36,042 nucleotides of DNA from a virus: positions 1 to 36,042 of the IMG/VR virus record IMGVR_UViG_3300044911_003373. The stretch is one strand, 5' to 3'. Each line of letters starts with the position of its first letter. Positions within the stretch are counted from its first letter, which is position 1. Below the pieces are notes generated by a model. That model searched no databases. It saw only the letters and a list, made by a program, of their open reading frames with translations, and had not been told where the DNA came from. Made by a program: the position numbers and the translations under genes. Shown here piece after piece: positions 1 to 36,042 of the stretch.

Positions 1-1209
1 AGCAACGGTCCGTTCCGAACCAAGATCGGCATCCAACTTGAAAGCGACCCTGAGCGCCTGCTCCAACGCACGCTTCATCACCAGATGCATCGTGCGGATC
101 ACCGTGTTCATCATCCCGGCGGTCGCCTCAATGAACTTCGCTGACGCAATCGCCTGATCGATCTCACCCGGACGAGACTTCGGCCAACGACCACCCAGAT
201 GAACGTTGTTCACCAACGAATCCAGTTCCTGCATCACCGACATCGACGACACCGCCGGCGGCACACGACCGATCGCACCCTGAGGCCCCAACTGGATGTA
301 GGCGCCACCACCGAACGACATCTGGCCGACCAGATCCTTCACCCACACATCCGAATACACGGCCTGATCGGCATAGTCCAACACCATCCCCATCAACCGG
401 ATGTGGGCCTGCATCACGTTCAACACCTGATCGAACTGGCCCCGAGGCTCACCATCCAACGTTGGGCGCTGCCCGATCACCACATGACACAGCCCGGTAT
501 CGAACGGGATCCGATCCAACAACACCGGCGACCATGTCACCGTCGCCGCCGTCTTCCGCACCGACGACGCATACATGCAAGCGAGCGTCACGCCCTCTTC
601 CTCGTACACCTCAATCAACGTCACTTCACGATCCAAATAGATCGTTTCGTTCGTTGTCGCATCCTTACCGATGTGGGCCATCACCTTGCGCTGATACTCG
701 ACCGGCAACTGGCGCAGATACACCTCACGAGCAAACATGCAGGTCCGCACCGAATCCAACGTGTGCCACCCATGCTCCGGATAGCACTGGCGAGGATCCC
801 GCCACCGGATCACCGGCGAACCCAACTCGTCATCGAACTCGACCACCCACGAGAAGAACCCGAACGCAGCCAAATCCAGCAGAGACTTGATCTCCAACAT
901 CTCAATCTGCGAAATGTCCAGATACGAAATCGCCAACCGTTCCATCGCCGACGCACGACTCTTCGCCGTATCCGAACCGGCAGACGGAATCACCCGAACG
1001 GTCGGAACCAGCGACGCAGCCTCAGCCGTATCTTCCAAGGCAACCTGCACCAAGTTCGGTGACCGGTTCTCCAACTCCTCATCATCGGGCCCCAACACAT
1101 CCCAATCGCCCGCAACAACCGAATCCACCAACTGCACACGACCGTCACGCTCCGCCCACCGATGCCGAAACGCCGTATACAACGACGGGATCTGATCAAC
1201 ATCGATCAT
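1..1209 (-). CDS. Portal protein (3' end cut by window edge)
   Basis: Reading the minus strand from the ATG at 1209 gives 403 codons with no stop before the window edge, so the C-terminus is missing. The portal ring is the DNA entry and exit channel of the capsid and docks the terminase. The call rests on position (directly after the large terminase) and on an overall portal-like character: an acidic N-terminal region, a middle domain with a WRDPRQCYPEHG segment, and a helical 'IASAKFIEATAGMMNTVIRT' stretch near the cut end, like the helix-rich stem and wing of portals. The start overlaps the stop of the preceding gene as ATGA, so translation is probably coupled. The family call is by context and sequence feel, not a diagnostic motif. 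Confidence 0.8.
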   Translation of the reverse strand, partial: MIDVDQIPSLYTAFRHRWAERDGRVQLVDSVVAGDWDVLGPDDEELENRSPNLVQVALEDTAEAASLVPTVRVIPSAGSDTAKSRASAMERLAISYLDISQIEMLEIKSLLDLAAFGFFSWVVEFDDELGSPVIRWRDPRQCYPEHGWHTLDSVRTCMFAREVYLRQLPVEYQRKVMAHIGKDATTNETIYLDREVTLIEVYEEEGVTLACMYASSVRKTAATVTWSPVLLDRIPFDTGLCHVVIGQRPTLDGEPRGQFDQVLNVMQAHIRLMGMVLDYADQAVYSDVWVKDLVGQMSFGGGAYIQLGPQGAIGRVPPAVSSMSVMQELDSLVNNVHLGGRWPKSRPGEIDQAIASAKFIEATAGMMNTVIRTMHLVMKRALEQALRVAFKLDADLGSERTVA

Positions 1210-1442
1210 GCGGGCACACCACTCGACCGCAACAGTTCGGCCTGCTGCAACAACAACCGCTCATAGTCCGACATCTGCCGGCCCTCACGCACCGAGAACG
1301 CCACCTCACGCACATCTGCATCAGCGGTATCGGCAGCCAACAAGAAATAGGCGGGCGACCCATCCTTCAACAGGGTGCCACACACCATCTGGCCGACAGC
1401 CTTTGCCTTCTCGGCCTCAGCGAAATCCAGGAACGTATCCAT
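1206..1442 (-). CDS. Small protein of unknown function between terminase and portal
   Basis: This encodes 78 residues from ATG at 1442 (a GTG one codon upstream at 1445 is an alternative). It lies between the terminase and the portal and overlaps the portal start by 4 bases. The N-terminal half (FLDFAEAEKAKAVGQMVCG) and the C-terminal third (MSDYERLLLQQAELLRSSG) look helical, with a short predicted strand region between. No catalytic motif is visible. Position suggests a packaging or head-assembly accessory protein, but that is inference. A G-rich Shine-Dalgarno-like stretch precedes the start. Confidence 0.7.
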   Translation of the reverse strand: MDTFLDFAEAEKAKAVGQMVCGTLLKDGSPAYFLLAADTADADVREVAFSVREGRQMSDYERLLLQQAELLRSSGVPA

Positions 1443-1465
1443 CACCAGACACCCCCGAACGCCGG

Positions 1466-3364
1466 CTAACTCGGCAACGTGATCGACCCCGACACGTTCA
1501 CCAAACGCACCTCACGACCACCCTCAACACCCGGAAACATCGGACGCCCAAACGGGTCAGCAGCAACCTCAGGCGACAACACACGCCCCTCAGCGAAATC
1601 GATCACCCGACGATGCTTCCGAATCCGATGCGGCACACGGACACGGGGGTCGAACATCGGGACGATCGCCCGCTGGGCTATTTCCCGGATACCTAACTCG
1701 GCGAACCAGAGCGCCATCACCAGGTCGCTGGTTCGTCCCATCGGGAACGTGACCAACTGGTCTTCTAGGGATCGGAGCCGGTTTCGTGATACGAGGTCGG
1801 CGGCCGGGAGCGAGATCTGCCGGTTGTAGAACAGGGGTGCCATCGATTCGACACCGAACTGGGGGTCCCATTTGTTGTGGCCGGTGGTGATGTGGGGTAC
1901 GACCCGAACTCCTCGGCTGGTGAGGTAGCCGATGATTTCCTGGTTGTATTGGACGAGTTGTGATTGCAGCCCGTTCGATTCGACTCGGAGTTCACGGAGC
2001 GGGTACCGGTCGGCCCAGTCGAAGATCTGGTCACGTAACTGGGGTGCTTTCATCTGTTTGGCGTTCACCATGTCGACCAGGTAGCGGCGTTGTGTGGCCG
2101 GGTCAACGCCGAGCAGTACGAGTGCGGTGTAGCCGGCTTGCGAGTTGGCGCCGGCCGGGTCCAGGCCGGCTACCAGCATCCAGCGAGGATCATACGAGCC
2201 GAGGACACGTTCCGGGTCGTGGCAGGCCTCGACAATGTCGGGCGGGAAACTGGCTCCGAACCCGGGGGTGTCAACGTTCTGGTACACCAACTGCCATTGT
2301 TCGGACGACATCGATTCTCGTTGCAGTTTCGCTGATTCATATCCGAAATGTTCGGGCCACAGGGTGTTCTGTGATTCTTCGTCGATGATGCACGGGTAGC
2401 GGATCACTTGGAACGATGGCAGGTTCTGCAGATGCGAGTAGATGTCGCCGGCAGACACTCGGGTTCCGATGAACACGAGTTTGCCGGACTTGCCGACACG
2501 GGACGCCGCTTCTTGCGTTGCCCATTTCAACATCTCTTGGACTCGTTCAACGTTCCGCTGGTTCTCCAGGTCAGCGATGTCGTCGAACAGGATCCTGTCG
2601 GCACGAACACCGTAGATCTGGCCGCCCACACCGAGACAGGAAACCGACGGGTCTTTCTCGGCGCCTTGCCGGCCGGCAACGTAGATCTGTGACACGTTCC
2701 AGCCTTTGCCGCCGGGCTGTTGGAACGGGCCCCAGTCCTCAACCAGGTTGCGTTCAGCGTCCTGGTACATGTCCACGTCGGTCAGGTGTTTCACGATCGA
2801 ATACAGGAACCGTTCGGCGAGACGTTGACCTTTCGACACGATCAGGGTTCGGCTGTTCGGGTCACGGCACAGTTCGTACACGGTCGAATGGACGGTTCCG
2901 ACGGTCGATTTCGCATGGTAGGGCGGCAGGTTCACAAGGAGCCGTTTCACGGCCGGGTCGGTGATGGCCGACATCATCTCGATGTGGAACCCGGGAAGTT
3001 CGTGGTGGATACCACAGTCGGGGCATTCCAGGTTCCCGAAGTACATGCGGGAGAACTCTTCGAACGGCGGTACCCGCCGTGTCTCACCGGTCACCAGCAG
3101 GGGCCGGTCGGGGGCCGGATCGGGGCTGGCTGCGATCCGTTCGGCCCGAGCCTGTTCGGATCGGGCCTGCTGTTCGTCCAACACTTTCTGCTGTTTCCGC
3201 AAGTTCTCGTTCAACCGGGAACGGGTCACACCGAGCATGCGTGCAGCGTCGGTTTGTGACATTCCGTCAACCAACACTTTGTCGATAGCGACCTTCATCC
3301 GGGCCTGCACTCCAAGGTGCCGGTAGCGGGCGGCCATCTGCTCTGCGGCTTTCGTAGTTGCCAT
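1466..3364 (-). CDS. terL: Terminase large subunit with fused N-terminal helix-turn-helix
   Basis: 632 residues. The ATPase domain shows a Walker-A-like LPPYHAKST (146-154) and a Walker B RILFDD (257-262). The C-terminal RNase-H-like nuclease shows the acidic set D402 (GLDPAG), E462 (RVESNG) and D547 (SDLVMALW). A Cys pair (CPDCG, 114-118) with nearby His residues may bind zinc. Residues 20-56 contain a helix-turn-helix-like segment (DGMSQTDAARMLGVTRSRL) followed by a charged linker to about residue 80. This is the kind of DNA-recognition domain normally found in a separate small terminase, and no separate small terminase gene is visible in the window. The protein cuts concatemeric DNA and pumps it through the portal. 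It is the first gene of the leftward late block, with a G-rich Shine-Dalgarno stretch before the ATG. Confidence 0.95.
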   Translation of the reverse strand: MATTKAAEQMAARYRHLGVQARMKVAIDKVLVDGMSQTDAARMLGVTRSRLNENLRKQQKVLDEQQARSEQARAERIAASPDPAPDRPLLVTGETRRVPPFEEFSRMYFGNLECPDCGIHHELPGFHIEMMSAITDPAVKRLLVNLPPYHAKSTVGTVHSTVYELCRDPNSRTLIVSKGQRLAERFLYSIVKHLTDVDMYQDAERNLVEDWGPFQQPGGKGWNVSQIYVAGRQGAEKDPSVSCLGVGGQIYGVRADRILFDDIADLENQRNVERVQEMLKWATQEAASRVGKSGKLVFIGTRVSAGDIYSHLQNLPSFQVIRYPCIIDEESQNTLWPEHFGYESAKLQRESMSSEQWQLVYQNVDTPGFGASFPPDIVEACHDPERVLGSYDPRWMLVAGLDPAGANSQAGYTALVLLGVDPATQRRYLVDMVNAKQMKAPQLRDQIFDWADRYPLRELRVESNGLQSQLVQYNQEIIGYLTSRGVRVVPHITTGHNKWDPQFGVESMAPLFYNRQISLPAADLVSRNRLRSLEDQLVTFPMGRTSDLVMALWFAELGIREIAQRAIVPMFDPRVRVPHRIRKHRRVIDFAEGRVLSPEVAADPFGRPMFPGVEGGREVRLVNVSGSITLPS

Positions 3365-3417
3365 GCGCCCCCACCCCCCTCGTCAGTGAACCGGTCCGCC
3401 ACTAGATCTAGATCAAG

Positions 3418-3449
3418 ACCGGCCGCTACAACACGCAGTAGCGGCCGGT
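3418..3449. repeat. 12-bp perfect inverted repeat (hairpin) in terminase leader
   Basis: ACCGGCCGCTAC at 3418-3429 pairs perfectly with 3438-3449 across an 8-base loop. It would lie in the 5' leader of the terminase transcript. It could be a transcript-protecting hairpin, an attenuator or a protein-binding site. There is no U-run on either side. Confidence 0.7.
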
Positions 3450-3480
3450 ACTAGTCAGCCTCGACAGAACCAGAAGAGAC

Positions 3481-3504
3481 GCCCAGCCCCTTCAAGGGCT
3501 GGGC
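3481..3504. repeat. GCCCAGCCC hairpin, copy 1
   Basis: GCCCAGCCC (3481-3489) pairs perfectly with GGGCTGGGC (3496-3504) over a 6-base loop. A near-identical hairpin follows at 3537-3559. Two copies of the same strong stem flanked by CTAG motifs suggest a recognised structure rather than chance. Confidence 0.75.
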
Positions 3505-3536
3505 CACCAGAACTAGTCCTTGTACTTGATCTAGTA

Positions 3537-3559
3537 GCCCAGCCCTTCAGGGGCTGGGC
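3537..3559. repeat. GCCCAGCCC hairpin, copy 2
   Basis: This has the same 9-bp stem as 3481-3504, here over a 5-base loop (TTCAG). It ends 2 bases before the phased CTAG array. Confidence 0.75.
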
Positions 3560-3561
3560 AT

Positions 3562-3599
3562 CTAGTCACTAGCAACTAGTAACTAGTAACTAGATCTAG
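3562..3599. repeat. Phased 7-bp CTAG iterons
   Basis: CTAG occurs at 3562, 3569, 3576, 3583 and 3590 at exact 7-bp spacing, then at 3596. Five more CTAGs lie at 3402, 3408, 3451, 3513 and 3531, giving 11 in 200 bp, although CTAG is usually scarce in bacterial and phage DNA. The unit reads CTAGTAA with small variations. Short tandem iterons like this commonly bind an initiator or regulator, but no binding protein can be assigned here. Confidence 0.75.
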
Positions 3600-3600
3600 T

Positions 3601-3840
3601 ACCAGGCCCAAATCCTTGCAACCGGCACAAGACAAACCACAAGCAGGCCCCCAAACACCGGGAGCCCCAGACACCAACAACAAGATCTCGACCAGCCAGT
3701 CTACAACCACCCCCCAACCACAGGTACGGAACCACCCCAACCAGCACACGCCCAGCACACCAAGCACCCCAACAACCAGCAACAAACCCGAACACCACAA
3801 ACAAACCAACAAACCACCCAATAGCCGGCCCCCCTGGTCC
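3601..3840. other. A/C-rich, G/T-poor tract
   Basis: For about 240 bp the plus strand is made almost only of A and C (runs such as CAACAACCAGCAACAAACC), with G and T scarce. A rightward RNA from it would be unstructured and C-rich, the composition typical of Rho-binding (rut) sites. The 80-residue frame it contains is a Pro/Thr/Gln/Asn low-complexity string without a ribosome site, so it is not called as a gene. Confidence 0.55.
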
Positions 3841-4175
3841 TGTTCTTTCCGTCCATAAGGCCCCTTCTACGATCGATCAGAGGCGGCGTTTATGCACCCC
3901 GGTTGCCGAGGGCGTCGGGGCACCCCCGGTCGGCGCATCGGCCCAGGCCAGGGCCCCTGTCGACCTGTTCAGGGGTCCAGGCCGGTCAGGGCCGGTGCGC
4001 TCGGCCTCCGGGCCCGGGCAGCACCACGTCGAGGGCTCGGCGACCTCGGCCGGTGGCCCGATCACAGGACACAGGCGACCGGTGTCGCCCGCCGAGGGGC
4101 GATCCGGGGGGCTCCGGGCCCAGGTCTGGTGCTGGCCCGGGTGACAGGTGTGTGGGTGGCTGGTTTGTCCCCTGG

Positions 4176-4204
4176 TTGGGGGACTTGGGGTCGAGTGTTA
4201 CGAT
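4176..4204 (+). promoter_or_regulatory. Candidate early rightward promoter
   Basis: TTGGGG (4176-4181) and TACGAT (4199-4204) are separated by 17 bp, close to a vegetative sigma-factor promoter, and the -10 fits the actinobacterial TANNNT pattern. Transcription would begin near 4211, about 370 bases before the first early gene, leaving a long structured leader. A GTGTTAC direct repeat (4196-4202 and 4206-4212) overlaps the -10 and could be a regulator site. Confidence 0.5.
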
Positions 4205-4228
4205 CGTGTTACAGGGTGCGGGTTGATG

Positions 4229-4244
4229 CTGGACGGGTCCTGGA
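4229..4244 (+). promoter_or_regulatory. CTGGAC..GTCC motif, site 1
   Basis: CTGGACGGGTCCTGGA lies just downstream of the candidate early promoter. Close relatives occur at 5883, 7157, 7639, 9565 (opposite strand) and 10948. The partial dyad (CTGGAC against GTCC) and its recurrence suggest an operator or RNA structural element. The function is not known. Confidence 0.45.
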
Positions 4245-4582
4245 TCGGGTGTACCGTGTCCTGTGTCGGCCGGGTTCGCCTGGTCGGTGGTCGAGGTTGC
4301 CGGTCCCTGTGACGACCGGTCCGCTGTTTGGCAAGTGAAGCGCACTGGCTGCCCCACCTGGGCCGCTCGGCTTGGTCCCCGGTAAGAGGGGGGAGGGCTG
4401 GGCGGGTTGGGTGGTGCGGGTGGCTGGTGGGCGCAAGATGACGTGTTCTCTCTTCCCTTGCGGGATCGCCTGGCTTCGGTCGGGTGGTCCCCGGGAGCCT
4501 CTGGCCGGTGTGGTTGGGGGTTGCCGGGGGCTGGCGGTTGCCGGTCCCCCACCTGCGGGTGGTGACTGAAGGAGAGATTGAG

Positions 4583-4819
4583 ATGGCGACGATTGTTGAT
4601 TCGATCGAGGTGCGTGTCGTGGTGGCCGAGGTGGCTGCTCTGGTGCACCAGTTGATTGGGCCGGTGCATCCGAAGTCGACGCAGACGGCTCGTGGCAAGA
4701 CCGAGGCCCAGCACCACATCGTGGACGTGTTTGTCCGGGCGTTGTTGGAGACGTGGGCGACGAAGGACGGCCCGCAGTTGGCTGATGCGGTGCTGGTGGG
4801 TGCGCCCGCCGAGGGGTGA
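4583..4819 (+). CDS. First early gene, unknown function
   Basis: 78 residues from the ATG at 4583, preceded by a strong Shine-Dalgarno in CTGAAGGAGAGATTGAG, the same leader found before the ribozyme-separated genes downstream. The protein looks helical (VAEVAALVHQLIGPV; IVDVFVRALLETWA) with a short Lys/Arg/Gln-rich middle. No known domain was recognised. It is the promoter-proximal gene of the early operon and the only gene in this group with no intact ribozyme before it. A ribozyme begins 4 bases after its stop. Confidence 0.75.
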   Translation: MATIVDSIEVRVVVAEVAALVHQLIGPVHPKSTQTARGKTEAQHHIVDVFVRALLETWATKDGPQLADAVLVGAPAEG

Positions 4820-4823
4820 CATG

Positions 4824-4886
4824 GTCGAAACCGGCCGGTGGCCGGTCCTGTGCGGGTGGTTCCCGCACGGCTGATGAGACAAACCG
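4824..4886 (+). ncRNA. Hammerhead ribozyme, type II, copy 1
   Basis: A self-cleaving RNA. Helix II is GTC 4824-4826 with GAC 4878-4880. GAAA is at 4827-4830. Helix III pairs 4830-4836 with 4840-4846 over a GGU loop. The cleavage dinucleotide UC is 4846-4847, with the cut after 4847. Helix I pairs 4848-4856 with 4862-4870, and CUGAUGA is at 4871-4877. Loop I GGUU (4858-4861) can pair with AACC (4882-4885). The predicted cut is 57 nt before the ATG at 4905. Confidence 0.93.
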
Positions 4887-4904
4887 ACTGAAGGAGAGAT
4901 TGAG

Positions 4905-5189
4905 ATGAGTGGAGCGTTGGAGTTGCTGGATGCCCAGTTGCGACAGGCCGTGTCGAACCGGGAATGGCACCGGGAGGCGCTGGAGGCCGCCCGGGCCCAG
5001 TTGGCCCGGTGCATCACGAGGGTCGCCGAGGCTGAGACTGCTGTGGCGGACTTGCAGCGGGAGGTGTTCCGGGCGTTGGGGCCGGTGCTGCAGGCGTCGT
5101 TGGGTTCGGTCGCCTCGGTCGAGGTGACGGTGCTGGACGACGCCGGTGAGGCGCTGTGGCGCCACTGGGGTGTGCTGGTCGAGGACTAG
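4905..5189 (+). CDS. Helical coiled-coil-like early protein
   Basis: 94 residues from ATG 4905, Shine-Dalgarno AAGGAGA at 4891. Residues 5-60 form one long amphipathic helix pattern (LLDAQLRQAV, EALEAARAQLARC, VAEAETAVADLQREV), consistent with a coiled coil. The C-terminus (VASVEVTVLDDAGEALWRHWGVLVED) looks like a beta hairpin. The function is unknown. The G of its TAG stop is also the first base of helix II of the next ribozyme, so termination and cleavage share sequence. Confidence 0.78.
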   Translation: MSGALELLDAQLRQAVSNREWHREALEAARAQLARCITRVAEAETAVADLQREVFRALGPVLQASLGSVASVEVTVLDDAGEALWRHWGVLVED

Positions 5190-5256
5190 TCGAAACCGGC
5201 CCCTGCGGGGGCCGGTCCATGCCGGGTGGTGCCCGGTGTGCTGATGAGACAAACCG
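5189..5256 (+). ncRNA. Hammerhead ribozyme, type II, copy 2
   Basis: Helix II is GTC 5189-5191 with GAC 5248-5250, its first base being the last base of the upstream TAG stop. GAAA is 5192-5195. Helix III pairs 5195-5203 with 5208-5216 around a UGCG loop. The cut is after C5217. Helix I pairs 5218-5226 with 5232-5240 and differs from copy 1 at several positions while staying paired. CUGAUGA is 5241-5247. Loop I GGU (5228-5230) pairs with ACC (5253-5255). The cut is 57 nt before the ATG at 5275. Confidence 0.93.
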
Positions 5257-5274
5257 ACACAAGGAGAGATTGAG

Positions 5275-5880
5275 ATGATTGAGACGACAGAGTTGACGGG
5301 TTCGTTGCTGGGTGCCGAGGTGTGGCAGCGGTTGGCGGACGAGTACCTGTTGGGGGCCCGGTCGAATGTGCCGGGCGTCGAGGCGCTGGGCGACTACGTC
5401 GACAGCCAGGTGGAACGCTGGGTGGTCGGTGGTGACGCCCCGCATGTCGAGTACTGGTGTTCGGGCACGTTCTGGGATCCCGTCCCCGGGCAGCCCTACG
5501 ACGGGCTGGATGACCTGTCCGCCGACGTGTTGGCCGGTTCGGCCCTGGTGTCGACCGACTACTGCGACCATCCGGTGTGGTCGCAGGACACAAACGTCCG
5601 GTTCCGGATCTGGCACGACACGGCGCACGTCCGGCATGGCCTCGGGTTCGGGGTGGATGACGAGGTGCGACTGTGGGTGCATCAGGCCCGGGAGATTGAC
5701 CGGCTGTTGCCGGTGGGTGCGGGGGCCGGTCGGGTGATCGATGCGTTGTTCTGCGAGTCGATCTACCAGTTGGCAGCGTTCATCGCTGGGGGCGGCCGGT
5801 ATCCGGACGAGCAGTACGTGGTGGCTGCGGGCCCGGTGGGTAAGCAGGTGCAGCACTTGCTGTTCGCTCTCGTGCGCTGA
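5275..5880 (+). CDS. Early protein with WHDxxH motif, possible metal-dependent enzyme
   Basis: 201 residues from ATG 5275 with AAGGAGA before it. The most conserved-looking part is the central segment RIWHDTAHVRHGLGFGVDDE followed later by ALFCESIYQLAAFIAGG. A WHDxxH cluster followed by acidic residues and a Glu/Ser helix resembles metal-binding sites of hydrolases, and similar WHD..H proteins occur in actinobacteriophages as I recall, but the family was not identified. It is the largest gene of the ribozyme-separated group. The function is unassigned. Confidence 0.78.
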   Translation: MIETTELTGSLLGAEVWQRLADEYLLGARSNVPGVEALGDYVDSQVERWVVGGDAPHVEYWCSGTFWDPVPGQPYDGLDDLSADVLAGSALVSTDYCDHPVWSQDTNVRFRIWHDTAHVRHGLGFGVDDEVRLWVHQAREIDRLLPVGAGAGRVIDALFCESIYQLAAFIAGGGRYPDEQYVVAAGPVGKQVQHLLFALVR

Positions 5881-5882
5881 TG

Positions 5883-5898
5883 CTGGACTGGTGCAGGA
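5883..5898 (+). promoter_or_regulatory. CTGGAC..GTSCAG motif, site 2
   Basis: CTGGACTGGTGCAGGA lies between the stop of the 201-residue gene and ribozyme copy 3. It is nearly identical to the site at 7157-7172, which also sits immediately before a ribozyme. It may be a DNA operator, an internal promoter element or an RNA extension of the ribozyme. Confidence 0.45.
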
Positions 5899-5900
5899 CG

Positions 5901-5962
5901 TGTCGAAACCGGCCGGTGGCCGGTCCGTCGGGGTGACCTCCCGGCGCTGATGAGACAGGTCG
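5901..5962 (+). ncRNA. Hammerhead ribozyme, type II, copy 3
   Basis: Helix II is UGUC 5901-5904 with GACA 5954-5957 (4 bp). GAAA is 5905-5908. Helix III pairs 5908-5914 with 5918-5924. The cut is after C5925. Helix I pairs 5926-5933 with 5939-5946. CUGAUGA is 5947-5953. Loop I GACC (5935-5938) pairs with GGUC (5958-5961). Both sides differ from the GGUU/AACC of copies 1 and 5, yet the pairing is kept. The cut is 53 nt before the ATG at 5979. Confidence 0.93.
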
Positions 5963-5978
5963 AGAAGGAGAAACAGAG

Positions 5979-6203
5979 ATGGATACCAACAAGGTTCAGG
6001 CCCGGGTGCGACAGGTTGCCGAGGCGTTGTTCGACAACGCTCACCGGTTCACGTGCAGTGAGGCCGAGGCGGTGTGTGACCTGTTTGCCGAGGTGGGCCT
6101 CGGCGGGCTGGTCGACGGGTTCCGGACCAGGCATGCCGAGGAAGACGAGGTCGGCGACCTTCACAAGGTGGTCGACGGTGTCGGGGTGTTCTGCGTGTTC
6201 TAG
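5979..6203 (+). CDS. Small acidic early protein, unknown
   Basis: 74 residues from ATG 5979 with AAGGAGA upstream. Helical and acidic (VRQVAEALFDNAHRF, SEAEAVCDLFAEVG, HAEEDEVGDLHKVVDG). No recognised family. As in the coiled-coil gene, the last base of its TAG stop is the first base of helix II of the next ribozyme. Confidence 0.75.
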   Translation: MDTNKVQARVRQVAEALFDNAHRFTCSEAEAVCDLFAEVGLGGLVDGFRTRHAEEDEVGDLHKVVDGVGVFCVF

Positions 6204-6263
6204 TCGAAACGGCCTGCGGGCCGTCCGTCGGGGATGGTTTCCCGGCGCTGATGAGACAGACCA
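6203..6263 (+). ncRNA. Hammerhead ribozyme, type II, copy 4
   Basis: Helix II is GUC 6203-6205 with GAC 6255-6257. GAAA is 6206-6209. Helix III pairs 6209-6214 with 6219-6224 around UGCG. The cut is after C6225. Helix I pairs 6226-6234 with 6239-6247. CUGAUGA is 6248-6254. Loop I UGGU (6235-6238) pairs with ACCA (6260-6263). Helix III is one pair shorter than in copy 1, yet remains perfect. The cut is 56 nt before the ATG at 6282. Confidence 0.92.
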
Positions 6264-6281
6264 ACTGAAGGAGGAATTGAG

Positions 6282-6572
6282 ATGAAGATCCGGTTCGTGG
6301 GTGTGGTCGGTGACGGCTACCTGTTGTGTCCGGACTGTTTCGACGCCGGGCAGGCCGCTGAGACGGTGCAGGTGTTGGAAGCGGAATGTGACCATTGGTG
6401 TGGGGCTGCGAACTGTCACCACGGTTCGCCGTCGAGGGCATTGGCGTTCGGTCGGACATCGTCCCGGGAAGGGGGCGATGTGGTGGCCCGTTTGCGTGAC
6501 GAGTTCGGGCCGCTGTGGGAATGGGAAGCGGACGAGGACGACTACTGCGATCAGTGCCACACGGGGCTATAG
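6282..6572 (+). CDS. Small Cys/His-rich early protein
   Basis: 96 residues from ATG 6282 preceded by AAGGAGGA. Cysteine pairs CPDC (about 16-19), CDHWC and CHH near the middle, and CDQC near the C-terminus suggest one or two zinc sites. No named family was recognised. A nucleic-acid-binding or protein-interaction role would be typical of small phage zinc proteins, but that is inference. Confidence 0.75.
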   Translation: MKIRFVGVVGDGYLLCPDCFDAGQAAETVQVLEAECDHWCGAANCHHGSPSRALAFGRTSSREGGDVVARLRDEFGPLWEWEADEDDYCDQCHTGL

Positions 6573-6586
6573 ACTGATCCTGGACG

Positions 6587-6651
6587 TGTCGAAACCGGCC
6601 TCGTGGCCGGTCCTGTGCGGGTGGTTCCCGCACGGCTGATGAGACAAACCA
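6587..6651 (+). ncRNA. Hammerhead ribozyme, type II, copy 5
   Basis: Helix II is UGUC 6587-6590 with GACA 6643-6646. GAAA is 6591-6594. Helix III pairs 6594-6600 with 6605-6611 around UCGU. The cut is after C6612. Helix I pairs 6613-6621 with 6627-6635. CUGAUGA is 6636-6642. Loop I UGGUU (6622-6626) pairs with AACCA (6647-6651), 5 bp. The cut is 57 nt before the ATG at 6670. Part of the CTGGAC motif (CCTGGACG) directly precedes it. Confidence 0.93.
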
Positions 6652-6669
6652 ACACAAGGAGAGATTGAC

Positions 6670-7149
6670 ATGGAGATCAAGACGAACAGGTTGTCGCACG
6701 ACGTGCTGTGGCAGGCCGAGAAGTGGTTGCGGCGGCACATTGCGCTGTGCGAGGTCGACAGGACCGGCTGGGATGACTACCAGTTGAGCGCCCACGACGC
6801 CCGGCTCGATGACCACGGGCTGGAGGCCTGTGACGTGCTGCTGACGGTCCTGTCGGGCCTCGGCATTGTCGGCGACATCGGCTGTGGGGTCGAAGCCCCG
6901 GTGTTTGTGACGGTGTACGACGTGGTCGACGAGTACGGCGGACCCGAGGAGGGCGGCTGGTGGTTCAGGGCCGGACGTGTGACCGCTGTGCACACGTTCG
7001 ACACGGCCGAGTTGGCTGACTGGTTCACGGGCCGTCTGCGGACCCAGTCGGGTGCGAAAGAGTTGCCTGCGACCGGTGTCGGGCTTCGCTACACGGTCGG
7101 TGACGAGCCGGGCCGGAACTTTCCGGAGTTCGCCCCGTCGTACGAGTGA
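6670..7149 (+). CDS. Early protein of unknown function, 159 residues
   Basis: Starts at ATG 6670 with AAGGAGA. The first 60 residues are helical (SHDVLWQAEKWLRRHIALCEV; HGLEACDVLLTVLSGLG). The second half alternates predicted strands (VFVTVYDVVDEYGG; WWFRAGRVTAVHTF) with a helix (TAELADWFTGRL), an alpha/beta arrangement. No catalytic motif or family is recognised. Confidence 0.76.
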   Translation: MEIKTNRLSHDVLWQAEKWLRRHIALCEVDRTGWDDYQLSAHDARLDDHGLEACDVLLTVLSGLGIVGDIGCGVEAPVFVTVYDVVDEYGGPEEGGWWFRAGRVTAVHTFDTAELADWFTGRLRTQSGAKELPATGVGLRYTVGDEPGRNFPEFAPSYE

Positions 7150-7156
7150 CCGGTTA

Positions 7157-7172
7157 CTGGACGGGTGCAGGA
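7157..7172 (+). promoter_or_regulatory. CTGGAC..GTSCAG motif, site 3
   Basis: CTGGACGGGTGCAGGA sits between the upstream stop and ribozyme copy 6, in the same arrangement as site 2. Confidence 0.45.
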
Positions 7173-7174
7173 CG

Positions 7175-7241
7175 TGTCGAAACGCCCCCCTGGTGGGGCG
7201 TCCGGTGGAGGTGGCTCCTCCACTGCTGATGAGACAAGCCG
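7175..7241 (+). ncRNA. Hammerhead ribozyme, type II, copy 6
   Basis: Helix II is UGUC 7175-7178 with GACA 7233-7236. GAAA is 7179-7182. Helix III pairs 7182-7188 with 7195-7201, a stem largely different from those of copies 1-5. The cut is after C7202. Helix I pairs 7203-7211 with 7217-7225 and is also rebuilt. CUGAUGA is 7226-7232. Loop I GGCU (7213-7216) pairs with AGCC (7237-7240). The cut is 55 nt before the ATG at 7258. Confidence 0.93.
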
Positions 7242-7257
7242 TGAATGAAGGAGAAGC

Positions 7258-7524
7258 ATGGAAACCGTGAACGTGATCCTGCTCGGCCATCCGGCCGATG
7301 CGGGAGACAACCTGGTGCGTGTCGAGGCGTCCGTTCCCGACGTGGAACGGTTCGTGGCCGATGAGGCCGCCAGCGGCCGCTGGGCGCATGCCGTGGTCGA
7401 CGAGGTGATCTCTGCGGGGCCGTACGGTCGCCGGTTGGCCGGTCTGATCCGGACCGGGCCCGACGGCGTGTGGTGGCACTACTACCGCACCGGTCCGGCC
7501 GTGGTGGTCGGGGAACTGTCGTGA
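7258..7524 (+). CDS. Small early protein, unknown
   Basis: 88 residues from ATG 7258 with GAAGGAGAAGC before it. It begins with a strand-like TVNVILLGHP and has a helix (VPDVERFVADEAASGRW) and an aromatic patch (GVWWHYYRTG). No known domain is visible. Its stop overlaps the GTG of a 30-residue membrane peptide as GTGA, so here coupling by overlap replaces ribozyme separation. Confidence 0.74.
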   Translation: METVNVILLGHPADAGDNLVRVEASVPDVERFVADEAASGRWAHAVVDEVISAGPYGRRLAGLIRTGPDGVWWHYYRTGPAVVVGELS

Positions 7525-7613
7525 CGGGCCCCTGGCCGGGTGTTGCCGGGCTGGTGTTCGTGGCGGCCGTGTTTGTGTGGGTGCTGGCTTTCCCGGGCCG
7601 GTACGGGGACTGA
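7521..7613 (+). CDS. 30-residue single-span membrane peptide
   Basis: GTG at 7521 overlaps the upstream stop by 4 bases. The peptide has one hydrophobic segment (VAGLVFVAAVFVWVLAF) followed by PGRYGD, as in a small inner-membrane microprotein. Its length is below usual annotation cut-offs, but the overlap geometry and the clean membrane segment support it. The function is unknown. Confidence 0.55.
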   Translation: MTGPWPGVAGLVFVAAVFVWVLAFPGRYGD

Positions 7614-7617
7614 CCGA

Positions 7618-7689
7618 AGGCGAAACCAGACCAGGATGCTAGACGGATCCTGGTTTGGTCCACCGGTGGATGCCGGTGCTGACGAGCCT
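7618..7689 (+). ncRNA. Hammerhead ribozyme, type II, copy 7 (CUGACGA variant)
   Basis: Helix II is AGGC 7618-7621 with GCCU 7686-7689, unrelated to the UGUC/GACA of other copies but fully paired. GAAA is 7622-7625. Helix III is long, pairing 7625-7636 with 7648-7659 (12 bp, one G-U). The cut is after C7660. Helix I pairs 7661-7666 with 7673-7678. The core is CUGACGA 7679-7685, with the variable fourth-next position changed from U to C, which hammerheads tolerate. The cut is 53 nt before the GTG at 7714. The CTAGAC motif forms the apical loop of helix III. Confidence 0.9.
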
Positions 7690-7713
7690 GTCAGGACAAC
7701 AAAGGAGGGATCC

Positions 7714-7896
7714 GTGAACAACGGATACACGCAGGAGAGGCCGGTGGTGGCTGGGCCATTGCCGGAACAGGTTCGGGACGAGATCGCTTCGATCGTCCGT
7801 TGCGGCGGTGAGGTGGTTTCAGTCGCCGAAACCGAGCATGGCACGGTGATCACGTACCGGCTCTGCCAGTCGCATGTGCTGGTGGTGTCGGAATGA
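7714..7896 (+). CDS. Small early protein, unknown (60 residues)
   Basis: GTG 7714 follows a strong AAAGGAGG Shine-Dalgarno at 7701. The helix (LPEQVRDEIASIVRCGGEVVS) is followed by beta strands (HGTVITYRLCQSHVLVVSE). Its stop overlaps the next ATG (ATGA). No family was recognised. Confidence 0.72.
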   Translation: MNNGYTQERPVVAGPLPEQVRDEIASIVRCGGEVVSVAETEHGTVITYRLCQSHVLVVSE

Positions 7897-8069
7897 AGAT
7901 CACGGTGAACGTGGTGAACGGTGAACCGTTGTCGTTCTCGGCGGTGAAGCCGCCGTGGCAGTGGCGGGACTTCCTGGTGATCGATACGGTCGGGAACGGT
8001 GTACTGACGTACGTGCCGTTGTCGATGGTCGAGTCGTTCACCGTTCCGGCGTTTGAGGCCGCCCGATGA
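7893..8069 (+). CDS. 58-residue early protein, unknown
   Basis: ATG 7893 overlaps the upstream stop. The sequence looks all-beta (MKITVNVVNGEPLSFSAV, DFLVIDTVGNGVLTYVPLS) with a central WQWRDF. It is flanked on both sides by 4-base overlaps with genes in the same direction, which supports it despite its size. The function is unknown. Confidence 0.68.
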   Translation: MKITVNVVNGEPLSFSAVKPPWQWRDFLVIDTVGNGVLTYVPLSMVESFTVPAFEAAR

Positions 8070-8236
8070 GTTCGGTGCGGTCGAAGGCCGATCGGGAAGC
8101 GGTCTGGCTGATGGGACAGTTGAAGGTCGCCCAGGGCCGTGCCGAGGGGCTGGAGTTGCGCCTGAAGGCCGCTGAGGCCCGGGTCCGGTATCTGGAGGCC
8201 GAACTGGCCCATCTGTGCCCGGCCCCGGAGTTCTGA
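8066..8236 (+). CDS. 56-residue coiled-coil protein
   Basis: ATG 8066 overlaps the previous stop. Residues 5-50 form one continuous amphipathic helix (EAVWLMGQLKVAQGRAEGLE, AEARVRYLEAELAHL), so a dimeric coiled coil is likely. It is the last gene of the first early block and is followed by a strong terminator hairpin. The function is unknown. Confidence 0.68.
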   Translation: MSSVRSKADREAVWLMGQLKVAQGRAEGLELRLKAAEARVRYLEAELAHLCPAPEF

Positions 8237-8268
8237 ACGGGATCACGTCATCTTTCACATGTCAGGAA

Positions 8269-8304
8269 GCAATGAGGCCACCCCTCCTGGGGTGGCCTCA
8301 TTGC
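8269..8304. terminator. Bidirectional terminator between convergent genes
   Basis: A perfect 16-bp stem (8269-8284 with 8289-8304) over a TCCT loop lies between the end of the rightward early block and the leftward endolysin gene. On the plus strand it is followed by GTTTCC, and on the minus strand by TTCC. Weak U-tracts are usual for high-GC actinobacterial phages. Confidence 0.85.
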
Positions 8305-8349
8305 GTTTCCGGGGACGATTCTGCGGGGACGGTCTGGACGGTTCTTGAA

Positions 8350-8922
8350 CTAGGCCCGGGGTTGGGCCGCCAAGAACGCCTCGATGTCGAGAACCCGTTG
8401 CGGGATCTTGTCACCGGCGAAATAGCGGACATGCCACGGTTCGGACTGCAGTTCAAACGACCAGCCGAGCGACTCGGCGTTGCCGATCAACCAATTGGTG
8501 GTGGCCCGAGTTGTCGACTTGGCGGTGTCGGGGTGGGTGCCGTGTGCGAGGTCAATGGCGAGGCCCCAACCGTGGTTGGATCCGCCCGGTGTGGCGGCCA
8601 TCGCAACACCCGGTTTCAGCCACCATGTCTGCCCGCCCCAGGTGCGGCTGGGGCGTGCCGGAAGCCGTGTGGTGGTGAACCGGGACAGGAACAGTCGTTC
8701 CTGCTGGTCGAGTGGCCTGTAGGTTCCGCCGTGGGTCCAGGTGAGGTTGATCCCTGCGGCTTTGGCGGCCACCCACAGCGCCACCCATGCTCTGGCTGCC
8801 TGGTGGTGCAGTCTGCCGCCATTGCCGATGTCGACAAGTAGCCGTGGTGCGAGTTCGCCGTTGCGTTGACCGGTGAGGTCTGCGGGTTGCGTGACCCGCC
8901 GGACCGGAAGTTTGGTGCCCAT
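8350..8922 (-). CDS. Endolysin: M15-family D-Ala-D-Ala peptidase
   Basis: 190 residues from ATG 8922. The M15/VanY zinc-peptidase signature is visible: H117 and D124 in SNHGWGLAIDLA, and E161 with H164 in SEPWHVRYF. These are the usual metal ligands (His, Asp, His) and the general-base Glu. The enzyme would cut peptidoglycan stem peptides at lysis. A basic N-terminal 35 residues may help wall binding; no separate cell-wall-binding domain is present. It is transcribed leftward, convergent with the early genes and followed by the terminator at 8269-8304. It heads no obvious lysis cassette, and membrane-protein candidates for a holin lie in the late block. Confidence 0.92.
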   Translation of the reverse strand: MGTKLPVRRVTQPADLTGQRNGELAPRLLVDIGNGGRLHHQAARAWVALWVAAKAAGINLTWTHGGTYRPLDQQERLFLSRFTTTRLPARPSRTWGGQTWWLKPGVAMAATPGGSNHGWGLAIDLAHGTHPDTAKSTTRATTNWLIGNAESLGWSFELQSEPWHVRYFAGDKIPQRVLDIEAFLAAQPRA

Positions 8923-8943
8923 ACCGGCACCCCCCGGCGGCTG

Positions 8944-9249
8944 TTACGGGAGCGGGATGCCGTGCTGGTTGAGTGTTTGTTCCAGAAGCCGGACCCGTAC
9001 CCGTGCGGTTACGAGCGCTTCCAGCATCGCTTCGACTTGGGCTTTGACTTGATCGGGGGCTTGGTGGGACTTCAGTGTGACGTTCCGTCGGGCCGCTTCG
9101 GTGTAGAACGTTTGTTTACTGATCTTGATCGGGAGCGATGCGATCAGTTCATCGATCGTGATGGACCCGTAGGCTTCGGGGTCCCATTCGTCGTACATTT
9201 GGGCGATTTGGGCCCAGGTTTCGTCAGATATCTTGCGTTTCGGTGGCAT
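8944..9249 (-). CDS. Basic helical protein with coiled-coil C-terminus, possible DNA-binding
   Basis: 101 residues from ATG 9249. The N-terminus is basic (MPPKRKISDETW). Residues 28-60 resemble a helix-turn-helix (TIDELIASLPIKISKQTFYTEAA), and residues 68-95 look like a coiled coil (VKAQVEAMLEALVTARVRVRLLEQTL). Together these suit a dimeric DNA-binding regulator or assembly protein. The family is not recognised. It lies between the endolysin and a small zinc protein, on the same strand. Confidence 0.7.
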   Translation of the reverse strand: MPPKRKISDETWAQIAQMYDEWDPEAYGSITIDELIASLPIKISKQTFYTEAARRNVTLKSHQAPDQVKAQVEAMLEALVTARVRVRLLEQTLNQHGIPLP

Positions 9250-9318
9250 GCCGGCATGATACGCCCCGATCTTGGACTGGGCAACGGGCCAAAGGTCCCG
9301 ATACGGTTTCTTGACGGG

Positions 9319-9516
9319 TCAAGTGAGGTGGGTGGGGTCGCCGGTCGCCCAGAACGCTTCTATCTTCGGGCTGTTGGAGTGCTGCACACCGACTGGACCC
9401 ATGATCCGGACTCGGCCAAGTGCCTGTTTGTCGGCTTTGCCGCAGTTCGGGCAGAACACGGTCCGGTGCGGGTTGCAGTGGGGCACGCAGGGGGGTTGTT
9501 TCGAGGATGTGCTCAC
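9319..9516 (-). CDS. Small zinc-ribbon-like protein
   Basis: 65 residues from GTG 9516. Cysteines in CVPHC (about 10-14) and CPNC (about 22-25), with two His between, could hold one zinc. The rest is short and without a recognised fold. Divergent from the gene at 9582, sharing a 65-bp control region. The gap 9250-9318 downstream holds nothing recognisable. Confidence 0.6.
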   Translation of the reverse strand: MSTSSKQPPCVPHCNPHRTVFCPNCGKADKQALGRVRIMGPVGVQHSNSPKIEAFWATGDPTHLT

Positions 9517-9534
9517 TGTGCCACACCCCCCGGC

Positions 9535-9572
9535 TATGATCCGATCCTGTCCAGGACCAGTCCAGATATGAT
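9535..9572 (+). promoter_or_regulatory. Divergent control region with TATGAT boxes and CTGGAC motif
   Basis: Two TATGAT hexamers (9535-9540 and 9567-9572) lie before the gene at 9582, but neither has a good -35 at 17 bp. Between them, 9544-9565 read on the minus strand gives CTGGACTGGTCCTGGACAGG, the same motif as at 4229. An operator overlapping a promoter is a natural reading. It is inferred from the motif only. Confidence 0.45.
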
Positions 9573-9581
9573 GAGGAACAT

Positions 9582-10058
9582 ATGAGCAACATTTCCGATG
9601 CAGAGCGGTGGGCTGGGAGCCCGTTGGTGACCGAAGCGGTCCGCAGGGCAGGTGAGGGCGCCGACACGGTCGACATCCTCACGGTGCTTGTCGACCTGAT
9701 GAACGACCTGGAGGACCGCTGCCCTGGCGTGCCGTTCGGGGTGATCTTCGACAGCGTTACACTCAACTCTGACGAGCAGAACCAGCACGGCCGTGAACAG
9801 ACCGGCATGATGTTGCTCGACCAGTACGGCTGGCCGTTGGAAGACATCGACGACCTGTTCGGTGGCCGGGACCGGTGGACCAATCAGGCGATCCGGACCG
9901 AACTGATGCGCCGCCGCCGTGGGCTGCGGGGCGAACATCCGGCACTGGCCCTGTATCGGGCCGGGATGTCACAGGCGGGGATCTGTCGGGAACTTGGCCT
10001 GTCCGATAGCCGGGTCAGTTTCGTGATCCGTCGAGCGATGTCGAAGGGGCTGCTGTGA
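9582..10058 (+). CDS. Regulator-like protein with C-terminal helix-turn-helix
   Basis: 158 residues from ATG 9582 with GAGGA upstream. The C-terminal 35 residues form a clear helix-turn-helix (YRAGMSQAGICRELGLSDSR, then VSFVIRRAMSKGLL), as in many site-specific regulators. The N-terminal 110 residues are helical and acidic with no recognised domain. First gene of the DNA-metabolism block, it overlaps the nuclease start (GTGA). A role in controlling this operon is possible but unproven. Confidence 0.75.
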   Translation: MSNISDAERWAGSPLVTEAVRRAGEGADTVDILTVLVDLMNDLEDRCPGVPFGVIFDSVTLNSDEQNQHGREQTGMMLLDQYGWPLEDIDDLFGGRDRWTNQAIRTELMRRRRGLRGEHPALALYRAGMSQAGICRELGLSDSRVSFVIRRAMSKGLL

Positions 10059-10927
10059 AGATCACCCAGTCGATTCTCGGGCAGGCCGACAAGTGTCTGC
10101 TGTCGGCCCAGTACACGCTCGATCGGCCCGTGTGGGTTCGTCGCAAGGCGTCGGCCGCTGCGACGCTCGGCACCGGGTTCCATGCCGGGCTGGAACACTA
10201 CTACGCCGAACGGATGCGTTACCCGGATCTGCAGGCCGATGACCCGCAGATGGTGGTCGACATGATCGAAACGGCGCACCTGGCGTTCGATGCGGGAACC
10301 CGGATCGACGCCTACAACGGCCAACCGGTTGAGCACTTCATGTGGGACGACAAGATCCCTGACCTTGCGACAGCCCATTCGTTGCTGGAAACGATGCTGA
10401 CCGCCTACTGCGAGCAGGGCTGGTGGTGGCCGGTCGAGTTCCAAGTGGTCGGCGTCGAGTTCGACCGTGTGTTGACGATCGTGCATGGCGATGTCGAGTT
10501 CGAAGCGAAACTGGGTGCCGACCTCGTGTTGCAGGACGAGAACGGCTGGATCGTGCTGGTGGACCACAAGACGGCCGGCCGTGCGTGGGACGAATCGAAG
10601 CATCATCCTCGCCGCAACAATCAGGCTTCGATGTACACGGCGTTGGCCGAGACGGTGTGGCCTGACGCTGCCGGGCACCGGTTCGTGTTCGACATCGTGA
10701 CGTTGCCCGGGAAACGGAAAGAGACAGCGTTCGAACGTCGGATCTCGGACCCGACCCCAGCCCATCGGGCCGCTGTGGTGAAGAAGGCTGCCGATCTGGC
10801 CCGGCTCTATCAGGTGGTGCACGTGGAGGCGGGCCAGGATCTGCCAGCGAACCCGGCCAGCACCCTGTGTAACCCGAAGTGGTGCGATTTCTGGGACGGC
10901 TGCCCGCACGGCGCCGTCTTGGACTGA
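10055..10927 (+). CDS. Cas4/RecB-type PD-(D/E)XK exonuclease with Fe-S cysteines
   Basis: 290 residues from GTG 10055. The nuclease core shows GADLVL, then VDHKTAG (the D-x-K pair), and a following NNQASMYTAL motif. One N-terminal Cys (QADKCLL, about residue 13) and three C-terminal Cys in TLCNPKWCDFWDGCPHG match the four-cysteine iron-sulfur arrangement of Cas4 and AddB-type nucleases. Such enzymes process DNA ends during phage replication and recombination. Placed directly before a possible ssDNA-binding gene and the helicase. No CRISPR array is seen nearby, so this is a replication/recombination nuclease rather than an adaptation protein. Confidence 0.88.
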   Translation: MKITQSILGQADKCLLSAQYTLDRPVWVRRKASAAATLGTGFHAGLEHYYAERMRYPDLQADDPQMVVDMIETAHLAFDAGTRIDAYNGQPVEHFMWDDKIPDLATAHSLLETMLTAYCEQGWWWPVEFQVVGVEFDRVLTIVHGDVEFEAKLGADLVLQDENGWIVLVDHKTAGRAWDESKHHPRRNNQASMYTALAETVWPDAAGHRFVFDIVTLPGKRKETAFERRISDPTPAHRAAVVKKAADLARLYQVVHVEAGQDLPANPASTLCNPKWCDFWDGCPHGAVLD

Positions 10928-10930
10928 CTA

Positions 10931-10999
10931 GAACGAAACCCTGGTTACTGGACTTGTCCAGGACCGGGTCGGTCGCTGAGTGGCGGCCCTGACGAGTTC
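10931..10999 (+). ncRNA. Hammerhead ribozyme, type II, copy 8 (CUGACGA variant)
   Basis: Helix II is GAAC 10931-10934 with GUUC 10996-10999. GAAA is 10935-10938. Helix III starts 10938-10941 with 10966-10969, continues with bulges, and ends in the CUGGA/UCCAG stem (10948-10952 with 10957-10961). The cut is after C10970. Helix I pairs 10971-10977 with 10982-10988. The core is CUGACGA 10989-10995. It begins 3 bases after the nuclease stop, and the cut is 53 nt before the ATG at 11024. It is detached from copies 1-7 by 3.2 kb. Confidence 0.87.
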
Positions 11000-11023
11000 G
11001 TCAGCACCTTGTGGAGGTATCCA

Positions 11024-11584
11024 ATGTCGTATGCAGATTCCGAGGGTTTGAAGGCCCTGCAGATCGCCGTGAACGTGGGCGTGAACGTGACGGCCGAGAT
11101 GTCGGCTGCTGTGGCCGCCACCGGTGGCGACCCGTACATCTACTTCGTTGAACACCTGGACGGTGTCGTGAACCTGATCGTCGCCACCCACGCCGAGCAG
11201 AAGATTCAGTCCGCTTTCGGTGCTGTTTCTGTCGATCCGGCGACGGACCCGGCGTTGGTCGGTCGTGGCCTGGCGTTCGTGCCGCCCGTCCAGGCCGCTG
11301 CACCGGTGGTGCAGGCCCCTGTGGTGCAGGCCCCGGCCCCGATCCCGATGGCGACCGTGTCGGCCGTCGTGAACTCGGAGACGGAGCGCCGCTGGACGTT
11401 GTTCTTCCAGAACCCGGACGCCTGGTGGAACAACATCAACAACAAGAAGAACCCGAAGCAGCCCGACTTCCGTCACAAGACCGAGAAGGGTGTCGACGGC
11501 TACCCGATCGGCCTGTGGATCCAGGACAAGGGCAACCCGGCCTGGGTTGCCGAGGGGCTCCGCCAGATCGGTCTGGTCGCCTGA
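11024..11584 (+). CDS. Possible single-stranded-DNA-binding protein
   Basis: 186 residues from ATG 11024 with GTGGAGG at 11011. The C-terminal part contains FFQNPDAWWNNINNKKNPKQ followed by PDFRHK, an aromatic and basic segment like those in phage ssDNA-binding proteins. The middle has an Ala/Pro/Val linker (AAAPVVQAPVVQAPAPIP). Context between a Cas4-type nuclease and a helicase fits ssDNA binding, but the family call is tentative. The gene is separated from the upstream nuclease by a ribozyme, which would give it its own mRNA. Confidence 0.65.
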   Translation: MSYADSEGLKALQIAVNVGVNVTAEMSAAVAATGGDPYIYFVEHLDGVVNLIVATHAEQKIQSAFGAVSVDPATDPALVGRGLAFVPPVQAAAPVVQAPVVQAPAPIPMATVSAVVNSETERRWTLFFQNPDAWWNNINNKKNPKQPDFRHKTEKGVDGYPIGLWIQDKGNPAWVAEGLRQIGLVA

Positions 11585-11585
11585 C

Positions 11586-11786
11586 ATGTCGGCCGGCGAG
11601 AAGGTCCCGGTACCGATCTCGGAGGTTCGTGCATGGGCGACCAGGCACGGCATCCCGGTCGGTGTCCGGGGCCATGTCCCCGAAGCGGTGATCCGCAAGT
11701 TCAACGAACGCCACCACAAGAAGGTGGCAAAGACACAGAACCCGTGGACCGGGAAGAGAGGTGGCGGCGATGACCGTGTTGCGTGA
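11586..11786 (+). CDS. Mini-Lsr2: DNA-binding domain of the actinobacterial nucleoid protein
   Basis: 66 residues from ATG 11586. Residues 11-36 (EVRAWATRHGIPVGVRG, then HVPEAVIRKFNE) match the Lsr2 C-terminal DNA-binding domain, including the RG turn that acts as an AT-hook-like minor-groove clamp. The N-terminal oligomerisation domain of full-length Lsr2 (normally about 60 residues more) is absent. A basic tail (HHKKVAKTQNPWTGKRGGG) follows. Lsr2 silences foreign AT-rich DNA in Actinobacteria, so a phage copy without the oligomerisation domain could compete with or modulate host silencing (inference). It overlaps the helicase start. Confidence 0.82.
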   Translation: MSAGEKVPVPISEVRAWATRHGIPVGVRGHVPEAVIRKFNERHHKKVAKTQNPWTGKRGGGDDRVA

Positions 11787-12720
11787 CGTGCGTGACGGGT
11801 TCACCGACTATCAGACGTGGGCGTCGGACGCCCGGCCCCGTATCGGGTTCGGGCTGCCGTTCTTCGACGGCCCGACCCGGGGCGGGATCGCCAAAGCGGA
11901 ATGCGCCATGATCTTGGCGTATTCGTCGGTCGGTAAGACCTCGATCGCCTTGAACGTGATCGTGAACAACCCGGCCACCCCGACCGTGTTCTTCTCGATC
12001 GAGATGTCGTGGCGTCTGGTCGTTGCTCGTCTCGCAGCGATCTACACGGGTACCCCAACGTGGGAGTTGGAGGCCTCGTTGAAGGCCGGCCGTTACCCGG
12101 ACCAGTTGTTGGACACTGCCGGCCAGTTCCCATTCCTGCTTGGGAACGACCAGTCCGAAATCTCCATCAAGGAGATGAAGACGTACGTGCAGGAAGCGGG
12201 CCGCAAGTTGGGGACCCCGATCCGGTTGATTGTGATCGACTACATGGAGTTGATCGGTGGTGCCGGGCTGCTCGGCAAGTCCGAACAGATCGATAAGGCG
12301 GCGACGAAGATTCGGGCGTTGGCGAAAGACACGGACGCTGCGGTGATCGTGTTGCATCAGGTTGGTAAGGGTGACGGGTCTGACGGTCACAAGGCGTTGT
12401 CGTTGGATTCGGGCCGGTTCGGTGGGCATCAACCGTTCGACTATGTGGTGGGTGCGTATGCGCCCAGGTTGAACCGGGAGTTGTCGGCCAGCGAACTGCA
12501 ACGGGTCGAGGACGAACTGTACTTGCAGTTGTTGAAGAACCGTTCCGGGAAGGCTGAGCCGGCCGGTGTGCGTCACCGGCTGGATGTGAAGACGAACCGG
12601 TTGACACCGCATGGTGTGTTCACGCCTCCGACGAACCCGAGGGGGTATCCGGTGGAGTTGGGTCGGGATCACGGCATGGCCGTGTACGGGTTGGTGCCCG
12701 AGCCTGGAGGCCCGTCGTGA
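11770..12720 (+). CDS. DnaB-type replicative helicase, RecA-fold domain only
   Basis: 316 residues from ATG 11770 (an in-frame GTG at 11761 is less well spaced from the AGAGGTGG ribosome site). Walker A AYSSVGKTS (50-58) and Walker B LIVIDYMEL (153-161) are clear, followed by VIVLHQVGKG, the H3-like motif of DnaB/RecA enzymes. The N-terminal primase-interaction domain of full-length DnaB is missing, so it resembles the short DnaB/RepA-like helicases of phages. The tail EPGGPS is encoded by the first copy of the junction repeat (12706-12722). Confidence 0.88.
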   Translation: MTVLRDVRDGFTDYQTWASDARPRIGFGLPFFDGPTRGGIAKAECAMILAYSSVGKTSIALNVIVNNPATPTVFFSIEMSWRLVVARLAAIYTGTPTWELEASLKAGRYPDQLLDTAGQFPFLLGNDQSEISIKEMKTYVQEAGRKLGTPIRLIVIDYMELIGGAGLLGKSEQIDKAATKIRALAKDTDAAVIVLHQVGKGDGSDGHKALSLDSGRFGGHQPFDYVVGAYAPRLNRELSASELQRVEDELYLQLLKNRSGKAEPAGVRHRLDVKTNRLTPHGVFTPPTNPRGYPVELGRDHGMAVYGLVPEPGGPS

Positions 12721-12959
12721 GCGGTGACATTGTGGACCGGCTGCGGCGCATTCATGGCGGTTCGGCAGTCGTGGAGGTAACGCAAGAAGCCGCCGACGAG
12801 ATCGAACGGCTGCGTGCTCTGGCCGACCAGTTAGTGCACTTGCTGCCCCACTTCCACCTATCGCAGCGCTGCCAACCCCCGCAGGGAGTCGCACTGGAGG
12901 ACTGGTGCACTGAGTGCCACGCCGTCGCCGCCTATAGGGAGGCTCGTCGTGAGCGATGA
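12717..12959 (+). CDS. Small helical protein, DIVxRLR/AADEIERLR type
   Basis: 80 residues from GTG 12717. It starts MSGDIVDRLRRI and contains AADEIERLRALADQLVHLL, the two-part pattern of a widespread class of small phage proteins of unknown function. C-terminal cysteines (CQPP, CTEC) could bind metal. The end EARRER is produced by the junction repeat. Paralogous in its N-terminus to the genes at 12949 and 14014. Confidence 0.8.
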   Translation: MSGDIVDRLRRIHGGSAVVEVTQEAADEIERLRALADQLVHLLPHFHLSQRCQPPQGVALEDWCTECHAVAAYREARRER

Positions 12960-13182
12960 CATCGTGGAGCGACTGCGGGGCCATATCGACAGCATGTGCA
13001 TGAACAACATCGTGTGTGGCGACGCCGCCGACCTGATCGACGCCATCGACGCACTGCACCAACCCAGGGTGATCGTGTACCGCCCAAACGATGACCACGA
13101 CATCATATGCAACGAATGCGACAAGCCGTGGCCGTGCTGGACGCACAGCCTGCTCCACCCCGAGGAGGCCAGCCGTGGCTAG
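12949..13182 (+). CDS. Small protein with DIVERLR N-terminus and Cys motifs
   Basis: 77 residues from GTG 12949. The N-terminus MSDDIVERLRGH mirrors the previous gene, followed by GDAADLIDAIDAL and a C-terminal CNECDKPWPCW segment that could form a small zinc site. Overlaps neighbours at both ends (11 and 8 bases). The function is unknown. Confidence 0.76.
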   Translation: MSDDIVERLRGHIDSMCMNNIVCGDAADLIDAIDALHQPRVIVYRPNDDHDIICNECDKPWPCWTHSLLHPEEASRG

Positions 13183-13540
13183 CACCATCGCCCGTGCGCT
13201 CATCGAGGGCGCAACCTGGGAGAGCATCCAGGCCCAACCATACGACGGCACCCGCTACCCGTGCGGCTGTCATCCGCACCCGAAAGAGCCGCATCTGTGG
13301 TTCCATCTGTGCGACTACCACGACGGGTTCGACTCTGGCGTCGATCAGGGGTGTCACAAACTGCAAACCGAGAACGAGCGGCTGTGGGCCGCCCTTGCCG
13401 CCGAGCGTGCCCTGGCCGACCAGATGGCTAGGGCGTTGGCGGCGGTGAAGGCCGACCGCCCGACAGCACACACACACGAAGTGTGGACGGCCGTTTGCGA
13501 TGCACTGGACGACTACGGGAAGGCCCGTCGTGAGCAGTGA
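13175..13540 (+). CDS. Small protein with Cys/His N-terminus and coiled coil
   Basis: 121 residues from GTG 13175 after GAGGAGG at 13163. It has a CGCHPHPKEPH cluster (about 29-39), a LCDYHDGFDSG segment, and a coiled-coil helix (TENERLWAALAAERALADQM). The end KARREQ is junction-encoded. No family was recognised; zinc binding is plausible. Confidence 0.75.
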   Translation: MASTIARALIEGATWESIQAQPYDGTRYPCGCHPHPKEPHLWFHLCDYHDGFDSGVDQGCHKLQTENERLWAALAAERALADQMARALAAVKADRPTAHTHEVWTAVCDALDDYGKARREQ

Positions 13541-13748
13541 CTGGCGCACCCTCGCTGCCTGCCGTGGCAAGGACAGGTCACTGTTCTTCCCAGGAACAGG
13601 CGAATCCAACAAGGTGCGTGCAGCGAAAGCGATCTGTGCCGCCTGTCCGGTCAAAGCCGAATGTCGTGCCTATGCGATCAGGGTGGAAGCCGTTGGTGTG
13701 TGGGGAGAAATGTTCTTCTCGCATCGGGTACAGGCAGGCCCGTCGTGA
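13530..13748 (+). CDS. WhiB-family iron-sulfur transcription factor
   Basis: 72 residues from GTG 13530. It has the four WhiB cysteines: one in TLAACRGKD (about residue 10), then CAACPVKAEC (C-x2-C-x5-C), followed by the G-V-W-G-E turn (VGVWGEM) that contacts the primary sigma factor. WhiB proteins are confined to Actinobacteria and their phages. They bind a [4Fe-4S] cluster and sigma region 4, and act as redox-linked regulators. The C-terminal basic DNA-binding tail of longer WhiBs is mostly missing (it ends HRVQAGPS), so this short form may act by binding sigma or by competing with host WhiB proteins (inference). Confidence 0.93.
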   Translation: MSSDWRTLAACRGKDRSLFFPGTGESNKVRAAKAICAACPVKAECRAYAIRVEAVGVWGEMFFSHRVQAGPS

Positions 13749-14017
13749 GCGGTGAGCCGATGACTGACGACAAGTGCCCGCACTGTGGGCACGTCCCGCC
13801 CCCGCCGTCTCTTGGCTGGCACCCGACAGAACAGAGGCGCATTGTCGGGATCGAGGGTGAGGCCGAGATCATTGGCACCTTGCCCGTTGGCGGCTTGTTT
13901 CGCACCGAGGAACCTGTGTCCATGATTGCTCGCCGCCGATGGACAACCGAACGGTTGTGGGTTCGCAAGTGGGCCGAAGGTCGGTGGCTGCGTGAAGAAC
14001 AAGGAGGCCCGACGTGA
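13745..14017 (+). CDS. Small protein with N-terminal CPHC zinc motif
   Basis: 90 residues from GTG 13745 overlapping the WhiB stop. CPHCGHVPPPP near the start suggests half of a zinc knuckle. The remainder is beta-rich (AEIIGTLPVGGLFRTEEP) ending in a Trp/Arg-rich segment (RRRWTTERLWVRKWAEGRW). It could bind nucleic acid. No family was recognised. Confidence 0.73.
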   Translation: MSGEPMTDDKCPHCGHVPPPPSLGWHPTEQRRIVGIEGEAEIIGTLPVGGLFRTEEPVSMIARRRWTTERLWVRKWAEGRWLREEQGGPT

Positions 14018-14280
14018 GCAGCGACATTGTGGAGCGGCTGCGGAACTGGGACGATGGCCGTGTCAGCACCCACTATGAGGGCTGCTGGGACTCTCACCCC
14101 GTTTGCGCCATCCTGCTGGCCGCTGACGCCATTGAAGCCCGTGATGCCGAGATCGCACGGCTGCGGGCCGCAGGCGATGCGCTGGCTGGCAACTTTCGCC
14201 GCCATGTCATGGCATGTGGCGTGAACGATGGCCGAGAGTCTCTAAGCGCATGGGAGGAGGCCCGTCGTGGTGCTGACTGA
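14014..14280 (+). CDS. Small DIVERLR-type protein
   Basis: 88 residues from GTG 14014. Its N-terminus, MSSDIVERLRNWDDG, matches the genes at 12717 and 12949. It then has AADAIEARDAEIARLRAAGD, a coiled-coil helix. The end EEARRGAD comes from the junction repeat read on into the next gene. The function is unknown. Confidence 0.78.
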   Translation: MSSDIVERLRNWDDGRVSTHYEGCWDSHPVCAILLAADAIEARDAEIARLRAAGDALAGNFRRHVMACGVNDGRESLSAWEEARRGAD

Positions 14281-14362
14281 CTGGCAGGGAGGATTCATCT
14301 GCGGGTGGCTGTCACTCGCCGTACTGGTTGCGATCGTGAAGGAGGCCCGTCGTGAGCGGTGA
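14267..14362 (+). CDS. 31-residue membrane peptide
   Basis: GTG 14267 (a second GTG follows directly) after GGGAGGAGG. A single hydrophobic segment (FICGWLSLAVLVAIV) is followed by KEARRER, which the next junction repeat encodes. It has the same two-sided overlap geometry as its neighbours, which argues that it is a real gene rather than a gap. Confidence 0.6.
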   Translation: MVLTDWQGGFICGWLSLAVLVAIVKEARRER

Positions 14363-14465
14363 GCCGTGGTGCAACGACTGCAACGTCCGTCGTGGCCGGT
14401 TGGAGATTACGGGCCGAGTGTTGTGCTGGCTCTGCCGCTTGCAACGCAAGGGAGGCCTGTCGTGA
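14352..14465 (+). CDS. 37-residue double-CxxC zinc microprotein
   Basis: GTG 14352 with AAGGAGG upstream. It contains CNDC and CWLC about 15 residues apart, a minimal zinc ribbon with a basic surface (NVRRGRLEI, RLQRKGG). Such tiny zinc proteins commonly bind nucleic acid or RNA polymerase in phages; the role here is not known. The end KGGLS comes from the junction repeat. Confidence 0.65.
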   Translation: MSGEPWCNDCNVRRGRLEITGRVLCWLCRLQRKGGLS

Positions 14466-14731
14466 TCGGTGAGCAGCGCATTGGTTCCGAGTTGACGCCG
14501 CAACAGATCGAACGCCTGGCTGACTACTACCACGAACGTGAGTGCACGCGTAACCACACGGACGGGTGTGGCTGGTTCTACGAGAAAGCAGCGTCATACC
14601 CGCCTACGGCCAAGAAGTGGGAACACGACTCTTGGGCTAAGCGAGTGCCAGCCCTGCTCGCTCGGGACCGCCAGCAGTTGGACGTAATCAAGACCATCCT
14701 CGGTGAGTGGGTGTTGGGAGACCCGTCGTGA
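14462..14731 (+). CDS. Small protein, unknown (89 residues)
   Basis: GTG 14462. Helical start (LTPQQIERLADYYHEREC), then a CGWFYEK segment, then AKRVPALLARDRQQLDVIKT. One Cys/His set (C..NH..GC) might bind metal. No family was recognised. Last of the small-gene array before the primase. The end GDPS is junction-encoded. Confidence 0.74.
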   Translation: MIGEQRIGSELTPQQIERLADYYHERECTRNHTDGCGWFYEKAASYPPTAKKWEHDSWAKRVPALLARDRQQLDVIKTILGEWVLGDPS

Positions 14732-15672
14732 GCGGTGACATCGATTGGGAAGAGATGACGGTTGGCGACAAGATCGCCGCCATCAAAGCCACCATCTCGC
14801 CACGTGACCTTGTCGATCTACTCGACGACCTCGACGTGATCGGCGACAAGATCCGGTCCCCACACAACCCGGGGGAACGCACACCGTCCTGCCACCTGTA
14901 CGACGACCACTGGTTCGACTACTCGACCGGCAAAGGTGGCGACGTGATCGACCTCGCAATCCTGTTGACCGGATCAACATGGAACGCTGCCGTTGGCCTT
15001 CTGGCAAGGGCAGCACAATCCGAAGATCTCGACATCGGCAGGATTGCCCGGCCGGCAGTTGCGGAGGAACTGCCCGACATGACCGACGACTACCAGACCG
15101 TTGCCCGCCGCTACCTCTCCCTTGGGTTAGAACAGCAGGTCCTCGCCGACCGTATCCCGGGCGTGTTGCCGAACACGTGGCGTGCGCTGGTAAAGAACAG
15201 ATCAGTGACAGTTGAGGGCGAAACGATCCTTATCCCTCACATTCATGACGGTGTGGTGCGGGGCGTGAAGGTGCGTGGCGTGAACGGTCAGAAATCTGCT
15301 TGGCCGGGATCGAAGTTCACGTGCGGCCTGTACCGGTTCAACACCGGTGTCGAGTACTGGTCGCCGACAACTATGTGCGTGATCACCGAAGGCGAAACAG
15401 ACTGTTGGGCGCTCACCGGTCTGGTTGACGCCGACGTGTTCTCGCTTCCGTCCGGTGCCGGTCTATGGCGCAAAGAATGGCTTGACGAACTCGACCGGTA
15501 CGACCGGATCTTTACCGCCTTCGACAACGACCACGCCGGCCAACAGGCCACCGAGAAAGTGCGTGCCTCGATCGGGTGGGGCAGGTGGCGGCAACTACAG
15601 GTGCCGCCCTTCTACAACGATGTTCGGGAAGCAATCATTGTCGGCTGGAAGCCCCGCCTCCCACCGGCCTGA
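14728..15672 (+). CDS. DNA primase with TOPRIM domain
   Basis: 314 residues from GTG 14728. The TOPRIM signature is clear: ITEGETD with E221, and FTAFDNDHAG with D266 and D268. Upstream, NPGERTPSCHLYDDHWFDYS followed by GGDVIDLA matches the region that normally follows a CHC2-type zinc finger, but the full zinc cysteine set is missing. It would synthesise RNA primers alongside the helicase at 11770. A DNA polymerase gene is not visible in the window, so the phage may use the host enzyme or encode one elsewhere. The start uses the last copy of the junction repeat. Confidence 0.88.
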   Translation: MSGDIDWEEMTVGDKIAAIKATISPRDLVDLLDDLDVIGDKIRSPHNPGERTPSCHLYDDHWFDYSTGKGGDVIDLAILLTGSTWNAAVGLLARAAQSEDLDIGRIARPAVAEELPDMTDDYQTVARRYLSLGLEQQVLADRIPGVLPNTWRALVKNRSVTVEGETILIPHIHDGVVRGVKVRGVNGQKSAWPGSKFTCGLYRFNTGVEYWSPTTMCVITEGETDCWALTGLVDADVFSLPSGAGLWRKEWLDELDRYDRIFTAFDNDHAGQQATEKVRASIGWGRWRQLQVPPFYNDVREAIIVGWKPRLPPA

Positions 15673-15693
15673 ACCCCTGAACGATAGTCGACT

Positions 15694-15701
15694 GATACAG
15701 T
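15694..15701 (+). promoter_or_regulatory. Extended -10 promoter for leaderless nuclease mRNA
   Basis: TGATACAGT has a TANNNT-type -10 (15696-15701) with a TG one base upstream. Its end is 8 bases before the ATG at 15709, and no Shine-Dalgarno fits between, so a transcript starting at or just before the ATG is likely. No convincing -35. Confidence 0.45.
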
Positions 15702-15708
15702 ACCGGTC

Positions 15709-16062
15709 ATGTCGAAAGCACGTGCGAAGGGCACCGCTTGGGAGTCCGAACTGGTGCCGATTCTGTCGGCCGTGTTCGGACTCCGGGTGGAACGTGCCCC
15801 CCTGAAAGGGCAAGCCGATCACGGCGATTTCGTGAATGTCCCCTATCTGGTAGAAGCGAAGAAGACCAACCAGCCCCGGTTCCTGGAATGGGCTCGCATT
15901 GCGGCCCGTAAAGCGGCCGGTGCCGGTTGGGTGATCATCTGGGCCGGTGACCGTCGCAAGGGCGACGGACCGTACGTGATCATGCCGCTCGACCAGTGGG
16001 CCGGCATGCAGTCCGAGATCACGTCGCAACGGATCCGTGAAACCGGTGCGTGGCCGTCGTGA
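15709..16062 (+). CDS. Holliday-junction-resolvase-like PD-(D/E)XK nuclease
   Basis: 117 residues from ATG 15709. The pattern KGTAWESEL (catalytic-type Glu), then GQADHGDF (Asp), then YLVEAKKT (E-x-K), matches archaeal Hjc and phage PD-(D/E)XK resolvases. It ends with a helix (FLEWARIAARKAAGAG) and strand (WVIIWAGD). It would cut branched DNA during recombination or before packaging. The start is probably leaderless; its stop overlaps the next gene. Confidence 0.85.
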   Translation: MSKARAKGTAWESELVPILSAVFGLRVERAPLKGQADHGDFVNVPYLVEAKKTNQPRFLEWARIAARKAAGAGWVIIWAGDRRKGDGPYVIMPLDQWAGMQSEITSQRIRETGAWPS

Positions 16063-16280
16063 AACACGTGATCCACGTTCACCAGCAGAAGATGAAAGCC
16101 GGTCAGGCAGCGATCATCGATCGCACCTATCGGGGCAGTCGGCATTCCCGCCGTCTGCGGCTTTCGTGTTTCTGTTGCGGGCAGACAGTTGGCGAGTTTG
16201 TGCAGACCGACGAGCCCGACCGGTGTGGGGCCCGTGTCACGTTCACCACCGTCGCCGCTGTGGAGGTGGTGGAGTCGTGA
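16059..16280 (+). CDS. Small Cys-rich basic protein
   Basis: 73 residues from GTG 16059, overlapping the nuclease stop as GTGA (an in-frame GTG lies at 16050). It has a CFCCG cluster and a later DRCGA, with a His-rich N-terminus (KHVIHVHQQK), so a zinc site is plausible. It is flanked by 4-base overlaps. No family was recognised. Confidence 0.7.
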   Translation: MKHVIHVHQQKMKAGQAAIIDRTYRGSRHSRRLRLSCFCCGQTVGEFVQTDEPDRCGARVTFTTVAAVEVVES

Positions 16281-16810
16281 AGTATCCCCGCACCGGCGCC
16301 CAACGAGCCGCTGACCGTGCCGAATCTCGTGCATCCGAAGAACAGGTTGGCGCCTGGTTGGGCGCCTACAAGATCGCCAACCTGGACGCCACCGACCGGA
16401 TGGATTACTGGCTGCCGGGCGTGTTCCTGGACGTGAAAGAGAAGAAGCAGCCGATCACCGACCGGTGGCCGATCCCGGCCGGCTGTGTCGAAACGGATGC
16501 GTTCATTCTGGACGAGTTGTCGATCCGTCGAGCGATGGGGCATTTCCCGCACGCCTACTTCTTGATGCATGACCGGCCGTTGGACCGTTGGTTTCTGGCC
16601 CGCATCGATGAAGTCGTATGCGGCGACCGGGAACGTGTCAACCGTGAAGGTTCGACCGGCGTGCGGAAAGGGAAACACGTCATTGACCTGTCCCAGTTCC
16701 GTCACCTGACGGACCCGTCCACCCAACTGTTGCCGACCATCCTTGCCGACCAGATCACGGTCCCGTGGAAACAGTCGGCATGCCTGATCCCCGTGAGAGG
16801 TGAACAGTGA
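16277..16810 (+). CDS. Possible nuclease-fold protein
   Basis: 177 residues from GTG 16277. GVFLDVKEKKQPITDRWPIP resembles the strand-D-x-(E)-K motif of PD-(D/E)XK endonucleases, and an N-terminal Glu-rich helix (AESRASEEQVGAWLGAY) could supply the first acid. The context between a resolvase and nucleotide enzymes fits a DNA-processing role. Motif evidence is partial, so this is a fold suggestion only. Confidence 0.6.
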   Translation: MKYPRTGAQRAADRAESRASEEQVGAWLGAYKIANLDATDRMDYWLPGVFLDVKEKKQPITDRWPIPAGCVETDAFILDELSIRRAMGHFPHAYFLMHDRPLDRWFLARIDEVVCGDRERVNREGSTGVRKGKHVIDLSQFRHLTDPSTQLLPTILADQITVPWKQSACLIPVRGEQ

Positions 16811-17058
16811 ACATCCGTGCAGCCCTCATAGGCTATGACGACCTGGAGTTGAATGTGGCCGACCGGCAGGTGGTGCGTGCCATGTACCGTTCATTGTCGG
16901 AGACGCAAGGTAAAGAGGTTGCCCGCTGGGAAGCGACCCGGCTGGCGGTCCAACTGGACGCCATGCGGCTTCGCCTTGACGATCGGCACCGGTGGATGCT
17001 TGAACGGTCGGCCTGGCTGGCCGCCGTTGAACAGGCCCGGCCGGGGGTGGCCCGGTGA
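16807..17058 (+). CDS. Small helical protein, unknown
   Basis: 83 residues from GTG 16807. Almost entirely helical and Arg/Glu-rich (DRQVVRAMYRSLSETQG, EVARWEATRLAVQLDAMRLR). Overlaps both neighbours by 4 bases. No family was recognised. Confidence 0.72.
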   Translation: MNIRAALIGYDDLELNVADRQVVRAMYRSLSETQGKEVARWEATRLAVQLDAMRLRLDDRHRWMLERSAWLAAVEQARPGVAR

Positions 17059-17585
17059 GGATCGGTGTCGACATCGACAACGTCGTCCTCGACTGGCAGA
17101 ACGCCTGGGCCGACGAATACCAGAAATGGTTCGACAAGTACATCCCGGTCGACAAATTGGGGGTGTGGGATGCGGCCCTGTCCGCCACCCATTTCCCCGA
17201 CTGGGACGAGTTCTGGCACTGGTTCCAAGCGGCACGGATCTGGGACAAGATGGACTATGTGCCGGGCGCTGCCGGCGGGCTCTACCAGTTGCAGCACCTC
17301 GGGCACACGTTCATGTTTGTCACGGCCCGACCCGAACACGGTGAGCCGTCGGCACGCCAGTTGGCTACCGCCTGGAAGGTGCCGGTCGACTTCCTGAACG
17401 ACACGTCGAAGCATCTCGCCAAAGTGAACGTGTGGGTTGACGACTCGCCCGCCGTGCTGCAGAACCTCGCCAACCACAACCGGAAAGCGATCAAACTGTT
17501 GCGCCCCTGGAACCAGGACGCACCAGCAACCTGGGTGGCCGAGGACTGGCCGCAAGTAATCGAAATCCTGAAGGGGGAAATCTGA
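17055..17585 (+). CDS. HAD-fold 5'(3')-deoxyribonucleotidase
   Basis: 176 residues from GTG 17055. HAD motifs in order: DIDNVV (motif I, nucleophile and acid/base Asp pair, residues 6-8), FVTARP (motif II, Thr), a Lys in the KHLAKV region, and VDDSP (motif IV). This matches the nucleotidase branch of the family. It would dephosphorylate deoxynucleoside monophosphates. It is adjacent to a dNMP kinase, the pair suggesting control of the nucleotide pool. Confidence 0.85.
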   Translation: MRIGVDIDNVVLDWQNAWADEYQKWFDKYIPVDKLGVWDAALSATHFPDWDEFWHWFQAARIWDKMDYVPGAAGGLYQLQHLGHTFMFVTARPEHGEPSARQLATAWKVPVDFLNDTSKHLAKVNVWVDDSPAVLQNLANHNRKAIKLLRPWNQDAPATWVAEDWPQVIEILKGEI

Positions 17586-18250
17586 TGGTGGACGGACCGC
17601 TCGTGATCGGCATCGGCCATGTTGCCCGAGTCGGCAAAGACACGGCCGCTGAAGCACTGTGTCGGGATCTCGGTTTCGTGCGTCGTGCGCTAGCCGACCC
17701 GTTGAAAGAGTTGGCGATGCGGACCGACCCGCTCGTGACCTCGATGACCCGCACCCAGAACACGAACATCGGGCACGGCCGGCTCGCCTGGGTTGTGCAG
17801 GGCATGGGATGGGAAGGGGCGAAAGACTCCTACATCGAGGTGCGCCGGGTCCTGCAGAACTTGGGTGTTGCTGCACGGGACACGTTCGGGCCCACGTTCT
17901 GGGTGGATCAACTCATGTCGTGGATTGAGCGTTCGGGACACGAACGGATCGTGGTTCCTGATGTCCGATTCCCGAACGAGGCCGAAGCGATCCACCGGGC
18001 CGGCGGTCTGGTGGTGCGTATCGACCGGCCGGGCAGTCGTACCGACGGGCACGTGTCCGAGACAGCGTTGCGTGACTGGGACGGCTGGGATCACGTCATC
18101 GTGAACGACCGGTACCCGATCGATCTGCAGACCGACATCGTGAACTGGGCACGTGACGTGCTGCAGCAACGCACGGTCGGCAAGGCGAAGGCGAAGCGGA
18201 TGAAGGCTGCTAGCGGAAGTGGCGACGATGCGCTGGTATCGGAGGGATGA
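17585..18250 (+). CDS. Deoxynucleoside monophosphate kinase
   Basis: 221 residues from ATG 17585. The P-loop is GHVARVGKDTAAEAL (11-25), with the G-K-D-T form seen in T4 gp1-type dNMP kinases, and VVPDVRFPNEAEAI is the second family motif. It converts dNMPs to dNDPs for phage DNA synthesis. The C-terminal 25 residues are Lys/Ala-rich (GKAKAKRMKAASGSG) and extend past the usual end. The end overlaps the sigma-like gene. Confidence 0.88.
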   Translation: MVDGPLVIGIGHVARVGKDTAAEALCRDLGFVRRALADPLKELAMRTDPLVTSMTRTQNTNIGHGRLAWVVQGMGWEGAKDSYIEVRRVLQNLGVAARDTFGPTFWVDQLMSWIERSGHERIVVPDVRFPNEAEAIHRAGGLVVRIDRPGSRTDGHVSETALRDWDGWDHVIVNDRYPIDLQTDIVNWARDVLQQRTVGKAKAKRMKAASGSGDDALVSEG

Positions 18251-18572
18251 CCTTGACGAGTTCGCCTCACCGGAAGCCCCGTTCAGGTCGGACCGGTTGC
18301 GGGAACTTGTCGACAAACTCCCCGGCGACCACCGGCACATCATCGAGCGGATGTTCTTCGGACAGGCAGACCTCTTGGAGACAGCCCGAGAACTTGGGAT
18401 CAACGCCAAACGGGCCCGAGCGATCCGTGACCGAGCCCTCGACGAACTCCGTCGACAGGTGCTTGAAGATCACGAAATGGGGTCGCTGCAGCCAGGCGGC
18501 GACCCCGCTCGGGCTCTGTTCGGCTCACGAACAGTGGTCGATCCGGGGGAAGACCCCGGACCCCGGGTATGA
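18228..18572 (+). CDS. Sigma-region-4-like helix-turn-helix protein
   Basis: 114 residues from ATG 18228 (an in-frame GTG at 18219 is possible; GGAAG at 18215 fits the ATG). Residues 35-75 (LPGDHRHIIERMFFGQADLL, then ETARELGINAKRARAIRDRA) match the promoter-recognition helix-turn-helix of sigma-70 region 4. Regions 2 and 3 are absent, so it is not a complete sigma factor. It could act as an anti-sigma, co-activator or DNA-binding regulator for late genes. From about residue 82 (codons near 18475) the sequence loses gene-like character while another frame gains it. Confidence 0.75.
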   Translation: MRWYRRDDLDEFASPEAPFRSDRLRELVDKLPGDHRHIIERMFFGQADLLETARELGINAKRARAIRDRALDELRRQVLEDHEMGSLQPGGDPARALFGSRTVVDPGEDPGPRV

Positions 18573-18729
18573 ACGCAAGATCGTGTTGGGGTTGATTCAG
18601 CCGACCTGGGACTACATGTCCGAGTCGGAAGCGCATGCCGTGTTGAACGGCCGGTACCGGGGCGATGGTCGCCGGATCGACCAGTACGTGATCGATGATC
18701 CGCTCGGCATCGATCCTGACGGGATCTGA
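18427..18729 (+). CDS. Zinc-motif protein overlapping the sigma-like gene in +1 frame
   Basis: About 100 residues if started at GTG 18427 (a TTG at 18463 is an alternative). The frame contains CLKITKWGRCSQAATPLG followed by LCSAHEQW, a C-C-C-H arrangement typical of small phage zinc proteins of the GLC..H type, and then well-formed sequence to 18729. Its first 146 bases overlap the preceding gene in another frame. Either it is a separate overlapping gene or its C-terminus is reached by a +1 frameshift from the sigma-like gene. Confidence 0.6.
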   Translation: MTEPSTNSVDRCLKITKWGRCSQAATPLGLCSAHEQWSIRGKTPDPGYERKIVLGLIQPTWDYMSESEAHAVLNGRYRGDGRRIDQYVIDDPLGIDPDGI

Positions 18730-18734
18730 TCGGG

Positions 18735-18995
18735 ATGAACTTTGATCAGCACGACATCCCCGTGGAACTGGTGGGGGGCCCGCTCTGTGGGCTCGTGTTG
18801 TGGTTCCCGTTTGAAGGCGATGAGATCTGTGCCCATGACTCGTGGGGGCGGCCGGCGCTACTGGCGGCTGGCCCGGTTCGGGCTTCGATCGATGGGGATC
18901 TGCTGTATCTGCTCTTGCCTGACGGCGAGGTCCGCTACGAACGTGACCCGGACACCGAAATGTTGTGGCGTTTCGTGCCGTTCTGTAGGCTGTGA
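18735..18995 (+). CDS. Small beta-rich protein, unknown
   Basis: 86 residues from ATG 18735. Alternating hydrophobic strands (IPVELVGGPLCGLVLWFPF; SIDGDLLYLLLPDGEVRY) suggest a small beta barrel or sheet. No known family was recognised. Last rightward gene before the integrase and only 5 bases after the previous stop. Confidence 0.72.
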   Translation: MNFDQHDIPVELVGGPLCGLVLWFPFEGDEICAHDSWGRPALLAAGPVRASIDGDLLYLLLPDGEVRYERDPDTEMLWRFVPFCRL

Positions 18996-19029
18996 ACTGC
19001 CTGTTCGTCTGAACTATTGTTCTGGCGGT

Positions 19030-19059
19030 TTGCACTTACGGATCCAAGACTGGTAAGGT
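19030..19059 (+). promoter_or_regulatory. Integrase promoter, likely leaderless
   Basis: TTGCAC (19030-19035) and TAAGGT (19054-19059) are 18 bp apart. The -10 ends 8 bases before the ATG at 19067 and there is no Shine-Dalgarno, so the mRNA probably starts at the ATG, a common arrangement in Actinobacteria. Confidence 0.55.
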
Positions 19060-19066
19060 ATCGAAC

Positions 19067-19960
19067 ATGAACCTCTCTTCTGCCACCACAACCTTCATCA
19101 ACGACTCTGGCACGTGTCGCACAAGGGCTTCGGTAGACACCTACCGTGGGGAACTTGCCAGACTCGGCGCCATGTTTCCCAAACTGACATTGGACCAGTT
19201 CACGGTCGACGAACTCGCCCAGTTCTGTCTCGCCAACCATCCATCCGACGCTACCGTCCGGCGCCGCCGGGCGATCCTGCGAGGGTTCTTCGGTTGGTGC
19301 GCCTACAAGCATCTGTGCCCAACCAACCCGGCCAGCGACCTCACCTACGCACTCAAGCCCGGCCACGCAGAGGTGCGTACCCATTCCTGGCTTGACGAGG
19401 AAGCGATCGGCCATGTGGTCCGGTCCTGCCCGTCGACCCTCATGGGGGAACGTGACCGGCTCGTGCTGCTCATCGGATTCATGCTCGGCCTTCGCCGGGC
19501 AGAGATCACCGGGCTTCGTTGGCCCGACTTCTCGCTCGACCTGTCCCGGGTCACCCTGGTCGGCAAGGGCCGCAAACTGGTCACGTTGGGTGTGCCGCCA
19601 CAGTTGCGGGACGCTCTCAAAGCGTGGCGCCGGCACGCACCGGTGGGAACCGTCACGGTGCTGCCCACGTTCGACGGGGACCGGTTCGGTGCCCGAACCG
19701 TCGTGAACTGGAACAAACCGCTCGGCTGGGACGGTGTCGGCCGTGTCGTTGTCACGGCTGGTGAACGTGCCGGGTTCCCACAGTTGCGACCGCACGACAT
19801 GCGGCGCTCGTTCGCTGGTGTTCTTGAAGGGAAAGGTGTGCCCGTTTCTGACATCTCCCGGCTGCTACGCCACGGAGATCTCGGCGTCACATCCCGCTAC
19901 CTGGACAAGAACCCGGAACGAGTGTCCGCTCTGGCGGACACGTTCAACTTGGCGCTCTAA
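19067..19960 (+). CDS. int: Tyrosine recombinase (integrase)
   Basis: 297 residues from ATG 19067. The catalytic set is complete: R143 (GLRRAEI), K167 (VGKGRK), H243 and R246 (RPHDMRR), H269 (LRHGD) and Y278 (SRYLD). An N-terminal SAM-like core-binding domain occupies about 20-100 (ASVDTYRGELARLGAMF). At this length it is close to XerC/D and to short phage integrases. It would insert the phage into the host chromosome. No excisionase or attP could be identified. It ends 1 base before the end of a convergent gene. Confidence 0.93.
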   Translation: MNLSSATTTFINDSGTCRTRASVDTYRGELARLGAMFPKLTLDQFTVDELAQFCLANHPSDATVRRRRAILRGFFGWCAYKHLCPTNPASDLTYALKPGHAEVRTHSWLDEEAIGHVVRSCPSTLMGERDRLVLLIGFMLGLRRAEITGLRWPDFSLDLSRVTLVGKGRKLVTLGVPPQLRDALKAWRRHAPVGTVTVLPTFDGDRFGARTVVNWNKPLGWDGVGRVVVTAGERAGFPQLRPHDMRRSFAGVLEGKGVPVSDISRLLRHGDLGVTSRYLDKNPERVSALADTFNLAL

Positions 19961-19961
19961 C

Positions 19962-20084
19962 TCAGCACGGGTCCTTGCCGGCCGACTTGCGGCCGTTCGC
20001 CATCTTCTTCGGGGCACGCTTCAGATTGCCTTTGCCGCCCATCTGCTGAGCGACCGCCTGCTTTGTCTTCGACTTCTTCTTCAC
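19962..20084 (-). CDS. 40-residue highly basic peptide
   Basis: GTG 20084 overlaps the upstream stop as GTGA. The peptide is very Lys/Arg-rich (MKKKSKTKQAV, LKRAPKKMANGRKSAGK) and ends in Cys. It is the last gene of the late operon. It could bind nucleic acid or be a small virion or lysis peptide. Too short for usual thresholds, but the overlap with the membrane protein upstream supports it. Confidence 0.6.
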   Translation of the reverse strand: MKKKSKTKQAVAQQMGGKGNLKRAPKKMANGRKSAGKDPC

Positions 20085-20359
20085 GACTCCACCCCCCTGC
20101 CGTGGGCCTCCCGGTCCGACACGTGATCAACCAGCAGGTTCACCATGTGGCGCTGGTGGCCGTCGATCGAATCAAGCCGGCCAGCGAGCCGGGTTTCGCT
20201 GGCGAGCCGATCCTGTTGCGCCACGTTGTGTTCCTCGGTGTTCTTGCGGCGGGTCTTACGTTGCTGCAGCCACGACCCGGCCAAACTGATCGCCGCAACC
20301 GTGACCGATGCGACGGCCGCAACCAGGGCGCCGCCCTCAATTTCGGTGATCCCGATCAC
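20081..20359 (-). CDS. Small membrane protein, holin candidate
   Basis: 92 residues from GTG 20359, which has AAGGAG correctly spaced and overlaps the tail-gene stop. One hydrophobic segment near the N-terminus (GALVAAVASVTVAAISLAG) is followed by a charged cytoplasmic-type helix (QQRKTRRKNTEEHNVAQQ) and a coiled coil. This is the layout of single-span phage holin-like proteins. A second candidate is at 27458-27670. Confidence 0.65.
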   Translation of the reverse strand: MIGITEIEGGALVAAVASVTVAAISLAGSWLQQRKTRRKNTEEHNVAQQDRLASETRLAGRLDSIDGHQRHMVNLLVDHVSDREAHGRGVES

Positions 20360-22599
20360 TTGAAACTCCTTCGCAATGTCAACACGGTCACCATCGATTG
20401 GGCTTGCCGGTTCACGTTGTTGGCGTACACACCAACCGAACGTGTTTCGGCAGCGATGCAGTCGTACCATTGGGCCGAACCTGTGACCGCCCAGTCCACG
20501 TCCTGCACACGAACCCGGGTTTGCACCAACGATTCCAACTGGCGGGCCCTGGCGGACCCAGAACCGGGCCCCGAGCCGGGGATCTCACGACCGTTCAACC
20601 CTTTCACACGATCGGAACAGTCGACCGGCAGGACGAGAACCTGGTCGGCCAAACCGACCGGGTTGGCCCGAACTGTCAACGACCGGACCACCGGTGTGAA
20701 CGTTGTGGCTGTGACACGGATCCGGAACGAGATCATTTCGGCTTCAACACCGAGCGTCCATTTCGACACCTTGGTGCCGGCTGTGCCGGCCGCTGGCAGA
20801 TCAGTGAACGACAGGCCACCGTCACGAGACCAGGCGACAGTGACGGTCGCACCGACCGGCAACGTGTCGTACGCCAACACAACTTCGGACCACACCTTGC
20901 GAAGACTGGTGCCCAGATCAAACACTGAGGTTTCCAACGCACCCGAAGCGACCGTGCCGTCGTCACCGAGACCGTTGTCGACATCGGTGACAACGGCACC
21001 GATCTGGTCGACCGTGAAACAGGTACGGCCGGCCCACTGGACGATCGAACCGACGTTTCCGGTCCCTTCGCTGCCGGCCTGGTTGTACCTGACCCAGGTC
21101 GCCCATCCACCGGTGGACAGGTCGATCGCACCGATACCGGAACCGGTCCGGCCGGTCCCGATTGTTTGTTCGCCCATCGCCCGCCACGAGAAGTACACGT
21201 ACCTGTCGTCACCGGAGAACTCGCCGACCGCTTGCGACAGGCCGTTCACGGTCGGGATGTCCAACACTCGGGTCGGTGTCAGTTTGCCACCTTCGGTAGC
21301 GCACCGGTAGATCGTGGCCCGGCCGGCACCGTCAACGGTGCGGACCATCACGTTGCCCTGATAGTGGCCGAGAGCGGTCACGGTGACACCGGCCGGCGCT
21401 TCCCATGCGGTCACGTAGGATGCGTCCGAACCGAGTTGGATAGCGAACACGGCGGCCCGGTCGACACGGTTCCCAGCAAACCAAACCCAACCGTCGCCCG
21501 ATGTGACGGTTGAGATGGTGGTTTCGGGTCGCAACGTCCAGATGCGGGCACCACCGACCGGTGTGCCGCCGTCACCCATTTCGACCAGTTCGTTCGGGGT
21601 GCCAGATGCGGTGCCGGGACGGGCGATGAAGATCCGGTCCGTGCACCATTCGACAATGGCCGCATCCTGTGTCGACCACGCAGACCCCGGTGACGCTGGT
21701 GTCGTGTTTCGATAAATGTTGGATCCGTCCGAGTAATACCATTGGGATCCGTCGGAAGCGAACGATGCGGGTGCGCCCGCACCGGTGATCGTGAACACGG
21801 TCGGTGACACGGTGGCGGGAGTTGCATAGTAGGCGACCTGACCTGATGCGGTCAGCACGTACAGGCCGGCGCCGGCCGTCACTGCACGCACCGTCGAATA
21901 GGCGGTCGAATGTTTCACTGCACCGTTCGGTACCAGCCGGAACGAACCGGGGGTGGTGAACGGGTCAATGCCGTGCGACCGTCGGAACGCTGCACTGGTT
22001 GACGTTTCCCGGTCCGCTGCGGTCTGACCGGCACCAGATGACCAGTCCGCTGACGACGCCAACGTGTACCGTTCGATTGCCTGGGAGAACGGGGTTTCGC
22101 TGGTGGCGAACCGTGGCGGGTCGAGTGGGATCACTCGCCGTTCGTAGCGTTGTTCACCGGCCGGCCGGTCAGCCAACATGTAGCCGACACCGTTCAGCCC
22201 GACCTCGTAGACGCTGCCGACATCGGCGTTCACGTTCAGGTTCGGGTCTGTGCCGTCGAACAGGAACACGGCCGACGACGTGGCCTGATCGAACCCGTCG
22301 CTGCAGGTCACCACAGCCAGATACGACGACCCGGTCGACAGGGTGAACGGGACCGCCACACTGGTGGCGGCCGACGTGACGATCCCCGAGTCGTACAGGG
22401 TAACCGATCCGTCAGGTGACTGGTAGCGGACCCGATAGGTGGCCTGGGTGCGGCCGGCCAGCGACGAATACGACCACGTCACGGTCTGTGTCGGGACCGT
22501 GACCGTGCCCGTGGGGGCCGTCACGGTTACGGTTGGTGCTGCCAGCAGGAACGTGCCGGCCAGCGACCCGACACCAAGTGTTGCTGAAGCGAGAGACAT
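20356..22599 (-). CDS. Large tail/adsorption protein with N-terminal fibronectin-like domain
   Basis: 747 residues from ATG 22599. Residues 20-110 are beta-rich with an Ig/fibronectin-like pattern (VTVTAPTGTVTVPTQTVTWS; VVTCSDGF). The middle (about 200-560) repeats short strand-turn units (YVLTASGQVAYYATPA; WVWFAGNRVDRAAVFAI; YVYFSWRAMGEQT) suggesting a beta-propeller. The C-terminus is again beta-sandwich-like. This organisation fits a tail tip or receptor-binding protein. There is no ribosome site before the ATG, so translation may depend on the 24-codon frame at 22606-22680. Confidence 0.75.
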   Translation of the reverse strand: MSLASATLGVGSLAGTFLLAAPTVTVTAPTGTVTVPTQTVTWSYSSLAGRTQATYRVRYQSPDGSVTLYDSGIVTSAATSVAVPFTLSTGSSYLAVVTCSDGFDQATSSAVFLFDGTDPNLNVNADVGSVYEVGLNGVGYMLADRPAGEQRYERRVIPLDPPRFATSETPFSQAIERYTLASSADWSSGAGQTAADRETSTSAAFRRSHGIDPFTTPGSFRLVPNGAVKHSTAYSTVRAVTAGAGLYVLTASGQVAYYATPATVSPTVFTITGAGAPASFASDGSQWYYSDGSNIYRNTTPASPGSAWSTQDAAIVEWCTDRIFIARPGTASGTPNELVEMGDGGTPVGGARIWTLRPETTISTVTSGDGWVWFAGNRVDRAAVFAIQLGSDASYVTAWEAPAGVTVTALGHYQGNVMVRTVDGAGRATIYRCATEGGKLTPTRVLDIPTVNGLSQAVGEFSGDDRYVYFSWRAMGEQTIGTGRTGSGIGAIDLSTGGWATWVRYNQAGSEGTGNVGSIVQWAGRTCFTVDQIGAVVTDVDNGLGDDGTVASGALETSVFDLGTSLRKVWSEVVLAYDTLPVGATVTVAWSRDGGLSFTDLPAAGTAGTKVSKWTLGVEAEMISFRIRVTATTFTPVVRSLTVRANPVGLADQVLVLPVDCSDRVKGLNGREIPGSGPGSGSARARQLESLVQTRVRVQDVDWAVTGSAQWYDCIAAETRSVGVYANNVNRQAQSMVTVLTLRRSFK

Positions 22600-22605
22600 G
22601 ACGGG

Positions 22606-22680
22606 TCAGCCGGTGATCCGGTCGATGTTGGTCACCCGAGCCGGTAGACCGGCGTCGAAGCGGGACAGGATGGTGGTCAC
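22606..22680 (-). CDS. 24-residue micro-ORF between tail genes
   Basis: GTG 22680 overlaps the upstream stop as GTGA, and the frame ends 6 bases before the tail-gene ATG at 22599. It encodes a peptide beginning MTTILSRFDAG and ending NIDRITG. Since the tail gene lacks its own Shine-Dalgarno, this frame may serve as a translational bridge, or the peptide may be functional. It is supported only by geometry. Confidence 0.4.
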   Translation of the reverse strand: MTTILSRFDAGLPARVTNIDRITG

Positions 22681-22928
22681 TTCAACTCATCCAATCTTGC
22701 CAGCACCTCAGCCAACTGGGCTTGCAGGTCAGCGACCTGCTGTTCCAACGGTGCCACTGGCACGGGCAGTTCCTCTACAGGAATCGGCACCCACACACCG
22801 TCAATGTAACGGTGATGGAATGGGTTGCCTGGCGGGTCGGGCAGTGCTTGCCCGTCCCATACTTCGATACCGTAGGCGGTGCAGGAACCGTCAGGTTCGA
22901 TGCGGTACAGGACGGTTTCAGTAGGCAA
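22677..22928 (-). CDS. Small virion-associated protein with C-terminal coiled coil
   Basis: 83 residues from TTG 22928, chosen because AAGGAGG lies 8 bases upstream, whereas the longer frame has no ribosome site. The sequence is beta-rich with Pro/Gly loops (IEVWDGQALPDPPGNPF, HRYIDGVWVPIPVEELP), then a coiled coil (LEQQVADLQAQLAEVLARL). Likely a tail accessory or chaperone-like piece. The start overlaps the end of the propeller gene. Confidence 0.68.
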   Translation of the reverse strand: MPTETVLYRIEPDGSCTAYGIEVWDGQALPDPPGNPFHHRYIDGVWVPIPVEELPVPVAPLEQQVADLQAQLAEVLARLDELK

Positions 22929-23895
22929 AGACAGCCTCCTTAACTGGATAAAGAACAGAAACATTGTTACTGCTTTGGTTGGCAACATAAATGCGATCGG
23001 ATGTTGGTGCATAACCAATTCCGTAGGGGGCACTGCCAACTGCAATGGTTGCTACAACCGTATTGGTTGACGGTTTGATAACAGAAACATTGTTACTGCC
23101 TTGGTTGGCAACGTAGATGCGGTCAGATGTTACTGAATACGCAACGCCTCTAGGAGTAGTACCAACTGCAATGGTTGCTACAACCGTATTGGTTGACGGG
23201 TTGATAACGGAAACATTGTTACTGCCAGAGTTGGTAACATAGATGCGATCAGATGTTGGTGCATAACCAACTCCGCTAGGGTTGACATCAACTGCAATGG
23301 TTGCTACAACCGTGTTTGTTGACGGGTTGATAACAGACACATTGCTAATGCCGTTGTTGGCGACATATACACGATCAGATGTTGGTGCATAACCAACACC
23401 TATGGGTGAGGTGTTCACTGCAATGGTTGTTACAACCGTATTGGTTGACGGGTTGATAACGGACACATTGTTGGCAAGGTAGTTGGCAACGTAAAGGCGA
23501 TCAGACGTTGGTGCATGAACAAGTCCATAGGGGCCATTACCAACTGGAATGGATGTTACAACCGTATTAGTTGAAGGGTTGATAACAGAAACATTGTTAC
23601 TACCTTGCACGCTGACATAGAGACGGTCAGATGTTGGTACATATGCAACCAATGTGGGTGTGCCACCAGTAGAGATCGTTGTTTGAACCGTGTTTGTTGA
23701 CGGATTGATAACAGACACATTAGCGCTAGAAGCGTTGACAGCGTAAATACGGTCAGACGTTGGTGCATAACCAATTCCGAAGGGTTGAGTACCAACCGGA
23801 ACCGTTGTGACTATCGCATCTGCAACAGTACGGCAACTAGCGGCCGCCCCACTTCGTTGCCCTTGCGGCAAACCAAACGTGCCCTTATTCGACAC
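22918..23895 (-). CDS. Seven-bladed YVTN-type beta-propeller protein
   Basis: 325 residues from GTG 23895. Seven tandem 42-residue repeats run from about residue 28 to 322, each with a TSDR(I/L/V)Y motif (at residues 46, 88, 130, 172, 214, 256 and 298), mostly followed by VAN, then NNVSVINPSTNTVV. This is the YVTN propeller repeat, and seven copies make one closed propeller. Base composition is far lower in GC than neighbouring genes (about 45% by eye against over 60%), so the gene was probably acquired recently, perhaps from a bacterial surface protein. Placed among tail genes, it may bind a host surface structure. Confidence 0.88.
   Translation of the reverse strand: MSNKGTFGLPQGQRSGAAASCRTVADAIVTTVPVGTQPFGIGYAPTSDRIYAVNASSANVSVINPSTNTVQTTISTGGTPTLVAYVPTSDRLYVSVQGSNNVSVINPSTNTVVTSIPVGNGPYGLVHAPTSDRLYVANYLANNVSVINPSTNTVVTTIAVNTSPIGVGYAPTSDRVYVANNGISNVSVINPSTNTVVATIAVDVNPSGVGYAPTSDRIYVTNSGSNNVSVINPSTNTVVATIAVGTTPRGVAYSVTSDRIYVANQGSNNVSVIKPSTNTVVATIAVGSAPYGIGYAPTSDRIYVANQSSNNVSVLYPVKEAVFAY
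22930..23814. repeat. Seven tandem 126-bp repeats of low GC
   Basis: The propeller blades are also recognisable at DNA level, for example GTTGACGG near the blade ends and AATGGTTGCTACAACCGT in several copies, so the array was amplified fairly recently. Recombination between copies could change blade number. Confidence 0.85.
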
Positions 23896-23896
23896 G

Positions 23897-24295
23897 TTAG
23901 AAACTTCCGCCAAACGCAAACAGGTTGAATGTCTCTGCCTTCTCCGTAGATGCACGCAACGACCAACCGGTCGGCAACACCAGCAACGGCAGATCGGCAC
24001 GAGTATCGTTACGAACCGACGCCGTAAACGCCGCTACCGTGCTAGACGGCGTAGCAGCCGTGACAGCCACCTCACGCCACAATCGAGTGTTCGTGCCGTC
24101 GTTCAGAAACAGGCGCACAAAGCCAGCCGTGGTGGTCACGGTCGCTTGGATCACGATCTCTTCGATGCGTGACCCGCTAGCCCCAGCAGTTGCCACGGTA
24201 ACAATGGTGCCGGTGCCGTCACGGTTCGTGTTTGCTGCGCTGATCTGTCCGTGACCGGCGAGTGGGGTGCCTGCGAAGTTCGGGTCGGTTGCCAT
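23897..24295 (-). CDS. Minor structural protein, beta-rich
   Basis: 132 residues from ATG 24295. The sequence is almost all beta (IVTVATAGASGSRIEEIVIQ, ATVTTTAGFVRLFLNDGTN), with an RLWREVAV segment. Small proteins of this look often lie near tail or neck genes of phages. The exact role is unknown. It ends just before the propeller gene and shares its strand. Confidence 0.7.
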   Translation of the reverse strand: MATDPNFAGTPLAGHGQISAANTNRDGTGTIVTVATAGASGSRIEEIVIQATVTTTAGFVRLFLNDGTNTRLWREVAVTAATPSSTVAAFTASVRNDTRADLPLLVLPTGWSLRASTEKAETFNLFAFGGSF

Positions 24296-24304
24296 GTGAT
24301 GCTC

Positions 24305-24892
24305 CTATCGGTATTGCTGTGCGAGAAAGATGCGGGTAGCGGGCGACTTGGCTGATGGCGTCGAGTTCACCCATCTCGATGTGGACGAGTTCCACGTCAA
24401 CGTCTGACCGTTGGCGACGCCGGACACCGTCACGTCCGCCAAAGCGGACAAGTTCACCGAAGTCCAGGCGGGCACACCCGCCGCCACACCAAGCAACTGG
24501 CCGGCCGTGCCGACCGGTAGCCGGGTGGCGGTGTTCGCCGCCGACCCGTACAACAGGTCACCGGTCGCTGTCATCTTCCGGAACGGCAACTCGTCCATAT
24601 CGGCCTGAGTGGCCGCCACATGCCACACAGTGCCCGCAGGATGCGCTCTGGCGGCCGTTGACTGCTGGGCCCGCACAACCGTCACCGACGTAGCCGAAAC
24701 CGTGTGAGCGGTCACCTGAACCAGTTCGGGGGCACCGTTCAACCCGGCCGGGTCCAACACCATCCACATCCAGTCCGGGGCCGCAACAACCGGCAACCCG
24801 GCAAACGCTGTCGAGTTGATCGTCACCGCACCCGACGACAACGGTGCGTCCGACACTGTCCCAGCAAGAAAGTTCCTATAGATCGACGGCAT
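24305..24892 (-). CDS. Tail fibre-like protein
   Basis: 195 residues from ATG 24892. The C-terminal half contains GDLLYGSAANTATRLPVGTA followed by GQLLGVAAGVPAWTSV, the repeat motif seen at the ends of many phage tail fibres. The N-terminal half is beta-rich. Probably a short fibre or fibre-tip adaptor. Confidence 0.75.
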   Translation of the reverse strand: MPSIYRNFLAGTVSDAPLSSGAVTINSTAFAGLPVVAAPDWMWMVLDPAGLNGAPELVQVTAHTVSATSVTVVRAQQSTAARAHPAGTVWHVAATQADMDELPFRKMTATGDLLYGSAANTATRLPVGTAGQLLGVAAGVPAWTSVNLSALADVTVSGVANGQTLTWNSSTSRWVNSTPSAKSPATRIFLAQQYR

Positions 24893-24895
24893 CGG

Positions 24896-25816
24896 TCACC
24901 ACACTCCCGCAAACTTCGGACGTTTCACATACGGACGATGCAACGGAGGCAGATTCAACCGGCGGGCCTCATCCAACGCCCGATAGAAGTTCTGCCACAA
25001 CGCCCTCGACAACGACAACGACACACCGCCACGCTGAGGTTCCGACCGGTTCCATTCCTCGGCACGATCAATCTCACCCCGACTGATCTCCCGGGCAGAC
25101 ACCAACCAGGCCGACGCATACAGGGCCGGCAAATCCTCGGCACCCTCCGGAACGCTCACCGTTGCCGCCTCCGTCGGAGCGGCAGGATACGACGACCACC
25201 GGTACGGGACCCGATACACGACATGCAAACTGTCCGAGTTCTTCACCGACGCCGGCAACCGGACAATCTTCCCGGTCGGATACAAAGCGGTCGGCAAATC
25301 CTGAAACAGGTTCCAGTTATGCAACTCGCCGATCCGGCCCGTTGAAGACTCGACAACCGAGATCCGCAACACTTCCCGCACGTTCTCCGGGACCGACACA
25401 TACTGCATGTCGGTCGCCCTGGTGAACACGCCAGACACCAGCAACGGCAACCCGAGCGCCTCCATCCGAGGGAACGCCCGCTTCACCCCTTCGGCGACAC
25501 GGTGACGGGCCCAGGTCGGGTTCACCGCACCAACCGTCCCGGCCGGGTACGACACGTTCTGTGTCGTACCGTAATAGCCTCGCTGAGCGGTATAGACGGG
25601 TGTCGCATCGTTCGTCTTGCCGGTCACCAGCAACAGTTCGGCACCGATCTCGACAATGTCGGAAACGTTCAACGTTCCGGACGTAACCTGGAACGTGATC
25701 GTGGTTGCGACCGTCACCGGTGTGATCGTGACCAGCAGCCCTTGTTCTGCTGGAGCCTGCAACTCCAACAGTGCACGGTCCACCAAAGACCCGAGCGTCG
25801 CCGACACGTAGTTCAT
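24896..25816 (-). CDS. Head-tail connector or tail structural protein
   Basis: 306 residues from ATG 25816. An N-terminal helix (LGSLVDRALLELQAPAEQGL) leads into a beta domain (TFQVTSGTLNVSDIVEIGAE) and a C-terminal helical region (ALYASAWLVSAREISRGEID). The arrangement and its place after the capsid block fit a connector or tail-tube adaptor. The family was not identified. Confidence 0.65.
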   Translation of the reverse strand: MNYVSATLGSLVDRALLELQAPAEQGLLVTITPVTVATTITFQVTSGTLNVSDIVEIGAELLLVTGKTNDATPVYTAQRGYYGTTQNVSYPAGTVGAVNPTWARHRVAEGVKRAFPRMEALGLPLLVSGVFTRATDMQYVSVPENVREVLRISVVESSTGRIGELHNWNLFQDLPTALYPTGKIVRLPASVKNSDSLHVVYRVPYRWSSYPAAPTEAATVSVPEGAEDLPALYASAWLVSAREISRGEIDRAEEWNRSEPQRGGVSLSLSRALWQNFYRALDEARRLNLPPLHRPYVKRPKFAGVW

Positions 25817-25846
25817 CGCCTACACCCCCCTGATAACGGAAACGGG

Positions 25847-26050
25847 TCAGGCGTCGAGCGGTTCGGACAACCGCAACGCCGACCAGGCCGCCTCAAACTC
25901 GGCGAGGTACGCCATGAGCGTGGCGTCAACCGTGGCGGACCGGGCCGTGATGAGTTGCTCAAACTGTTCGCCATCGAACGAGAACAAGGCCAGCACGTAC
26001 GACATTTCGTTGTCGTACGGGAACTCGCCGAGAACCGTGAAGGTCGCCAT
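25847..26050 (-). CDS. Small structural-region protein, unknown
   Basis: 67 residues from ATG 26050, which overlaps the stop of the preceding gene by one base. The first half is beta-like (TFTVLGEFPYDNEMSYVLAL) and the second helical (ATLMAYLAEFEAAWSALRL). No family was recognised. Confidence 0.68.
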   Translation of the reverse strand: MATFTVLGEFPYDNEMSYVLALFSFDGEQFEQLITARSATVDATLMAYLAEFEAAWSALRLSEPLDA

Positions 26051-27456
26051 CAGACGGTCCGAGAAAGGATGACCTTGACCTGACCTGCTGCCACAGCGGT
26101 CGTGTCACTGTCAGCGACGCCACCAGTGATCGCAATGCCCAAACCGAGAGCGAACCTGTAGCCCTGGAACGGGGTGTGCACGCTCGCCACTCCAGGGACA
26201 CCGCCCACAGCGGCAGGCACAGGGATGATCATCAACGGCACATCGGTGCCGACCGTTGGAGCCGTCGCCTTGTTGTACAACTTGACGAAGGCCGCAGTGG
26301 CACCCGTGTTCGTTGCGTACACGCCCTGCAAACCACTGGTGCCCGTCAACACCAGCGCACCGTTCGTCGTGGCGAGCGAGTTCACCGAGTACGGGGTCGC
26401 AGGCACCGCAGGAGTCACCGTCGTTGATGTCATCGTCACCGCAGCCGAACCACCCGCCAGCGAGGCGGCAATACCCTGCCCGGCCACCGTCGAACCACGA
26501 CCAGCGGTAATCTCCGCCGTCAACTCGGCGTAGTCCTGAACATTCACGAACTGGAACTGGAGGCTGACAGCGGTCGGGGCTGCGGCCATCGCCGCACGAC
26601 CCGAACCAGCCACGTAGGTGCCACCGAACGTCGTGCCGACCAACTCGATCGTGTTCGCATCCACCACCGTGATCGCATAGTTCCCACGAACCTCGGCCCC
26701 ACCGTTCGTCACGCCGGTCAGCGCCTCGACCCACACGGTGCCCGTGTAGGCGTGGGCATTGATCGTCAGACGAATCACACCGCCAGTGCCAGCGACAGCG
26801 CCCGTGACATCCTTCCACGCACCATGATTCATCGAACGGAGACGCAACTTGTACTCGGCGTTCGGATCAGGGATCTGCTGGTGGCGGACGTAACTGTTCG
26901 CACGACCGGCAGTCGAGTCGATCGACCGAGAGTGGAAGTACGTCTCGTCAGCGAACGGCTCCAACTCCAGAATGGAGTAGGAGGCCGTCGTCACGATCGT
27001 CGACGCAGCCGAAGCCAACGGCCGCAACCCACCGTTCTGCACGTAGTACAGCATCTGGGTGGCGGTCGCACTCGCTGCGCCACCGATGTCGATCTGGGCG
27101 CTGTGCCGGCCGTCAGGAACCCCCGTCACCGAATCGACCGACACCATCTCCACGATGTGATGGTTACTGGCGTTGCGGGTGTTCAGGACACCGAACATCG
27201 CACGGAACGGCAGCGTGAACGTCTCCTTCGACAGAAGTTCCACGAACCCGCCAGCGTTCGTGCCCGAAGCGATCGTGAGCACACCAGCCGAGATTGAGGC
27301 GGTCGAACCACCCGACTCCGTCACATCCCACAGATCGGTCAGCGGACGAGTGAACGAGTCCCGCCACTTCTTCTGCATGCTGTCGACCGTCATGGCGACA
27401 CCCTCGGTGTCCTCCGACAACGCCAGGAACAACTTGTCCGACAGGTAGTTCGTCAT
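26050..27456 (-). CDS. Large virion structural protein
   Basis: 468 residues from ATG 27456. The N-terminal 60 residues are helical (SMQKKWRDSFTRPLTDLWDV), followed by a long beta-rich body with two apparent domains. TINAHAYTGTVWVEALTGVT followed by NGGAEVRGNY resembles an Ig-like or fibre-type module, and the C-terminus forms a third beta domain (PFQGYRFALGLGIAITGG). Probably a tail or capsid-surface protein. It lies 1 base after the membrane-protein gene. Confidence 0.68.
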   Translation of the reverse strand: MTNYLSDKLFLALSEDTEGVAMTVDSMQKKWRDSFTRPLTDLWDVTESGGSTASISAGVLTIASGTNAGGFVELLSKETFTLPFRAMFGVLNTRNASNHHIVEMVSVDSVTGVPDGRHSAQIDIGGAASATATQMLYYVQNGGLRPLASAASTIVTTASYSILELEPFADETYFHSRSIDSTAGRANSYVRHQQIPDPNAEYKLRLRSMNHGAWKDVTGAVAGTGGVIRLTINAHAYTGTVWVEALTGVTNGGAEVRGNYAITVVDANTIELVGTTFGGTYVAGSGRAAMAAAPTAVSLQFQFVNVQDYAELTAEITAGRGSTVAGQGIAASLAGGSAAVTMTSTTVTPAVPATPYSVNSLATTNGALVLTGTSGLQGVYATNTGATAAFVKLYNKATAPTVGTDVPLMIIPVPAAVGGVPGVASVHTPFQGYRFALGLGIAITGGVADSDTTAVAAGQVKVILSRTV

Positions 27457-27457
27457 G

Positions 27458-27670
27458 TCAGACCCCGGCCGGAAGAGTGGCCGGATCGTACGGGTCGCCG
27501 ATCCTGCGGGCGACCTGACCCTTCAGCCAGGACAGGCCGGCAGCGATCAGCGGTGCGTACACCGCCGGCACGTTGAACATCTCGACAGTGACCACGGCAA
27601 GACCGGCCTGCACGGCGGTCCACACGACACGTTCCCACAGTCGGATCCGAAACGAAGACTTGGCGCTCAT
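27458..27670 (-). CDS. Two-helix membrane protein, holin candidate
   Basis: 70 residues from ATG 27670 with GGGGGTGGA upstream. Basic N-terminus (SAKSSFRIRLWERV), then hydrophobic segments (VVWTAVQAGLAVVTVEMF and VYAPLIAAGLSWL) and a basic tail (KGQVARRIGDPYDP). This is a classic small-holin layout with two spans, which makes it the better holin candidate of the two. It sits in the virion gene block rather than beside the endolysin. Confidence 0.7.
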   Translation of the reverse strand: MSAKSSFRIRLWERVVWTAVQAGLAVVTVEMFNVPAVYAPLIAAGLSWLKGQVARRIGDPYDPATLPAGV

Positions 27671-27698
27671 CACATCCACCCCCTGGGCGTGAACCAGA

Positions 27699-27738
27699 AG
27701 AGGCCCGGTTCCGGCATAACCGGAACACGGGCCCCTCT
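27699..27738 (-). terminator. Hairpin after the capsid-proximal genes
   Basis: On the minus strand a two-part stem (GGCCCG/CGGGCC, then TTCCGG/CCGGAA) closes over TTATG. It lies between the decoration-like gene and the membrane-protein gene. There is no U-run, so it may terminate weakly or act as an RNA stabiliser limiting expression downstream of the capsid genes. Confidence 0.6.
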
Positions 27739-27759
27739 GGAACACACCTGCCTACAGGG

Positions 27760-28167
27760 TCAGGCCGTGACCGTGCGGGTACGACGGTCGTGCGGCTGGC
27801 GGGCCACAAGGGTCGAACCGGTGTACACGGGGCTGGTGCCGCCCAACGTGACCGCTGCACGAACGAACCGCTGCGACACGTACGCCGTGATCTGGCGGCT
27901 GATGTTCGACTGTGCGGCCGTGGTGCCGGTCAGGTTGATGGTGCCGTACGTGACCACGCCGGTAGCGAACGTCGAATCGTCGCTGCCCTGGATCACGATC
28001 GTCGCCGTCGGCGACGTACCGGTCACCGTGCCGGTCGTCAGAACGAACGCAACTTCGTGCGGGCGATCCAACTGGACGGCGGTGCTGTTCGTGGTGCCGG
28101 CAGCGTTGAGAGTTGCACCGGCAAGATGGTTGGACGCATTGGCGTCCTGGACAAGTGAACCAGGCAT
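27760..28167 (-). CDS. Capsid decoration or head-fibre-like protein
   Basis: 135 residues from ATG 28167 with GAGGAGG. Nearly all beta (VAFVLTTGTVTGTSPTATIV, VVTYGTINLTGTTAAQSNIS), directly after the major capsid gene, the usual place of decoration proteins. The short basic C-terminus (HDRRTRTVTA) is unusual. The call is by position and fold impression. Confidence 0.68.
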   Translation of the reverse strand: MPGSLVQDANASNHLAGATLNAAGTTNSTAVQLDRPHEVAFVLTTGTVTGTSPTATIVIQGSDDSTFATGVVTYGTINLTGTTAAQSNISRQITAYVSQRFVRAAVTLGGTSPVYTGSTLVARQPHDRRTRTVTA

Positions 28168-28177
28168 GGGATCCTCC

Positions 28178-29128
28178 TCAGGAAGCGGTGACGCCGGTCA
28201 GACGGACAACGGAGTACTGGTTGAAGATGGCGAGGCCCGGATACCACTCCAGACGACCCATCCGCTGAGGGGCTGCCTGCAGTTCACCGAACCGCTTCAC
28301 GTCGAACGAACCGCCCTTGCCGAGCAGGCCGGCGACATCGTCCTCACCGAACTTGACGAACCACAGCGACGTGCAGTCGGACGTGCCGTCGCCCGGGTCC
28401 TCGTTGAACGGGAGCGCAGCAACCGTGTTGCCCGAACCGTCACGGACATCGCCGAGGATGCGGAGCGGGATGTCGTTCCAGGTCGTGACCTGCCGGCCGA
28501 ACACGTCGGTGCCGACATCGATCAGCGACACACCGGTCACCGAACTGCGGGCAGCCTTCGTGATCTGGCGGCGGGCGGTACGGTTCAGCAGGACCGCATC
28601 GGCGCTGCCCTGGTTGCGGAACTGGTCGTGCGCCTCATCCAACTTGTCGAGGTTGACCGTGGCACCGGTGGTCGAGTTCGCATACGTGATGCCGAAACCC
28701 TCGGCCACCAGGTTCTTGAACCCCTTGAAGCCCTTGTTGGCGCCGGTGCCGTTGATCGCTTCGAAGTCGAAACGCATGGCGTTCGACTTGGCGAGAGCGT
28801 TGATCTGCTTCGCCTCCAGGTCCGCCTCAGTGCCGGTGACGTTCACCAGGTAGTTGTCGACCTTGTACTCGCCGCCCATGATGGCGACACCCCAGTAGTG
28901 TTCCGTCTCGGTGCCGTACGACGAACTGTACGCCTCGTTGACGTTACGGAACTGGACATCGGGAAGCGTGTCCTCATAGGACCGCTTCAGTGCGTTGCCG
29001 GCGATCGTCATCCACGGAAGCATCTCGATGATGGGCGATTCCTGGATGATCGTTTCGATCATGCCGGACTTGATCTGATCCTTGCCACTCTTGGTGGCTT
29101 CAAGCAGGGAAAGGTTACCTGCAGCCAT
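28178..29128 (-). CDS. Major capsid protein
   Basis: 316 residues from ATG 29128 with AAGGAG. The composition and layout fit an HK97-fold capsid protein: an N-terminal helix (LLEATKSGKDQIKSGMIETI), a strand region (GEYKVDNYLVNVTG), a long spine helix (EADLEAKQINALAKSNAMRF), and a C-terminal beta region ending RLTGVTAS. It follows a scaffold-like gene. At 316 residues it is within the usual range. Expected to be the most abundant virion protein. Confidence 0.88.
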   Translation of the reverse strand: MAAGNLSLLEATKSGKDQIKSGMIETIIQESPIIEMLPWMTIAGNALKRSYEDTLPDVQFRNVNEAYSSSYGTETEHYWGVAIMGGEYKVDNYLVNVTGTEADLEAKQINALAKSNAMRFDFEAINGTGANKGFKGFKNLVAEGFGITYANSTTGATVNLDKLDEAHDQFRNQGSADAVLLNRTARRQITKAARSSVTGVSLIDVGTDVFGRQVTTWNDIPLRILGDVRDGSGNTVAALPFNEDPGDGTSDCTSLWFVKFGEDDVAGLLGKGGSFDVKRFGELQAAPQRMGRLEWYPGLAIFNQYSVVRLTGVTAS

Positions 29129-29158
29129 GTTGGGCTCCTTGCTGGCGAAGTGGGACTA

Positions 29159-29620
29159 TCAGGCCCCAAGAGCCGCACGGATCCGGCTTGCCCCGAACAG
29201 GCCTTCCTGTTCAAGTTTGCCGGGTGTACGACCGGGTACCTGGGTTGCTGCCCGCAGACGGGCAGCGGCCTCAGTCGATTCGTCCCCGGAAGCAACCTTG
29301 CCGACCAGGGCCTGCACGGCCTGAGCGAGATCGTCACCAGCGACACCTTGCTGTTCAAGCACTTCTTTCAGCACACTCTCCTTGAGAGCGGCCTTCGAAG
29401 ACTCCAACTCGGCGCCTTTGGTTTCCAGATCTCCGAGTTTCACACCGGCAAGATCCTCGGGCTTGACATGTAGCCAGCCCTTCTCAACGATCAGATCCTT
29501 CGCTTTGTAGCCCACCAATTCCTTGGCGAGGGAAGCGATCTCACTGTGTGCCGTTGAGAGTTTCTCCCGGAGAGAACTCCCGGACTCCCGCCCGTCGTCA
29601 TCGAACTGGTGGTCGTCCAC
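29159..29620 (-). CDS. Scaffolding protein
   Basis: 153 residues from GTG 29620 with AAGGAG. Charged and helical (SLREKLSTAHSEIASLAKEL; KAALKESVLKEVLEQQG), with an acidic N-terminus (MDDHQFDDDGRESG) and a C-terminal helix, the typical architecture of phage scaffolds that bind capsid protein by the C-terminus. It is located immediately before the major capsid gene. Confidence 0.85.
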   Translation of the reverse strand: MDDHQFDDDGRESGSSLREKLSTAHSEIASLAKELVGYKAKDLIVEKGWLHVKPEDLAGVKLGDLETKGAELESSKAALKESVLKEVLEQQGVAGDDLAQAVQALVGKVASGDESTEAAARLRAATQVPGRTPGKLEQEGLFGASRIRAALGA

Positions 29621-29713
29621 TATGTCTCCTTCGCCCCTAACCTGCTACGCCCTCACGGCCAAGGGGGAACGGCCGATCGGGGATCTGTAACGCACCCCCC
29701 GACGGTGGCCCGA

Positions 29714-31087
29714 TCATTGCGGTGAACGCATCATCCGCTGGGTCACACGACCGTTACGGTCCAACGAGAACCCGAACCCGCCGCCGCCTTCGCCGGCCGC
29801 TTTCTCACGTTCCATAGCCCGCATGAAATCGTTCGAAGCAACCGAATCACCCAGGAACGTTGCCGCCTCAAACTTCGACTGCGACATCCCCACACCGACA
29901 CGTTGGCCGGCCGCTTCGTACACGCCACGAGACCTGCCAAAGTCGGAGTACACCTGGGCCGCACGGGCACGATCGATGCCCGCTGCACGGATCTCACCGA
30001 TCCGCTGCTTCGACGGCAAATCAAGGCCGGCGTTCAACGCTGCCGCACCCAACGCCGCATACTCGAAACTGGACACCAACTCTTGCAACGACAACGGGTT
30101 CGCTGAACCGGCGTTCGTGTTCAACACGTCAACGATCCTGGCCGCATAGTCGGGTTGGACACGCAACACTCGTTGCATCGCTTCGCTGCTGATGGCGCCA
30201 GCGTCCCGCAACTGCTGCAACGTGCCGGCGGCCCGTTCCAAACTGATTTCGGTGGCACGAGTGATGTACGTCGAATAGTCGCCAGGCGACCTGGCGACCG
30301 TATCGTTGTACTGGCCGATCAGGCGACCCCGGGCGGTCGGATCCACGACCGCCGAGTACAGGTCGTCGTCGGTCAACTTGATGCCGGCGTACACGTAGAA
30401 AGCGTCCTTCACGGCCGAACCGGCCTGCTGCACGGACCGGTACGTGCCGAGACGGTCACGCAACTCGTTTGGGTCAACCTCGGCGTCAAAGAACGTGACA
30501 AGCGACTTGTTGTCCCGATAGTTGTCACCGAACCCGAACTGGGTGAGGACCTGCCGGAAATCGTTCTCACGGTCGAGGTACTCGGCTTCGTTCATGCGGA
30601 TCGACCCGTCCTTGCGCCACAAGCCCCCGAAACGGGACTTGTACTGTGGCGCCTGGCGAACCTTCACAAGCATCTCGGCCGGTGACGCACTGTCGGCCAC
30701 CAACTCTTGGAACCATTCGGGGGTGAACCCCACCTGGTTCAGCCACGGGAAACTGGCTTTCAGGTCGGCGATCAGGGCGCCCGGTTTGCTTCCGGTCAGT
30801 TCCCGATACGTGGACGACGGCTCCGTCGGCGGTGTCGAGGGCGGGGCGGTGCGCACTGGTGCCGGCCGGGGCGTTTCCGGCACCAGCGGGAACTGCGCCC
30901 CCGGACCCGTCGGTGCCGGCGGTGCAGTCGGTGCCGGCGGTGCAGTCGGTGCAGGGTTCTGTGCGCCCTTCAACGCCGCATCGATACCCTTCCAGTTGTA
31001 CGGGTCCGCAGGATCGAACGGGCGGCCCTCTGACGCCGCCAACTGCTGCAGGCGAGCCAGTTCCTGTCGAGATAGTTTCGGCATCAC
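29714..31087 (-). CDS. Large internal virion protein (ejection-protein-like)
   Basis: 457 residues from ATG 31087 (a second ATG follows). After a helical start (LSRQELARLQQLAASEG) comes a Pro/Ala linker with TAPPAPTAPPAPTGPG, then a long helical body. It contains YKSRFGGLW and MNEAEY, a motif echoed in the two neighbouring large genes (MSEAEF, MSEAEY). Three such genes next to one another before the capsid genes resemble the internal ejection proteins of short-tailed phages. The role is inferred. The 93-bp gap downstream (29621-29713) holds only a weak hairpin. Confidence 0.68.
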   Translation of the reverse strand: MMPKLSRQELARLQQLAASEGRPFDPADPYNWKGIDAALKGAQNPAPTAPPAPTAPPAPTGPGAQFPLVPETPRPAPVRTAPPSTPPTEPSSTYRELTGSKPGALIADLKASFPWLNQVGFTPEWFQELVADSASPAEMLVKVRQAPQYKSRFGGLWRKDGSIRMNEAEYLDRENDFRQVLTQFGFGDNYRDNKSLVTFFDAEVDPNELRDRLGTYRSVQQAGSAVKDAFYVYAGIKLTDDDLYSAVVDPTARGRLIGQYNDTVARSPGDYSTYITRATEISLERAAGTLQQLRDAGAISSEAMQRVLRVQPDYAARIVDVLNTNAGSANPLSLQELVSSFEYAALGAAALNAGLDLPSKQRIGEIRAAGIDRARAAQVYSDFGRSRGVYEAAGQRVGVGMSQSKFEAATFLGDSVASNDFMRAMEREKAAGEGGGGFGFSLDRNGRVTQRMMRSPQ

Positions 31088-32667
31088 TCAAATCCCATCC
31101 GTCGACCCACTTCCGAAATGGCCGAGAACATGTCCTCACGGGCGTTGCGGGTTTCCAACCAGCCCGGCGACCGTTTCAGTTGACGTTCGAAATCCCACAC
31201 CGGGGCACCGGCAGTCAACGCAGCCTGAACCTGCGGTGTCGTCAACGACCCCTCACGTTCCATCACCCGCTTGTAGGTTTCCAGCCACGGCATCGCTGCC
31301 GTCATCGTTTCCATCTCACGGTCCTTCCACGGGTACAGCACCTGAGCCTGGTTCTTCAACATGTCCACCACGTCGGCTTCGGACATCTCGTTCGAAGCGA
31401 TCTTGCCGGCAATGTCCTGATAGGTCGACGCAGACCAAGTCACACCCCACCGTTGCGACAGCAGCCGAACACGTTGAGCGGTGTTCTCGACATCGACACC
31501 ACGCTGCAACTGTTGTTCCTGCTCGTCACGAACCTTGCGGGACTCGGGCGACTCGGGGTTCTGCAACGCCTGGGTTCGCATCTGCAACTGCCAGGACCCG
31601 TACCCCAACTTGCCGGAAGCGACCTGGTCAACGTAGTTCTGGATCCTGGGGTCGAACTGGTCGACACGGGAACCGAAGATGAGGAACATTTCCTCAACCA
31701 TTCTGGCCGCAGTATCGTCACGCCGTTTCTGACGTTCACCCTCGGCGAGATCGTTCCACTGCAGTTCGCCTTCGGTGCGTGACTGGTAGTAGGCGGTTGC
31801 CTGCAACTTGTTCCGAAACTCTGCTTCGGACATGTCCGGCCGGCCCGCAAACTCGGCCATAACCCGCAACACGCCCGCATCGGTGCGGGCCGGGTTGTTC
31901 TTCCCGAACGTTTCGTCCAGCATCCGGTCGAAGAACTGCTGGTATGAACTCCATGTCGAACCGAACGTGCGGAGTTCCTCAGCGTTACCGGCATCCAACA
32001 CACCCATCTCCGCCCACTGTTGGGCGGAAACGAACGTCTGCTTGTTCGGATCGAACTTGACCGACCCATCATTCCAGTTCAGGTTGTAACCGATCCGAAC
32101 ACCGGCAGCGACTTCAAACACGGCAACGACCGTGTAACCGTTGTTGTACAACTTGGCGTCAGACGGCAAGTTGAACGGGCCCGCCTGACCGGTACCTGGA
32201 TCGCTCATCGGTTGACCTCCCGGCCCGGACGGGCCACTCCCCCCAGCGGACCAGTCCGCACCCAACATCCCCCTGCTTGCGGCATTGTCCACTGCCTGCT
32301 TGGCGGCAGACACGTTCGTCTTCAAGAGCGGATCACCGCCAGCAACCCAACCGTTCGGGCCCATACCCCACGGGAAGTACCCGCCCTTGTCGAACAAGAA
32401 CTTGGCGGCACGAACATTGGCGAGCGGGTTCAGCATGTCGGCCGGGGACCGCATGATCCCGGCCCGGGTGAGTGCTTCGAAGTTTCCGGCATTGATCTGA
32501 AACAGACCGAAATCGCCGGTCTGGCCGCCCGGGTTGTCTGTGCGGCGGGCATCGGGCCGGTACCCGGATTCCCTGCCGGCAATCGCAACAAAGTTCACCA
32601 GGTCGTTCCCTCGGAAACCGACCTGATACAACAGTTGGGCGACCTCTTCCCGAGACAAGGCGGCCAT
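31084..32667 (-). CDS. Internal virion protein with SLT transglycosylase domain
   Basis: 527 residues from ATG 32667, chosen because it overlaps the upstream stop (TGATG); a longer in-frame start has no ribosome site. Residues 25-110 form a soluble-lytic-transglycosylase domain: catalytic E33 in AGRESGYRPDA, then GDFGLFQIN and NPLANVRAAKFLFDKGGYFP. Carried in the virion, this would open peptidoglycan so DNA can enter. The rest is helical with the MSEAEF motif (about residue 280) and a QYQSRTE-type segment. Confidence 0.87.
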   Translation of the reverse strand: MAALSREEVAQLLYQVGFRGNDLVNFVAIAGRESGYRPDARRTDNPGGQTGDFGLFQINAGNFEALTRAGIMRSPADMLNPLANVRAAKFLFDKGGYFPWGMGPNGWVAGGDPLLKTNVSAAKQAVDNAASRGMLGADWSAGGSGPSGPGGQPMSDPGTGQAGPFNLPSDAKLYNNGYTVVAVFEVAAGVRIGYNLNWNDGSVKFDPNKQTFVSAQQWAEMGVLDAGNAEELRTFGSTWSSYQQFFDRMLDETFGKNNPARTDAGVLRVMAEFAGRPDMSEAEFRNKLQATAYYQSRTEGELQWNDLAEGERQKRRDDTAARMVEEMFLIFGSRVDQFDPRIQNYVDQVASGKLGYGSWQLQMRTQALQNPESPESRKVRDEQEQQLQRGVDVENTAQRVRLLSQRWGVTWSASTYQDIAGKIASNEMSEADVVDMLKNQAQVLYPWKDREMETMTAAMPWLETYKRVMEREGSLTTPQVQAALTAGAPVWDFERQLKRSPGWLETRNAREDMFSAISEVGRRMGFE

Positions 32668-34445
32668 CAGGTGTTCTCCGCAACAACACGGGCAGCGTTC
32701 GCCAACCGGCCCAGGAACGTCGAGTTGTTCCACGCCTGCTTCGAACCCGACACCGCACCGACAGTGGTCTGGTAGTCGCCGGTCCTCATACCCGAACGGA
32801 TAGCGTCCGGTGACGCCGACTCCTGACCCATCATGGTGGCCGCTGCGCCACGGAACTGGCCCTGATATTCCGCTTCGGACATGCCGGCCGGTTTGCGGCC
32901 GTACAGATCCTTGTACTCGGGACGACCCTCCAACGCCTGCCGGATCCTCGCATCGGCCGACACCTGCTCATTGTCGCCCGACCCTGCCGCAGCATTGTTG
33001 AACGCCGACACCAACGAGTTCAACGTGGCCTCGTCCGGATCCATAGCGAACAACGACCGATACATGTCTTTGGCGGCCTGTTTCACGGCAACCGGATCGG
33101 GCATCTGCTTCCCGCCCGGATCGCCACCCGAATCCGAGTTTGCGGCCATGTCCCCAATCCCGGCCGCCCAACCGAAACCGAGTGATTCCAACGTTTCGGG
33201 TTTGAACCCCGACTTGGACAACAACGATCCCGCCAACTGGCGGTCAGCGAGCGACAGTTTCGATTCCTTCGTTGTAGCGACACGAGCCGCCAACGTCGGA
33301 CTCATCGCATGCAGGAACGCAACCACGTTGTTCCCACCGTAGACCGCCAACCCTTCCTTGTACTTCAACAACTGGTTCCGAACCATCTGGCGTTCACGAG
33401 CGTTCTTCTTCGCTGACGCCACGTTCGCATCGAACGCCGCTTTCGCTTCCGGGGTGCGGGGACCCGACGTGACTCCCGGCGTGCGGGCCGGGTCGTCACC
33501 CATGTCGAAATAGCCGTTCAACGCTGCGAACGCTGCAGCAACCTGCCAGCCCGGCTGGCGACCTAACGAAGACCCGATCAGGCCACCCAAGGCATCCTTG
33601 ACGCCGGCGTCCTCCGCCATCTGGGCAAACACCTTCACATCTTTCGCAGAGAACCCGGGGCCGTACGCCGCCTGCAGGCTCTGCAGCACCTGTTCCGAAA
33701 CACGAACCGAAACGGGCATGGCGGAAGGTGTCGACCGGGGGCCTCCCGGCCCCTCGCCGACCCACGGGGTCTTCGAAGTGCCCGGCCGAAGTTGGAACTC
33801 CAACGTCTTCACTGGTTCCAAACCGGTCACCGCATAGGTGAGCGCCTCGGTGATACGAGGATCGGTCTGGTTCTGTTTCATCTTCTTCAACAGGTCCGGG
33901 AAACCGACCGCCCGATCGTCGGGGTTCAGTTCATTCCAGGCGCTCAACAGGTCGTTGCGTTGCCCCGGTGTCAGTTCACGGGGCCCGTACACCTGGGTGA
34001 ACAGGTCCGGATACACCATGTCTTCCAGGGGGTCGCCGGCAGCAGAACCCGACGACGTTGAGGTGCCGGCAGTGGACGATGGGGCCTGACCGGACACGAC
34101 AGCGTCACGGTCGGCCTGCGTCATCTGTGTCGTTGCCGCTACAGATGTGCGGCGGTCACGTTCGGCAGTGATCTCAGAGGTGACGCCCGTCAGGGCCTGC
34201 ATCTCTGGAACTCCGGTGTCGCTGCCAACGATTCCCGTCTCAGCGTTGACCGGCGGGACCGGCGAACCGGGCGTGTACGACCACTGCTTGCCAGCGGACC
34301 ATTCTTCCAACATGGCGAACTGGGCGTCCGACAGCAGGCCCACGTTGGCCTTCAGCCATTTCTGGGCCTCTGTCGGTGACGCAGATTCGATCCAGCGAAT
34401 GATCTGTTCAATGCCATCGCCTGGCTTCGGTTTCTTGTCGGCCAT
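32667..34445 (-). CDS. Large internal virion protein
   Basis: 592 residues from ATG 34445. Helical regions alternate with low-complexity linkers (SSTAGTSTSSGSAAGDP; GTSKTPWVGEGPGGPRSTPS). Near the C-terminus, RPEYKDLYGRKPAGMSEAEY matches the motif of the two other large proteins. No enzyme motif is visible. Likely part of an ejection or internal-core complex with its neighbours. Confidence 0.66.
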   Translation of the reverse strand: MADKKPKPGDGIEQIIRWIESASPTEAQKWLKANVGLLSDAQFAMLEEWSAGKQWSYTPGSPVPPVNAETGIVGSDTGVPEMQALTGVTSEITAERDRRTSVAATTQMTQADRDAVVSGQAPSSTAGTSTSSGSAAGDPLEDMVYPDLFTQVYGPRELTPGQRNDLLSAWNELNPDDRAVGFPDLLKKMKQNQTDPRITEALTYAVTGLEPVKTLEFQLRPGTSKTPWVGEGPGGPRSTPSAMPVSVRVSEQVLQSLQAAYGPGFSAKDVKVFAQMAEDAGVKDALGGLIGSSLGRQPGWQVAAAFAALNGYFDMGDDPARTPGVTSGPRTPEAKAAFDANVASAKKNARERQMVRNQLLKYKEGLAVYGGNNVVAFLHAMSPTLAARVATTKESKLSLADRQLAGSLLSKSGFKPETLESLGFGWAAGIGDMAANSDSGGDPGGKQMPDPVAVKQAAKDMYRSLFAMDPDEATLNSLVSAFNNAAAGSGDNEQVSADARIRQALEGRPEYKDLYGRKPAGMSEAEYQGQFRGAAATMMGQESASPDAIRSGMRTGDYQTTVGAVSGSKQAWNNSTFLGRLANAARVVAENT

Positions 34446-34446
34446 A

Positions 34447-36042
34447 TCAGATCACCGCCGACGTGATCGGACCGAACTCTCGGGCATAGAACTTGCCCCA
34501 CAAACGCTCAATACCCGGATTGTTCGCAGCCATATCGATAGCCACCCCCCTCACCCTTGCCATCATGTCCGGCGGCCAGTCCTCGACAGCAGTGATGCCA
34601 CGCTGCCCCAACACCTCTTTGATCCTGGCGATCCGGGATTCCATCTCGTCCACGAACTGGTCACTCAAAGACGCCCGATCACCCAACAGTTGCACGTTCG
34701 CAATTCGGCCTTCCTTCTCCAACTCCAGTTCGGCCTGCCGTTGAATCGATCCCTGCTTCGCCTGCACCCACGCCGGATACAGGCGGGACAGTTCCACCTT
34801 CTTCTGCTGATACTCGGCCAACAACGGAGCCAACCCCGGGTTGTTGTACATGTCGTACAACGAGGCGCCCGCCGACTTCAACCGTGCCTCCACACCCGAC
34901 TTGTACTCCGACCAGGTATCAAACCCTCGACCCGCTTCGGTGGCCGTCGTCACATGCGACGGCGAGAACATGACATGGCCCTGCTCCTTCACGCTGTCCA
35001 GCATGTAGTGGATGTCGTTCACGGCCGGCACCATCTTCTTCGCCAACTTCTGCAACGTGTCCAACGTGACCCGACCCTTGTCGTCCTCAGGTCCGATCGA
35101 CACGGCAACACCACCGAACAGGTTGAACAGCAGTCCCTTTCGGGAAGGGTCCGACCCCATCGGGTCGGCGCCCACCACGGCATTCACGAACGGGGCGTTG
35201 ATGCCACCGAACGTGCCCGGCGAGATCCCGTACGCAAACATGTTCAACCGGTTCAACTGCTCCAACACGGGCAGATGTTCTTCAGCGAACGCACCCAGAT
35301 CGTACTTCTCGTCCAACACCTGGTAGCCGGCGTACATGTCGTGCAACAGCACCGACCGCATCATGTCGTCCGCCAAGAACTGCGCCGCATGGGTCAACGT
35401 CTTCTTCTGGAACGAGAACGGGAAGAAGATGAAGTTCACCGACAACTCGGCAGCCGAACGGCCCTGAGCCCCGTAGTGGTACATCTTCTGCGCCTCATCC
35501 CACGCACGGCCGGCATCCAAACCTTTCTCCCGCAGATGGTGGAACGTGGACGCCATCCAGTCGGTCGGAGAGAACCCGAGGATTCCGATCTCCTTGAACC
35601 ACCGGTTGGTTGCTTCGATGTTGTCGAGGTCGTAGATGCCGCCAGAAGCGGCACGCATTTCCGCCACCCGGGCAGCGAACTGGGTTTCGCCGATCGTCGC
35701 TTTCAACTTGCGGGGCGACGTGTTGAACGGCAACCCGATCCGTTTCCCGGAAGCGTCACGCATCGGACCCGCAATCTGGTTCAACACCAACGCCTCCGTG
35801 TACCGGGACATGTCGAAGAACGGCGACAGAGTGAACCGCATCTTGTCCCGCAACGCCGCCAGGTTGTCGGCCAGATACCCGTACCGGGCCATGTTCGTGT
35901 AGTCCATCTTCGCTGCGACCCGGCCAGCGGCGGCGCCACCGATCGTGCCACCGAGCAAACCGCCCGCAGCGCCGGCAGCAGCAAACTCCAACGTCCTCGC
36001 CAGTGACGGATCTTCCCCTTCGGGGGTTGTTGCTTCCGCACG
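34447..36042 (-). CDS. Large virion protein, N-terminus beyond the window
   Basis: 532 codons are open from the right edge to the stop at 34447; the true start lies outside. Early in the visible part is a Gly/Ala-rich hydrophobic segment (FAAAGAAGGLLGGTIGG), then mixed helical sequence with FFPFSFQKKT, and a charged C-terminal coiled-coil region (QAELELEKEGRIANVQLLGD). It looks like the C-terminal part of a very large internal or membrane-penetrating virion protein. No enzymatic motif is seen in the visible part. Confidence 0.65.
   Translation of the reverse strand, partial: RAEATTPEGEDPSLARTLEFAAAGAAGGLLGGTIGGAAAGRVAAKMDYTNMARYGYLADNLAALRDKMRFTLSPFFDMSRYTEALVLNQIAGPMRDASGKRIGLPFNTSPRKLKATIGETQFAARVAEMRAASGGIYDLDNIEATNRWFKEIGILGFSPTDWMASTFHHLREKGLDAGRAWDEAQKMYHYGAQGRSAAELSVNFIFFPFSFQKKTLTHAAQFLADDMMRSVLLHDMYAGYQVLDEKYDLGAFAEEHLPVLEQLNRLNMFAYGISPGTFGGINAPFVNAVVGADPMGSDPSRKGLLFNLFGGVAVSIGPEDDKGRVTLDTLQKLAKKMVPAVNDIHYMLDSVKEQGHVMFSPSHVTTATEAGRGFDTWSEYKSGVEARLKSAGASLYDMYNNPGLAPLLAEYQQKKVELSRLYPAWVQAKQGSIQRQAELELEKEGRIANVQLLGDRASLSDQFVDEMESRIARIKEVLGQRGITAVEDWPPDMMARVRGVAIDMAANNPGIERLWGKFYAREFGPITSAVI

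Follow-up and report, generated by a model that had tools for sequence, protein, structure and literature searches.

Type II hammerhead ribozymes between the genes of a phage operon and their predicted role as RNA punctuation

Hammerheads at the locus

The window, i.e. the whole analyzed stretch of 36,042 nucleotides (IMG/VR virus record IMGVR_UViG_3300044911_003373), contains an operon of 11 ORFs (Table 1; the starts of ORFs 4583-4819 and 7521-7613, the latter of 30 aa, were chosen by us). All seven non-overlapping junctions of this operon are filled by hammerhead ribozymes (HH1-HH7), exactly the seven consecutive gaps given in the initial annotation, and none of the three junctions with overlapping ORFs (-4 nt) holds one. 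An eighth hammerhead, HH8, is found at 10.93 kb. It had been assigned to the same operon as the others, an assignment that stands for HH1-HH7; HH8 probably belongs to a separate transcription unit, as it is set apart from the array by a strong hairpin, the likely terminator of the array operon, and by two ORFs on the minus strand. All eight are in the sense of their genes. A PHROGs search of ten operon ORFs (all except 7521-7613) linked three to families, each of unknown function, and gave no match for the other seven, and no Pfam domain was found above a cut-off in the nine operon ORFs searched.

Table 1. Features of the array operon and of the HH8 region.
Feature	Position (nt)	Strand	Predicted cut after	Evidence or remark
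Array operon, 11 ORFs	4583-8236	+		
Operon ORFs, first six	4583-4819, 4905-5189, 5275-5880, 5979-6203, 6282-6572, 6670-7149	+		
Operon ORFs, last five	7258-7524, 7521-7613, 7714-7896, 7893-8069, 8066-8236	+		
HH1, type II hammerhead	4823-4888	+	4847	RF02276 39.8 bits, descriptor, pseudoknot TGGTT/AACCG
HH2, type II hammerhead	5188-5258	+	5217	RF02276 44.0 bits, descriptor
HH3, type II hammerhead	5901-5964	+	5925	RF02276 46.8 bits, pseudoknot TGACCT/AGGTCG
HH4, type II hammerhead	6202-6265	+	6225	RF02276 61.4 bits, descriptor
HH5, type II hammerhead	6587-6653	+	6612	RF02276 45.1 bits, pseudoknot TGGTT/AACCA
HH6, type II hammerhead	7175-7244	+	7202	RF02276 41.8 bits, pseudoknot GTGGCT/AGCCGT
HH7, divergent type II hammerhead	7618-7696	+	7660	Both descriptors; RF02276 25.7 bits, sub-threshold
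Hairpin between convergent ORFs	8269-8304			-36 kcal/mol; likely terminator closing the array operon
PD-(D/E)XK exonuclease-like gene, upstream of HH8	10055-10927	+		PF12705 2.3e-14, phrog_69 1.2e-14
HH8, divergent type II hammerhead	10931-10999	+	10970	Loose descriptor alone
Gene downstream of HH8	11024-11584	+		L168 counterpart preceded by possible tRNA-like fold

In each of the eight, GAAA, helix III, UC, helix I, CUGANGA and a closing helix II follow one another, i.e. the type II order with three helices (helix II open), and the core of GAAA, NUH cleavage site and CUGANGA is present throughout. A strict descriptor matched seven of them (HH8 was missed) and nothing in 100 dinucleotide shuffles, and a looser one, allowing one bulge, matched all eight and nothing on either strand of 300 shuffles. 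The eight type II hammerheads proposed in the initial annotation were thus confirmed, and the same cut sites were obtained. A scan with the Rfam hammerhead models, which had been suggested there, bore this out for HH1-HH6, all above the gathering score of RF02276 (Hammerhead_II; 37 bits), but HH7 stayed below it (E 0.36) and HH8 gave no Rfam match even at E<=5. HH7 has a CUGACGA core, a long helix III and no clear pseudoknot. HH8, with a CTGGAC..GTCCAG dyad inside an interrupted helix III, is the weakest case of the eight.

Comparison of the copies upheld the paired changes noted earlier in the stems. Loop I and the 3' tail are moreover joined by a pseudoknot of five to six covarying pairs in HH1 and HH3-HH6, and HH2 has four such pairs in an identical register; such a pseudoknot is common, but not universal, in type II hammerheads. 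It was absent from the initial annotation. No convincing pseudoknot in this register was found in HH7 or HH8, where the search gave only four pairs, overlapping helix I, which indicates that four pairs can arise by chance. HH1 and HH5 are 93% alike over 85 nt and other copies 72-81%; the copies are therefore partly recent duplicates and not eight independent cases. A longer record (46.2 kb) contains the array as well and is 99.99% identical to the window across the 22.7 kb that were compared, although the two samples are possibly not independent.

Placement and recurrence in other phages

Each hammerhead follows the stop codon of one gene and precedes the Shine-Dalgarno (SD) sequence of the next, filling most or all of the gap, and the predicted cut lies 53-57 nt before the start codon in all eight. 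The spacing, which the initial annotation had proposed to look for in related phages, is similar elsewhere, with a median distance of 58 nt for 28 ribozymes of Streptomyces phages and of 57 nt for 169 of the 190 ribozymes in IMG/VR loci. Six Streptomyces phages, namely R4, Celia, Alvy, BartholomewSD, Omar and Diane, harbor 9-11 hammerheads each (RF02276, E<=0.001), arrays that are new here. All 59 of these RF02276 matches are on the minus strand, which, in the five stretches inspected, also carries the genes annotated in the early region. In IMG/VR, at least two hammerheads were found in 46 of 118 records and at least four in 11, some of the records being near-copies of each other. The hosts are S. 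coelicolor for R4, S. lividans for Alvy, S. xanthochromogenes for Celia and, for the relative Endor1, S. coelicolor M600.

The upstream stop is at most 10 nt from GAAA in five of the eight ribozymes of the window, 13 of 28 in the Streptomyces phages, 152 of 184 in the IMG/VR loci and 8 of 10 further ribozymes, with stops assigned mechanically (longest open frame, at least 40 codons). The distance is exactly 2 nt in 61 of the 184, 59 of which have UAG, the 118 loci having been found by a pattern that fixes the G of the stop in helix II, but not the preceding U and A. At this distance the G of the stop belongs to helix II. HH2 and HH4 are of this type, their upstream TAG codons (5187-5189 and 6201-6203, respectively) ending 2 nt before GAAA, and HH3, HH5 and HH6 are 18-29 nt from the stop.

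In predicted folds, a hairpin lies no more than 2 nt from the predicted 3' end in all eight cases, and helix I comes first at the predicted 5' end in seven. The mean unpaired probability of the SD sequence, folded without pseudoknots, was 0.71 in uncut versus 0.60 in cut RNA. A benefit through unmasking of the ribosome-binding site is thus unsupported, and the benefit must be something else.

tRNA-like elements in hammerhead-free relatives

No hammerhead was found in four relatives, Endor1, Hydra, Chucky and ElGato, and gaps of the same kind hold 6-10 covarying tRNA-like minihelices in these phages, which are new here and so far undescribed. The element is 56 nt long, lacks both the D arm and the anticodon arm, and has ACU, not ACCA, after the acceptor. 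The sense gaps of the four relatives contain 32 GTTCGA sites, and each of them shows a T-arm with a GUUCGANNC loop on which an acceptor-like stem is stacked. In a check made without asking for pairing, both stems, a GGCA linker and a linker-loop pair were present at 32/32 of these sites, compared with both stems at 1 of 29 sites elsewhere on the same strand. The elements gave no Rfam match above a gathering score, a mascRNA likeness in one of the 13 copies scanned (in Hydra, E 0.11) being below the cut-off, and ARAGORN identified no tRNA genes in loci L155, L156, L168 and L170. They mostly lie 6-21 nt from the stop, with distances of up to 45 nt and, twice, of over 100 nt.

The two kinds of element exclude each other, as none of the ten phages compared has both. 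Among gaps of at least 60 nt, 34 of 38 in five hammerhead phages have a hammerhead and none a tRNA-like element, while 32 of 42 in the four hammerhead-free relatives have a tRNA-like element and none a hammerhead. Where orthologous junctions of the two groups hold any element, four of the five pairs (two distinct junctions) match a hammerhead with a tRNA-like element. The groups may represent one switch within Arquatrovirinae, where the tree does not resolve them.

The case for substitution is weaker in the window's own lineage than in the Streptomyces phages. In a relative of the window's phage (L168), a possible tRNA-like fold is present at the position of HH8, with an HNH gene inserted upstream; the minihelix model does not detect this fold, and its stability does not exceed that of shuffled sequences (z -0.64). 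The same relative shares one array gene with the window (48% identity), and scans of the gap behind this gene found neither a hammerhead nor a tRNA-like element.

Possible functions and known systems

We read the array, with a probability of about two in three, as self-cleaving type II hammerheads acting as punctuation in a phage operon that is probably expressed early. Folding of each ribozyme during the passage of RNA polymerase would be followed by a single cut at the boundary of helices III and I. The upstream mRNA would then be closed by the helix III hairpin and a terminal 2',3'-cyclic phosphate, and the downstream mRNA would open with a 5'-hydroxyl followed by the helix I hairpin, some 55 nt ahead of the start codon. 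Every gene would in this way be expressed from a message of its own that has a standard leader and a hairpin at either end. Such messages would be insulated from their neighbors, and insulation or stabilization may be the benefit, although 5'-hydroxyl ends can also feed decay, as in the case of glmS and RNase J1, which counts against this reading. In related phages, the tRNA-like minihelix appears to take over this task; it is not a known RNase P substrate, but is probably cut by host RNase P. By a narrow balance, we also favor the wider proposal that Streptomyces phages and their kin fill nearly every real gap of their early operons with one of two unrelated elements, a hammerhead or an RNase P-cut minihelix, which can replace each other at the same junction and give single-gene mRNAs with structured ends.

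The short distances between stop codons and GAAA, including the recurrent 2-nt spacing with UAG, would also suit a translation-gated decay switch, in which a ribosome finishing at the upstream stop, by sitting on GAAA and part of helix III, would keep the ribozyme from folding. Cleavage would then occur only where the stop is unoccupied, so that poorly translated mRNAs would be cut and degraded via their 5'-hydroxyl ends. Such a switch is unlikely given the larger distances of HH3, HH5 and HH6 and of the outliers among the tRNA-like elements, and closeness could come from compact gaps alone. That the ribozymes are cassette linkers, i.e. DNA homology for gene shuffling with incidental RNA activity, appears very unlikely: ribozymes of different gaps share 72-93% of their sequence, the SD stretch recurs along with them and most array ORFs lack a PHROGs relative, but compensating changes in helices and pseudoknots erode DNA homology and keep RNA structure, and the core is kept in every copy.

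Less probable still is the excision of gene-length RNAs by hammerhead pairs, with ligation into circular mRNAs by host RtcB. This enzyme joins 5'-hydroxyl and cyclic-phosphate ends, exactly those which flanking ribozymes would yield. However, the tRNA-like elements in the relatives' gaps would not give such ends, and Perreault et al. 2011 (PMC3088659) report that spliced or circular products could not be detected. It is hardly credible that the helix III hairpins merely stop polymerase as terminators or attenuators; they are GC-rich and lie at predicted 3' ends, but no T-tract follows them, a terminator scan of 3300-12000 gave seven sites (5.2 expected), none over HH1-HH8, and the conservation of GAAA, UH, CUGANGA and the pseudoknot would be left unexplained. 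Equally far-fetched is the selfish spread of a mobile repeat derived from RNA from which the phage gains nothing; this would account for many similar copies per genome, but neither for their exclusive sense orientation, including the single strand used in the six Streptomyces phages, nor for an unrelated element occupying such junctions in relatives.

The initial annotation was wrong in regarding this architecture as not described, since clustered prophage hammerheads were reported by Perreault et al. 2011 (PMC3088659), with several hammerheads on either side of single genes or of short blocks of genes, in vitro cleavage by tandem ribozymes (for one set also cleavage in E. coli) and a proposed processing into single-gene mRNAs. 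The present array resembles these clusters in its type II hammerheads, the loop I-tail pseudoknot of most of its copies and the flanking of phage genes by two or more hammerheads, which here extends over seven consecutive junctions plus HH8. What its available text describes are a triple arrangement and tandem fragments of about 2 kb, whereas the present operon has hammerheads at seven junctions in a row; isolated phages with 9-11 hammerheads, and relatives with tRNA-like elements instead, are further differences from that text.

In mitochondrial polycistronic RNA, tRNAs are the punctuation that marks cut sites. The elements of Endor1, Hydra, Chucky and ElGato resemble this system and mascRNA/menRNA (RF01684) in being tRNA-like but differ in that they have no D and anticodon arms and lie between phage genes, and their cutting is putative. 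The hammerheads, for their part, share with the self-cleaving ribozyme RiboJ the position upstream of the ribosome-binding site, and their predicted leaders, of 53-57 nt in all eight and with helix I at the 5' end in seven, may be of the RiboJ kind, although RiboJ is a synthetic part used behind promoters and these are natural ribozymes between operon genes. RiboJ is itself of hammerhead origin. In E. coli it was found to increase the amount of transcript about 2-fold and that of protein 2- to 10-fold (PMC6206723).

A 2017 review still considered the role of bacterial and phage hammerheads an open question, and the array in the window, the isolated phages and the tRNA-like elements of their relatives together make this function directly testable. 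If our reading holds, phages have evolved a system for cutting mRNA between genes like the tRNA punctuation of mitochondria, and an insulator that is standard in synthetic biology has numerous counterparts in nature. Punctuation would then be the general function of clustered phage hammerheads, a question standing since 2011.

Hammerhead ribozymes in the gaps of one operon

Hammerhead sites in the window were located by direct reading, by a scan with all Rfam models and with our own descriptors. With a strict descriptor, requiring GAAA, U-H, CUGANGA and three helices free of interruption, seven of the eight type II hammerheads (HH1-HH8) claimed in the initial annotation were recovered, and 100 dinucleotide shuffles gave no match; relaxing it to permit one bulge recovered all eight, with no match in 300 shuffles on both strands. 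The eight predicted cut sites are identical to those proposed before. Support from the Rfam Hammerhead_II model (RF02276, gathering score 37 bits), suggested in the same annotation as a check, was divided: HH1-HH6 exceed the gathering score (39.8 to 61.4 bits), but HH7 is sub-threshold at 25.7 bits and HH8, at 10.93 kb, has no Rfam match, even at E<=5. Our descriptor is in turn blind to hammerheads with an extra base after CUGAUGA, which Rfam detects.

The paired stem changes likewise described there were confirmed. The helix II pairs are C-G, U-A and G-C in HH1-HH6, C-G, G-C and G-C in HH7, and C-G, A-U and A-U in HH8, and paired variation is also found in helices I and III. Furthermore, the helix I loop pairs with the 3' tail, both partners changing in step across the hammerheads. 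The identical search in HH7 and HH8 yields only four pairs, overlapping helix I, so four pairs alone are weak evidence, and the four-pair pseudoknot of HH2 is therefore counted by its register. According to Perreault et al. 2011 (PMC3088659), a loop I-tail pseudoknot was required for rapid cleavage of a type II ribozyme. Identity reaches 93% between HH1 and HH5 (85 nt) and 72-81% among the remaining copies, so that the set consists partly of duplicates.

The array operon, which holds HH1-HH7, consists of 11 ORFs and is closed by a hairpin (-36 kcal/mol) between convergent ORFs. Of its ten junctions, seven are true gaps with one ribozyme apiece; at the remaining three, where the ORFs overlap by 4 nt, there is no ribozyme. 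The array of ribozymes in operon gaps put forward initially thus stands for HH1-HH7, which fill all seven true gaps, but probably not for HH8, which lies in a second plus-strand unit, behind two intervening minus-strand ORFs, in a 96-nt gap after an exonuclease-like gene. Three of ten array ORFs searched match PHROGs, all function-unknown families, and seven have no match; a Pfam search with nine of the ORFs gave nothing above a cut-off. Large-terminase, DnaB-like helicase and integrase genes mark the record as that of a temperate-type tailed phage. The array operon is probably an early one. The identical set of seven RF02276 matches recurs in a longer, 46.2-kb record, whose identity to the window is 99.99% in the 22.7 kb compared.

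Two other sequence features were observed in the window. An extensive inverted repeat (GCCCAGCCCTTGAAGGGGCTGGGC plus additional arms) is situated just upstream of the minus-strand terminase gene, and the 18-bp dyad-like motif TGCTGGACNGGTCCAGGA has six matches (<=3 mismatches) at five places, against a chance expectation of 0.16. Its copies, ahead of the array, in gaps and within helix III of HH8, are possibly an operator or promoter element.

Coordinates of features in the window and in related phage sequences (L numbers, sequence stretches analyzed; pseudoknot, helix I loop/3' tail)
Feature	Position	Predicted cut after	Pseudoknot
Array operon	4583-8236 (+)
HH1		4847	TGGTT/AACCG
HH2		5217	TGGT/ACCG
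HH3		5925	TGACCT/AGGTCG
HH4		6225	TGGTTT/AGACCA
HH5		6612	TGGTT/AACCA
HH6		7202	GTGGCT/AGCCGT
HH7		7660	
HH8	10931-10999 (+)	10970	
Closing hairpin	8269-8304		
Second plus-strand unit	9582 onward		
ORF following HH8	11024		
Inverted repeat	3477-3563		
18-bp motif	4227-4244, 5881-5898, 7155-7172, 9550-9567, 10946-10963		
Loose tRNA-like match	15298-15355		
Primase-like ORF	14707-15672		
R4 gp60.1, gp67.1, gp75.1	L151 1763-1846, 4126-4218, 7074-7175		
Alvy gene 84	L152 10037-10111		
tRNA-like examples	L148:409-448, L146:1796-1835		
Chucky third element	L157 minus strand, 6278, 6642 (reverse-complement coordinates)		
L168 tRNA-like fold	L168:7244-7296		
L168 hairpin blocks	L168:834-927, 2411-2520		

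Recurrence and geometry in other phages

By employing an IMG/VR pattern scan, we obtained at least 118 stretches, whose whole records were then searched with RF02276. Among the matches listed, 107 of the 118 records had one at E<=0.001, 46 had two or more hammerheads and 11 had four or more; the array is identical in records G027 and G116 and similar in G093. Whole-genome counts reached 11 in Streptomyces phages Alvy and BartholomewSD, 10 in Celia and 9 in Omar, Diane and R4, sub-gathering matches included (three in Celia, one each in Alvy and BartholomewSD). Roseobacter phage CRP-212 had two and Pseudomonas phage vsMR one. The six Streptomyces phages have 59 matches in total, every one of them on the minus strand; in the five stretches inspected, this strand also carries the annotated early-region genes.

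In the window, the predicted cut lies 53-57 nt from the start codon and the Shine-Dalgarno sequence 4-8 nt from it. This spacing recurs in other phages: the median is 58 nt for 28 ribozymes in five Streptomyces phages (those found by descriptor, out of 48 RF02276 matches) and 57 nt for 169 of 190 IMG/VR ribozymes among the matches listed. In the predicted folds for the window, the upstream fragment ends with the helix III hairpin in all eight cases and the downstream fragment opens with helix I in seven. An upstream stop codon ends within 10 nt of GAAA at 5 of 8 sites in the window, 13 of 28 in the Streptomyces phages, 152 of 184 in the IMG/VR loci among the matches listed and 8 of 10 in further array regions. 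For 61 of the 184 IMG/VR ribozymes among the matches listed the stop is exactly 2 nt away, and 59 of these 61 are UAG, so that the stop contributes its G to helix II; in the pattern scan that G had been preset, with the U and A left free. The term "stop codon" is absent from the main text of Perreault et al. (PMC3088659).

Four annotated tiny ORFs, i.e. R4 gp60.1, gp67.1 and gp75.1 and Alvy gene 84, overlie type II hammerheads and are probably misannotations. Promoter-like boxes (TGTGATACTGT, GTGTGCAAGTG and TGATAGTGTCGC) are repeated, as seen by eye, 5' of several Streptomyces-phage hammerheads (L127, L152, L153 and L154), and some ribozymes may therefore trim leaders from internal promoters.

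A tRNA-like element in hammerhead-free relatives

No RF02276 match was found in the whole genomes of Endor1, Hydra, Chucky and ElGato. The first three are classed in Arquatrovirinae, the subfamily of the hammerhead phages, while ElGato is unlabelled and was found with Celia DNA. Most gaps of their early regions (L155-L158) hold instead a tRNA-like minihelix, in which an 11-nt linker containing GGCA connects the 5-bp acceptor-like stem to a 6-bp T-stem capped by a GUUCGANNC T-loop; in most copies the acceptor is followed by ACU. Our descriptor found 9 copies in Endor1, 10 in Hydra, 6 in Chucky and 9 in ElGato, all sense and none antisense. The 34 copies gave an alignment of 32 rows, from which two were omitted: an Endor1 copy whose linker has 10 nt, and an ElGato copy with an exact counterpart in Endor1. 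Standard pairs fill all 384 cells (12 pairs in 32 distinct sequences), most of this pairing having been demanded by the descriptor itself. The covariation score is 0.579, versus 0.123 in shuffles and <=0.10 when slid; of five measures, the pair-type count (18 versus 16.2) was the one that did not stand out, 107 of 500 shuffles being equally high. GGCA and a pair between a linker base and the last T-loop base (A-U 21, G-C 6, C-G 4, U-A 1) were not demanded. In a pairing-free test, the two stems, the GGCA and the linker-loop pair were present together at all 32 GTTCGA sites in sense gaps of at least 60 nt, with ACT at 30 of them, whereas elsewhere on the same strand both stems occurred at 1 of 29 GTTCGA sites.

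The element has no match above a gathering score in Rfam 15; of 13 copies scanned, one from Hydra resembled mascRNA (E 0.11). ARAGORN reported no tRNA in two loci scanned, from Endor1 and Hydra, and no published description was found among the open-licence papers listed or in the Rfam scan. Judged by its sequence, the minihelix is a candidate new RNA family and a candidate RNase P substrate. Among seven further IMG/VR records, its covariance model R1 had 8-9 matches apiece in three, a single weak or partial match apiece in two and none in the other two; RF02276 matched none of the seven. Conversely, R1 had no match in the window, the six hammerhead-rich Streptomyces phages, CRP-212, vsMR or eight hammerhead-array IMG/VR records. 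Phage phi-C31, considered as a further case, was rejected, with no match to either model. The window has no tRNA genes, and the sole match there of a loose tRNA-like descriptor (1 match in 3.3 Mb of shuffled DNA) is inside a primase-like ORF and probably due to chance. A third structured element, GGAGCATCG...CGGTGTGCTGCA, unlike both the hammerhead and the tRNA-like element, is common to two gaps in Chucky.

Alternation in the gaps and a possible shared role

Two unrelated structured RNAs alternate in one kind of gap. In five phages, hammerheads occupy 34 of 38 gaps of at least 60 nt, 5 of 15 in the 21-59 nt range and 2 of 81 junctions below that; for this count, which left out BartholomewSD, four annotated ORFs (75-102 nt) over ribozymes, three in R4 and one in Alvy, were removed, and one Celia hammerhead seen only by the loose descriptor was entered by hand. 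The tRNA-like element occupies 32 of 42, 0 of 11 and 0 of 37, respectively, in its four phages, and in the ten Streptomyces phages the two elements never co-occur. Orthologous junctions were defined as those whose two flanking genes are reciprocal best matches across the two phage groups, with an element on at least one side. Four of five such pairs, at two distinct junctions, set hammerhead against tRNA-like element, and the fifth empty against tRNA-like. A dNMP kinase tree did not resolve the two groups, and they may reflect a single switch.

A weaker case for a swap in the window's own lineage comes from L168, a relative with no hammerheads, which shares the exonuclease gene (57% identity) and the gene 3' of HH8 (32%). 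In the gap before the latter, at the HH8 position, lies a possible tRNA-like fold of reduced form, whose loop is GTTCGACTC and whose acceptor is followed by ACTCC; an HNH gene is inserted upstream. The case is based on T-loop/acceptor geometry, for which 3.3 Mb of shuffled DNA gave 1 false match, and on position; stability is no better than that of shuffles (z -0.64) and R1 does not detect the fold. The gap behind the single shared array gene (48%) holds neither element. Two L168 gaps have hairpin blocks AGCCCTGCCAGA and GGCCGGGAGCGCT..GCTCC in common.

Clusters of hammerheads around prophage genes, for which a processing role was proposed, had already appeared in print in 2011 (PMC3088659), contrary to the initial claim that this architecture was not described, and a 2017 review (PMC6155905) notes the phage link and regards the prokaryotic role as still open. 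The window hammerheads are members of a known family. Within the literature surveyed, three things appear new: an operon whose true gaps are all filled by ribozymes, arrays of 9-11 hammerheads in named phage isolates, and the interchange of hammerheads and a tRNA-like element that lacks an above-gathering Rfam 15 match.

Rivals to a cut that yields separate messages are translation gating, circularisation, cassette shuffling, termination and selfish spread. Unmasking of the ribosome binding site by cleavage was rejected, as mean Shine-Dalgarno accessibility in predicted, pseudoknot-free folds is not raised (0.71 uncut versus 0.60 cut), and so were intrinsic terminators, as not one of seven predicted sites lies over a ribozyme. 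Sigma-70 promoters in the gaps were also rejected: the single site in 3300-12000 (0.8 expected) is outside the array.

In the engineered insulator RiboJ, cleavage yields a standard leader. The predicted hammerhead products can be likened to this standard structured leader (PMC6206723). Intergenic hammerheads would give single-gene mRNAs with a hairpin at each end and a standard leader, and the tRNA-like element, with the shape of RNase P targets, would also allow an intergenic cut. Since a self-cutting RNA and an RNase P-type shape alternate in the gaps, the simplest common job for both would be to cut between genes.
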